From Talinum fruticosum (lineage: Eukaryota > Streptophyta > Magnoliopsida > Caryophyllales > Talinaceae), in contig JAITYX010000058.1 in NCBI GenBank assembly GCA_021018815.1, positions 1,939,001-2,003,000 of the forward strand: DNA of 64,000 bases, written 5' to 3'. Below, piece after piece: positions 1 through 64,000 of the stretch (within the stretch, counting starts at the first letter, position 1; each line of letters begins with the position of its first letter). The position numbers were made by a program, and so were the translations under genes. The notes below the pieces were generated by a model. That model made no database searches, was not told where the DNA came from, and saw only the letters and a program-made list of their open reading frames with translations.

Positions 1-250
1 TGGCAGCCGTGCCTGCTCGGACTCGCATCAAGAAGTCTACTCCACTTCCTTTCTGGGCTCTTCTCACCCTAATCTTCAAGCATTTCAAAGTTCCTCTTAC
101 TTCAAATCCTAATGCGATTTCCGAGGTTGCCATTATCCTTGGCAAGAAAGAACTTCTTGGGTATGGATACCAAGAGACCCAACCGAGTGTCTAGGTCCAT
201 AGCTCGGAACCGAGGCCTCCTTCTCCGCCTCGAGACTCATACTACTCCAT
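1..250 (+). pseudogene. additional ORF (aORF) remnant of element A
   Basis: An open frame from base 9 to 194 gives 61 residues that match the middle of the aORF of copy E (about 40915-41090): both contain a PARTR..KKSTPLPF segment, then an ALLT.IFK..KVPL segment. After base 195 the frame is lost but nucleotide similarity to E continues to about 250. This is the C-terminal side of the conserved aORF domain; the start is outside the window and the coiled-coil tail is deleted. See the aORF of E for the fullest copy. Confidence 0.6.
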
Positions 251-352
251 CCCCTCTATCTTAGAAATTTTCTTCTTCTATTTAAAATTTTTTTGTCCGG
301 ACATACAAATTTGTATCCTCTTGATACATTCTTCCTCCTTTTGTTTTTGCTG

Positions 353-370
353 AAAGGCAAGGGGGAGAAT
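353..370 (+). other. upstream polypurine tract of element A
   Basis: A purine run (AAAGGCAAGGGGGAGAA) follows a T-rich stretch, about 380 bases before the LTR. The same tract occurs in E (about 41902-41918) and, on the minus strand, in C (about 17955-17970) and D (about 20265-20285). Several PPTs upstream of the 3' LTR are a known feature of Sireviruses. Confidence 0.7.
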
Positions 371-737
371 ATTTAGAAATTTGTTGTCTTGTTTAGGGGA
401 GTTTCTCTCACCCTATTTTGTGTACATATTTGTTTTGAATATTAATGAAGTTTCAATTTCATGCTTATTACTTTCGAGTTTCAATTATTTCGAGTTTAAA
501 TTTCTTACTCAGCAATTTTCTTTGCTCTCATTCAACAACTCGGCCTATCATTACTCGATACTTCAGCTTTTAGCACTAATGCAATCTAAGCTTACTTGCT
601 CGATAGAATCTCAGGTCCAATCAATTATTTCACTACGCTTATTTGCACCTGTTTCTCTAACTTACTTCTTGAGAAAGAATGAAAAATAAGATCTATATCA
701 CTAACAAAGTTTCTATCTAAGTATGGAATGCCTTTCA

Positions 738-750
738 TAAAAAGGGGGAT
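738..750 (+). other. terminal polypurine tract of element A
   Basis: AAAAAGGGGGAT lies directly against the LTR start, where plus-strand priming is expected. The equivalent site in E is 42296-42308, and on the minus strand it is 17505-17517 (C) and 19984-19996 (D). Confidence 0.75.
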
Positions 751-2273
751 TAAAGACTCAAGACTTTGCGAGATATATCATGTTGAGTACCATCAAGGAA
801 TCAGGTACAGACTTCATCTCTTGTAAGTTTTGATTACAAGTCATTCTAAGTGCTTTAGAAACTTTTCTAAGTGATTTAGAATCTTTTCGAGTGTTACGTA
901 AACTATTGCATATGTTTTCATTTGATTCCGATCGACTCGAAAGCACACTCTTGCTTGTCCTTTAACACATAGTTCTGAGTCACTCGGACAACACTCGGAC
1001 TTTTCGCATGTTCAAATATTTGCTCTAACGTGCATAAACTTAGGTCTTACTTTGTAATCTAAGTTTGATTGAATTACAGATGTTAATTCATTCTTCTAAG
1101 TCCAAATGTTTCGTTTGAACCGTGCTTATCTAGATCAAGTTTCATTACCCCGATATTCACTATCGGACTTGTTTTATTTCTAGACTGACTCGGATGGAAT
1201 TTGAGTATAATAGATATTAGACTCAGAAAATTTCACTCTTTCAGGACTTAGATAATTAAGCACTTAATTATCTTAATTAAATTATTATCTCGTGTCTAAT
1301 CTTGGACCAAAGTATTTTATACTTTGAGAACCAAATTGATTTACTTTTGCAGAGTTATTCAAACGAAGTTATCCTACTTTTGAATTACAAAAGTAATCGG
1401 CTTTAAGATGTCAAATCACCAACAGACAAAGCTTTTCTACTTCGACCAAGGCTCGGACATCGTGTCGTGGTTGTCTATTTCCAAAACTTAAAATCTACAA
1501 CACCAAGCTCAACGGTGGTTTCCACCCTACTTTTCGGACACCACCAGTGGATTGGAACATCCAAAGGAGTCAAGAGCCGTTGCCCAACGTTCACACCTCA
1601 ACGTATATTTTCCGAGTCACTCGGAAAAACCATTGCAACGGTCACAAAGGACTTCTAATCGGAAGATAGTCACAACGGCTAATCTGCCTAGTCATCTATA
1701 AATAGAAGCCACTTCACAAGACGAGGAGATTGCTAAACCTATTGCTGAAACTATCTCTCTGTATAATTCTCATTCAATCTTCTACTTACAACTCCAACTC
1801 GTACTTAACATCTTTCCGAGTTGTAAGGTCTTATAGTCGATCACAAACACTTATTCTTACTTTCTGAGTAAGGTCCCTTGACCGAGCTATAAGGGTTAAC
1901 TCAGCTCGCTTGTCCTTGATTGTAAAGGTTACCTCGGTTAGGAAGTAGTAGATCGGATAAGGAAACTTCGAGTGTAGGAAAATCTTGTAAGGAATTGTCT
2001 AAGGGAGTAATTCTTGTTGAGTCTTTCTACTCGTATTTTGTGGATTCAAAATAGTGGATTTGACTTGGTGCTTGGATTAGCACTCGACCGTGGTTTTCTG
2101 CACCGGGAGGGTTTCCACGTATTTTCTAAGTTAACACTTTTCCGAGTGCAACCTAGGCTCGGACTATTTCAAAGTCAATTTTAGAATTTAATCTTCCAGT
2201 CTTTGTTTAAATTTTCTCATCACCCTATTCCCCCTTTCTAGGGTGACTAAGTCTCTCTAAGAGCAAACCTTCA
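751..2273 (+). repeat. 3' LTR of element A
   Basis: The start is fixed by the adjacent PPT and by alignment with other copies; the first bases are TAAAG instead of TGAAG. The end is the family terminus AGCAAACCTTCA. Length is 1523 bases. The LTR has a TATA box at 1697, the palindrome CCGAGTCACTCGG at 1612-1624 and several AACGG-type boxes (about 1578-1590, 1638-1645 and 1669-1676) upstream of the TATA. The first five and last five bases of this LTR family form the short inverted repeat TGAAG/CTTCA. Confidence 0.88.
1697..1705 (+). promoter_or_regulatory. TATA box of LTR A
   Basis: TATAAATAG followed by AAGCC. The same box is present in nearly every LTR of the family: minus strand at 16553-16561, 19055-19063, 26167-26175, 50353-50361 and 60742-60750, plus strand at 43237-43245; the C 5' LTR has a variant at 37613-37621. 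It sits 100-130 bases downstream of CAACGG/CCGTTG words. Confidence 0.75.
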
Positions 2274-3386
2274 AAATTTACCACAGCTTGAATTGTTTTT
2301 TCCAAATATCATAATTGTTAATTTTATAGTAATTTATCTTGACTCTTAATTTCCCTTATTTTCCTAAAGAACCCATTAACTTCAACACATATTTGGATAA
2401 AATTAACTTCTATATCTCCACATCTCATTCTTTCTTCATGACAGGAGATCAGATTCTCTACAATTTTCTTCTCTCCTCCCAAAATTGATGGTTTTAAAAA
2501 AAAATTTGAACTTAGGCTTTAGATTCACTTGTAAACCTTTAATGTTAAAATTTAGAGTGAAGTTATAATTTAATTGAATTTAAAACAAAGTAAATAATCA
2601 ATAAAAATTTGCCATAAAAGCCAACGATATTGTTGCTCTTCTTCATTTTTGATGTGATTTGGGTGTGTAAGAGAGAGAATATTTTTCTGTTAATGATTGA
2701 GATTTTTAATTAATGGTTGATCTTTTTAAGGAGAAAATCAAGGGTTCGGAATCATTTCAATTATGATAGTTAAAATGTTTTTAACTATGGAGGAATCTTC
2801 TATTATATTTTTTTGCTTTATCATAAACACTCATATAGAAACTATAAGGACGAATAGGCATTTCAAATGAAAAGAAGGGAGTTAATTTAAACATCTAACA
2901 TTTATATGTACAAAATGGATCATAAAAAGTTAGATTGTTTTGATATACGACATAATGAAAGAAAATATAGACATTAAAACTATATATTAGAGTAATAGTT
3001 ATTAAACAATATATCTAGTTGTCATCAGACGGAGTCGATCTTATTCTTAAAGTCTTTTTCCATAGAAATATGTCTCCTCATCTAAGTTCAATGGAGTTTG
3101 GAGTTCTCCTTGTAGTGATGGACTAAGAACAAACAACTGTTGTTGCTCCTTGTAGAGGGATGCAAAAATCTCAAACTATAAGATTAACAAACCTTTGAGC
3201 ATTGATACAAGAAAAGCTCAAATCTCATACGGGCCAACCAATCCCAAATGATTAAGACATGTTCGACCTAAAATAATGCACTGAACACCAAAACAGTATG
3301 ATTTGGCCTCATTCAAAGGCCCACGAGTTAGAAGCCAAGTAAAGTCATCTACTAATTAGATGGCTCAACATGTATTACACATATGT
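2274..3386. other. AT-rich sequence, nothing identified
   Basis: This is flanking DNA into which element A presumably inserted. It has no open frame of useful length and no recognised repeat or RNA. The stretch from about 3005 to 3380 is slightly richer in GC and might be an old repeat fragment, but I cannot assign it. Confidence 0.4.
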
Positions 3387-4417
3387 GGCGTTTAGTTGGA
3401 TGTAATGTAATAGGGGTATAATGTAATCAACTATGTAATGTAATTAGATATGTAATGTAATGGGACAATAATTACATTACCATGTTTGGTTATATAAAAA
3501 GTGTAATGTAATCACAATGGTAATGTATTATTTCAATGACCAAAGTTAGTAATTAAATTATTGTAGTGGAGATAAATGCTATCTAAATAAAAATTTGAGC
3601 TACATATTTAGATTTGAGCTTTTAAAAATATTTTCTATCAAATAATCAAGTTTTATTGCAATCAACTATATTATTCTAATAACAATAAATATAGTAATAA
3701 AGATAAATGTTATCCACACAAAAATATTTTAAATTTAAAATCATATTTGAGATTTTTTAATCTTTCATATTTTAAAATTTTTTGGTGGCAAAAAGATCAA
3801 TTCGATTATTCTAGTGGCAATAAATGTTTGTCGTAGTGAAGATAAATATTATCCACATAACAAAATTTTAAACTCTAAATTTATATTTGAGCTTTTTTAA
3901 TCTCTTCTATCATATAATTAAGTTTTGAATTTTTTTATGAATAAAAAATAAAAATAAAAATAATTTTATTTATGATAAATATTTATTGAATTAAAGATAG
4001 GTGTTAACAAGTAAAAAAATTTGATCTAAAAATTTTAATTTAAGCTTCTTTTATCTTCTTAATTGAATGCTTAAATTTTAAATCCAAAATATTAAAGTTG
4101 AAATTTTCTCTTAATGATTTAACGATCATATCATATATCAAGATAATACAAGAAGAAAAAATTTAGTTTCTTATCAAATGGATAAATTTTTTGATTGCCA
4201 AGAGAAAATGGATATGGAATTGAAGGGGGAGAGAGAAAAATTATTAGAAGTGTGTTAAAATTTGATCATAAGGATGAATGTAATCATGATTGTTTAGTAA
4301 ATGTTCAAGTAATTGTAATTTTGATTGCATTACAAAGTTGTAACTAAACATGGTAATGTAATCACCATTACCAATTTGATTGCATTACCACTTTGACTAC
4401 ATCCAACCAAACATGCC
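3387..4417. mobile_element. MITE-like inverted-repeat element, about 1.03 kb
   Basis: The left end (GGCGTTTAGTTGGATGTAAT) and the reverse complement of the right end (GGCATGTTTGGTTGGATGTA) align over about 20 bases with one two-base gap. Subterminal words (GTAATGTAATCA, ATTACATTACCATGTTTGGTT and the inverse) are repeated in both arms. There is no coding capacity. The GG.ATGTTTGGTTGG type of end is common in non-autonomous plant DNA transposons (hAT or PIF/Harbinger types). I do not see a convincing target duplication, so the superfamily is open. Confidence 0.6.
3560..4090. repeat. degenerate internal tandem repeat in the MITE-like element
   Basis: About four copies of a 130-160-base unit begin near 3565, 3698, 3837 and 3994. 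Each starts with a GTAGTGRAGATAAATRYTATC-type word and continues with a run like TTTGAGCTTTTTTAATCT. The copies are strongly diverged, so the array is old. Confidence 0.5.
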
Positions 4418-5560
4418 TCCTAATCCAGATGTGGTCATTCCGGGCAAAACACTATTCTTGCCACCCTTCGACTTCAGTAGTAATTTTATCATCGAAGGGG
4501 CTTGATCTAAAAACACTTTAGGGTCTTAGCCTTTATGTAGAAATAGAAGTTCAGCGACTAAGGACTCAAGTGATGGTGAATCGTCATTAATAAGCCAGTC
4601 CCTCCATCTTACTTCATCTATAGTTTCTCAAGAAACATATTGGCTTCATCTATGGGGAAGCGATTGACTTGTAAATGGTGATCAGTGAGAGAATGTGGTG
4701 AAGGAATAAGCATCCCGTAGGGACTTTTTGAGGAGTGGAGGACGAGCACTTCAAGGGGAGAAATGGGCTGGAGGTGCCCTTATAAGCGACCCATTCCATG
4801 CGTCGCTCCCGTGAACAACCTCGAGTCCCTGAAGCCTACGTCACCATTTCAGCGTAGCAAAAATATATCGATCTCATGTAGGACAATCTCATAAGGCACG
4901 TTTCACAAAAATCCAGCTCGACAATAAACCAAGTTCGATCAATTCCTAACTTCCAGCATAGGACAAGTCCTCTTCGCATGCATGCTCAAACCCAAGCCTT
5001 ACTAGAAGGATCTAGTTGCTTACAACAGTGGAGCAAGGACAAGACTCACAAGAAGTGCAAATGGTACCTTACCTAAAACGGTTATACTCCTCACAAAGGG
5101 GTTCCGTGAGACGCGAGAAGCTTGATAGATCATTACTACACGACAGCAACTTTGCAGGCGAATGAGCAGCTTGCCAACTCCCACAATGCTTCCACACTAT
5201 ATATTACACACTCTCGAGGGTCGGCTTGGATAGAGCTTAGGAAGAAGGTGAGGTCTCCCTGGCCCCGGCATGGGGAGGGTCCCCACTTGAAGCGGTCTCC
5301 CTATCGGAGGGGTTACAGAGAAAGGGAATGGTACTCGCGCAAAACGGTGCCTAGGGTAACACCACCCCTACCACCTATCGCTCACAATGACTGGACTGAG
5401 AAAGAGAGCCACCTTGGAATAGGCGTTCCCAGTGAGGAAATATGGGAGGCCTAGTCGCTCTGTCATGAGGTCCCCTAGGTGAACCGGTTTCCCACTAGTC
5501 TCCTTGGTATGGATCCAGGAAGGAAGTCCCATGTTCGTAACGTTGTTCAGTGCCGAGTTT
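4418..5560. other. unassigned sequence left of the gag remnant
   Basis: No recognised feature. There is an open frame of 110 codons at 5122-5454, but it has no familiar motif and odd composition. By position this may be 5' leader sequence of the Ty3/gypsy element whose gag remains follow. Confidence 0.3.
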
Positions 5561-5574
5561 TTGACGCCCCGCAT

Positions 5575-6100
5575 GGGAGAAATGTTAAAGCCCTTCTATC
5601 AACCCCGATGACGGGACCACATATACCGATGAGCACGTTGTCTCATTTCGATCACACATGTATGTGCAAGACAGGATGGTCCAACGTGTTGCACAATCTT
5701 CCTGAAAACATTAAAGGGGGTGGCTTTAACTTGTTGCACCTTGGAATGAGCCTAACCCTAAGGAGAATACTTCGTTTGATGAACTTGCAAAGCAATTTTG
5801 CGAGCATTTCGTAGCCAGTCGAAAGAAGATGAAAACGACCATCCACCTGGCCAAATTAAAGCAAGGGAAGTAAGAATCATCGAATGTGTATGTGTGTCGC
5901 ATTATCCCTGAGGTTATTTTAATCCACGACCTCCAAGAGGAGGTAGCCTTTTAGCCATCCTTAACACATTGCAAAACGAGAGGTTCAAGTTTAGCATGGC
6001 CGCGTATAAGGTGACCACACTCTCTGCGGCACTTGAGAAGGCTTCGAATTTCTTCCTAGTTACAAAGATCTTGCCCAGAGGGATTTCTATACTGGGTATA
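5575..6100 (+). pseudogene. degenerate Ty3/gypsy gag (Retrotrans_gag domain)
   Basis: Reading across frameshifts and stops, the plus strand gives the plant gypsy gag pattern: DDGT (about 5600), then SFDELAKQFCEHFVASRKK (about 5770-5830), then a LKQGK..SS..VY segment (about 5855-5890), followed by a region ending ALEKASNFF (about 6020-6055). This is the capsid-type Retrotrans_gag domain (PF03732-like) of Ty3/gypsy elements, most like the Tat/Athila side. Several stops show that it is dead. No protease, RT or integrase of this element is recognisable downstream. Confidence 0.6.
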
Positions 6101-7440
6101 GTAAATGGTTGACGTCCCCCATCCGACCTAGTCAGTTTTTGGACTTCCCTAGATAAGGGTTACAAGCGAGTGGGTCTACTTACCGATAAAAAAAATTACA
6201 AAGATCACACTACAAATAAGCATGATTATAGGAGCAAAAAAGTTTTATGTCTAATATTTAATTTTTCATTTGTAAAGATATTTAGCGATGAACTAGAGAT
6301 GAAAATCACTTTATTTATAAATCTATTGTCATATATACAGAAATAAAAGAACTTCTCGTATTACTAGAAGAAATGAAATTAAGTTTCATTAAGGTAGAGA
6401 CCATTATTTTCGTGTTATATTTAAATTTTCATTTCTATCTAAAGTGAATTTTGAAACTTTTAAAACGATTTTGTTTCTCTATCCATGAAAGACTAATTTA
6501 TTTATTGTCTATATTGTCTACATTTCTTATCGGTAGAAACGAAATTATTGATAGTATTTTGTATTTTTAGAATTTCTCATTTCTTAATTTATGATTTTCC
6601 ACTTCTACTTCATGCGGGACAAACTTCTCTAGGCCCCAGAGATTCTTCTTGCTAGGCCTATTTTAACTTGTGGGATCCTGCTCAAGTATCGCCACAAATC
6701 AACGTAGCTCGTGAGTCAGACGACAAGCGTATCGTCGTGGAAGGCCCTTTTGGTTTTACTAGTATTTGGGTGAACAAGTGACATCATAGGTTGTGCATAA
6801 TTTGTGGGCACCCTACGTAGCCAAAGATCCTCAGGCTACTATCTTATATTCCCGCTCGTTTTCTCTTATCAAGTTGATGTAATGACGAGAGGGTTTCTAT
6901 ATACTCAATTCATTGGTAGTTAAGGTCAGCTCTCATGTAGGATTATGACCCGTATCGTAATCTCGTAATTTTCTTTCTGGTTTCATTTCTTCTATGGAAA
7001 TTAACCTTTTACCATGTAGGCACTCCCGAGGGTTGTTCCTATGTCGGAGCCACATGTAGATATATCTCTGCTTGGACAACCTCCACAAATTGAGTGCATT
7101 CTCGAGATACCGAAGTTAGAGTGTGTAGGGCAGCCGTTTCCTCCTAACTGGAGAAGGGTAAGAGTGTTATGTTCATGTCTAGTACTGTGTTAGATTCAAG
7201 AAAATTTATGATCTGCTTTTTATTATGATTTTAGTATGATTTTGAGTAATACTGGATGATCTCCTAGGGTATTCAATCTACTTTACCATATATATGAGAT
7301 TTACACATGGATTGATGTTCGGGATCATCGAGGGTAAAAAGGTGAGTTCATGTGCTAACTTCGAGATTTTGAGTTTATGTGCTAACAACCTTTTATTTGT
7401 TTTCTGCAGGGGATTTACAAGTCCTCTTCCCAGAGGAGAT
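6101..7440. other. AT-rich sequence with short degenerate coding scraps
   Basis: The interval from 6180 to 6600 is AT-rich with no feature. From about 6615 to 6790 a plus frame reads RESDDKRIVVEGPFGFTSIW with stops around it, and a splice-acceptor-like TTTGTTTTCTGCAG lies near 7400. I cannot assign these to a family; they may belong with the next entry. Confidence 0.3.
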
Positions 7441-7469
7441 GCTGGAATATAAGGATATGAGACAGTTGG

Positions 7470-7865
7470 AGAGTTGCGTGAGAAGCTTTAGTCTTATTGC
7501 TCTTGTCGGAAATCCAATGGTGACCCCAGGGCGAGTTCTTCTCGGCATTCACGCATAGGTGATCCTGGAGCTAATGTAAGTATTTCTGGAGTTGGCATCC
7601 ATGATGAGTCGGAGAGGTCGTATGATCCTTGTGGTCATCGTTATTTTGATCCTTATGACTCATTTGGAGGTGTCTTCAATGGGTCCTATTATGAAGCCCA
7701 CATTCTTCATGGGAACCCAGGTTAAGTTCTTCTCAATAATAACCTATACACCAGCGAGCGTTGACGTCCTTTGATGATGATATGAACCACTATATGGATG
7801 ATTTCTTTGGAGGTGGCGACACTAGCGGTTTCCAAGATGACAACTTCATGAACGCCGATGATTAA
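7470..7865 (+). pseudogene. unidentified degenerate coding stretch
   Basis: A plus frame that is open apart from one early stop runs from about 7470 to 7722. It is rich in Ser, Arg, Gly and Asp, with segments such as SYCSCRKSNGDPRASSSRHS and YDPCGHRYFDPYDSFGG. After a frame change a second piece (about 7765-7865) reads DDFFGGGDTSGFQDD and ends in a natural-looking stop. The acidic, glycine-rich C-terminus resembles the tails of some plant transposase-like proteins, but I see no diagnostic domain. It could equally be the last exon of a decayed host gene, since GTAAGT near 7575 is donor-like. Confidence 0.35.
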
Positions 7866-9060
7866 ATAACTCTTGTATGGTGCTTTATAATTTTTAGTTT
7901 AGTATTTTTAGAATTTCGTACGTATGTAGAAGAACTCTATTCTAAAAATTATTACAATATTTATTCAGATGATGCAAAATAAAAAAGCTTATAAGGAACA
8001 AAAACAAACAAAAAGCACTTTTAGCCCCCCACCCCCAAAAAAAGAAAAAAATAATAAAAAGGGAATGCAGATCAATTAAGAGTATTGGAACATAAGTAAA
8101 ATGGGACCGCGAAGACTAAAAACCCGAAATATGGCTTGAGACCAAAAAAAAAAAAAAGAAAAACGCAGTGTGCAGGTACCGTCAGATCCGGTTACCTAGG
8201 ATTAGGGTTTGTTTGATAGTCAATGTGTGGTCCTTTTATAAAAGGAGGGTGAGCTATACAACGACAGAACATATCTGAATGCTCCCTTAGGACGGAATAA
8301 TTCTTAGATAAAACAAATCCTGTAGGACGATTAATCTCCCTAGAAACATGTCCTTTGAAATATCCCTTGCCCAATGGATGCAGAGCCTGAAGGTAAAGGA
8401 ACGCTAAGATATGGCAGAGTGTCACTTGAACACCCTGTTTAGTATTAGGCAAGTACAAATACATTGGGAATTCCTGAGGGTGGCGTCGACCTTTTAGGGG
8501 CCAACGTTGCATGTCTTTAGGTTTGGAGATAGAGAATTGTGTACCCTTGTAGAATACTTTAATGTTATTCCAAGATTTCACTTTAGATGTCAGCTAGTGT
8601 TACTCACTTCTTCAAAGAACATGACATCTACCCACCAACAGGTGTTGATCTGGAAAGCAAAGAGAACATAAAGTAAGGGTGGTACCAACTAGGATTGCTA
8701 CAATACCAAATTAATGTAGGATGCTCTTAAATAAATTCTTAAACAAGATGGATGATGTATGATCCTCTCAAAGAAAATGAATTTATAATGTCAAGAGACT
8801 AATAGAGTTGGGGATATCTAAGCCCCAAGAGATGGCATTAGACCAAAGACAACTTGTCCATATTTTGTCCAAACTACTCACCACAAGAGCTTTCATGAAG
8901 ATCAAATTTGATAACAATCTAGCACCATTAGGTTTCATCAGATGAGATATGGCATGAAACTCAACCTCCATAAGAATTCACTCATCCAAACCAGACTAGA
9001 CTCCAGAACAAACCAAACCAAAACTAATGTATACAGTATACATCAAACTGAAATCTACAT
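7866..9060. other. A-rich tract and unassigned sequence
   Basis: The interval from 7975 to 8160 contains homopolymer A and C runs. On the minus strand 8192-8581 is open for 129 codons without a recognised domain. Just upstream of it on that strand (about 8600-8650) is a short WWVDVMFFEE reading that resembles the end of a copia integrase, which is too short to rely on. No other feature was seen. Confidence 0.3.
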
Positions 9061-11014
9061 TAGCCAATTCCAATAGTTGGAATTGTGCCACACTTTATAA
9101 GAAATAGTTCAACTCAATTCACATTCAAATTTTAAACAAAGAAGACCTAACATTTAAAGCTTAAAAACCATTGCTAACTTGCCTTTTCACAAGCATTTAA
9201 ATCACAATTCAACTAGATAAATAATTAAATCATATTCTTATAGATCAACCAACTAAAATACGAAACCAACAACATTCTCACTTGTTTCCAAATTGACATA
9301 AAGACACTTTAAACAAAATTTGTGTGAGCTTTGCATTTGAAAACGAAACACCAATCATTGCCCCACAGATTACACAAATTGGAATTAAAAGCTTGTAAAT
9401 TCAGTTCAACACAAACTTAGGATTCCATTTTATTGGATTTTAGGTTCAGTTCATTTCTGGTAGGTGCATCTCAAGCTCAGGTTTCAGTTTTAACTCGAAC
9501 TCAGTAGGTTCAAGTAGAGGCCAAATTACAATAGATACCATCAAGAGAATGTCAAGTAGATAGTAGGCACTACAACGACAACCTGCAGTTTCCAACATTT
9601 AATTGAACATCTAACATTCTAAATCCACACTTCCAATAAATTAACAGGGACACTCATCAAGGCAAAATCCACAAAGTAGTTCATTCATAACTCAATTTAT
9701 TAGCAATTCATAATTTCGCAATAGTTATCACATTCACAAGCAATTTCTCAAAATATGTCCAACCATAGAAATGCTTCTGCTCATTCCTTCCCCAATTTCC
9801 ACATTTCACTTCAATTACCAATCCAAAAATCTCTCATAATTACTCAAGAACTCTATAATAATTTTGAATGAAGGATTTCTCACCTCGAAATCTTAGGGTT
9901 AGCATGATTTGAATTGAGATAGAAAGAATTTCTGGCTTGGCTTCCTTTTCCTCTTCTCCGTGCTGCTCGTTTCCACTCCTCACGTGCTGCCTCTTGTCTC
10001 TCATTCTCTCTCTCTATTTCTGTCACTCGCCTTTCTCCTTTATACCCTCTCTTGCTCTCGTTGGTCTCTTCTTCTCTCTCTCTATGTCTCTCGCCCGCAT
10101 ACGTCTGTCTCTGCCTCAGAATCTCGCTCTCGTGCTCTTCTCCTTCGCAATCTCTTGCTTTCGCTCTCTTCCTTGCCTCTATCTCGCCCTCTTCCTCTCT
10201 CGTTCTCTTTCCCAATCTCTCGCTGTCTCTCGCTCTACTTCTCAAGCTCTCGTTGTCTCTCGCTCTTCAGCTCCTTCTGTGATGCGCCCCGATGGAAGTC
10301 GGGGGCTACTAGGCCCCTCTCTTGGTTGCAAAAGGCCGCCCAGTGGCCATGGAGACTCCACCGGCGCCAGTCCTCACTCTCCCCTCGCTGCTCACCTCTC
10401 TCTCTCTCTCTCTCTCTCTCCCCCTCTTTCTGTGTGGGGCTAGAGGAAAGAAAAACAAGTGGGCTTTTAATCCCCTACAATCTATCAATTAACCAACCGT
10501 CCCCCTTTGTCCAGTTATAAAACGAACTCCTGAGAAAAATTCGTCTAAATATAATTTACAAGGCCAATTTAAAATAATTCAAACTCGGGTCCTGTGTTTC
10601 AGATTGGTAAATCTCTTTATTTCTTTTATCCAAAAATAACAATACATAACTGTATGTTACACAGACAATCACATATATTTTAATTAATTAATATAATTTA
10701 TTTAATTAAATATGATAAATTAATCTAACCCCAATAATTAATTTAAATAAATTCATGATTCTTACATGAAACAGCTTGTTGCGTTCAATTCATTAATCAT
10801 TCAGATTTTATTAAATACAAGTTTATTTAGTTCAGGCTTGGCTTCATGAAAGTTCAGGTTCGGTTCATTTTAAATTTAGGTTCGTCCGACTCAAGTTCAA
10901 TTCGATCCAAGTTCAACTCAGCTCACCTCAAGTTCAGGTTTCGAGTTACTTTTTCAATTTAAGTTTAGCGGGTTCAAGTTAACTTTTGCATTGAAATCAC
11001 AACCTGAAATTACA
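9060..11014 (-). mobile_element. T6: old copy of the TGTAA...TTACA LTR-like family
   Basis: Read on the minus strand, this starts TGTAATTTCAGGTTGTG at 11014, has an AT-rich start region, a GA-rich GC-rich tract (10440 down to 9884), then a donor-like CGAG/GTGAGA at 9884/9883, then AT-rich sequence. Around 9160-9210 it matches T5 around 44625-44690 (ACCAT...AACTTGC...CATT.AAATCACAA). The left end is not defined. Short imperfect GTTCAGGTTC-type repeats occur at 9425-9520 and 10830-10980. The likely identity is an old LTR of a Tekay-like Ty3/gypsy element. Confidence 0.45.
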
Positions 11015-11589
11015 ATAACTATCAATCAAACCAAAACACACAAAGACACACCGACACAACAACACTCACAAATTTATCAATAATCTTGCATCACATGAAA
11101 TATAATTTTAGAACTAAATTCATTTTAGATTTTCCAAAGTACTATATTTTAGAGTCAAATATTACCCACCTCAAAATCCAATTGAAAAGTTAGAGATTGG
11201 TTAGCATTTGGTGAAACCGACCACATCACTGCTAAACCTTGCTACTTGGTTTTTGTCGCCATGTCTACCTAAAGCAAAACAGGACCCTCATGACCTTTTT
11301 CTTCTCTCTCTTCACGTTTGGCCTATATTGACGGAGCTCGACCTCCTTGGTCGTCCTTGGTCATTAGTTTAAGATAAACCGCCTCTTAAAAGTGGCACAA
11401 TGGTCGATAACGATAGCGTTTGCTACTCGTTTGGTGCCGCATCCTCCTATCTCTCTATTGTACCGCACACTACTGGGTACAACAACAACAATTAATTTGA
11501 TTGCTGTCAAATGTTATTAAAGGCTATATTTATCTTGCTATTGCAATGAAACTTTCTATAATTAGGTCAAGTTCAAAATCAACATAAGC
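11015..11589. other. unassigned sequence
   Basis: No gene, RNA or repeat could be supported here. It separates T6 from the Sirevirus gag scrap. Confidence 0.35.
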
Positions 11590-12024
11590 TCGTATGGCCT
11601 TAGTTGAGAAAAGTTTTGAGCCTCTTCAATGGTTGTCACCTTAGGACCCCATTTCTTCTTTGGTAGACATCTCAAAATCTTTCTGGACATCTCTTCGTAA
11701 GAAATCTTTCTTCCAAGAGATTTGAGATTATTAGTAATCTTTGTGAACCGAATGTACATCCGAGTGATATTTTCTTCCGGCTCTATCTTGAATACCTCAT
11801 ATTTATGAAGATACTCGACTTATTTTTGCTTACTTCACTCGGCTTGTTCCTTCATAGGTGTTCACAAGAGTGTCCCACACCTCTTTAGCCGTGTCACAGC
11901 TGAGACCCTGTTGTATTCTTCGGTGCTAATGGCACACATCAATGTGTTCATAGCTTTGAAATTGTTTCGAATTTCTCGGTCTCCTTAGTGATGAACTCGG
12001 ATTTGGCTCTAGGTACAAGAGTTG
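11590..12024 (-). pseudogene. Sirevirus gag fragment (UBN2-type) left of element C
   Basis: The minus strand encodes a broken gag segment: a MYIRFT.ITNNLKSLG segment, then EEM.RKILR.LP, then WGPKVTTIEEAQ. These are characteristic of the UBN2 gag domain of plant copia elements and match D (about 24860-25060), C (about 36390-36560) and G (about 57690-57860). It is cut on the left at about 11590 and on the right by the LTR at 12025, which begins inside gag rather than at the primer site. See the findings on the mosaic structure of C and E. Confidence 0.7.
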
Positions 12025-12501
12025 TGAAGGTTTGCTCTTGGAGAGTTTAAGTCACCCTAGAGGGGGTGAATTGGGTGATGAGGAAATTTGAACAATAAAT
12101 GGAAGATTAAAGTTTAAAACAAACTATGAATCTGTCCGAGTTTAGATTGTACTCGAAAAGTGTGAACTCGAATTACGTGGAAACCCTCCCGGGGCCGAAA
12201 ACCACGGCCAAGTGCAAATCCAAGCACCAAGTCAAATCCACTATTTTAAATCCACAAAATATAGTAAACCGACTCAACCAAAATTGCTCCCTTAGACAAT
12301 TCCTTACAAAGTTTTCCTAAACTCGTAAATTCCTTTATCTCGATCTAGTACTTCCTAACTAAGGTAACCTTTACCGCTAGGGACAATTGAGCTGAGTTAA
12401 CCCTTACAACTCGGTTAAGGGACCTTACTCGGAAAGTAAGAAGGAGAATTTTTAACTGATTACAAGACCTTACAACTCGGAAAGATGTTAAGTATAAAGT
12501 T

Positions 12502-15500
12502 TGTAACGCCCCCAATACGTAAATACATAAATAAGTAATTAACAGCGGAAGACTTGTAAATTGGAGACGTTACCGCCGTTTTCGGAATGAAAACGAGGCA
12601 AGTTCATGTGAGCAAATTAATTCGAAAAACAATTTATGTGACAATCCAACCCAAATTTTTTTCTTTACGGAAAATGAAATTTCAAAATGCCGAGGATCGG
12701 TTGGAGAGGAATCATGAGCCATGAGACCGAGGAAGGGACTAACATGTATGGGGTCAAGACGAACAGTCGAACATTACTTCTCCCGACCAGACTTTATCTT
12801 TTCTTCATCTTTAAACTTTGGGTGTGATTGAGAGTAGTCCGCCATGCGCTCGACTTCCTAAAAATTTTAAATTATAAAACAATAAACGTGTGAGCTAGAA
12901 GCTCGATGACGTTACCGTTATAAAATAAAATTGCGATTTAAATGCTATTAAATCATGCATATCTTAAATCATCTTTCTTGAATACTCGGCTTGCAAACTT
13001 CTCAATTGCCGATTTGCTTTTCCAATTTGGCCAAACTTAGGACCCGTATCGTGGAACAATCAATCATAGAATCCGACTCCTAGGTTCATTTAACCCTAAA
13101 ACAATCAGCTGTGAACAATTAAATGATTAAACGATTAAACGGTTAAACGATTAACGATTCCGTGAACAATTGAACAATTAACGGTTAAATGCTCGCTAGC
13201 GAGCAACGTTGTCCGAGCGTCCCCGGATCAACCATTTACGATTACAATTACGATTACGATTACGATCACATTCATTCATGGATCGTCATACGATTACGAT
13301 TACGATTACGATTACGATTACGATCACATTCATTCATGGATCGTCATAACGGTTAACGGGTCCTTTGCATGGCCAAATCAATTAAATTGTGCAAAACTTA
13401 TGTATAAGCGCAATGAATTGTAATCGTGTCTCGTGAACCGTAAACTGCATCGTGAACTGTAAACTATAATCGTGAACGTGAACTGTGAACCGTAAGCTGT
13501 AACTTTGAACTATAAACCGCATCCGTGAACCGTAATAAATCTGTTGTAAACCGTGAACTGTGGCTATGAAGTGGGTCCAAATTATTTGTATTATTAAAAC
13601 AACAACTAATAATAAGGATAAGCACTTTGGAAAAGGTACAAGCAATAACGTACCTCGGCGTGCCACACTCCAATGACTCGATTGTCTCTGCAACACAATT
13701 TCAATTCGATTTCTATTTCCAAAACTAATCTACTTTGTAGATTATTAGTCCTTTAACAACATTTATACGCATTTACGATTACCAAACTTTTACTTTTGCG
13801 CGCCTATCCATAATGTTTCCTTTTGAGCCCGATATTCATACGTTTCCCGAAATCAGCTATTGATGATATGGTTTGGAATTTGTATATAACGATTGATGAG
13901 TTTAATTCCCCATTCTTGTAATATAGCTCAAGTTTGATCTTTTGCTTCTATCACTTCTAGTTTGTGCTTAATGTAGGCTAAACTTAGTTGTACCACTCAT
14001 TTCATCTAATATGCTTAGATGTCCTCTTATCTCGTAAACTAGTTATACTTCCTACTTAAGGTGTAGGTTTGGTTTCCCAATTTCCTAAAATTTTGGCGAG
14101 TTTCGTTTGAAATATGACCTAACCATTAGGCTAAAAGCCTTAAAACCCGCATAAAATTCACAATAAAACTCAACGAGCCACACGCTCGGAGTATACAACT
14201 CAACGGCCACACGCCGTAGTATATTTACAACCACAAAACCAAGGTTCAAACCAAGTATATAAACCAAGTTACAATCTCGTCGGTGTTCTCATTTTCTTGG
14301 GCTCATGAACTTTTCGATTTTTTATTAAGACAAGAACTGTCATACATGTATATTTATAGCTAAGGTTTCGGTTAAGCAATTTAATCATAAAAATCCTAAT
14401 TATCGGGAGATGACTCCATACGATTAATTCTTTTATGAATAGTACCAATAATCGGTTAATGATTTAATGGGTCGTAGACAGAATAGTGAAACTCATCAAT
14501 ATTTTAACATGTTGATATTTAAATACTTTGAAAAGTGTAGACGATGAACGTACCTGAGGTAGTTGATTGTTTTCCTTCAAGTATTGTTTTTCGTTATTTC
14601 CTTCGATCATGTTCATTTCCATCGATTTTCTGTTTTCAGGAAGTAATTTGACTTATGCATTAATAAACTCGACAGCTACTCTCTATTTATGCAAACTTTT
14701 CACATTTGACTTCCTCTAATTCCCCACTTATTACCCAAATTCATTTGAATTTCTAACTTCCTTTAATTTTTGTAAATTTCTTTTCCCCTCCTCCTCCTAC
14801 TCAATCCAACATTCGAATTTTCCTTTCAAGCCAAGTCTCACTCTAAGTAATTTGTCGAATCCTCGCAAAGATCATTGCACATTGAATTATTCTTGTCCTT
14901 TCACCACCATATCACTTATTATCACCAAATTACTAACTTCACCAAAGTCTCTATCAATTTCAATAAAGTTCCCAAGTATAATCCAATTTCATTTTTTTAA
15001 TCAAGCTTAACATAACCTAACTTTTAATCACTTTCCCATGATCATATATCTATCTTCCCATTCACTCTCTACATTTCAAATTAATTCGCACTTGTACAAT
15101 TAAACCAAGACTCAATTACGTTAATTTACTCAAGTTTAGCACACACACAAACAAATAAATTCAATCCTCCATCAATCTTCAACGTCTCATTTACACATTC
15201 TTGAAACCAACTCCCAAATTTATATATACGCTCATATTTCAATCATCCTCAATATTTTTCTTCCAATTCTTCCAACACCAAGCAATTCATTCATATTCAT
15301 ATAAACCTTAAACAAGCACATTAACAATTATAAACAAACCCAAATCAATTTCCAATTCCATATCCACACATATTAAACCCTAAATCCAATTTCAATTTTT
15401 CCCACAATTCCTTCACTTCCACCATAATTAATTCACAATTCACATATACTTGCCTAATTACTCAATAATAACATAAATTTGTGATAAAATTTGCTTAGAA

Positions 15501-16453
15501 ATTAAGGATTGGAGATGTGGAGATATACCTCAAATTGAGTTAAATGTGAAATCGGATAGTGGTGGCTCGGTGGTGGATATCCGAGTGGCTCTGGCAGCGG
15601 CACGACACGCCGGTCGGCTGCATCGAGCGCCGGTCGGCGACCGGGGACGGCGGCCAGGGATGGCACGACCGTGCAGTAGCAGCAGAGGGCGGTTTGCCTG
15701 CCGGCGCAAGACAGGGGGAGGGAGAAGAACATGGTGCGGGAGCGAGCGAGAGGCCGAGAACGCCGGCAGTGGCCGGGGACGGTGGCACCAGCCCGGTTCG
15801 GTGGTAGTGGCAGCAGCAAGGGCGGGGTTGCTTGGCGCAAAACAGAGCATCGAGGGAGAGAAGGAGGCGCCGAAGGCGGCAGGGTGGCGCTAGGGTGCCG
15901 CTGGCGGCTGGGTGGCGACTGCAGGTCCGGCCGACGGCGGGCCGGCGACACAACAAGTAGGGGCAGGGGAGGAGAGGGAGGAGATGTGTGTGTGGGAAGA
16001 TGAATGTATTAGCTCCCTTTTCAAACCCCCTTCACCGGTTTATTCCCGATTCTTGTACCATCCGCCTCTCTTCCTCTTCTCTTTTTTTTTTTTTTTTTTG
16101 TGCTTTACTATTAATTTATCACATGGTTAAGTATATATCACACATTTGGCTAAATTTTATTTGCTGTTATAACAATTTCAATTTTATATATTGTTCTACT
16201 TTATTTCTTTTTACTTATTAATTTAATTTATTCAAATTCGAAATAAATCATTCGAACACACATATATATATATATATACATTTCGCAAGTACAAATGTAA
16301 ATTTGTACGAATTACCCCTTATTATTTGCGATTATCAAATTTGTTCGCATATTTTATTTCAGTTTCGTATTCTGCATGGCTCAAAGCTCTTAAACAATAT
16401 TAAGACGATAAAATGCAAAAAAATTAATTACGATTAAGTTTCTGGGTGTTACA
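12502..16453 (-). mobile_element. T1: TGTAA...TTACA unit (probable solo LTR, Tekay-like)
   Basis: Both ends are sharp: plus-strand TGTAACGCCC at 12502 and GGGTGTTACA at 16453, flanked by aagtt and gagtt (a five-base duplication with one change) inside the interrupted LTR. The orientation is inferred from T2: the minus strand starts TGTAACACCC. Starting from 16453 it has a U3-like AT-rich part, a GC-rich tract that is CT-rich on the minus strand (15990-15529), a donor-like GAG/GTATAT at 15529/15528, and AT-rich sequence with a repeat region (13090-13350). The 3' end shares GACGTTACCGCCGT with T3. No coding domains are present, which fits a solo LTR. Confidence 0.6.
13090..13350. repeat. CGATTA / GTTAAC-type short tandem repeats in T1
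   Basis: The interval from 13231 to 13330 contains runs of CGATTA, with the word CGATCACATTCATTCATGG carried twice (about 13264 and 13321). To the left (13110-13190) are ATTAAACGRTTAAACG-type repeats and the perfect palindrome GCTCGCTAGCGAGC (about 13190-13204). A further diverged array of GTGAACYGTAAACT words follows at 13430-13560. Confidence 0.7.
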
Positions 16454-17504
16454 GAGTTGGAGTTGTAAGTAGAAGATTGAATACAAAGACTTTTGCTTAA
16501 GTATGTGTATTGACAATGATTCCAACAATCTTCAAGTCTTGAGAGTTAGCTTCTATTTATAGATGACCAAGCAGATTAGCCATTGTGACTATCTTCCGAC
16601 TAGGAGTCCTCTCGTGATCGTTGTAACGGTTCTTCCGAGTCGCTCGTAAAGATTCGTTGAGGTGTGAATGTTTTGCAACGGCTCTGGACCCCTTCGGATG
16701 TCCCAATCCACCGGTGGTGTCCGAAAAGTAAGGTGGAAACCACCGTTGAGCTTAGCATTGGAGATTTCCAGCTTTGGAAACATACAACCTTGATACAATG
16801 GGCCTGGATGAGAAGTAGAAAAAGCCTTGTCTGCTCGGCGATTTGACATCTTGAAGCCGGTTACATTTGTAATTCAAAAGTATGATAACCTCGTTTAGAT
16901 AAACTACAAAAGTAAATCAATTTTGATTCTCAAAGTATAAAATACTTTGGTCCAAGATTAGACAGAGATAATAATTTAATTAAGATAATTAAGTGCATAA
17001 TCATCTCGAGTCCTGGAAGAATGGATTTTTCCGAGTCTAATGTTCATTATACTCAAATATCATTTGAGTCGAGTCTAGAGAAAAATCGAGTTGAAGAGAG
17101 AATATCGGGGTAAGAATACTTGATCTAAACATATATAGTTCAAACACAACAAGTCGACTTAGAAAGATGAATTAATGCTATAATTCACTTGAACTTAGAA
17201 TATGAAGTTAGACCTGAGTTTAAAAGTGTTAGAGCGAATGTTTGAACATGCGATGAGTCCGAGTGTTGTCCGAGTGACTCAAAATCGTAATTGTGAAATG
17301 CTAAGCAAGAGTATGCTTTCTGAGTCGACTGAAATGAATGAAAACATATACAATAGTTTCGTAATACTCGAAAAATTTCTAAGCCACTCGGAATAGTTTC
17401 TATAGTATTCGTAATGACTAGTAATCAAAACTTATAAGAGATGAAGTTTGTACCTAAATTCTTGATACTACTCGAGTGATATACATGCAAGGTCCGAGTC
17501 TTCA

Positions 17505-18059
17505 ATCTCCCCTTTTTGATGAAAGGCATTCCGTACTCGGATAGAAACTTTGTTAATGATATAGTACTTAGTTTTCATTCTTTCTCGAGAGTATATCGAG
17601 TTTAGAGATAGAGTCACGTAAAATGGCTAGAATAAATCGGACTTAGATTTTATCGAGCTATTAGGCTAAGAATGTGTCGAGCTAAGAATGAGATATCGCA
17701 TAGAGAAGAAGTGTTTCGAGCTTAGAGAATTGCTTTCATTAGAGCAAAAACAATATGTAACCGAGTTGATATATCGAGCACAAAATATTCAAACAAGATG
17801 CACTCGAAAAATTGAAACTCAGAAGGCAATTGCACTTAGAGATAAATAAGCACGAAATCGGATACTTTATTAATATTCACATAAACATAGAAAAATATAT
17901 ACAAAAAGATGAGAGAAAACTTCCCTAAACATGACAACAAATTTTGTAATTATTCTCCCCTTGCCTTTCAGCAGAAAATAAAAGGAGAAAGAATGTATCA
18001 AGAAGATACAATTTCTTTGTGTGGAAAAAAAATTTAAAACAGAAATAGAAAGAAAGAAA
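17505..18059 (-). other. polypurine tracts and spacer of element C
   Basis: The terminal PPT (reverse of ATCTCCCCTTTTT) lies at 17505-17517 and the upstream PPT (reverse of CTCCCCTTGCCTTTC) near 17955-17970. The spacer between them matches A (about 375-737) and E (about 41920-42295). Confidence 0.65.
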
Positions 18060-18388
18060 AATTTAGGATGGTAGAGAGGAGCAGTCTAAGTCGAGCCGGA
18101 TGAATGTGCAGTGCGCCTTCGTTGGTAGGAGCGTGAAGATGTGTATGATCCGGGCGGGGGCAACACTGCGATCTATGGGATGGGCTCAGCTCCGAGTGGC
18201 CGACCCGGAACCGGGTCGTCCGGAGGTTCATCCTCTTGGAACTCGACCGAGGGAGGTGTGTGCTCGGGCTCGGCGGCCGCTAATTGACCTTTGTCGGCAG
18301 GGTCTTCCGACTCACTCGGACTCACCGTTTGAGCTTATCGCTCGAGTTGGAGGGCAGGAGCACCGTGTCCCTCTCGCTGCTCTTTGTT
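18060..18388 (-). pseudogene. aORF of element C, C-terminal part
   Basis: This is the end of the additional ORF of C, separated from the rest (27097-28381) by element D. On the minus strand it contains a DEPPDDPVPG-type acidic-proline segment and a LGAEPIP segment that match the aORF end of E (about 41635-41700). The break at the left edge of D carries the duplicated bases ctggt, so both halves belong to one reading unit before D inserted. Confidence 0.6.
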
Positions 18389-18393
18389 CTGGT
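18389..18393. other. target site duplication of element D, left copy
   Basis: CTGGT directly precedes the D LTR; the same five bases follow its other end at 27092-27096. Five bases is the usual Ty1/copia duplication. This pair proves D is a single intact insertion into the aORF of C. Confidence 0.9.
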
Positions 18394-19983
18394 TGAAGGT
18401 TTGCTCTGGGAGAGTCTCGAGTCACCCTAGAGGGGGTGAATAGGGTGATGGAGGATTTTCTTAGAAATTCAAACTCCTTTTGCCAAATACGATACAGTAG
18501 TTAGTTCCGAGTCAAAAATAAAGTCGAAAAGTATGGACTCGAAGTGTCGCTTAGAGTAAAATGGCAAATTAAACAAAAGCTTTGAGATGGTCTCGAGTCT
18601 AGAATGAACTCGTAAAGTAAACACTTAGAGATTACGTGGAAACCCTCCCGGGGCGAAAACCACGGACCGTGCTAATCCAAGCACGAAGTCAAATCCACTA
18701 TTTTGAGTCCACAAAATACCGTGAACTCGACTAAACTTGAGTTGCTCCCTTAGACAACTCTTTACAAGTTTTCCTAGACTCGAAATTCCCTTATCTCGAT
18801 CTAGTACTTCCTAGCTGAGATAACCCTTACAGCTAGGGACAACTAAGCCGAGTTAACCCTTACAGCTTAGTCAAGGGACCTTACAAAGAGAGTAAGAAAG
18901 TGTTTGTAACTAAGTACAAGACCTTACAACTCGTAAAGTAATGAATTACAGAGTAGGAGTTGTAAGTAAAAGATTGAGAATGAATACAAAGACTTCGCTC
19001 AAGTATATGTATTAACAATAAGTTCGGCAATCTTCAAGTCTTTTGAGATGGCTTCTATTTATAGATAACCAGGCAGAGTAGCCGTTATCTTCATCTCGTT
19101 GACCGAAAGTTCTTTGTGACCGTTGATGTAAGCTTTCCGAGTCACTCGAAAGTATCCGTTGTAATGTGAACGTTGGACAACGGTTTAAACTGTCTTGGAA
19201 GTCCCAAAACCACTCGGCGGTGTCTTGAAAGATAAGGTGGAAACCACTGTTAAGCTTAGCATTCCATTTTTCCAGATTTGGAAACAGATAGCCCCGACAC
19301 AATCTTCTCGGGACTCGGAGCAGAGAAGGTGAAAAGCCATGTCTCGCTAGTGATTTGACGTTTTGAAGCCGGTTACTTTTGTACTTTGAAAAGTGTATCC
19401 TCGTTTGAATAACCTACAAAAGTAAATCAATTTTGGTCCTCAAAGTATAAAATACTTTGGTCCAAGATTAGACACAGATAATAAAATAATTATGATAATT
19501 AAATAACTAATTATCCGAGTCGAAATGAGATGGAATTTTCCGAGTTTAAAAACCATGTAGCTCAAAATTCTATCCGACTTAGTCTAAGAGAGGAATGAAG
19601 TTATATGACGAATATCGAGTGAAATGACTTGATATAGACTAAGCATGAAATAGACTAAAAGCACCGACTCCAATAGAATAGGACATATATCATGAAGTCA
19701 GTCTTGAGCGGAAAGCTAGTCTAATCAAGCATGCGATAAATCTAAGTGATGAGGGACTCATAACCGAGTGAGATAAGCATATCGGTTTTCCGAGTCACTT
19801 AAGGATAAGCAAGAAATACATGAAGTAAAAGCTATATCACTTAGAGAAGATAGCATATAGCTCAGAAAAGTTTCTAAGATGCAGAGAATGCCTTGGAATC
19901 AAAACTCTATAAGTACGAGATTGTTATACCCGATTCCTTTAATACAACTCGTAAAGGTATTGAGCAGATGTCTCGAGTCTTCA
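18394..19983 (-). repeat. 3' LTR of element D
   Basis: The 1590-base LTR runs from TGAAGGTTTG at 18394 to GTCTTCA at 19983, followed by the terminal PPT (19984-19996). The minus-strand TATA box is at 19055-19063 and a near-palindrome CCGAGTCACTCG lies near 19138. It differs from the 5' LTR mainly at scattered substitutions and at CCGAG/CTCGA words. Confidence 0.9.
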
Positions 19984-20451
19984 ATCTCCCCTTTTTGATG
20001 AAAGACATTTCATACTTAGACAGAAACTTTGTTAGTGAAAAAGATATGAGTCCGAATAGTTGCGCATGAAGAGAGTTGAGTAAAACGTACTTAGTGTATC
20101 GGAGCATAAAGTAGAATATGCTTAACAATGAAATAATGTTAACTCGTAAAGATTTTAAACACATAAATCATTAAAGAGAAAGCATTAATTCATTAAACTT
20201 AAAAAGAATACATAGATTGAGAGGGAAAACTCCCCTAAACAAGACCACAAGTTTTTCTAACTCTATTTCTCCCCTTGCCTTTCAAAGAAAAAAAGAACAA
20301 CAAAAAGAAGGGAAGAAAAGAACAATTAGTACAACTCGTAAACAGGAAATAACTACTAACCCAAGTATCACCGAATGAACCGAGCTAATGGTTATTAAAG
20401 GTGAAAACACATAGCACATAATCATACAAGATTCACAATGATAACACACAA

Positions 20452-21900
20452 TTATGCATTTAACATACCAAGCTCATTCCGAATAAAACTAAACTGATCT
20501 TCACCAAGAGGCTTAGTAAAGATATCAGCTAATTGAAGGTTAGTAGGAATGAACTCAAGTTCAATATCGCCTTTTTCAGAATGGTCTCGTAAGAAGTGAT
20601 ATCTCGACCTCGATATGCTTTGTCTTCGAGTGTTGGACTGGATTCTTGGTGATGTTGATTGCACTCGATTGTCACACTTGATTGGAACCGATTTAAAGGA
20701 CAGTCCAAGATCTTTCAAGTGTTACTTTATCCATAGAATCCGAGCGCAACGAGCTCCAGACTGCAATACACTTAGCTTCAGCAGTTGATAGAGCTACCGA
20801 GTTCCGCTTGTTTGAGTGCCAAGATATTAGGGATTGACCCAAAAATTGGCAAGCTCCGGAAGTGCTCTTTCTATCAACTTTGTATCCAACATAGTCAGCA
20901 TCCGAGTATCCAAGTGAGAGTTAGTTCTGAGTCTCTTGAGTACCATAGACCTAGATTCTAAGTCCCCGCAAGATATTTAAAAATTCTCTTCACCTGCAGG
21001 TGAGATGTGATTCTTTTGGATTAACTTGAAATCTTGCGCATAAGCAAACACTCGAACATTATATCAGGCCGGCTGGAAGTAAGATATAGCAAAGATCCAA
21101 TCATACCTCGATAGAGTTTCGATCTATTGCTTTACCTTTCTCGTCCGAGTCGAGCTTTATACTCGCTCGCTCATAGGTGTAGATGCGTGTTTTGCATCTT
21201 GAAGTTTGTATTTCTTCAGCAGCTCCTTGGTATACTTGGATTGATGGACATAGATCCCATCATTGTCTTGTTTGATTTGTAAACCAAGGAAGAAATTGAG
21301 TTCTCCCATCATACTCATTTGGAATTCTTGACTCATCAACTCGAAAATTCTCGGCACGTAAATTCATTAGTAGCACCGAAGATAATATCATCAACATAGA
21401 TTTGAACAATAAGGAAATCTTTCCCTTGGTCTTTATGAAGAGAATCTTGTCAATATGACCTCTTTTGAAATCATTTTGAACCAAGAAATTGCTCAGTCTT
21501 TCATACCAAGCTCGTGGAGCTTGTTTAAGACCATAGAGAGCCTTTTGAAGTTTGAAAACATGATTTGGAAATTCCGAGTTTTCAAAACCAGGAGGCTGCT
21601 TGACATAGACTTCTTCTTCAATAAAGCCATTGAGAAAAGCACACTTAACATCCATTTGATATAATTTAATATGCATGCAGGATGCAAATTCCAACAATAT
21701 TCTAATAGCTTCGATTTTGGCGACAGGTGCAAAGGTTTCCCCACAATCAATTCCTTCTTCTTGATTGTAACCTTGAGCCACAAGTCTAGCCTTATTTCGA
21801 CTACCACTCCACCCTCATCCAGTTTGTTTTTGAAAACCCATTTGGTTCCTATGACTGGGTGGTCGAAGGTCGGTTAGTCGAGTCCAAACTTGGTTTCTTT
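20452..21900 (-). pseudogene. pol of D: reverse transcriptase and RNase H
   Basis: Minus strand, several frames. The RT part (21900-21157) begins with [20 protein letters not shown], followed by YQMDVKCAFLNG, QPPGFE, LYGLKQAPRAWYERL and, near 21380-21405, the catalytic YVDD motif; then a LNFFLGLQIKQD segment. The RNase H part (20718-20452) carries IKCDN, RYHFLRDH and ends LADIFTKPL...FIRNELGM, which is typical of the SIRE/Maximus lineage. The polymerase copies the element RNA and RNase H removes the template. Frameshifts at about 21300, 21480 and 20620 mean the copy as written is not functional, although some shifts fall at CCGAG words that may be sequencing errors. Confidence 0.85.
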
Positions 21901-22096
21901 CAAATTGATTGAGTTCCTCTTGCATGGCTTCTACCCATTCAGGTTCATTAAGGGCCTCTAGTGCATTTCTGGGTTCGGTTAATGAAATGAATGCAGTGAA
22001 TGCACATAGATTTTGAAGAGAGGAATGAGTTTTTACCCCACTATTGATATCGAAATTATATTTTCTAGTGGATGACTAGAAGTAAACTTGAACGCT

Positions 22097-23180
22097 TTAC
22101 CGCTTCTCCGATTCACGAGATTTGTGGGCTGAACCGCTTGATCTTCGAAGCTTGTTCCGAGTGATCTTCTTCATTGGCTTGTTCGTTCGAGTGAGCTCTT
22201 GAATTGTCTCATTCCGAGTCACTTCGTTCCGAGTGACCTCATTTTGAGCCGGTTGAGTCCGAGTCTTTGTGGGTTCAGCTTCGTCATCATCTCTACTGAA
22301 CTTCAATTCCGAGTATGAAGACTCGCTTGGTTTCTCCTGTTCAAGCTCATCAAACATAACGTGGATGCTCTCTTCCACTTTGTTAGTTCTCTTATTAAAA
22401 ATACGATAAGCTTTGCTGTGAGAAGAATAACCTAGAAAAATACCTTCATCCGACCGAGCATCAAACATGGTCAGGTGATCCTTACCATTGTTGTGAACGT
22501 AGCACTTACATCCGAATGGTCTGAAATAGGAAATATTTGGCTTCTTCCCTTTGTAGAGCTCATAAGGAGTTTTCTTCCGAATGGGTCCGATGAGGCATCT
22601 ATACGAGTATAGTTGGTCTGTGTTGATCGCCTCAGCCTAGAAATAGTAAGGCAAGTTGTGCTCAATCATCATTGTCCTTGCTATTTCTTCAAGGGTTCTG
22701 TTCTTTCTCTCCACTACTCCATTCTGTTGAGGAGTTCAGGTGCTGAGAAGTTGTGAGAGATTCCATTTTTGTCACAAAACTCGAGAATTCCGAGTAGTCG
22801 AACTCCCTTCCATGGTCGGTTCGAATCCTCCGGATCCGAGTCCGAGACTCAACTTGGATTTTTCTACAGAGCTTGCTGAACTCCTTGAAAGCTTCATTTT
22901 TGTGCTTAAGAAAACACACCCAGGTAAATCGTGAATAATCATCAATAATAACAAATATGTAAGATTTACCTCCAAGGCTCTTAACAGGATTTCACCACAT
23001 AAGTCCATATGCAGTAGCTCAAGCACTTTGGATGTGGAAACTGTCTTCGAGGATTTAAATGAAGATCCGACTTGTTTCCCTCGGGTGCATGCTTCACAAA
23101 CTTTATCTTTCTCAAAGACACAGTTAGGTAAGCCTCTAACCGGATCATGAGATGCCAACTTTTTGATAGTATGCATGCCG
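22097..23180 (-). pseudogene. pol of D: integrase
   Basis: On the minus strand the GAG-pre-integrase zinc-binding segment (about 23176-23060; CEAC and the upstream His residues) is followed by a HMDLCGE entry into the rve core, and RTDHGREFDYSEF (about 22800) supplies the second catalytic Asp of the DDE triad. The later part (22468-22330) has the FLGYSSHSKAYR.FNKRT segment seen in copia integrase C-termini. Several frameshifts break it. It would insert the cDNA into the genome. The region from 21900 to 22097 is the integrase-RT linker. Confidence 0.8.
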
Positions 23181-23216
23181 ATATGGCCTAATCTACGATG
23201 CCAAGTCCATGAGTCA

Positions 23217-23624
23217 TCATGAAGAGATGCTTTTAAGCAAGATAAATTCGACTCGGGTCATAAAGAGGAATGATATAAGTATTACCCGATCTCTTACCCG
23301 AAAGCTTGATCTCTTTGGTAGTGACATCGAAATGTAGCAGTTGGTCCGAGTGAATCTTACCTCTTGACCTTTATCACATAGTTGAGAGATGCTGAGCAGA
23401 TTATACTTTAATCCTTTGACAAGGTAGACTGGATCGACCGGATTGCTTCCTTTTCCAATCTTGCCAATCCCTACTATCTTGCCTTTGCTGTCATCTCCAA
23501 ATGTGACCTTTCCTCCTTTATGTTTTTCCAACTCGGAAAAGAGTCCCGCATCTCCCGACATGTAGCGTGGACATCCACCGTCAAGGTATCGGTGTCCTTT
23601 TGATCTCTTCCGAGTGACCTGCAA
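23217..23624 (-). pseudogene. protease region of D, with DGG in place of D-S/T-G
   Basis: On the minus strand the reading YLDGGCPRYMSGDAGLFSEL is the copia protease motif, usually W.LDSGCSRHM. It is followed by VTFGDDSKGKIVGIGKIG and LKYNLLSISQLCDKGQ, the standard lead-in to the integrase domain. The catalytic D-S/T-G is DGG here and also in C, and DNG in G. The frame remains open for 135 codons. Confidence 0.8.
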
Positions 23625-23639
23625 AATAGAGAGAATCTA

Positions 23640-25448
23640 ACCCTTCTCACTTCCTCTAACGAACCCAAGTAACATTCCTTACTCGTGGTCCTTTTATGAG
23701 GAAGAAGGTGTTTCGAACCCAAATTTGAATAACTTTGGGTTTTGTCTCGATTCTCGAGTCTTCCTCTCGGAGAACCGAGTCCGTGTCTCTTTCTTTTGAA
23801 AACCTTTCCTTTTGAAACAGGAGAAAATGGTTTCTTTTTGTAAACAGCTTCCGGGCTTAGTCCTCCCTTCGTTTTTGTGAATGGGACCATGCTCAGCTTT
23901 CCCGAACTTCACAGATCCGGAATCTTTTTAAACAGTTCCGAGTAGGAATTGGATTCCTCCTCTTTGTTGAAACCAAGACCTTCTTTTCGAAGGAGACACA
24001 TTGTGATCCTAAGAGCATGTCAAGGTTTTTCCGTCCTTGAGTAAACTTTAAAACCAGATCTTGAGACTCAATGAGCTTCCGCTTAAGTTGCTCATTTTCT
24101 TTCCCGAGTAACTCAAACTCGGCCTCATTATATTGAGCACTAGTCTTGAGTTCTCCGAGTGTGAGTCTCGGCTTTTCCAATTCATTTTTCAAAGATTTGC
24201 TCTCGAAGAAATTGATTCAAGTTGTTCTTTGAATTGAGAAGAATCGAATTGGACTTTTCTTCCAAAGTAAAAATGTACTTAGCTAAATTGACTTTGGAGA
24301 ATTTGAGGAAATAATCAATTACCTCTTGAGGATTAGTTTCCTCATTGTCTCGAGTCTCGAGTCTAACTCTCTTTCGACTTCCGAGTCGAGATTGCCATCG
24401 GACACTTTGAGTCGTCCGAGTCCTCGTCATCTTCCGATGAGTCCTCATCGCTTCATGTTGCCATCATGGCCTTCTTCTTCTTTCTGTCCCTTTTTCTTTT
24501 CGGACAATCTTTGACTATGTGGTCTTTGCTGCCACACTCAAAACATCCAGAATTCTTAGATAAAGATAACTTTGAGGGTGAAGAGTACTTACCTTTTCTC
24601 GTCCCTCTTGTCTTTCTTGTAGAATTCTTCCTTTGGCCTTTTATCCCATCTTTTGTGCTTCATTATTCTCTTGAAGCCTCTTGCAATGAGTGCCATGGGA
24701 TCGTCCTTTGAGTCGAAGAGCTCAGATTTGCTTCTTTGGATTCCGAGGCTTTTAGTGCTATGTTCCTTTTGGTACTGCCTTCAACATCCTCCTCTTCTAG
24801 ATGGATTTCGTGAGTGAGAAACTTTCCGATGAGCTCGTCCGGCTTTAAGAGTGAGAGGTTCCGAGCCTCCTCTATGGCAGTCACCTTGGGACCCCATCTT
24901 ATCTTGGGTAGACTTCGAGTATCTTTCTGCACATTTCCTCGTGAGAAATCTACTTACCTAGTGATTTGAGATTGTTGGTAATCTCAAGAAATTGAATGAA
25001 CATCTCGAGTGATGTTTTCTTCGGCTCCATCTTAAATAGCTCGTATTTATGAAGATACTCGGATGATCTTTGGTTGTCCGACCTGGCTAGTCCTTTCGTA
25101 AGTGTTGACAAGTGTGTCCCACACTTCTTTTGCTAAGTCGCAGGCAAACACCCGATTGTATTCTTCTAAGTCGATGGCGCACATCGGAATGTTCATTGCC
25201 TTGAAGTTCTTCCTAAACTTCTCGCTTCGCCAGAGTAAATTCCGCCTTTGTCTTGGGAATGATTCTGAATTCCTCTCGTCTTCATTGGAATGTAGTTTCC
25301 TTGTCGTATGATTTCCCATACATCTTCATCATGATCCATGAGGAAACATTCCATAAGTTTCTTCCAAGTGCCCGAAGTTTGATCCTTTGAATTTTGGTGG
25401 TCTGCTGGAAGATCTTCCTTCGTCGAACTCTCCGTTGTTCCGAGCCAT
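23640..25448 (-). pseudogene. gag of D (UBN2 domain, zinc knuckle, coiled coil)
   Basis: The minus-strand start is placed at the ATG at 25446-25448, 60 bases inside the LTR, which reads MARNNGEF. The UBN2 capsid-like domain lies at about 25320-24790 (including WGPKVTAIEEARNLS). The CCHC knuckle CFECGSKDHIVKDC lies at about 24500-24555. It is followed by a charged predicted coiled coil (24192-23990) containing ELLGKENEQLKRKLIESQDL. Gag would form the virus-like particle and bind the RNA. There are frameshifts at about 25350, 25050, 24660 and 24190. Confidence 0.8.
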
Positions 25449-25494
25449 TTGATCTTTAGACCTTTGGATGGTTAGATCCTTTCTGAAAGGCTAG

Positions 25495-25505
25495 GCTCGA
25501 TACCA
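25495..25505 (-). other. primer binding site of D (initiator tRNA-Met type)
   Basis: The minus strand reads TGGTATCGAGC two bases after the LTR end. The usual plant site is TGGTATCAGAGC, so one A is missing next to a CGAG word. The same site in C is 36946-36956. Confidence 0.85.
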
Positions 25506-25507
25506 AT

Positions 25508-27091
25508 TGAAGGTTTGCTCGGGAGAGTCCGAGTCACCCTAGAGAGGGGTGAATAGGGTGATGGAGGATTTTCTTAGAAATTCAAACTCCTTTTGCCAAA
25601 TACGATACGTGAGTTAGTTCTGAGTCAAAACAGCAGTCGAAAAGTATGGACTCGAAGTGCTGCTTAGAGTAAAGTGGCAAATTAAACAAAAGCTTTGAGA
25701 TGGTCCGAGTCTAGAATGAACTCGGAAAATAAACACTTAGAGATTATGTGGAAACCCTCCCGGGACAGAAAACCACGGACCGTGCTAATCCAAGCACCAC
25801 GTCAAATCCACTATTTTGAGTCCACAAAATACCGTGAACCGACTAAACCTGAGTTGCTCCCTTAGACAACTCTTTACAAGTTTTCTTAGACTCGGAAATT
25901 CCCTTATCTCGATCTAGTACTTCCTAGCTGAGATAACCCTTACAGCTAGGGACAACTAAGCTGAGTTAACCCTTACAGCTTAGTCAAGGGACCTTACAGA
26001 GAGCGTAAGAAAGTGTTTGTAACTAAGTACAAGACCTTACAACTCGAAAGTAATGAGTTACAGAGTAGGAGCTGCAAGTAGAAGATTGAGAATGAATACA
26101 AAGACTTCGCTCAAGTATGTGTATTAACAATAAGTTCGACAATCTTCAAGTCTTGTGAGGTGGCTTCTATTTATAAATGACCAGGCAGAGTAGCCATTAT
26201 CTTTATCTCGCTGACCGAAAGTTCTTTGTGACCGTTGATGAAGCTTTCCGAGTCACTCGGAAAGTATCCATTGTAATGTGAACGTTGGACAACGGTTTAA
26301 ACTCTCTTGGAAGTCCCAAAACCATCGACGGTGTCTTGAAAGATAAGGTGGAAACCACCGTTAAGCTTAGCGTTCCAGTTTTCCAGATTCGGAAACAGAT
26401 AGCCCCGACACAATCTTCTCGGGACTCGGAGCAGAGAAGGTGAAAAGCCATGTCTGCTGGTGATTTGACATTTTGAAGCCAGGTTACTTTTGTACTTTGA
26501 AAAGTATATCCTCGTTTGAATAACCTACAAAAGTAAATCAATTTTGGTCCTCAAAGTATAAAATACTTTGGTCCAAGATTAGACATAAATAATAAAATAA
26601 TTTTGATAATTAAACAACTAATTATCTGAGTTAGAAACGAGATGGAATTTTCTAAGTCTAAAAACCATGTAGCTCAAAATTCTATCCGACTTAGTCTAAG
26701 AGAGGAATGAAGTTATATGACGAATATCGAGTGAAATGACTTGATATAGACTAAGCATGAAATAGACTAAAATCACTAACTCCAATAGAATAGGACATAT
26801 ATCATGAAGTCAGTCCCGAGCGGAAAGCTAGTCTAATCAGCATGCGATAAATCGAGTGATGAGGGACTCGGAACCGAGTGAGATAAGCATATCGGTTTTC
26901 GAGTCACTCAAGGATAAGCAAGAAATACATGAAGTAAAAGCTATATCACTTAGAGAAGATACCATATAGCTTAGAAAAGTTTCTAAGATGTAGAGAATGC
27001 CTTAGAATCAAAACTCTATAAGTACGAGATTGTTATACCTAATTCCTTTAATATGACTCGAAAGGTATTGAGCAGATGTCTCGAGTCTTCA
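25508..27091 (-). repeat. 5' LTR of element D
   Basis: The 1584-base LTR runs from TGAAGGTTTG at 25508 to GTCTTCA at 27091 and is bounded by the PBS and the CTGGT duplication. The minus-strand TATA box is at 26167-26175; the perfect palindrome CCGAGTCACTCGG is at 26248-26260, with CCGTTG/CAACGG boxes nearby. Confidence 0.9.
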
Positions 27092-27096
27092 CTGGT
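27092..27096. other. target site duplication of element D, right copy
   Basis: CTGGT, identical to 18389-18393. Confidence 0.9.
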
Positions 27097-28381
27097 CCTT
27101 CTTCTTCCTTCTCCCATTCTTCCTTCTCCTTAGAGGGGCTGCCTTAGTCGTAGTCTCTTCTTCTTCTTCTTCTTCTTCCGCCCCTCCGAAACGGGATTTG
27201 GCGGGGCTCGAGGACTCCTCGGATGTGTCCGAGCCGACCGGGTCCTGAACGGCCTTGGAGCGCCTTTCTTGGAGGAGCTCAATCAACTCCCTCTGCTCCT
27301 TGACGAGTACCTTCATATCAAGAAGCACGTCTTGCTGCTCTTGGATTTGGGACTAAGCAGTTTTTGGTTGATGGTCATTGATAGAAGGACAGTCTTGAAT
27401 GACCGGAGCGTGTCCTTAAATTTGGTGGACACAGAGGAGATCTTGTCCATTATTGCAGTGGACACAAGTAGAAGAAAGGACATGAGAAACACCTGAAGTG
27501 GAGGCACCACTAGGTGGAGGAGGTAGAGAGAGAGGAGGTTGAGTTTGAGTATGAGGCGGAGAAGGTTGCCTCGGCTTCGAGTTATGGACCCGGACACCCG
27601 GTTGGGCCTCCTAGTATCCATACCAAAGAAGTTCTTTTCGCCAATGACTATGGCAGCATCGAAACTACATTAGGATCCGAGGGAGGGGAACTTTGAATTG
27701 CTTAAATATAAAGGTGATAAGAGCCCCAAAAGGAAGAGGGGTAGATTTCTTAGTCTAAGCCGGCACAGCGCCCATCCGCTCGATAATAGCTTGAAAGAGG
27801 CCTACTTTGTACCCCTCGAGGATGTCAAAGAGAGCTTTGAGATGCTTAGAGTTTGGGTTCTCTTTGCTCGAATGCTTGAGAGAAGAAGCTTCTTATCTGC
27901 AGAAAACACGAAGGCGGACTTCTAACTTCATCCGAGTCATCGAGAAGTTTTGCGTGACTCGAGGATTTCTTTTGTGTATTTACGAAAGAATTCATCAACA
28001 ACCTCATTGAAAGGTATAGGGTTGCTATTGAGGAAAAGAGAAGAGACTTTGAATAAACGGTGGAGGAGAGAGACGTTGATACGAACGAGCAACATCTTGA
28101 ACTCTAGAGGTGAGGATACTCTAAGAGTTATAAAGGTTTGAGTAAAACTCGAAACGAGGTTCGGGTAGATGAACTCGCTGAAACAGAAGAAATTGTAAAC
28201 CCCTGTGGTTTTGATATTATTCAACCTCAAAAACTTGGTGGTTGGGAAGAATTTGTCATCCAACGTTAGGTGTTGGGTGACGACGATTTTAGAGGGGTTG
28301 GAAGGACCCTCTTAGCTTTTAGTACGGGGTTTCTTAGTTGCGAGAACCAAGAAAGTCCGGGTGAAAGCCTCATTTCAGCAT
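27097..28381 (-). pseudogene. aORF of element C, N-terminal and coiled-coil part
   Basis: The minus-strand start is at the ATG at 28379-28381, aligned with the start in E (40310). The conserved domain (28263-27700) includes LDDKFFPTTKFLRLNNIKTTGVYNF, a F.YP.LV...FY segment, a V..NVSLLHRLFKVSSLFLN segment and NPIPFNEVVDEFF. After a Pro-rich linker comes a coiled coil (about 27400-27240) with KVLVKEQRELIELLQERRSK, then an acidic stretch (27170-27140, Glu run) and a basic tail (RRRKNGRRKKK). D interrupts it at 27096. The domain resembles the 'putative plant transposon protein' family. There is no signal peptide or membrane segment. Several frameshifts are present. Confidence 0.65.
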
Positions 28382-28652
28382 ATTTGGATGTGGACAAGAG
28401 AGAAGATGAACATTGAGAGAGAGAGAGAAAAGATAGCTCAAAGAGAGCGATAGAGCTGAGAAAGTAGAGAGAAAAAAGAAAATGAAAAAGTAGAGAGAGA
28501 GCTCTTAGAACTTTCTATGCTTACTTGAGATAATTTTTGAGTTGCTTGAGAGAGAAGATTTGCTCTTCAAAAACAGTGAACTTGCTCGTGAGGTTGTATG
28601 CGAGAGTGAGAGCGAGTAGAGAGTAAAGTAGCGAAATGAATGAAAAAAGGTG

Positions 28653-28661
28653 CTATTTATA
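28653..28661 (-). promoter_or_regulatory. TATA box upstream of the aORF in C
   Basis: The minus strand reads TATAAATAG followed by CACC, about 270 bases before the aORF start and followed by a CT-rich leader (28440-28400). Upstream on the minus strand (about 28785-28735) are two boxes, TAGCCGTTGG and TAACCGTTGG, about 32 bases apart. The same layout is present in E, F and G. Confidence 0.6.
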
Positions 28662-29067
28662 GAGAAAGAATTGTCCTTTAGTATTCATTCTGACCCAACT
28701 CTCCAATAGTCGCCTCGGACTCGGTGTGGCCGTTCCGCTCTCCAACGGTTAGAATTCCAGTGTTTGTCCGCCAACGGCTAGTTTTCCGATCGATAAGCGC
28801 GAGAGAGAGAGAGAGAAAAGAGAGATTTTAAAATAAATTTCTGAAATTCTCCCATAATCTAGAGATGACTTCGAAGTTTGATGTCCATTTTTCTCAAAAG
28901 CTGAGTTTGACTTAGTAAGTTTTCCGAGTGACTCGAAACCGTAGGCAAGCGATAACTCATAGCTCGAGTATCACTGGGTCAACTAAACTAATTGTTATTA
29001 AAGCATAGAAAAGAAAACATTTAACACATAATCATGCAAATCAATCTTCACTTAGAAAAGCACATAA

Positions 29068-30211
29068 TCATGCATTAATCATGCCAAGTTCATTCCTAAT
29101 AAAGAAAAACCGATCCTCACTGTGTGGCTTAGTAAAGATATCAGCTAATTTACGTTTGGTAGGAACGAATTTAAGTTTAATATCACCTTTCTCAAAATAG
29201 TCTCTTAGAAAATGATACCTAACCTCAATATGCTTTGTCTTTGAGTGCTTGAACTGGATTCTTAGTGATGGTGATTGCACTTTGATTGTCACACTTGATT
29301 GGAATCGATTTGAATGTAAGTCTAAGATCTCTCAAGTGTTGCTTGATCCATAAAATCTGAGCACAGCATGCTCCAGCTACAATGTACACAGCTTCAGCAG
29401 TTGATAGAGCTACTGAGTTTTGCTTCTTTGAGTGTCGGGATATAAGGGATTGACCCGAAACCGGCGAGGCTCTCGAGGTGCTCTTTCTATCAACTTTGTA
29501 TCCAACATATCAGCATCCGAGTATCCAGTGAGAGTTAGTTCTGAGTCTCTTGAATACCATAGACCTAGATTCCGAGTCCCTACAAGATATTTAAAAATTC
29601 TCTTCACTGCAGTGAGATGTGATTCCTTTGGATTAGCTTGAAATCTTGCACACGGACATACACTAAACATTATGTCTAGTCTACTGGAAGTAAGATACAG
29701 CAGAGATCCAATCATACCTGGATAGAGTTTCGATTTTCCGCTTTACCTTTTTCATCCGAGTTCAGTTTAATGCTACTGCGCGATAGGCGGTGCTACATGT
29801 TTTGCATCTTGAAGTTATACTTCTTCGATAGCTCCTTGGTATACTTTGATTTATGAACATAGATGCCATCTTTATCTTGCTTGATTTGTAGACCAAGGAA
29901 GAAATTGAGTTCTCCCACCATGCTCATTTGAAATTCCTGTCTCATTAACTCGGAAAAATCTCGACACGGAATTTCATTAGTAGCTCCAAATATTATGTCA
30001 TCAACATATATCCGAGTGATAAGGAAATCTTTCCCCTTAGTTTTTATAAAGAGTGTCTTGTTGATCCGACCTCTTCTAAAATCATTTTGAACCAATAAAT
30101 TGCTCGAGTCTTTCATACCAAGCTCCGGGAGCTTGTTTAAGACTATAAAGAGCTTTCTGAAGTTTCAAAACATGGTTTGGAAAATCTGAGTTTTCAAATC
30201 CAGGGGCTGCT
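29068..30211 (-). pseudogene. pol of C, 3' part (RT C-terminal half and RNase H)
   Basis: On the minus strand the RT catalytic IYVDDIIFGATNE lies at about 30025-29985, with LNFFLGLQIKQDKDG following (about 29920-29880). The RNase H segment at 29292-29068 ends LADIFTKP..EDRF.FIRNELGM. The frame breaks near 29790 and 29300. The 5' half of RT lies beyond T2, at 33126-33311; the coding sequence is split after the QPPGFE-equivalent position. Confidence 0.8.
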
Positions 30212-31077
30212 TGTAAGACCCCGAAATTTCAGGTGTTTGCTTGCTAGTAAATTAAATTATTAAAAGTTAAGTGAAAATTCGAAATTATTAAATTAAGTGA
30301 ATTATTAATTTTTCCGAGTCGGAATTAGAAGTCGAGAACCAAAACCGAGCATGGGTTAGCTTAATTGGGCTTATTAAAGTTGAAGTTGGGCCCAATTAAA
30401 AGAAAAAGAAAGGAAAATGGAAAAGGGATGGCTGGCATTAAGGAGGAGCTAGCAAGGGATTAAGCAAAGAGAGAGAGGGGGTCCAATTGGAATTAAGCAG
30501 CAAGCCCAATTGTGTGTAATTAGGAGAAGAGGAGAGGGACGGGGGGCTGAGACATTAGAAGGGAAAGAAGCGAAGTAGAAGTAGGGAAAGGAAAAGAACG
30601 GGAAAGCGAGCAAGGGAAACAAGAGGGGGATCGGCCAAGGCGGAACGAGCAAGAAAGGGAGAGAGCGCGAGAGCCCGTGGCCCGTGGCCGCCTGAATGGC
30701 GAGGACGCCGCCGCCGGTGAGCGAAGGGAGAGCGAGAGCTCGGGAGGCCGAGCAGAGCGGAAGAAGAAAGGGGAACGAAAGAACGCGAAGCGGAGGAAAG
30801 CGAGCGGAGGACGAGAGCCGAGTGCCGAGACAGAGATTAAGAGGAGCACGGCGTGTCCGCACGGCCGGCGAGCGCAAAGAGGGAGCCGGCGAGACCGAAC
30901 AGAACCGGGGCCAGGGGTTTGAGAACCCGAAAACAACAGAGCAGAGGGAGACAGCGAGAGTTTGAGCAAGGTGGAAGAAGGGGAGCCGAGAGGAAGAAAG
31001 GGAAGGAGGAAACAGAAATTAAAACCCAATTCGAAACCCTTCCAAAACTGAATTCTTAGAACCTCTAAGAATCTAAG

Positions 31078-31083
31078 GTGAGT
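31078..31083 (+). other. splice-donor-like site in T2
   Basis: CTAAG/GTGAGT is an almost perfect plant donor, located where the GC-rich tract stops and the AT-rich interval begins. Equivalent GT sites exist in T1 (15528), T3 (59017), T4 (62917), T5 (about 45455) and T6 (9883). Confidence 0.5.
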
Positions 31084-32016
31084 GATCTGAATTCATCCTC
31101 CAAAATAAAATGAATTAGGTGGATTGAATATGAATTCAAAGCATGAAATTGGAAACCCTAGGTTTAATTGAAGAAGTTGAAGGCCTAAATTCACTAAACT
31201 AGCAACTCATGAATTAAAGAGCATGTTGTGATTATGTGATGCCTAGTTCTGAATTTGTGATGTTTAAGCATTATTGAGCATGATTATTGAGAATTGGATG
31301 AGAATAGCTTGAATAGGTTTAGTGAGAAAAATCAGAAAATTGAGTTAATCATTTAGTGCAGATTTTTCGATGAATAAAGCCTGCTGTCTGCATTATTGTG
31401 CTGTCATGTGTAGCCCAAAATTCCTGTAATTTTTACTGCAGCTTCCTGATGATTTATGAGAATTTCATGTAAAATTTCGTATGCATTGGATGAGTAGATT
31501 GGGAGATATGCAATTTTAAGCGAAAATGTCATGTTTTAAGCAAAATCGCATCTAAATGAGTAACTGAATTAAGAATTGAGAATTAAGAAGTTATGTGGCT
31601 AGATTAAAAGATATATGTCGATTAAGGGAAGTTATAGAACCATAAACCACTTATACGCGATAATACGCGATCATGAAAGCGATGAGTTCATTGATTAGGA
31701 ATCCTAGTTGGCATGTTCATGTGATTATGTGTTTATCCTGAATTACATCGATGATAAATGACATAAGCATGCGTATGTGAAATGAATTGATTGTGCTTGA
31801 GTTGAAACTTGCTTATGTGAATTGCTTGTATTGAAGAAGTTACGCATGAACGTGCTAAGCATGAATTATATGAATTAAGTATTTCTTATGTATAAGTAAT
31901 AAGAAGATAAGAAATATAAAGAACTAAAGAAGGGAGAAAGGATTGTGTTATTGATCTAAGACCCCACGAATTAAAGAACCCTCTGAAGCTATGGCCATAG
32001 AAGTGTCTGTCAACCC

Positions 32017-32162
32017 GAAGCCACGAATTATTTTGCTTCTACGAATTATTGACATTATGCGTCCTTCGGGGAAGGGAGGCTGCCTCGAGGCCATGAATTA
32101 TTTTGCCTCGAGGCCATGAATTATTCACCTCCGTGAACCGAGCCCACGAATTATTTTGGCTC
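32017..32162 (+). repeat. array of four small hairpins with constant loop in T2
   Basis: Four units have a nearly constant loop (CAYGAATTATTTT) but different, self-complementary arms: GAAGC/GCTTC (32017-32039), CTCGAGGC/GCCTCGAG (32084-32112), GAGG/CCTC (32110-32131) and GAGCC/GGCTC (32140-32162). The perfect palindrome CTATGGCCATAG lies just before (about 31989-32000). T5 and T3 carry analogous arrays with other loop words. Confidence 0.75.
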
Positions 32163-33125
32163 TAAGAACTGGGTCTCTAGAGCAGTGCATAAATCTTCTT
32201 TCCATTCGAAACTAAGAAGACTTAAAAGAATTATGATATGAAGAATCGAATGATCATGCATGATGAACAAGAAAGAACCAATGATTTATGAAGTGCATGA
32301 TTGAACTCAAGAAAAAGAATAAGAAGAAGAACGAATCCTGTTTTCATCGAAATGAATGCCATAAGAACTAAGATGTGATTTACGTGACGAATGATTTGCA
32401 TGAGGAATGATTATATGATGTACTTACGTAGAAAGACGAATGATGCATGTTTAATTGAATTCATGAATAAGTGATGTCATTATGATTCTCGGCAAGTTGG
32501 TAAGTTTAGAATCTTGCATGTCCGAAGCATGTATGATCCGAATCGCATGTTATGAATGAATTGAGAACTTACGTGTTTGTTAATGAATTAATGTGCAAAG
32601 TGAAACTCGGGGTTGGGTTTGGATTATTCACTGGGCTAGTGAGCTCATGATATCACCAACATTTCAGGTACGAAGTTAAGACCGGCAGGAGTTGCCTTTG
32701 GCTTTTGGAAATAGCGGACGAATAGGAGATGCCGGACTTCATCGCTTGTTTTTCGTCTTTTGTTTGTAAAGATGTTGTAAAGACTGTTGTATGTGAACTT
32801 AAGTTTTGATTATGAATGTAAAATCCCTATGTGAATACTCCGAGCGTGTGGCTCGTTGAGTTTTGTTGTGTTTCTCCGAGCGTGTGGCTCGTTGAGTTTA
32901 AGATTGTATTTCGTGCGGGGTTAGGGCTTTAAGCCTATGGGTTTAGCCAGTTTATAGAGGAAACTCTGCCGAAATTTCCGGAAAAACCTTTGAAAACCTA
33001 GAATTACGCTTCCGTCAATCCAAGAAAGGGTTATTAACCCCAAGTTGAGATCTTAAGCGGTCTTAGGGGTTCCTCCCGGGAACCCCGGCATGTAATACTC
33101 CTAGGGTGGGTCTAGGGGTGTTACA

Positions 33126-34740
33126 TCTGCTCAACATAGATTTTCTCTTCGATAAAACCATTGAGAAAAGCACACTGAACATCCATTTGATATAACTTGA
33201 TATCCATGCTAGATGCAAATGCGAATAGAATTCTAATGGCTTCAATTCGGCAATAGGTGCAAAGGTTTCCCCACAATCAATCCCTTCTTCCTGATTGTAA
33301 CCTTGAGCCACAAGTCTAGCTTTGTTTCGACTACCAATCCACCTTCATCCAGTTTGTTCTTGAAAACCCACTTGGTTCCTATGACTGGGTGGTCGGAAGG
33401 TCGTTTGGTCGGATTCCAGACTTGGTTTCTTTCGAATTGATTGAGTTCCCCTTGCATGGCCTCTACCCATTTAGGTTCATTTAGGGCCTCTAGTGCATTT
33501 TTAGGTTCGAGTTAATGAAATGAATGCAGTGAATGCACATAAGTTCTGAAGAGAGCAATGAGTTTTTACCCCACTGTTGATATCGAGATAATATGTTTTC
33601 TAATGGATGACTAGAAGCATACTTGAATGCTCTACCTGTTCTCCGATTCACCGGATCTGTAGGCTGAATTGCTTGATCTTCGAAGCTTGTTCCGAGTGAA
33701 CTTGTTCATCAGATAGTCCTTCATCATTTTGAGTTGGTTCTTGAGTTGTCTCATTCTAAGTGACTTTGTTACGAGTGACTTTATTCTGAGCTGGTTGGGT
33801 TTCGTTCTTGTTAGGCTCATGTTCATCATGACCATCATTTTTGGCTGAGCTTTAGGTCCGAGAATGATGATTCACTTGGTTTTTCCTATTCAAGCTCATC
33901 AAACATAACGTGGATGCTTTCTTCCACTTTGTTAGTTCTCTTATTGAAAACGCGATAAGCTTTACTATGAGATGAATAACCCGGAAAAATACCTTCATCT
34001 GACCGAGCATCAAACTTGGTCAGGCGATCCTTACCATTGTTGTGAACAAAACACTTACATGCAAAGGGTTTGAAGTATGAAATATTGGGTTTCTTCCCTT
34101 TGTAGAGTTCGTACGGTTTTTCTTCGAGAATGGGTCCGATGAGGCATCTGTTCAAGGTGTAGTTGGCTGTGTTGATTGCCTTAGCCCAGAAATAGCAGGG
34201 TAGATTATGTTCAATCATCATTATCCTAGCTATTTCTTCAAGAGTTCTGTTCTTTCTCTCCACTACTCCATTCTGTTGACGAGTTTTTGGTGCTGAGAAG
34301 TTGTGGGAGATGCCATTCTTGTCACAAAACTCTGCAAATTCCGAGTAATCGAACTCCCTTCCATGGTCAGTTCGAATTCTTTGAATCCGAGTTCCGAGAC
34401 TCAACTTGGATTTTCCTACAGAGTTTGCTTGAACTCTTTGAATGCTTCATTTTTGTGCTTAAGAAAACACACCCAGGTAAATTGTGAGTAATCATCAACA
34501 ATAACAAGTACATATGATTTACCTCCAAGACTCTTAATAGGGATTTCTCCGCATAAGTCCATATGTAGCATTTCAAGCACCTTGGATGTGGAAACTGTCT
34601 TCGAGAGATTTGAAAGATGATCTGACTTGTTTACCTTTTGTGCAAGCTTCACGGATCTTATCTTTCTTAAAAGCACAATTGGGCAATCCTCTAACTAAAC
34701 CATGAGATGCCAATTTCTTAATAGTAAGCATGCTAACATG
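33126..34740 (-). pseudogene. pol of C, RT start and integrase
   Basis: The minus-strand integrase core occupies 34676-33886. It has VDDYSQFTWV (first catalytic Asp), RTDHGREFDYSEF (second Asp), then QQNGVVERKNRTLEE with the catalytic Glu, followed by KPFACKCFVHNN and SSHSKAYRVFNKRT of the C-terminus. This stretch keeps a single open frame for 172 codons, so the DDE triad is intact in C. The RT start [18 protein letters not shown] is at 33311-33250, and T2 interrupts RT at 33125. Linker lies between 33460 and 33880. Confidence 0.82.
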
Positions 34741-34899
34741 GCCTAATCTATGATGCCATGTCCATGAGTCATCAAGAAGTGATGCTTTTAAACAAAATAA
34801 ATTTTGACTTGAGTCGAAAGAGGAATAATGTGAGTATTATCTAATCTCTTACCTGAGAGCTTGATCTCCTTGGTAGTATCATCGAAATATAACAGTTGG

Positions 34900-35178
34900 T
34901 TTGAGTGAATCTTACCTCTTGACCTTTATCACTCAATTGAGAGATGCTAAGCAAGTTGTACTTTAACCCTTTGACAAGGTATCTTGGGCTGACCAGATTG
35001 CTTCCTTTCCAATCTTCCATATCCCAACTATCTTGCCTTTGCTGTCATCTTCAAATGTGACTTTTCCTCCTTTGTACTTTTCTAACTCGGAAAAGAGTCC
35101 CGAGTCTCCTGACATGTGGCGTGAGCATCCACCGTCCAGGTACCAATGCCCTTTTGATCTTTTACGAGTGGCCTGCAA
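34900..35178 (-). pseudogene. protease region of C (DGG motif)
   Basis: On the minus strand HWYLDGGCSRHMSGDSGLFSELEKYKGGKVTF aligns with D and G. The third position of the catalytic D-S/T-G is Gly, as in D. The frame is open from 35178 to 34963 and then breaks. Confidence 0.75.
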
Positions 35179-35199
35179 AACAGAAACAAACTAACCGTT

Positions 35200-36920
35200 C
35201 TCACTTCCTCTAACGAACCCGGTAACACCCTTTACTGTGGTCCTTTTATGAGGAAGAAGGTTTTTCGGAACCCAGGTTTGAATGACTTTGGGTCTGGTCC
35301 GATTTTGAGTCTTCCATTTAGAGAGCTGAGTCTGTGTCTCTTTCTTTTAAAAGACTTTTATTTTCGAAACCGGTGGAGATGGTTTTCTCCTATAAGTTGG
35401 TCTGGGCTCAGTCCTTCTTTCATTTTTATGAATGGGACCGTGCTCGGCTTTCCCGAACTTTATAGTTTTGGAATCCTTTTTGAAAAGCTCTGAGTAGGAA
35501 TTGGATTCCTCCTCTTTGTTAAAACCAAGACCTTCTTTTCTGAAGGAGACACATTGAGATCCCAAGAGCATATCAAGATTCTTCTAACCTTAAGTAAACT
35601 TTAAAACAAGATCTTGAGACTCGTTGAGCTTTTGCTTTAGTTGCTCATTTTCCTTTCTAAGTAACTCGGAATCGGTCTCATTGGATTGAGCACTAATCTT
35701 GAGTTCTCCGAGTGTAAGTCTCGGTTTTCCAACTCATTTTTAAAGAAATGCTCTCGAGAGGAAATTGACTCAAGTTGTTCTCTAAAATGAGAAGAATGAG
35801 AATTGGACTTCTCTTCCAAAGTGAAAATATACTTAGCTAAATCAACTTTGGAGAATTTGAGAAAGTATTCAATTACCTCTTGAGGATTTGTTTCCTCATT
35901 GTCCGATTGATCCGTTTCTCACTCTGTTTCCACTTCGAGTCGGAAAGTGCCATCGGACACTTTGAGTCATCCGAGTCCTTGTCATCTTCTGATGAGTCCT
36001 CGTCACTCCATGTGGCCTTCATAGCCTTTTTCTTCCTTCTGTCCCCTTTTCTCTTTGGACGAGTCTTTGACTATGTGTTCCTTGCTTGCCACATTCAAAA
36101 CAGACAGAGTTCTTAGTATAGATAACTTTGAAGGGGAAGAGTATTTACCTTTTCTATCCTTCTTGTCTTTTTTGTAGAACTCTTCTTTTGGCTTCTTATC
36201 CCATCTCGTTGTGCTTCATCATTCTCTTGAAGCCTCTAGCACTAAGAGCCATGAGATCCTCTTCGAGTCGAAGAACTCGGATATGCTTCTCTTATTTACG
36301 AGGCTTTCGGTGCAATGTTCTTTTTGGTGCTGACCTCTGCATCCTCCTCTTCCAGGTGGATCTCATGGGTGAGAAGCTTCCCAATGAGTTCGTCCGGCTT
36401 TAGTAAAGACAGGTTCTAAGCCTCTTCGATAGCTGTCACTTTGGGACCCCATCTTTTCTTCGGTAAGCTTCGAGTATCTTTCTGCACATTTCCTCATGGG
36501 AAATCTTTTAACCTAGGGATTTGTGATTGTTGGTAATCTCAGTAAATCGAATGAACATCCGAGTGATGTTTTCTTCTGGCTCCATCTTGAACAACTCATA
36601 TTTATGAAGATATTGACTTATATTCGCTTGTCCGAATTGGCTTGTGCCCTCATAAGTGTTGACAAGTGTGTCCCGGACTTCTTTGGCTGTGTCACGGCTG
36701 ACACTCGGTTGTATTCTTCTAAGCTGATGGTGCACATTAGAATATAGTTGCCTACTTGTATGATGTTCCAAACATACTCATCATGATCTAGCAGAAAACA
36801 TTCCATGAGTTTCTTCTAGTGGACGAAGTTAGATCCTTTGAACTTTGGTGGTCTGCTGGATGATCTTCCTTCATCGAACTCTCAATTGTTCTGAGTCGTC
36901 CGATCTTTAAACCTTTGGAT
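35200..36920 (-). pseudogene. gag of C
   Basis: The minus strand has a degenerate UBN2 domain (36806-36390), a CCHC-type knuckle CFECGK (about 36065-36110, damaged at the third ligand), a charged coiled-coil stretch (about 35820-35590) and a basic segment (35571-35347). The ATG present in D and G is changed here (about 36898), so the start is lost. The segment spacing equals that of D. Confidence 0.7.
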
Positions 36921-36945
36921 GGTTAGATCCTCTCCGAAAGGCTAG

Positions 36946-36956
36946 GCTCGATACCA
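36946..36956 (-). other. primer binding site of C
   Basis: TGGTATCGAGC on the minus strand, two bases from the LTR end; identical to that of D. Confidence 0.82.
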
Positions 36957-36958
36957 AT

Positions 36959-38341
36959 TGAAGGTTTGCTCTTGGAGAGTATAAATCACCCTAAAGGGGG
37001 TGAATAGGGTGATGAGGAAACTAGCTTGAAAAATTAAAACAGATATGAATATGAGTTGTGTGAGAGGCAAGGATAAACTCGGAAAAGTGCTAACTCGGAA
37101 TTCGGTGAAGAGTGAAGAAACAGATTAAGCGGAACTTTGAAATAGTTTGAGTCTAAAGTGCACTCAGAAAAATAATTACTCGAAGTTACGTGGAAACCCT
37201 CCCGGGCGAGAAAACCACGGACCGTGCTAATCCAAGCACGAAGTCAAATCCACTATTTTGAGTCCACAAAATACAGTAGACCGACACAACCCGAGTTGGT
37301 CCCTTAGACAACTCCTTATAAGTTTTCCTAGACTCGAAATTACCTTATCCGATCTAGTACTTCCGAACCGAGATCACCCTTAGAGTTAGGGACAAGCGAG
37401 CTGAGTTAACCCTTATAGCTCGGTCAAGGGACTTCACTTAGAGAGTAAGAAAGAGAGTGTTTGTAATTGAGTACAAGACCTTACAACTCAAAAAATTATT
37501 AAATACGAAATTGGAGTTGTAAGTAGAAGATTGAGAATGAATACAATGACTTTTGCTCAAGTATGTGTATTAACAGTAGATTCGGCAATCTTCATGTCTT
37601 GAAAGTTGGCTTCTATTTATATATGACCAAGCAGCCTAGCCGTTGTGTCCATCTTCGACTGAAGTCCTTTGTGACCGTTGTAAAAGATTTTCCGAGTCAC
37701 TCGGAAAATATCCGTTGAGATATGAACGTTGAGCAACGGTTCTTGACTCCTTTGGAAGTCCCAAAACCACTTGGTAGTTTCTTTATAAAATAAGGTGGAA
37801 ACCACCGTTGAGCTTGGTGTTGAAGATTTCCAATTTTGGAAACAGACAATCCTGACACATTGTCTAAGGCTAGGTCAAAGGTGGAAAAAGCCTTTCTCGC
37901 TGGTGATTTGACGTTTTGAAGCTGATTACTTTTGCGGTTCAAAATTAGGATAGCCTTGTTTGAATAATGTACAAAAGTAAATCAATTTGGTTCTCAAAGT
38001 ATAAAATACTTTGGTCCAAGATTAGACACGAGATAATAATATAATTAAATGACTAATTATCCGAGTCGAAAAGGAATGAAAAATTCGAGTCTAATATCCA
38101 TGATACGCAAAATTCCATCCGAGTTAGTCTAGAAGATAATCAAGTCAAAATAGAAGATCGAGGGTAATCGGACTTGATCTAGACAAAGCAAAGTTCAAAC
38201 TAAATAATGCTGACTTAGTCGAGTATAACTCCTGTACCATGAAGTTAGACCTTAGTTTATGTGTGTGAATACGAGTGTTTGAACATGCGATATACCTAAG
38301 TGTTGAGTGACTCGGAACATGCGATATAGTCCGAGTCTTCA
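36959..38341 (-). repeat. 5' LTR of element C
   Basis: This 1383-base LTR is shorter than the others and lies between the PBS and copia RT sequence of E on the opposite strand. It ends CCGAGTCTTCA at 38341. The perfect palindrome CCGAGTCACTCGG lies near 37690. The TATA-like word is TATATAAATAG (37613-37621 region). It resembles the D LTRs more than the other LTR of C. Confidence 0.85.
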
Positions 38342-39650
38342 ATCAAGAACAAGGGATTGATTGTGGGGAAACCTTTGCACTCGTTGCCGAATTGAAGCTA
38401 TTAGAATCTTATTGGCATTTGCATTAAGCATGAATATCAAATTGTATCAAATGGATGTTAAATGTGCTTCCCTTAATGGTTTCATTGAAGAGGAAGTCTA
38501 TGTTGAGCAACCCCTGGATTTGAAAACTCAGAATTTCCAAATCATGTTTTCAAGTTGCAAAAAGCACTTTACTGGTCTTAAACAAGCTCCCGGAGCTTGG
38601 TATGAAAGATTGAGCAATTTTGTTGGTTGAAAATGATTTTAGAAGAGGTCAGATTGACAAGACTCTTTTATAAAACCAAGGGGAAAGTCTTTCTTATTGC
38701 TCGGATCTATGTTGATGACACAATTTTTGGAGCTACTAAGGAAATTCTATGTCGAGATTTTCCGAGTTAATGAGACAGGAATTTTAAATGAGCATGATGA
38801 GACAACTAAATTTCTTCCTTGGTCTACAAATCAAGCAAGACAAAGATGGCATCTATGTCCATCAATCAAAGTATACCAAGGAGCTGCTGAAGAAGTACAA
38901 ACTTCAAGACGCAAAACATGCAGCAACCACTATGAGCAGCGAGCATAAAACTGGACACAAACGAAAAGGTGAAGCAGTAGATCGAAACTTTATCGAGGTA
39001 TGATTGGATCTCAGCTATATCTTACTTCCAGTGAGACCGGACATAATGTTTAGTGTATGTCTCGTGTGCAAGATTTCAAGCTAATCCAAAAGAACCACAT
39101 CTCACCGCGGTGAAGAGAATCTTTAGATATCTTGCACGGACTTAGAATCTAGGTCTATGGTACTCAAGAGACTTAGAAGTGACTCTCACTAGATACTCAT
39201 AAGCTGATTGTGCTGGGTACAAATTGATAGATAAAGCGGTTCGAGAGCTCGCCGGTTTCGGGTCAATCCCTTATATCTTGACACTCAAAGAAGCAAAACT
39301 CGGTAGCTCTATCAACTGCTGAAGCTATGTACATTGCAGCTGGAGCATGCTTGTGCTCGGATTTTATGGATCAAGCAACACTTTTAGATCTTAGACTTAC
39401 ATTCAAATCAATTCCAATCAAGTGTGACAATCAAAGTGCGATCACCATCACTAAGAATCCGAGTTCGAGCACTCAAAGACAAAGCACATTGAGGTCGGGT
39501 ATCATTTTTTAAGAGACCATTATGAGAAAGGTGACATCAAACTAGAATTCATTCCTAAAAACTTAAATTAGTTGATATCTTTACTAAGCCACTTAGTGAG
39601 GATCAGTTTTGCTTTATTAGGAATGAACTTAGCATGATTAATGCATAATT
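38342..39650 (+). pseudogene. pol of E: RT and RNase H
   Basis: The plus strand has [54 protein letters not shown] (about 38698-38735) and LGLQIKQDKDG; the RNase H part includes STAEAMYIAAGACL, IKCDNQSAITITKNP (about 39418-39470) and ends FIRNELSMINA near 39645. Frameshifts near 38400, 38625, 38770, 39050 and 39510. The RT lacks its N-terminal fingers because of the truncation. Confidence 0.82.
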
Positions 39651-40048
39651 ATGTGCTTTTCGAGTGGAATTATTTTGCATTTTTATGTGTTAAATGTCTC
39701 ATTTTTATGCTTTAATAATAATTAGTTTAGTTGATCTTGTGATACTGAGCTATGAGTTATTACTTGTTTGTAGTTTCGAGTCACTCGGAAACTTTACTCG
39801 AGTCGGACTCGGATTTTGAGAAAAATGGTCATCAAACTTCGAAATCATCTCTAGATCGGTGGAGAATTTCAGAAATTTCTTTTAAAATATCTCCTTTTCT
39901 CTCTATCTATCGTGCGCATCAATCGAGAAGTAGTTGTTGGGAGATAAGCACTGGAATTCTAATCGTTAGAGAGCGGAATAGTCACACCGGTCCGAGGTGA
40001 TCGTTGGAGAGCCGGCTCGGAACGAACACCGAAGGAAAATTCTTTCTC

Positions 40049-40057
40049 TATAAATAG
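40049..40057 (+). promoter_or_regulatory. TATA box upstream of the aORF in E
   Basis: TATAAATAG followed by CATCC, 253 bases before the aORF ATG. It is followed by CT-rich leader sequence (about 40095-40280). CCGTTGG-type boxes, partly mutated in this copy (TCGTTAG at about 39963, TCGTTGG at about 40001), lie upstream, and the near-palindrome TTCGAGTCACTCGGAA is at about 39775-39790. Confidence 0.6.
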
Positions 40058-40309
40058 CATCCTTTTTCCTTCATTTCGCTACTTTACTCGCTACATACTC
40101 TCTCTCTCGCTTACTACAACTCAAGGAAGTTCACTGTTTTCAAGAAACGAACCAACTCTCAAGCTAAGTAAAGGACACCTCAAGTAAGCATCAATTGCTC
40201 TCAGCTCTCTTTCTACTCTTTCATTCTTTTTTCTACTCTCTACCTTTCTATCTCTTCGAGCTATCTCTCTCTCTCTCAAAGTTCATCTTCTCTCTTTTCT
40301 CATTAAAAC

Positions 40310-41806
40310 ATGCCGAAAAGAGGTTCCCACTGGACTTTCTTGGTTCCGCAACCAAGAAACCTAGAATAAAAAGCCAAGAAGGTCCTTCCAACCCCTCTAA
40401 AATCATTGTCAACCAACACTTGAAGTTGGATGACAAGTTCTTTCCAACCACTAAGTTTTCGTGGTTAAACAACATAAAAACCACAGGAGTTTATAATTTT
40501 CTCTACTTCAGCGAGTTCATCTACCCGGAACTCGTTTTAGAGTTTTACTCCAACCTCTCCACCTCCGAGGGTATACTCACCTCCAGAGTTCAAGACGTTG
40601 TTGTCCAACTCAACGTCTCTCTTCTCCACCGCCTTTTCAAAGTATCTTCTCTTTTCCTTAATAGCAACCCTATACCTTTCAACGAGGTTGCCGATGTATT
40701 CTTTGAGAGGTTTGCCAAACAATTTCCCGAGTCACGTAAAAACTTCTATGTGACTCAACTAAAGTCGAAGCCCGACTTCTATGTTTCCTGTTGATGAGAA
40801 CCTTCTTCTCTCAGCACTCAAGCAAAGAGAACCCCAACTCTAAGCATCTCAAAGAACTTTTTGATATCCTTGAGGGCGACGAAGTAGACCTCTTCCCAGC
40901 CATAATCGAGCGGATGGCCGCTGTGCCAGCTCGGACTCGGTATAAGAAATCCACCCCACTTCCTTTCGAGGCTCTTCTCACCTTCATCTTTAAGCAATTA
41001 AAAGTTCCTCTCCCCCAGATCCTAATGCGGTTTCGAAGTCTGTCATTGTTGTTGACGAAAAGAACTCATTGGGTATGGATACTAAGAGACCCAACCAAGG
41101 GTCTGGGTCCATAGCTCATAGCCGAGGCCACCTTCTCCGCCTCGGACTTGGACACAGAACTCCTCTCTCTCTACCTCCTCCACCTGGTGGTGCCTCCAAC
41201 TTAGGTGTTTCGAGGTCCTCTCTTCTGCCTTGTCCATTGCCATAATGGACAAGATTTCCTCGGTGTCCACTCGAACTCAAGGACACCCTCCGGTTATTCA
41301 AGACTGTCCTCCAGTCTATGACTATCAATCAAAAGACTTCTCAATCTCAAATCGGAGAGCAGCAAAATGTGCTTCTTGAGCTGAAGGCCCTCGTCAAGGA
41401 GCAGAAGAAGATGATCGAGCTCCTCCAAGAAAGGCGCTCAAAGGTTGCTCATGATCGACTCGGACACATATGAGGAATCCTCGAGCACAGCCAAATCCTC
41501 CTCTCGGAGGAGAGGAAGAAGAAGAAAAGAAGAGGAGCCTGCGGCTGAGGCAGCTCCATCGGAAGACCCTACCGACAAAGGTCGGTTAGTAACCGTCCAG
41601 CCCTAGCAAGCACCTCCCTCGGTTGAGTTCCAAGAAGATGAACCTCTGGACGATCCGGTTCCGGGTCGGACCACTCGGAGCTGAGCCCATCCCGGAGATC
41701 CCAGTGCTGCCCCCGCCTCGATCGTCAACATCATCCCGCTCTTACCAGCGAAGGTGCACTACTCGGTCCTCCACCTGGACTCCGACTGCTCTATCTCCTT
41801 CTTAAT
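40310..41806 (+). pseudogene. additional ORF (aORF) of element E, plant-transposon-protein-like with coiled coil
   Basis: The start ATG (MPKRG...) at 40310 is shared with F (MPKRGS) and G (MPKHGS). The main domain (about 40420-40790) reads LDDKFFPTTKFSWLNNI, then YPELVLEFYSNL, VVVQLNVSLLHRLFKVSSLF, NPIPFNEVADVFF and continues at 40791-41090 with a FDILEGDEVDLFPAIIERM segment. It is followed by a Ser/Pro-rich linker, a coiled coil (about 41365-41440, VKEQKKMIELLQERR), an acidic/Ser stretch, a basic cluster and a Pro-rich end. The arrangement resembles the 'putative plant transposon protein' domain family (PF20167-like), not an envelope: no signal peptide or membrane span is visible. At least four frameshifts are present. 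It is in the sense orientation between pol and the 3' LTR. Its function is unknown. Confidence 0.65.
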
Positions 41807-41901
41807 TCTTTTTCTTTTCTTTATTTTTTTGTTCGGACATACAAATTTGTATCTTCTTGATACATTCTTCCCCTGTTTGTTTTTGTTTTTGTTTTTGCTA
41901 A

Positions 41902-42308
41902 AAGGCAAGAGGGAGAATAGTTAGAAAATTTGTGTTGTCTTGTTTAAGGGAGATTTTCTCTCACCCCTTTTGTGTATATATCTTTTTTATGTGAATATTA
42001 ATGAAGTGATTTCTGAGTTTCAATTTATTTTTTCTGAGTTCATCTTGACCCAATATATCAACTCGATTACATATTATTCTTTCTTGCTCCGATCTATCAA
42101 CTCGGTTACATTTTTTTGTGCTCCGATATAAGCAATACTCTAAGTTTGATTCACTTCATTACTATGTGATATTTCAGATTTTAGCTCGATGCAATCTAAA
42201 TTTTAATTGTTCTAACATGTTTGTTGAGAAAGAATGAAAACTTAGGGCTTTAACACTAACAAAGTTTCTATCTGAGTAAAGAATGCCTTTCATTAAAAAG
42301 AGGGAGAT
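41902..42308 (+). other. PPTs and spacer of element E
   Basis: The upstream PPT AAAGGCAAGAGGGAGAA begins at about 41902; the terminal PPT AAAAAGAGGGAGAT occupies 42295-42308. The 370-base spacer between them has no ORF of note. Confidence 0.7.
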
Positions 42309-43822
42309 TGAAGAGTCGGACTTTGCATGTATGACATTCTAAGTACTATCAAGGAATTAGGTACAAACTTCATATCTTGTAGGTTCCGATTTCAAGTCAT
42401 TCTAAGTGCTATAGAAACTTTTACGAGTGTTAGAGAAACTAATACATAAGTTTTTCATTTGTTTCTAACTAACTAAAAAGGCATACTCTTGCTCATCTTT
42501 TCACATTTGTAGTTACGAGTCACTCGGACAACACTCTGATTTATCGCATGTTCAAACACTCGCTCCGACACGCTTAAACATAGGTCCGACTTCATATTCC
42601 AAGATCGGGTGAATTACAGCATTAGTTCATCTCTTCTAGTCGGCTTGTTTTGTTTGAACTTTATCTGTCTAGATCAAGTATTCTTACTTTGATATTCTTT
42701 ATCTAACTTAATCTTTCTCCAAATAGACTCGAGATGGAATTTGAGTATAATGAATATTAGACTTAGAAAATTCTATTCTTTTCGACTCAAATAATTATTC
42801 ACTTTATTATCTTAATTAAATTATTATCCGTGTCTAATCATAGACTAAAGTATTTTGTACTTTAAGAACCAAAACTTGATTTACTTTTGTAGGTTATCAA
42901 AACGAGGCTATCCTACTTTTGAACTACAAAATTAACCAGCTTCTAGATGTCAAATCGCCAGCGAGACATGGCTTTTTCTACTTCGACAAAGTTCCACAAA
43001 CCGTGTCGGGGTTGTCTGTTTCCAAAACTGAAAATCTTCAATGCTAAGCTTAATGGTGGTTTCCACATTACTTTTCGGACACCACCAGTGGATTGGGACA
43101 TCTTAAGGAGTCAAGAGCCATTGCACAACATTCACAACTCAACGGATCTTTTTGAACGACTTAAAAGAATCGTTACAATGGTCACAGAGGACTTCTAATC
43201 AAAAGCTAGTTACAATGGCTAATCTGCTTGGTCATCTATAAATAGAAGCCAACTCTCAAGACTTGAAGATTGTTGGAACCATTGTCAATACACATACTCA
43301 AGCAAAAGTCTTTGTATTCATATTCAATCTTCTACTTACAACTCCAACTCTGTATTTAACATCTTTCCGAGTTGTAAGGTCTTGTAATAAGTCACAACTT
43401 TCACTCTTACTTTCTGAGTAAGGTCCCTTGACTGAGCTGTAAGGGTTAACTCAGCTTAGTTGTCCCTAGCTGTAAAGGTTACCTCGGTTAGGAAGTATTA
43501 GATTAGAAAAGGGAATTTATGAGTCTAGGAAAACCTTGTAAGGAATTGTCTAAGGGAGCAATTCTGGTTGAGCATGTCTACAGTATTTTGTGGATTCAAA
43601 ATAGTGGATTTGACTTGATACTTGGATTAGCACTGGCCGTGGTTTTCCGCCCCGGGAGGGTTTCCACGTAAATTCTAAGTTCATACTTTTCTAAGTTCAA
43701 TCTAGACTCGGAAAGTCTTAAAGTTTGTTTTAAACTTTAATCTTCCATTTATTGTTCAAATTTCCTCATCAGCCCATTCACCCCCTCTAGGGTGACTAAT
43801 TCTCTCCAAGAGCAAACCTTCA
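42309..43822 (+). repeat. 3' LTR of element E
   Basis: The 1514-base LTR runs from TGAAGAGTCGG at 42309 to AGCAAACCTTCA at 43822. The TATA box is at 43237-43245. It is closest to the LTR at 12025-17504, which lies in the opposite orientation; for example both share the stretch around the AACAATAAATGGAAGATTAA word near the CTTCA end. Confidence 0.88.
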
Positions 43823-44050
43823 TGGGGGTGAGCACCAATCCTCTCAGTGGAGTGTCATATGCTCTTAAATCGACAATTTCTTCACACATACCACAAATAA
43901 TAATCATTGAGAAAATAAGAATAGCATGATAATAACATAAATATTCATTAACTAAATTCTTTGCAGCCGTAAATGATTTAATCAACGTTTGGATTTTCAA
44001 GGTTGTATTGTCACCAATGCAACTCAATCAAAATCATTTCACAAACAACT

Positions 44051-44219
44051 ATTCAATTCTCTAATTGAATAAAAGCATTTTTAAACGAGTAAACCATTAT
44101 TCAATTCCCTAATTGAATAAAGGTAATTTCAATCATTAAACAATTATTCAATTCCCTAATTGAATAAAAGTATTTTCACGCATCAAATCATTATTCAACT
44201 CCCTAATTGAATAAAAGAC
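44051..44219. repeat. four-copy tandem repeat with an internal inverted repeat
   Basis: The unit is about 50 bases. Each copy contains ATTCAATTCCCTAATTGAAT or a one-base variant, in which ATTCAATT and AATTGAAT form an 8-base stem around a 4-base loop; the spacers between copies are AT-rich and more variable. Confidence 0.8.
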
Positions 44220-44353
44220 GTTCTCGAGCATCGGATCCCTGTCTAAACACTACTACCTTTTTCGTTTGGGTGACCACAACCCAAGTTTGACCTTTTCAAA
44301 TCCCAAGAACTACTAAAGTCAAGGAGGAACTCTATTACCCTTGTCGGGATAAT

Positions 44354-44475
44354 TGTTAACCAGGACCGCATCAAGTTAACAAGGAAACCCGGACCGCATC
44401 GGGAGTCCCATGGTCGAACCGCATCGACCGAGCTCCCCGTTAGTACCATACCATCAACCTTGACCGCATTAGGAA
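44354..44475. repeat. array of hairpins with constant loop in T5
   Basis: On the plus strand the word RACCGCAT recurs four times, each time between different complementary arms: GTTAAC/GTTAAC (44354-44379), CCCG/CGGG (44388-44403), GGTCG/CGACC (44412-44429) and CCT/AGG (about 44458-44473). The loop is constant and the stem changes, as in T2. Confidence 0.7.
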
Positions 44476-46002
44476 TCCTGTGATGCTAGACTCCTTAGCT
44501 CTTAAAATCATTATAAAAGAATACACTTACTTTAAAGAGGACATCTAGAAGACCACAGTTCCAAATTCCCATTTAAAGTCGCACTTTTCTAAAGAATCAC
44601 CTTAATTCAATCTCGTTTCAAAGCATAGCCTTTCAAAGATTAAAAACCATCTCAACTTGCATTTTAAAGCATTCAAATCACAACTAAACCGCATAAAATA
44701 TTGAAAACCTATTTATTTTCTAAAACTCGTAACTTGAACTCAATTCTCAATTATTTTTGGAATTATCAAAAGCATTGGAGTGGGTTTTTGCATATTCATA
44801 ACTTTCCAAAAAAGGAGTAAAACAAGGCATAAAATGAATCGTTGTAAACAGATGAAGATAGAACTTACGTAAATCGTATTCAAACCAACATATGCTTCTC
44901 AATTTCATCAAATCCACCAGTGCGAATCAATAATAATTTACCATTGAATTTCATGAACGCATTCAGCCATATAAATCTCAGTTTCACTTTACAACTGGAT
45001 TTTTGCAAATCGGGTAATCTTCACTTTCAATTAGTTTTAGGAAGCAATTTTATTTCTTGTTTAGTAAGTTATACTTAGTACTAATTCAATCACTTCCAAC
45101 TAACAAAACAGGAAGATGTGACGATATCTTTATATCCCACTTTACCTACTATAATGCCTAAGTCATTCTCTACATCCTAATTTAGCACTCAAACTCCATT
45201 AACTCAGATTTAAACCTATGAATTAATGAGGCAAGTAATAATTCAATATCGAACATTGAAACCGACAAATCCTCAATCTAGCTTATTCTTCTCGATTCTT
45301 TAACATGGTATATAGCTCAATCAAATTCTCTCAAATCCCAATTAAGCCATAACAACTTTTTAAAGTCATCCTACTTCACAAATATTCAATATCCATAATA
45401 AAATTCAATTGGGTTTCGAAATTCCTATTAGTTTTAGAGTATAAGACAACCCACTTTGAATTCTACGATTTGGGCAAATGATTTTGGGCTTCTAGCCTCC
45501 CTTTTCTTTTCCTCACTTTCTGCCTCCGGGTTTTCCGCCTCCCACTCTCTACCTGCTCCACTTGTCCCGTTTTACTTCGGTTCTCTCACCCTCTCTCAAC
45601 TTGGCCCTTGCTCTTGCTCGCTCGCCCGCCGGTCCTCCTCCCTTCTCGCCTTTCCTCTTCCCGACGGCCTCTCCGGTCCTCGACCACCCTCTGTTTCTGC
45701 TACCTCGCTCTTGCTTCTTCCGTGTTTGTCGTTTGCTCACCGATCGTCGCCCTCTTCCCGACCTCTCCGGCTCTTGACCTCCCCCTTTTCTTTTTCCTCC
45801 CTGCCTCACCGGTTGTCGTTCTCGTTATTCGAGCACGGGGCATGCCGGCGTCTTCCTCTTGGCTTCGGTTCTTTTCCTACTCTATTGCTCTTGCTTGCTT
45901 TCTTTCCCTTTCCCCTAGTTCTTTTCCCTGTCTTTCTCTTTGATCTCGCTCGGGCCTCCCCGACCCTTCTCCCTCTATGTTATGCTTCTAATCCCCCTCT
46001 TA

Positions 46003-46004
<2 letters not shown>

Positions 46005-46067
<63 letters not shown>
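46005..46067. repeat. (CT)n microsatellite in T5
   Basis: About 30 uninterrupted CT units, within the CT-rich (plus strand) tract of T5. Confidence 0.95.
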
Positions 46068-46070
<3 letters not shown>

Positions 46071-46849
46071 TGGTTTTCTTAGAGGCAACCACCATTCCTA
46101 CTTTTACACTAAACCAATTCCTAGCCTAACACTTAATTTCCCCTTTTTCTTCTTTTTTTTGTTAAGCATTATTTAGATTAACGCCAAGTAAGTAGCATAA
46201 CTGGTCTCGGGTTTTTATTTAGCTAGTCTCGGGCAGAATATTAAGAGGAAGGAATAAATATATTTTACCAATTATAGTTATGCGAACTAATAAGAATTCA
46301 CTCAAATGAATTTACGAATATGTATCCTCATGTATATTTTAGTTATTCGACCTAATTTATTTAATTAAAGTTAATTAATTAATTTAACTCGTATAACCAT
46401 CTCAAAGAAAATTATAGGTATTACAATTTTCAAGATGATACTTAGAAGCTGGGGATGAACCTTTTATTAAGATTTCCGAATTTTATTAAATCCGATCTAA
46501 AACGAATTAAGTAAAGTTTGAATGGTAATTTTATTAATTATTTTATTTTAACAATTCTTTTTAGAAGTCCTAGGATATTTTTCATAACTGAAAAACAAAG
46601 CAACCTAGAATTCTATTTCTGCTGTGAGGATGTAGGGCAAAGCTGGTGTGCAAAACACCGGTTTGGACCCAAACCTTGCCTACCGACCACTCGGTGCAAG
46701 TGGCACCCCCGGTGGTGGCCGGCGCCAGCCAAAGGCCCTGGGCCGAGGAACTCAACCTCTGCTTCGGCCTGCCTACCATATCCAGAATTCATTTTTTCTG
46801 CTCAATCAAAAACTAGTTGCGAGGCGGATTTAGAAGAAATAATCAAATG

Positions 46850-48339
46850 GAGTCGCTAGTCAATTTTTAAGAAAAAAAACTAAGAAAAATAAAAATGAAA
46901 ATTTGCTCTTCCGATCTTAGTATGGGAAAACTAAGACCGAAATAAATCAAAGGGAGTTGCCAGTTAGTTTTAGGATAGAAAAAATGACTCCATCGGTTTG
47001 AAAACTAAGGATCGGATTCGGGGCGAGGGTACGAATTGTAGAGAAAACCCTTCCGTTCCACTCGTCTCGAAGACGACCATGACTAATTTGAGTAGTCAAT
47101 TACATAATGTCTAAACATAAATTAAAAGCGGTAAAGGAAGAAATAAAGAAAGCGGTAAAGAAGTAAAAACGAAATTAAAAGAAAAAGAGTAAATTAAAAG
47201 GATTACATCGGGTTAGGAGGAATTTAAAAGCAATACAATGTTTCTCCACAATACGGAAAGCAGTAAATAATATAAATAAGTAAACTCTTTGAAGACAGAT
47301 TTGGTGCCCTCAAGTTGTCCCACCTATTGATTTGGATCTCGAATCGGATCCGGTGATGCTACGAGTGGTGAATTGAAGGGGCTTTTTGTAAGCATTTTGT
47401 AGAGGAAGGTAATGGATGTATGAACTATACTGGAGTTCAGATGTGGTTTTCATAGGGAGTAGAGTATGAGTAGGCTGAAAAGATACGAAGAGATCGTAAT
47501 ACGGATGGGAGTATTCGGTTGCTCTTAATCGGGTTTCAGCCAAGTAACATTAAGAGATGAGCCATTGTTGAAATGAGAGCCTAAGCTCTCTATTTACGAG
47601 GAGAGGTTAGGTTAAGGAATGACGTAGATTTAGCTCATGGCCAGTGGTCCAAAACAAGGTACAAACCCGAGGCTATGATAATGTGAAGATTGAATCGGAT
47701 AGAACCGAGGATAAAACCGGATAAAATTGGGGAGGAGGCACCGGTCACAAGAGGTTTTCTAGGGCTTCGTGCCCTTCCGTGCCGCCTAGGGAGTCTTTAG
47801 GCCAAAACACAGCGTTATGAAGCGAAATTAGAGGTAGGGGCAGCGGCCTTGGGGGTTTTCTAGGTTTTTGTGCCCTTTTGTGCTACCTTGGGAATCTTTA
47901 GGCCAAAACATAGTGTTTTGAAGCGAAATAAGTAGTAGGGGGCAGTGGCCATGCTATGTCGTTTTGGGGAATTGTGTGCTCTTAGTCTCGGGTGGACAAT
48001 CTTGGAGCTTAAATGCGGCACTTTGATACTGGTGATCATGAAATGCAATGGTTAACGTCGTCTTGAGGTCTTCACTCCATGTTTGATTAGAAAAAGTTGA
48101 AATACGGAATTCTAAGCCTGGAATTTCCCATACGCAGCACCGGACTTTAGTTGAATTTGGAGGCTTGGCTCGGGCTTAGACCGTCCAAAAGAAAAAAGGT
48201 TTTTGAACCAACTCAAGGTAAAAGGCTATTTATTTGATTTTGGGGTTCTTTATGGTTTACTAACTTCTGTCGCACGAATCAAATTCGAGTCCATGATCCA
48301 AATCCTCAAACAAGACTCGGGCTTTCGATATCGAGCCAA
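46850..48339 (-). repeat. probable Tat/Ogre-type Ty3/gypsy LTR remnant
   Basis: On the minus strand the block starts TGTTGGCTCGATATCG at 48339 and leads to TAGCGACTCCATTTG near 46860. This resembles the GGCGACTCC word that is common at the LTR/internal junction of plant Tat-lineage elements. Near 47010-47100 the sequence has the usual 'GGGCGAGGGTACG...' neighbourhood of such LTRs. No coding domain was seen. Sequence from 46433 to 46850 may be the start of its internal region. The assignment is by pattern memory only. Confidence 0.4.
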
Positions 48340-48593
48340 CAAATAAATAAAATAGAAAAGGCATGACACTTTTTAGGTGTTCGCAACGGCGCTTCCTCTC
48401 TTAGGCATGTTTGAGAGAAACGAGAAAGAGATTAAGATTAAGAAAGTAAGAAAGTGAATGAGTGAGAAAGAGAGTAGAGAGTTGAGAATCGAAGTGGAAC
48501 GAGTGTTCGAGCAAGTGATTATGAGTACGAGAGAAAAGAGAGGAAGAGTAAGAGCAAGAGATAACAAAGTGAATGAATTAAGACGAATGGGTT

Positions 48594-48602
48594 TTATTTA
48601 TA
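48594..48602 (-). promoter_or_regulatory. TATA-like box upstream of the aORF in F
   Basis: The minus strand reads TATAAATAA, about 190 bases before the aORF ATG. A TAGCCGTTAGAGACAA segment at about 48725-48710 corresponds to the CCGTTGGAGAG box of C and G. Confidence 0.5.
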
Positions 48603-49029
48603 GAACAAGAGCTCTCATACAAAAAGCCATTCTGAGTCAACCCTTAAAGTAACTCGTTAGCAAACCATCGGGTATTCCAGTGAGCAATGGCTACATCTTG
48701 CAATTGCTTGTCTCTAACGGCTAGTTTTCAAACCGTTCGTGTGACACAGTGAGCAATAGTGATTTTTGAAAGCACTTCCAAGATTCTCCATTGATCTAGA
48801 GATGATCTAAGAATTTTGACGTCCATTTTTCTCATAAACTAAGTCCGATAAGTGATGCATTTGAGAGACTTAGAATACACTTAAAAGAAAATTAATAACT
48901 CATAGCTCAGCTTCGTTTTGGTTCAACTAATCCATTTGTTATTTACTCGAACATATAATAATGAATCAAATTCATAACAACTCATGCAATAAGTTAGATA
49001 ATCATGCAATCATCATGCCAAGGTCATTC

Positions 49030-49785
49030 CTAATAAAGCAAAACTGATCTTCACTTAGAGGCTTTGTGAAAATATCAGTTAATTAAAATTTGGTAGGAAT
49101 AAACTCAAGTTCAATATCACCATTCTCAAAATGGTCTATAAGAAAATGATATATAACCTTAATGTGTTTCGTTTTGGACTCGCTGAACTGGATTCTTAAT
49201 GATACTGATGGCACTTTGACTATCAAAGTTGATTGAGATAGATGTGAATAACAGCCCAAGATCCTTTAAGTGTTACTTGATCTAAAGTATCTCAAGCATG
49301 GCAAGCTCTAGCTGCTATGTACTCAGCCTTAACAGTTGATAGATCAACCGAGTTTTATTTCTTTGAATTCCATAAGATAAGTGATTGACCAAGAAATTGA
49401 CATGCTCCTGAGGTGCTTACTTTATCAACTTTGTATCTAGCATAGTAAGCATATGAGTATCTAGTAAGGGTCAGATCCGAGTCTTTAGAATACCGGAGAC
49501 CAAGTGTCCGAGTCCCGGCAAGATATCTAAAAATTCTCTTCACCTGCAGTGAGATATGACTCGTTTGGGTTAGCTTAAAATCTTTCACATAGGCAAACAC
49601 TAAACATGATATCCGGCCTACTAGATATAAGATAAAGTAGAGATCCATTCATATCTCTATAGAGTTACTCGAATCTCCAACTTTACCTTTCTCATCCGAG
49701 TCCAGTTTAGGATTGCTACTTATTTGTGTTGCTTGCATGCGTCACATCTTGTAGTTTATACTTCTTCAATAAGTCCTTGGTGTAT
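49030..49785 (-). pseudogene. pol of F: end of RT, connection and RNase H
   Basis: The minus strand shows VKRIFRYLAGTRTLGLRYSKDSDLTLT (about 49550-49450) and CQFLGQSLILWNSKK (about 49400-49360), the start of the RNase H segment, and degenerate remains to the end of pol at about 49030. G interrupts RT at the YTKELL-equivalent position; the adjoining RT piece is at 61645-61768. Confidence 0.75.
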
Positions 49786-51164
49786 TGAAGGTTTGCTCTT
49801 CGAGAGTCTAAATCACCCTAGAGGAGGGGTGAATAGGGTAATGAGGAAATTTAGGTAAACTTAGAATCTTTTTGTTTGAAAGAAGCCAAACGACTTATTC
49901 CGAGTCTAGATTGGACTCGTAAAAGTATACACTCGTAAATACGTGGAAACCTTTCTAGGGCAGAAAACCACGGATAGTGCTAATCCAAGCACTAAGTCAA
50001 ATCCACTATTTTGAATCCTCAAAATACAACGGACTTACTCTACCAGAATTGCTCCCTTAGATTATTCCATACAATGTTTTCGTACACTCGAAGTTACCTT
50101 ATCTCGATCCAAGTGTTTCTTAATTGAGATAACCTTTACAACTAGGGACAACTCGAGTTGTGTTAACCCCTACAGCTCAATTAAGGGACCTTACTCGAAG
50201 TAAGAGAGGTGTGTAATTCATTATAACACTTTACAACTCAGAAAATATTAAGTCTAGACTTAAAGTTGTAAGTAGAAGATTGAGTGAGTAATGCACTACG
50301 AGAATAGTTTTTATAATAGGTTCAGCAATCTTCAAGTTTTGTGAAGTGGCTTCTATTTATAGATATCCAAGCATATTGGTCGTTGTGTCTGGTTTCTAGA
50401 CCGAAGTCTTCACTAGCCTTTGGAGGGGCCTTTCTCAGTCACTCGAAAAGATCCGTTGGAGTGTAAACATTGGGCAATGGCTATTTGCACCAAAAGGTGT
50501 TCCAATCAATCGGTGTTGTTTGAAAAGCAAGACGTAAACCACCGTTGAGCCTAGCGTTGGATTTTTTCAGTTTTGGAAATAGACAACCCCGACACGGTGT
50601 CCGAGTCCTACCCGAATTGGCTAAAACTATCTGCTGGCGTTTAATAGCTAGAAGCCGATTGCTTTTGAAATTCAAAAAGATAGATTAGCTTCGTTTGAAT
50701 AACCTACAAAAGCAAACCACATTGGTTCTCAAAGTATAAAATACTTTGGTCCAAGGTTAGGCACAAATAATGATTAAATTAGGACAATTAAAAGCTTAAT
50801 TATCTATGGCCTAGAAAACTGGAATATTCTAAGTCTAATACCAAATACGTTCAAGCTCGGTTCAGAATAATTCCTAGAAAGGTCAAGTAGAAGAATATTC
50901 AAACATAGAAAGTTACCTTGATCTATCAAATAATCATTTATGGAGTGGCTTGACTAACACGAACTCAATAGAGAGTGACTCAGTTCCGAGTTAGCAAACA
51001 CAGTCAGTATTACAAGAAAATGCGTTGGAAGCATTATTTAATGATGCGATGGTTCAATTATATTCCGAGTAGGTCGAATACCTCAGTATAGAAGATATAT
51101 GACAATGTAATATCCGAGTCACTCAAAACAAAGATAAACGCTTAGATATGAGTTTCTATGAAGA
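49786..51164 (-). repeat. 3' LTR of G, inner end deleted
   Basis: It matches the 5' LTR of G from TGAAGG up to about 51164, but lacks the last roughly 80 bases at the PPT side. The following sequence (from about 51165) is already aORF C-terminal sequence, so both PPTs and the spacer are gone. TATA at 50353-50361. Confidence 0.8.
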
Positions 51165-51189
51165 CGAGCGAGTGTGCTTGCGTCTGGTA

Positions 51190-52712
51190 AGTCCGAGATT
51201 AAGTAGTAGAACACGGCGGTGGTAGCACTGGGATGTTAGGAAGTAGCTTAGACCTAGGTGGTCAAGTCGGGACAATATCATCCTCTCGGCTCATCTTCTT
51301 GGAAGACTATAGGGGCTTCGAGTCAGCTGGTTTGGACTGTCCAACGTCCCCAAGCATCTTCCGATCCACTCGGATCCGAGGAGATCAGCTTAGGTTCCGG
51401 CTCTATAGCCCACTTGTCTTTTGGTGGAGCATCCTTTTCTTGTCTTCATTTTTCCTCCTTGTTCTCGTCTTCGAGCTGATCCTCGCCTGCCTCAACTACA
51501 TCCTTAACCTCTTCTTCTTCTTCTATCTCAGCAGAGGTAAACTTGGCCAGGCTGGAGGACTTCTCGGATGTGTCCGAGGATTCCGAGTCCTACGCTGCCT
51601 TCGTTCTACACTCACAAAGAAGTTTGAGCTGTTCGCGTTGCTCACCAAGAACCCCTTTGAACTTAAGCATCGGGGATTGACACTCCTGAATCTAGGATTG
51701 GGCGGTCTTCCGGTGAATGACCATCCCTCGGAAAATGGGCTTGAGAGAGCTTACAAGTGACTCGAAGTTAGTTAGTTGTAAACACGAGTTTCTCGACCAT
51801 GACAGCAAATGTGCCAGCCGAGAGAGGAGGTTGAGACGAAGAGGGGCCAGTTGAAGTAGATGGGAGAGTGCGTTGAATCCGAGTATGGGGATGAGGAGAG
51901 GCAGGTTCCAACTCGGAAGAGTTAACCCATTCACCAGGCTTAACCTTCTGGTATCCATACCCCAGAAATTCTTTTCAGCCTAGAACAATGGCCGACTCGA
52001 AACGGCGGAGGGATAAGAGGGAAGAGGGATTTTAAATTGTTTGAAGATAAGGGAGAGAAGAGCTTCCAATGGAAAAGGAGTGGATTTGTTTGATTGAGCA
52101 GGCACTTGTACCATTTGTTCGATAATGAAGGGAAAGAGGTCTACATCGTAGCCCTCTATGATATCAAACAAAACTTTGAGAACCCCGGAGTTTGTGTTCT
52201 CCTTGCTCGAGTGGTGAATAAAGAAAGTGCGCATCGGAATGTAACAAAGCAATCCGACCTCACTTTTCATCCGAGTCATAGAGAAATTTTTTTGTGCTCA
52301 GGCACTTCTTTGGTAAATTTGTCAAAGAAATCATCGACAACCTCTAGAAAAGGAATGTGATTGGGATTCAAAAAAGAGAAGAAACATTGAACAGTTTGTG
52401 GAGAAGAGGGAGGTTGATTCTCGACTGTGGTACCTTGAACTTTGGAAGTGATGACACCTCCAGAGAAGGATTTGTTGGGGTAGAACTCAGCCATGAGTTC
52501 TCGATAAATGAAATCGCTGAAGCGTATAAGTTATATACTCCAGTTTCTTGAATGAACTTTAGCCAAGAGGAGGTTGCTTTCAAGAACTTGTCATCCAACG
52601 TGAACTGCTGGACAAAAATACTTTTGAAGGGTCAGATGTACCCTCTTGAGTTGTTTTCAGGCCTTCTTTGTTACAAACCCCATGAACTCGAAGTAGAACC
52701 ATGTTTAGGCAT
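51190..52712 (-). pseudogene. aORF of element G
   Basis: The minus-strand start is the ATG at 52710-52712 (MPKHGST...). The conserved domain (52598-52030) includes MDDKFLKATSSWLKFIQETGVYNL, then LLHKLFNVSSLF, NPNHIPFLEVVDDFFDKF, and then FDIIEGYDVDLFPFIIEQM and a STPFPLEALLSLIFKQFKIPL segment. The coiled-coil and acidic/basic tail fall in 51760-51190 and are eroded. It is more diverged than C and E, but the same blocks are kept in the same order, which suggests that selection acted on the protein in the past. Confidence 0.6.
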
Positions 52713-52748
52713 TGTGAGAGAGAAAAGACGAGAGGTTACTAGAGAAGT

Positions 52749-52751
<3 letters not shown>

Positions 52752-52818
<67 letters not shown>
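52752..52818. repeat. (GA)n microsatellite in the aORF leader of G
   Basis: About 33 uninterrupted GA units; CT in the direction of the aORF. Shorter CT runs occupy the same position in E (about 40255-40277) and C (about 28417-28430). Confidence 0.95.
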
Positions 52819-52915
52819 AAAAGCACTTTGAGAGCAAGGGACGAGTTATGAGAGAGTAGAGAATTTCGTGTAAGAAAAGTATGATGTAAAGTGAAGAAAT
52901 GAAGACAAATAGATG

Positions 52916-52924
52916 CTATTTATA
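52916..52924 (-). promoter_or_regulatory. TATA box upstream of the aORF in G
   Basis: The minus strand reads TATAAATAG followed by CATC, about 200 bases before the aORF ATG. Upstream (about 53040-52995) lie TCGTTGGAGAG and TAGCCGTTAG about 30 bases apart, as in C. Confidence 0.6.
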
Positions 52925-53309
52925 GAGAGAATGCAAATGTCCTTCAACCTTCTTTCTTAACATTCAAACGACATTCTTAGATAAACATGACGTACAGCGA
53001 GTCTAACGGCTACAATTCCAGTGTTTGTCTCTCCAACGATTTGAATTCTTCGAAAGTGACGCGTGTCGAGAGCGAAAGAGAATTAAAAAAATCTTTCCGA
53101 GAATCTCCATTCATCTAGAGATGATCCCAAAAGTTCGGTGTCCATTTTGATCAAAGACCGAGTCCGACTCAGTATGGTTTCGAGCGACTTAGAAAGCAAT
53201 TAACCAATACCTCAGTCTCATTATTAAGTCAACTGCTCCATTTGTTAATGAAGAACAAATCACAAATTTAAGCACATAAAACATATAATCATGCATTAAT
53301 AATGCCAAG

Positions 53310-54690
53310 CACATTCCTAATAAAATAAAACTAATCCTCACTAAATGGCTTAGTGAAAATATCAACTAACTGAAATTTCATAGGAATGAATTCAAGTTCA
53401 GTATAACCTTTCTTAGAATGGTCTCTTAGAAAATGATACATGACCTCCATATGCTTTGTCTTTGAGTGCTGAACTGGATTCTTAGTGATGCTGACTGCAC
53501 TTTGATTATCACATTTAATTGGGATAGATTGGAATGAAAGTCCAAGATCCTTCAAGTGTTGCTTGATCCATAGAATCCGAGCAAAGTATGCTCCAGCTAC
53601 AATGTACTCAACTTCAGTAGTTGATACAGACAACTTAGTTATGCTTCTTTGAGTGCCAAGATATAAGGGATTGACCCAAAACTGGCATGCTCTTGATGTG
53701 CTCTTTCTATTAACCTTGTAACCAGCATAGTCAGCATCCGAGTATTCAGTGAGGGTTAGTTCTGAGTCTCTAGAAAACCATAGACCAAGATTTTGAGTTC
53801 CTGCAAGATATCTAAAAATCCTCTTCACCGTAATGAGATGTGATTCTTTTATATAAGATTGAAATCTTGCATATAGACATACACTAAACATAATGTCCGG
53901 CCTACTTGGATGTGAAATATAGAAAAGAACCTATCATACATCTATAGAGTTTCGATCTACTACTTTACCTTTCTCGTCCGAGTCCAGTTTCATGCTCGCT
54001 ACTCATAGGCGTTGCTGCATGTTTCACATATTGAAGCTTGTAATTCATCAACAACTCCTTGGTATACTTAGATTGCTAGACATAGATACCATTTTTATCT
54101 TATCTAATTTTTAGACCAAGAAAGAAATTAAGCTCTCCCATAATGCTTATTTGGAACTCCTATCTCATCAACTCGGAAAATTCTCGACAAAGATTTTCAT
54201 TAGTAGCTCCAAAATTGATATCATCAACATAAATCTGAGCTATAAGGAAATCTCTCCCCTTGGTTTTTATAAAAAGAGTTTTGTCAATCTGACCTCTTTT
54301 GAAATCATTCTCAACAAAGAAGTCTGCTCTGTCTTTCATACTAAGCTCCGGGAGCTTGTTTAAGACCATATAGAGCCTTTTGCAATTTGAAAACATGGTT
54401 TGGGAATTTTGAGTTTTCAAATCCAGGGGTTTCTCACATAGACTTCCTCTTGAATTAAACCATTTAGAAAAGCACATTTGACATCCATTTGATACAATTT
54501 AATGTTCATGCTTTATGAAAATGCCAATAGAATTCTAATTGCTTCGATCCTAGCAACCGATGCAAAGGTTTCTCCACAATCAATCCCTTCTTCTTCATTG
54601 TAACCTTGAGCCACAAGTCGAGCCTTATTTCGACTACCAACCCATCCTCATCCAGTTTGTTCTTGAAAACCCATTTGGTTCCTCTAACCG
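53310..54690 (-). pseudogene. pol of G: RT and RNase H
   Basis: The minus-strand RNase H is at 53891-53331: RIFRYLAGTQNLGLW, STTEVEYIVAGAYFARILWIKQHL, IKCDNQSAVSITKNP, HFLRDHSKKG and LVDIFTKPFSED. It is open for 186 codons, the best preserved RNase H here. The RT part (54690-54000) has QIYVDDINFGATNEN (about 54240-54200) with intact YVDD. The frame breaks at about 54480, 54150 and 53900. Confidence 0.82.
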
Positions 54691-54949
54691 GGTGATCGGA
54701 AGGTCGTTTGGTCAAAGTCCAAACTTGATTTCTTTCAAATTGATTAAGCTCTACTTGCATGACATCTACCCATTCAGGTTTATTTAGGGCCTCTAGTGCA
54801 TTTCTGGGTTCAGTTAATGATATGAATGCACATAGATTTTGCAAAGAAGAACGAGTTCTTACCCCACTATTGATGTCGGACAAAATGTTCTCTAGTGGGT
54901 GGCTCGAAGCATATTTGAATGCTTTACCTATTCTCTAGTTCACCAAGTT

Positions 54950-56045
54950 TGTTGGTTGAACTGGCCGATCTTCAGTACTCGAGTTTGCTCATTAGCTTGT
55001 CCTTCAATGTTCTGAGCTGGCTCTTAAGTCGGGTCGATCTAAATCACAATGTTATGAGCTGCCTCATTCTGAGTTGCTTTCTTTTAACTCTGTTTGAGCT
55101 CAGCTTCAGCAAGATCATCTTTATCTCGACCGAGTTTCGATTTGAGAAGGTTGACTCATTTGTTTTTCCCCGATCAATCTCATCAAACACAACGTGTATG
55201 CTTTCTTCCACTTTGTTAGTTCTTTTGTTAAAGACACGATATGCTTTATTGTTAGATGAGTGACCTAGAAAGATACCTTCATTTGACCGAGCATTGAACT
55301 TGGTCAAGTTATCCTTACCGTTATTATGAACAAAGCACTCACATCCAAAGGGTTTGAAGTATGAGATGTTGGGCTTCTTCCCTTTGTAAAGTTCGTAGGG
55401 AGATTTCTTCAAGATGGGTCCGATGAGGCATCTTTTCGAGTGTGTAGTTTGTCTGTGTTGATTGCCTCAGCCCATAAATAGTAAGGTAGATCATGTTCAA
55501 TCATCATCGTCCTTCCTATTTCTTCAAGAGTTCGATTCTTTCTCTCCACTACCCCATTCCGTTGAGGGTTCTGGGTGCTGAGAAGTTGTGAGAGATACCA
55601 TTCTTGTCGCAGAACTCAGTAAATTGTGAGTAGTCAAACTCCTTTCTATGGTCGGTTCGAATTCTTCCGATCTCGAGTCCGAGACTCTACTTGAATTTTC
55701 CTGCAGAGCTTGTTGAAGTCTTTGAAAGCTTTATTTTTGTTCTTAAGAAAACAAGCCCGGGTAAATCGTGAGTAGTCATCAACAATCACAAGTACATATG
55801 ATTAACCTCTCGAGACTCTTCACAGAGATTTCTTTCACCACATAAATCCATATGTAGCAACTCATGCACTTTGAATGTGGAAACAGCTTTGAGAGATTTG
55901 AAAGATGATCCGACTTGTTTCCCTTTTGTGCATGCTTCACATATTTTATCTTTCTTAAATGCACAGTTAGCTAAACCTCTAACTAAACCATGAGATGTAA
56001 GCTTTTTGATAGTGTGCATGCTAACATGACCTAGTCTGCGATGCC
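54950..56045 (-). pseudogene. pol of G: integrase
   Basis: The minus strand has a zinc-binding HTIKKLTSHGLVRGLANCAFKKDKICEACTKGKQ segment (about 56019-55920), HMDLCGE, a broken core with the TDHRKEF-like second Asp region (about 55660), a QRNGVVERKNRTLEE-like Glu region (about 55560-55520) and the C-terminal KPNISYFKPFGCECFVHNNGKDNLTKF (55412-55044), open for 122 codons. It is less complete than in C. Confidence 0.75.
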
Positions 56046-56049
56046 ATGT

Positions 56050-56450
56050 TAAGAATCATCATGCAATGATGCTTTTAAACAAGATAAATTCTGACTTGGG
56101 TTAGAAAGAGGAATAGTATAGGTAGTACCTAACCTCTTACCCGAGAGCTTAGTCTCTTTGGGGGTTGCATCAAAAATATAGCAGTTGGTCCGAGTAAATC
56201 TTACCTCTTGACCTTTGTCACACAACCGAGAGATGTTGGGTAGATTGTACTTGAGTCCCTTGACAAGATAGACTAGGCCGACCAGTGTTGTCTCATTTCC
56301 CAATCTTTCCAATTCCAACTATCTTACCCTTACTGTCATCTCCAAAAGTGACTTTGCCTCGCTTCTTTAAAATCTTCTAACTCGGAAAAACGTCTTGAAT
56401 CTCCTGACATGTGGCTTGAGCATCCATTGTCTATGTACCAATGACCTTTC
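56050..56450 (-). pseudogene. protease region of G (DNG motif)
   Basis: The minus strand reads HWYIDNGCSSHMSGD (about 56440-56395), with DNG in place of D-S/T-G. It is followed after a frame change by VYLVKGLKYNLPNISRLCDKGQEVRF (about 56280-56190). Confidence 0.7.
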
Positions 56451-58160
56451 GTCCTTTTCTGAGTTACCTATAAGTTAAAAACACACTAACCCTTCTCACT
56501 TCCTCTAATAAACCTAGTAACTCCCTTTATTGTGGTCCTTTATCGAGGAAGAAAACTTTTGGGAACTCAGATTTGAATGACTTTGGGTTCGGTCCGATTC
56601 TAAGTCTTCTTTTTAGAAAAGAGAGTTTGTGTCTCTTTCTTTTGAGATCTTTTCTTTTATAAACAGGTGGAGAAGGTTTTCTCCTCGTAAACAAGTCCGG
56701 GCTCGGTCCTCCATTCATTCTTATGAATAGGACCATTCTCAGCCTTCCCGAACTTCACGAGTCCTAGAATCCTTTTTGAAAAGATTAGAGTAGGAATTAG
56801 ATTCCTCCTCTTCGTTAAAACCAAGTCCTTCTTTCCCGAAAGAGACACATTGAGATCCTAAAAGTATGTCAAGGTTTTGCTGACCATGAGTAAACTTCAA
56901 AACAAGCTCTTCGGACTCATTAAGCTTTCTTTTCGGATGCTCATTTACTCTTCTGAGTGGTTGAGACTCAGTCTCATTAATATAGGAACTAGTCTTGAGT
57001 TGTTTCGGGGTTAGTCTTAGTTTTTCTAATTCATTTTTCAAACAAGTTGCTCTAAGAAGTAAGAGACTCAAGTTGTTCTTTGAACCGACAAGAATCAAAA
57101 TTGAACTTTTAGTTGAAAGTGTAAATATATTTAACCAAATCAACTTTGGGGAACTTGAGAAAGTATTCAATTACCTCCCGAGGACTTGTCTCCTCATTGT
57201 CCGAGTTGTCAATAACGGACTTAGAGTCGACTTCTTATTCCGTTAGTGCCATCGGACACTTCGACTTGTCGGAATCATCTTTTTCTTCAGATGAGTCCTT
57301 ATCGCTCCATGTGGCTATCATAGCCTTCTTCTTCTTTCTGTCCTTCTTTCTCTTCGGACAGTCTTTGACTATGTGATCTTTGCTGCCACATTCAAAAGAG
57401 CCGAGTTCTTAGTTACGTATAAGTTTGAAGGGGAAGAATATTTACCTTTTTTGTCCTTCTTATCCTTCTTGTAGAACTCTTTCTTTGGCTTCTTTTCCCA
57501 TTTCTTGTGCTTCATCATTCTTTTGAAGCCTTGGGAAATGAGTGCCCTTGGATCCTCTTCGGAGTTTGAGGAACTCAGACTTTCCCCTCTACTTTATGAG
57601 GCCTTCAGACGCAATGTTCTTTTTGGTGCTAACCTTAGCATCCTCTTCTTCCAGGTGAATTTCATGGGTAAGCAGCTTCCTAATTAGTTCATCTGGCTTT
57701 GGTTGAGAGAGGTTTTGAGCTTCCTCGATGGTTGTCACCTTGGGAGCCCATCTTCTCTTTGGCACAATTCTCAGAATTTTTCCGCACATTTCTTCACGAG
57801 AAATCTTTCGCCTAGAGATTTGAGATTGTTTGTAATCTTAGTGAAGCGAATAAACATCCGAGTGATGTTTTCTTCTAGCTCCATCTTGAACAACTCATAT
57901 TTGTGAAGGTACTGGCTTATCATTGCTTATTTCACTTGGCTTGTACCTTTGTATGTGTTGACAAGAGTGTCCCACGCATCTTTGGTTGTGTCGTAGGTTG
58001 ACACTTTGTTGTACTCTTCTCGAGCTGATAGCACACATCAGAATGTTCATTGCTTTGAAGTTCTTTCCGAACTTCTCGACTATTCATTGGTGTACTCAAA
58101 TTTTTCTTTAGGCACAGATCTTGTACCTTCTATATTCATTGGAATGTAGCTGCCTTCTTG

Positions 58161-59963
58161 TGTAACGCCCCCAATCACCATTACTTAATAATCCCTTCAT
58201 TAGGGACTATTACGTAAGGTCACAGCAGAAGGTAACGATCGAAGACGTTACCGCCGTCCCAAAAATAGGACAAGGCTAAATATATGAAATAAAATTGAAA
58301 TTCAACTTATGCATCCACTGTTATATTTCCATTGATCCTGTTAGAAGTAACTACTTACTACCCAGGTAGCTAAATCATCCCAAAGTACAGTTCATCGATT
58401 TAGCAACATAATATTTATACAACCTACGAGTAATTCCCAAGGTCATACCTAACCCTGGTTGAAGGTAAAATCACTGTGAGCGTCTATATACCTTCAGATC
58501 TGCGAATGCCACGTGATCGGCTAGGGTTTGCCTTCATCGGACTTAGGAAATGGTTGATTGTTCACCAATGCTTCTTCCTAAAACAAAAACAGTAAAATAT
58601 TTGAAAGAGTGAGTCGAAACTCAGTACGAACACTCCTGCACTGTAAAACAACTTTGAAACATATTTTAATTGAGCGCGCGCATTTCAATTCATTTTAGTT
58701 TGAAATCGGGGAGAGAATATGAGTAAAACTTGCTTGCCGGTTATTATCCGAAAGTGGAACCCCTTGATAATTGATACGATCTTAGTAAGGTGCACACCTC
58801 CCGGGCCGACCGAGAACCCGAGTTGAAGCCGCGCGGGTTGGGCGTAAGCCCCGATAATTGATGGGCATAAGCCCCGATAATTGATAATTGGGCGGGGACC
58901 ACTTGATTAGGTGGCAAAACTTGATTTGTAAATGATTCATTATTAATTATATATATGAGAAATATTGAGATTTGATGAAACATGTGAGTTTTCGAAAGGT
59001 ACGAGCAATGAACGTACTCGAATTGAGAATATTTGTTTCTCCCCTTTTGCGTAAATTTGAGTTATCGGCTATTCGGCAACGGAAGTGGCCTCGGTTCTTC
59101 GAATTCACAGAGGAGGACTCAAGGAAAGGAAGGAAGGGATGTCGGTGGTGCACAGTAGCTCCGGCGACGTGGGAGCAGCACCGGCGTTGACCTTCGACGG
59201 CCGAGCCGCGGCTGATGGATGGACCGCAGAATGGGTCACCGGGAGTGGTGAGGCAGGGCATCTGCCCGTGTGCGAGAGAGAGCGGTGGCGAGAGAGAGGC
59301 GTCGAGCGTTGGTGGCGCTTGGTGGCCGGGAGCGGGCTGCAAGTGGAGGCGGCGAATCCCGCAGCGCCTAGCGGGAGGCGAGAGAGAGACAGCGAGAGAG
59401 GGAGGAAGCGAGACAGAGAGGAACAGGGACAACCGGCGCCGGTCTCCCGCCGGCGTCGATGGCGCTGGTGGCCGGAGAAGGCGCCACTGGGAAGAAGAAG
59501 CAGGGGAGGACGGGAGGAGCAGGGGGAGCAGGGGAGGACTGGAGGAGCGAGGGGAAGCAGGGGAGCAATTGAAACCGAGCTTGCCTAATTATTTCGATCT
59601 TAACCGCCTTTCCCTTTTTTTTTTTTTTTTTTTTTTTGTTTTTCTATTTCTGGATGTTTCTTTAAAAAATCTGGTTTTTATTATTTTGATTTATTTTGAT
59701 TTATTTATTTATTTATTTACTTTGTTTTCTTTTATTGTTACTTTTAATTTTGTTTTAATAATGATGTTCACAAACTAAAATCTTATTATGAAATTTTTAT
59801 TAGGGCCACTTCGTCGCCTTAACTGCATAACACATGTATAAGGATAATGTAAATACAAAATATCGAATTGAAGTGCACGCGCTCAATTATATAAATAGTG
59901 TACTTAATAAAATAAATAATGTGATTTAAAATAAATAATGTGATTTAGGGTCGGGTTGTTACA
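58161..59963 (-). mobile_element. T3: TGTAA...TTACA unit (probable solo LTR, short form)
   Basis: The 1803-base unit starts TGTAACGCCC at 58161 and ends GGGTTGTTACA at 59963, with a perfect five-base duplication tcttg (58156-58160 and 59964-59968). On the minus strand it has an AT-rich start with T/A homopolymers, a GC-rich CT-biased tract (59570-59020), a donor-like GA/GTACGTT at 59017, a short hairpin-bearing region (58845-58915) and a 3' end sharing GACGTTACCGCCGT with T1. It has no coding domain. Confidence 0.7.
58845..58915. repeat. short hairpins with AATTGAT-type loop in T3
   Basis: On the plus strand GCCC-cgataattgat-GGGC (about 58847-58866), GCCC-cgataattgataatt-GGGC (about 58871-58893) and CCAC-ttgattag-GTGG (about 58899-58914). 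This is the same principle as in T2 and T5, with fewer and shorter stems. Confidence 0.55.
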
Positions 59964-60156
59964 TCTTGGATAGATGTTTTAGACATCTTTATCATTGTCC
60001 AACAGAAAGCATTCCATCGGTTTCTTCAAGTGCAGGAACTTTAATCCTTTAAACTTTGGTGGTCTGGTGGAAGATCTTCCTTCGTCGAACTCTCCAATGT
60101 TCTCGAGCCATCCGATCTTTAGACCTTTGGATTGTTAGATCCTTCTTGAAAGGCTA

Positions 60157-60169
60157 GCCTCTCATACCA
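60157..60169 (-). other. primer binding site of G
   Basis: The minus strand reads TGGTATGAGAGGC two bases after the LTR end; one base differs from the usual TGGTATCAGAGC. Confidence 0.78.
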
Positions 60170-60171
60170 AT

Positions 60172-61644
60172 TGAAGGTTTGCTCCTGGAGTGTCTAAGTC
60201 ACCCTAGAGAGGGGTTGAATAGGGTGATGAGGAAATTTAGGGAAACTTAGAATCTTTTTGCTTGGAAGAAGCTAAACAACTTATTCCGAGTCTAGATTGG
60301 ACTTAGAAAAGTATACACTCGATAATACGTGGAAACCCTCCTGGGGCGGAAAACCACGGACAGTGCTAACTAATCCAACCACCAAGTCAAATCCACTATT
60401 TTGAATCCTCAAAATACAAAGGATTGACTCTACCAGAATTGCTCCCTTAGAAAATTCCTTACAATGTTTTCCTAGACTCGAAGTTCCCTTATCTGATCTA
60501 GTACTTCCTAATGAAGATAACCTTTACAGCTAAGGACAACCGAGCTGTGTTAACCCTTACAGCTCAGTCAAGGGACCTTACTTAGAAAGTAAGAGAAGTA
60601 TGTAATTGATTACAAGACTTTACAACTCAAAAAATATTAAATACAACCTTGGAGTTATAAGTAGCAGATTGAATGAGTAGTGCACTACGAGAATAGTTTT
60701 TGTAGTAGGTTTAGCAATCTTCCAGTCTTGTGAAGTGGCTTCTATTTATAGATATCCAAGCATATTAGCCATTGTGTCTGGTTTCTGGACTGAAGTCTTC
60801 ACTAGCCGTTGGAGGGGCCTTTCTCAATCACTCGGAAAAGATTCGTTGGAGTGTAAACGTTGGGCAACGGCTATTTGCTCCAAAAGGTGTTCCAATCAAC
60901 TGGTGTTGTCCGAGAAGAAAGGCGGAAACCACCATTGAGCCTAGCGTTGGATTTTTCCAGTCTTGGAAATAGACAGCCTTGACATGGTGTCCGAGTCCTC
61001 CAGAATTGGCTAAAACTGTCTGCTGGCATTTAAAAGGTACAAGTCGGTTTCTTTTGAAATATAAAAAGATAGATTAGCTTCGTTTGAATAACCTACAAAA
61101 GCAAACAACATTGGTTCTCAAAGTATAAAGTACTTTGGTCAAAGGTTAGGCACAGATAATAATTAAATTAGGATAATTAAAAGCTTAATTATCTTTGGCC
61201 TAGAAAAGTGCAATATTCCGAGTCTAATATCAAATACGTTCAAACTCAATTCAGAATAATTCCTAGAAAGGTCAAGTAGAAGAATATTCAAACATAGAAA
61301 GTGACCTTGATATATCAAATAATCATTTAAGGAGTAGCCTGAGTAAGAGGAACTCAGTAGAGAGCGACTCGGTTCCGAGTTAGCAAACACAGCCAAGTAC
61401 TACAAGAAAATGCGTTAAAAGAATTATTTAATGATGCAATGGTTCAAGTATATTCCGAGTAGGTCAGAATACCTCAGTAGAGAAGATATAAGATAGTGTG
61501 ATATCCGAGTCACTCATAACAAAGATGAAAACATAGATATGAGTTTTTATGAAGCTCATAATGACTTGCAATCAAAACTCAAGAGAGATAGAAGTTCATA
61601 CTGAGTCTTTCACAAAATATTTAGAGTTAATATCTCAGTCTTCA
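60172..61644 (-). repeat. 5' LTR of element G
   Basis: The 1473-base LTR runs from TGAAGGTTTG at 60172 to CAGTCTTCA at 61644. TATA at 60742-60750. It pairs with 49786-51164 over the length of that copy. Confidence 0.87.
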
Positions 61645-61768
61645 TATATTTTGATTGATGAACAGAAATACCATTTTTATCTTGTTTCATTTGCAGTCCA
61701 AGGAAGAAATTGAGTTTTTCCATCATGCTCATTTAGAACTCCTATCTCATCAACTCATAAAACTCTTG
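61645..61768 (-). pseudogene. RT fragment of element F, between G and H
   Basis: The minus strand encodes the ELLM..LNFFLGLQ.KQDKNGI segment that lies next to the position where F breaks at 49785. H interrupts it again at 61769; the bases before H (tcttg, 61764-61768) would be its target site copy. Confidence 0.75.
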
Positions 61769-62014
61769 TGAAGGTTTGCTCGTGGAGAGTCTATGTCACC
61801 CTAGTGGGGGCGGGAAATAGGGTGATGAAGAAAATTAAACACTTTTTCAACAATATAGCCCAACAAGCAACTTCGAGTCTAGATTGGAATCAGAAAAGTG
61901 TAATAACACAGATATATGTGGAAACCCTCCTGGGGCAGAAAACCACGGAGAGTGCTAATCTAAGCACCTAGTCAAATCCACTATTTTGAATCCACAAAAT
62001 ACAGAGCACTCGCC
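61769..62014 (-). repeat. LTR start of element H, interrupted by T4
   Basis: It starts TGAAGGTTTGCTC at 61769, matching the outer end of the other LTRs, and continues to 62014, where T4 begins. By orientation it is the 3' LTR of a minus-strand element; the rest lies beyond the window. Confidence 0.75.
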
Positions 62015-64000
62015 TGTAATACTCGTAATTTTAACGAAAAGCAGCTGTAAAGCATAGAATTATTGAATATCATTCTACGAATCTAGGGCGGGGAGTAACT
62101 AATTTTATTTACAGCCATACATATTACTTCGGTATTCCTTCGGAAGCTACTATCGAATAAACTAAATCAAGGAAATTGCCTCCCTTTTCCATCTGAGCTA
62201 AACCGTTGGGTGATTAGGAATTGTCGTGGCCAGCATATTAAAATAAGTTAGGGGTAGCGGCATAAGAAGATGGAAGGGAGGAGATATGGACTTGTTGTAT
62301 ATGGGCCGCTGATTACTTTGGCTGAATTATGAAGAGATAAAAGAGAGTTAATGAAGGTCCAAGTAGAAGGGAGAGGTGATTTCATTTAGCGGTGGTGAGA
62401 GCGGTGCCAAAAATAAAAGAAAGGAGGCACCAAAGGGACGGGGCACGGGAAAGCAAAGAAAACGAGAAGCAGAACAGGGGAGGAAGAAAGGAGCACCGAA
62501 CGAGAGAGAGAGAGAGAGAGAGAGGAGGCGAGTGCTCGGGCTAAGGAGACCGAGGGGAGGATCGGCGACCACCGTAGGACCAAAAGCGGCAGTCGGCGAT
62601 GCGAGTAGGCGCGAACGAAGGGAAGAGAGCGAGAGACTGGACAGATCAAGGGCGAAGGAAGGACCCGAGCAGGGGTAGATGTGAGAGGGTTCGGGAGGCC
62701 GGAAAACCGGGAAGAGTAGCGGCGACGAGGGAGAGGGACCAGCAACGAGCGCACGAGGGCCCGACCGAGGAGAAACACGAACAAAAAATGCAGGCCAGAA
62801 ACAAGGGAAGCGAGAGACCGAGAGGAACTGAGCGAGAACCGGCAGAAAGAGGGACCGAAACCAAAAGGTAGAAGTAAAGAAGCCCGAAATCAACCCCTAA
62901 AACCCGAGAATCCCAGGTGGGTAGTCTTATACTCTAAACTATTAGTAATTTTGAAACCCAAATGGATTTATTGTGAATATTGAATGATTGTTATGAATAT
63001 TGAGTTTGTTGTGAATTTTGAGCATTTGTATTGCGAGAACAGACCTAGTAGTTGTTTAAGATTGAAATAAGAGCTTAGAATGGAGTTAAGGAATTGTTAG
63101 GGCTGAATCGGGACATGAAGGGATTTACTTGGTTAAAAAGTACAGTTGAATTGGGAACTTTGAAGAAATTTAGTAGTTACTTAAAGTTGAATCAGGGAAC
63201 CCGATGATTCGGATAAAGTTAGATTGTTTGGGTGTAGTGAGTAGTATTGAGATTTGGGGACAAGTACATTGTGGTTTAGGTATATATTGTGAATTAGTGT
63301 TTCAAATTAAGCCTTAGAGACTTACTAAAATTGCGGCATTGGGAAATGATTGCTAATATCGAGAAATAATGAGTGAAGTATAAAGAGGAGTAGGAATTCA
63401 TATTGATGATGCACAGTTGAGGCATGGGAGTGAGAAATGGGTGATTGTGAGATTAATTGAGTTCGAAGTATATTTAAATCCTCGAGGTTGAACTAAACAT
63501 GAAGGTAAGCAAAGCTAACGAAAATTGAGTGATGTAAAGTGATTAAGAGTTATATAACTAAGGATAGACGAACAAGAATTGATTGATAAGATGGAGACAT
63601 ATAATGGGAGTTTGAGGCAGGGAAGTAACGGGCCGGGAATTGTAAGGTTAAGGTTGACTTTAGAGTGTATCTAAGTCTTTGAGATGAAATTAAGTTGGAA
63701 GGTGAACCTAGCAAGAGCAACTTAAGTGATAAAGTTAGATGAGGACTTATATGTCTGAGTATGAGCAAAGGAAGTTAATTTATAAAGTAGATACCTAGAA
63801 TGAGGAATTGGGGTAAAGACAGGGAGTTTTGAGAAGTTGAGACGTGAGTGAAAGAAGTGGATTCATAAAATAGAGACCCAGAATGAGGAATTGAAGTAAA
63901 GACAGAGAATTGTGAGAAGTTCAGGCGTTCAATTAGGTGGTGTCCGCTTGTGGTTATTCTGGCTCGAAAAAGGAAATTAATCATACTAAAGTGATGGATT
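62015..64000 (+). mobile_element. T4: TGTAA... family member, runs off the window
   Basis: It starts TGTAATACTCGTAATTTTA at 62015. The GA-rich GC-rich tract is at 62360-62900, with a donor-like CCCAG/GTGGGT at 62916/62917, followed by AT-rich sequence closely similar to T5 (CTTATACTCTAAA). Near the window edge an AGAATGAGGAATTG-containing segment of about 45 bases occurs twice (about 63797 and 63882). The 3' end is outside the window. Confidence 0.6.

Follow-up and report, generated by a model that had tools for sequence, protein, structure and literature searches.

Rows of hairpins that repeat one loop word in LTR-type sequences of a Talinum fruticosum retrotransposon nest, with a possible role as structured RNA leaders

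The window, that is, the whole stretch of 64,000 nucleotides of Talinum fruticosum DNA that was analysed, consists of decayed LTR retrotransposons nested in one another. The family of the nest is Ty1/copia, and other LTRs have been inserted into it. One Ty1/copia element (18393-27091, minus strand), delimited by self-BLAST and protein domains, has both of its LTRs, which are 94% identical. Four of the ten pieces that were given to the domain search had a match, including RVT_2 (E 2e-42, at 21263-21814 on the minus strand) and gag_pre-integrs (E 2e-16, at 22775-23257). The element therefore carries a reverse transcriptase of the Ty1/copia type; it also has direct terminal repeats and a tRNA-type primer site adjoining the 5' LTR. 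We take TTGGTATCGAGCC at 25494-25506 to be the PBS and the purine tract AAAAAGGGGAGA, which precedes the 3' LTR, to be the PPT. Plant entries are found among the named protein relatives of the element, alongside many unnamed ones (best 120 of 7994). Between pol and the 3' LTR, some copia copies have in common up to ~1.6 kb of sequence (27135-28741, 39970-41557 and 51881-52818) that finds no counterpart in the element at 18393-27091; it is possibly an env-like or additional ORF.

Three of the other insertions are of concern here. The LTR S1 (30212-33125, plus strand), recognised by its termini TGTAAGACCCC...GGGTGTTACA, is inserted in a Ty1/copia element, and a second copy of this host element retains the insertion site uninterrupted (21596-21602). 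S1 is flanked by CTGCT left and right, the right side having an additional T. The LTR S3 (58161-59963, minus strand) is bordered by the target duplication TCTTG on both sides; S3 and, with its extra T, S1 thus show the single LTR and the target-site duplication of solo LTRs. No internal region of either LTR was found in the window. The sequence S4 (43823-46425, minus strand) is LTR-like and would be an LTR as well: its 5' end, TGTAATACC, lies at 46425, and its 3' end was not found in the window. The 5' end of S4 resembles the start of a further insertion at 62015 (TGTAATAC...), and S4 has a 116-bp self-BLAST match to 62878-62991. This TGTAATAC-type insertion (62015-64000) breaks into a copia LTR close to the array region of that LTR and continues past the end of the window, where any array of its own would lie. 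These insertions may be Ty3/chromovirus sequences, a label suggested for S1 and S3 by TGTAA...TTACA ends. An earlier note on this DNA, made from the sequence alone, had described hairpin arrays in S1, S4 and S3 as copies within one LTR family. Self-BLAST ruled this out and placed them in different LTR or LTR-like insertions, since the only matches of at least 80 bases among these insertions were 32835-32984 with 14081-14222 and 62878-62991 with 45378-45493.

The array of S1, at 32017-32162 on the plus strand, is real, and its four loop copies with complementary arms, as reported in the earlier note, were recovered. The word CAYGAATTATT occurs four times in the window, against 0.14 expected by chance, and all four copies lie in this array (32022, 32092, 32115 and 32145). 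The full loop word, CAYGAATTATTTT, is present three times rather than the four stated, the fourth copy being CATGAATTATTCA; a fifth copy (TACGAATTATT, 32040) has no stem. The two outer hairpins, GAAGC-CACGAATTATTTT-GCTTC (32017-32039) and GAGCC-CACGAATTATTTT-GGCTC (32140-32162), have arms that lie flush on the loop. Between them lie GCCTCGAGGC-CATGAATTATTTT-GCCTCGAGGC (32082-32114), the arm of which is self-complementary, and GAGG-CCATGAATTATTCA-CCTC (32110-32131), which has an arm in common with it. The arms had been paired correctly, although the GCCTCGAGGC stem is longer than reported, at 10 bp. The self-complementary arm of this stem is duplicated in tandem, as an exact 23-bp repeat, and the inner 5 bp of the stem, GAGGC/GCCTC, line up with the other units.

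Three full units of 23 nt each, GAAGC-CACGAATTATTTT-GCTTC, GAGGC-CATGAATTATTTT-GCCTC and GAGCC-CACGAATTATTTT-GGCTC, align without a gap as a 13-nt loop and a 5-bp stem. Their arms are therefore not unrelated sequences but altered copies of a single 5-bp stem in which two pair changes are compensated, and the flush-arm chances for GAAGC and GAGCC are not independent. Five columns vary between the units. Four of them make two pairs that changed on both sides (A-T to G-C and G-C to C-G, with zero uncompensated changes), and the fifth is a C/T difference in the loop. All 15 cells pair, compared with 33 to 50% in slid controls. Covarying stems, as had been claimed, are thus strictly present, but they come from three units of one copy, whose covariation values are reached by 45 of 500 shuffles, and the arms are related. 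When the right arms were permuted, the arrangement with each arm beside its own partner ranked 2 of 120 (tie), and likewise 2 of 120 both with wider offsets and with wobble.

The array of S4 (44353-44473, minus strand) is likewise real. Four copies of the loop ACCGCAT between the complementary arms TTGTTAAC/GTTAACAA, CCCG/CGGG, GGTCGA/TCGACC and CCT/AGG were confirmed; the hairpins are TTGTTAAC-TTGATGCGGTCCTG-GTTAACAA (44353-44382), CCCG-ATGCGGTC-CGGG (44388-44403), GGTCGA-TGCGGT-TCGACC (44412-44429) and the weak CCT-AATGCGGTCA-AGG (44458-44473). The chance of lying flush is ~1e-3 for each of the stems CCCG/CGGG and GGTCG/CGACC. Own-partner arms ranked 1 of 24 in the permutation of right arms, 2 of 24 with a wider offset and 7 of 24 with wobble. 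That loops are constant while arms pair with their own partner therefore holds, as had been stated, for both arrays with Watson-Crick pairs (2/120 at 32 kb and 1-2/24 at 44 kb). A 47-bp tandem array of 3.7 units (44043-44217, minus strand) adjoins the 44 kb array; its units form hairpins of the type TTATTCAATT-CCCT-AATTGAATAA, the stems of which are nearly constant.

Both arrays were set against the remainder of the window by two scans. In the first, 175 groups of repeated 7-mers were compared with 400 random-arm draws, and the outcome is given for the best 60. The best groupings of GAATTAT (32 kb) and ACCGCAT (44 kb) were equalled by none of the 400 draws, whereas alternative groupings or words from the 32 kb array were equalled by a fraction of 0.0025 to 0.0475; the unrelated words TCCCTAA (a tandem repeat with constant stems) and AAATCCA (short stems) were also at 0/400 among these best 60. 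For the second scan, hairpins that have a common 6-nt loop word on different stems were given a cluster score, which was compared with 200 local dinucleotide shuffles. Three clusters stand out, at 18780-18871 (reached by 2 of 200 shuffles), 32082-32131 (3 of 200) and 44353-44429 (3 of 200), against 0.01-0.015 expected per window, and all three lie in LTR or LTR-like sequence; the fourth-best cluster was reached by 79 of the 200 shuffles. The 32 kb cluster owes its score to two arm-sharing hairpins, including the duplicated 10-bp stem, as the remaining stems are too alike for the different-stem rule of the script. A cruder scan gave 168 clusters versus 106-141 in 20 shuffles, many of them AT-rich, and 18 clusters of at least three hairpins versus 2-10. 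As a further comparison, 835,370 bases of phage-type DNA contained six clusters at score, of two hairpins each, and none was present in the 15 phage-type loci (131,952 bases) with a GC content below 0.47. A generally higher hairpin density in LTR insertions was also considered. It was not seen for hairpins of at least 12 bits (1.0-4.4 per kb in LTR insertions versus 5.2 per kb in copia sequence), and at 16 bits only S1 (1.7 per kb) and S4 (1.2 per kb) are clearly above copia sequence (0.7 per kb).

A third array, in S3 at 58845-58915, had been proposed in the earlier note and was rejected, as it does not rise above the random-arm controls: for its words, a fraction of 0.0175 to 0.2275 of the draws did equally well. 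The GCCC/GGGC hairpins are present, but inside a 23-bp tandem repeat, and the CCAC/GTGG hairpin does not contain the AATTGAT-type loop attributed to it. With two loops only, arm permutation is uninformative for this array.

The third cluster that stands out, which the earlier note had missed, belongs to the copia-family LTRs. It lies at 18739-18871 on the minus strand, with TAAGGG as the loop word. Read on the element strand, this LTR copy (A2) has AAGGG in the loops of four adjacent hairpins with four different stems: h2, ACTAAGC-TGTAAGGGTTAACTCG-GCTTAGT (18842-18871); h3, CCTAGCTG-TAAGGGTTATCT-CAGCTAGG (18810-18837); h4, CTAGATCGAGAT-AAGGGA-ATTTCGAGTCTAG (18774-18804); and h5, GAGTTG-TCTAAGGGAG-CAACTC (18739-18760). 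Corresponding array regions are found at 25670-26070 (A3, the 5' LTR of the element at 18393-27091), 12110-12501 (A1), 37110-37520 (A4), 49880-50280 (A5) and 60265-60670 (A6) on the minus strand, and at 43330-43730 (A7) and 1780-2190 (A8) on the plus strand. TAAGG occurs 3-6 times per ~200 nt in each of the eight copies, against 0.2-0.3 expected. The loop word is thus not specific to each copy, as had been supposed, but to each LTR type, being present in 8 of the 8 copia copies examined. In A3 the array is flanked by the TATA box (26167-26177) on one side and the PBS (25494-25506) on the other, and would therefore sit in the 5' leader of the genomic RNA if transcription starts as this order suggests. 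Such a leader location, typical of retroviral-type packaging signals, is indicated by the TATA and PBS positions for the copia array only.

Eight LTR copies were aligned; a ninth fragment, A9, has no array and was therefore excluded. One element supplies both A2 and A3 as its LTRs, and A5 and A6, which are 88% identical, probably also belong to a single element, so that the eight copies probably represent about six insertions. The structure examined has nine helices with 60 pairs; of its 475 base-pair cells, 92.8% pair, compared with 30.5-45.7% in slid controls, a comparison in which the unslid version is favoured since the structure was derived from one row of the alignment. The covariation score was 0.153 versus 0.127 (reached by 3 of 500 shuffles), cells with a change on both sides numbered 10 versus 5.3 (6 of 500), and the count of paired cells was reached by 12 of 500 shuffles. 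Neither the number of pairs with a both-sided change (6 of 60, versus 4.2 in shuffles; 105 of 500) nor the occurrence of further pair types (214 of 500) was notable. For example, h2 occurs as CTAAGC/GCTTAG, as CTGAGC/GCTCGG and, with a broken outer pair, as CCGAGC/GCTCGC, and h5 as GAGTTG/CAACTC and GAATTG/CAATTC. Compensatory pairing, as in a conserved structured RNA, is therefore found, with moderate support from the copia copies and weak numbers at 32 kb, where units of one copy are compared.

The loops are more conserved than the stems. Across the four copia array hairpins, 34 of 44 loop columns are invariant versus 31 of 66 stem columns (Fisher p 0.0017). Own-partner ranks in the copia copies depend on the distance allowed between word and stem. 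With the longer distance and Watson-Crick pairs, A1, A2, A3 and A7 ranked 1 of 24, A6 and A8 ranked 4, A4 ranked 6 and A5 ranked 18; with wobble, the ranks were 1 (A2, A3, A7), 2 (A6, A8), 3 (A4), 4 (A1) and 8 (A5) of 24. At a distance that is too short, they were 2 (A1), 7 (A2), 11 (A3), 11 (A4), 13 (A6), 1 (A7) and 6 (A8) of 24, and 4 of 6 for A5.

Folding energies were compared with those of shuffled sequences. The minimum free energy (MFE) of the 32 kb array had a z of -1.9 in the sense and -2.9 in the antisense orientation, and that of the 44 kb array a z of -2.2 on the minus and -0.8 on the plus strand. The fold of copia copy A2 had a z of -5.1 (0 of 100 shuffles) and, in a second computation, of -4.0, whereas the other seven copies had modest sense values of -1.2 to -2.8; greater stability than shuffled sequence was thus not evident in every homologue (eight copia copies, z -1.2 to -5.1). 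Antisense z was below sense z in 7 of the 8. Among 1598 window-strand folds, 88 had a z below -3, including the 32 kb array (-3.48, fold start 32081) and the copia array (-4.72 on the plus and -3.84 on the minus strand, start 18721). Since better folds exist elsewhere in the window, MFE alone is insufficient as proof of the arrays, and the folding check against shuffled controls that had been suggested for them fails to single them out (32 kb sense z, -1.9). The stretches of lowest z outside the arrays are 33041-33200 (plus, -6.0), 58161-58320 (minus, -6.4) and 41121-41280 (plus, -7.8), two of which lie at the 3' end of TGTAA-type LTRs. A strand polarity had appeared in a first count of G.U versus A.C departures in the copia structure, 67 to 20, which included pairs whose usual state is G.U. 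With the three such pairs and copy A3 omitted, the count over the 60-pair structure is 23 to 16, which is not significant, and RNA strand polarity is therefore not concluded.

Hairpins with a GTGTG loop occur in two different LTRs as pairs followed by TTGAG, at 32840-32900 (plus strand) and 14160-14225 (minus strand). S1 has CGAGC-GTGTG-GCTCG twice (32840-32900, plus strand); a minus-strand insertion at 12502-16453 has it once, adjoining CGGC-GTGTG-GCCG (14199-14214), in which an A-T pair has been lost from both arms together. The CGAGC and CGGC arms indicate that paired changes do happen in these LTRs.

Relatives were also looked for outside the window. Rfam gave 0 matches above the gathering score in the window. 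Of 99 stretches of viral_contigs that matched a pattern, 80 of them listed, none resembled the window in BLAST. Further patterns gave two phage-like contigs there, and by the patterns used viral_contigs contain no relative of either the 32 kb or the 44 kb array. Pattern matches in bacterial genome assemblies fell in seven apparently eukaryotic LTR scaffolds (L100, L101 and L103-L107) and in one bacterial chance match (L102). The seven, found in assemblies of several genera, are LTR-retrotransposon scaffolds, probably of plant origin, and look like contamination; L103-L107 have tandem hairpins with constant stems. Their cluster scores are at or below 13.4, short of the array level, so that by this score the feature is not universal among LTRs.

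Arrays of hairpins thus stand above chance in three LTR types, the units at 32 kb differ by compensated changes, and in the copia copies the loops are more conserved than the stems while pairing is kept. Our preferred reading, which we hold tentatively, is that the arrays act as RNA, as a structured leader that repeats one loop motif, probably for binding by Gag. Short rows of RNA hairpins in the transcribed part of the LTRs would display one loop motif several times, with the stems free to change as long as pairing is kept. The copia array would lie in the 5' leader of the genomic RNA, the loops of which would be recognised multivalently by the element's own Gag, leading to packaging and/or dimerisation of that RNA. 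The differing stems would limit mispairing between neighbouring hairpins, and the 32 kb and 44 kb arrays would serve the LTR types that carry them in the same way. Loop recognition by a protein favours exactly this combination, a repeated loop with freedom of the stem. Gag is the first choice as partner because the position of the copia array matches that of the packaging and dimerisation signals of Ty1, Ty3 and retroviruses, as far as the available texts on these describe them. Kissing loops were considered as a general mechanism and set aside on inspection of the loops: self- or mutually complementary loops were not seen, the loop words repeating in the same sense, and GTTAAC in the loop of copia h2 is the one 6-nt palindrome noticed among them. 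A broader proposal, that shared-loop arrays arose independently and generally in the LTR leaders of plants, each family repeating its own loop word on mutually different stems as a multivalent tag that lets its Gag distinguish its own RNA from the RNA of hundreds of related elements in one cell, appears distinctly unlikely.

The strongest rival, which we judge rather unlikely, is that the arrays are a mutational by-product. Tandem duplication of hairpin units would give a row with repeated loops and needs no function, and template switching would then copy one arm onto the other, so that stems change jointly and the loop is left untouched. Such a process is described for rRNA genes in the available text of PMC8794818. 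The end-to-end alignment of the 32 kb units, which resemble duplicates, fits this view, as do the location of the longest 32 kb stem and of the 58 kb units in 23-bp tandem repeats with self-complementary arms, the palindrome GTTAAC at 44 kb, the joint loss of one pair from both arms in the GTGTG hairpin at 14199-14214 relative to its neighbour, and the tandem arrays of hairpins with near-constant stems at 44043-44217 and in the contaminant LTRs. What it accommodates poorly are the 44 kb stems CCCG/CGGG and GGTCG/CGACC, the arms of which are non-palindromic and unlikely to lie flush by chance, the greater constancy of copia loops than stems between copies, and the one-sided wobble states in copia, which are expected from stepwise change under selection. 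Retention of the loop is, moreover, unexplained by neutral template switching. Chance in repeat-rich sequence, seen by a pattern-seeking reader, is very improbable, and for the clusters at 18.8, 32 and 44 kb it is already largely refuted: the many AT-rich clusters of the cruder scan, the six clusters in 835 kb of phage-type DNA and the failure of the 58 kb array against its controls speak for it, but it is at odds with three clusters where about a hundredth of one is expected, with the absence of clusters from the 15 low-GC phage-type loci, with the pairs kept in the copia copies and with the two compensated pair changes at 32 kb.

Two further alternatives grant the structures a function of another kind. 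RNA structure could serve steps on the host side rather than packaging, namely splicing, 3'-end formation, or the translation of a long leader by ribosome shunting or initiation. The copia array would indeed lie in a long leader, and words like splice donors and acceptors were seen by eye around the array in the S1 and S2/S3 LTRs; however, these candidate words are placed differently about the array in S1 and in S3, and a constant loop on different stems is not called for by any such role, which makes this quite improbable. We give hardly any credence to the constant word being a double-stranded DNA site for a protein, with the arms forming cruciforms or dyad operators in an LTR promoter or enhancer. 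The lack of strand preference, with lower antisense z in 7 of 8 copia copies and no significant G.U/A.C difference, would agree with it, but the copia array lies downstream of the TATA box. Moreover, with stems as short as 4-8 bp and loops of 10-16 nt, cruciforms are unfavourable in linear DNA.

The preferred reading, loop display to Gag, has partial parallels in known systems. As described in the available text of PMC516450, hairpins with a GACG tetraloop contribute to viral RNA packaging, and possibly dimerisation, in gamma- and alpharetroviruses. They resemble the plant arrays in that the hairpins have one common loop motif; the plant LTR arrays differ in having 3-5 units, loops of 6-16 nt and a word for each LTR type, and in being predicted from sequence only. 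According to the accessible parts of PMC5454406 and PMC11381356, packaging and dimerisation signals lie in the structured 5' ends of Ty1, Ty3 and HIV-1 RNA, with a pseudoknot and kissing-loop hairpins in the Ty1 leader (PMC5454406) and a dimerisation site in the structured 5' end of Ty3 RNA (PMC11381356). A structured 5' end of an LTR-retrotransposon RNA is thus common ground, whereas the complementary or palindromic loops of Ty1 and Ty3 contrast with the plant loops, which are copies of one word and mostly not self-complementary. The AxxA stem-loops of satellite tobacco necrosis virus 1 (PMC6475782, available text) likewise combine a repeated loop motif with variable secondary structures, although this is a capsid virus and the motif is short and degenerate. 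Data in the same text weigh against AxxA as a true packaging signal in vivo, and repeated loop motifs therefore need not work in vivo. Template-switch hairpins (PMC8794818) also show concerted stem change with the loop kept, as a mutational process in rRNA genes and not an element. A plant example is BARE, a Ty1/copia element of barley, for which the available text of PMC3735527 reports conserved dimerisation and packaging signals in the RNA; no repeated-loop hairpin array is described in that text.

Retroviral leaders with shared loop motifs are already known; a family-specific shared-loop array in plant LTRs would be a new form of the same, and no description of one was found among the matches listed for open-access literature, judged by titles and the openings of abstracts. 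Very little is known of how LTR retrotransposons in plants select their own RNA for packaging. A loop that recurs on changing stems would be a readable signal that can be searched for by computer in any genome, and it would be open to test, since loops and stems can be mutated separately. If the arrays are instead a mutational by-product, they would be a clear example from nature of template switching that maintains hairpins in the absence of selection.

The words resembling splice donors and acceptors (AAGGTGAGT, TTTCAGGTACG and TTTTAGGAAG), noticed by eye around arrays in the TGTAA-type LTRs, lie at 31070-31090, 32660-32680, 58575-58590 and 12850-12870. Their presence suggests that the leader of the TGTAA-type LTRs may be spliced.
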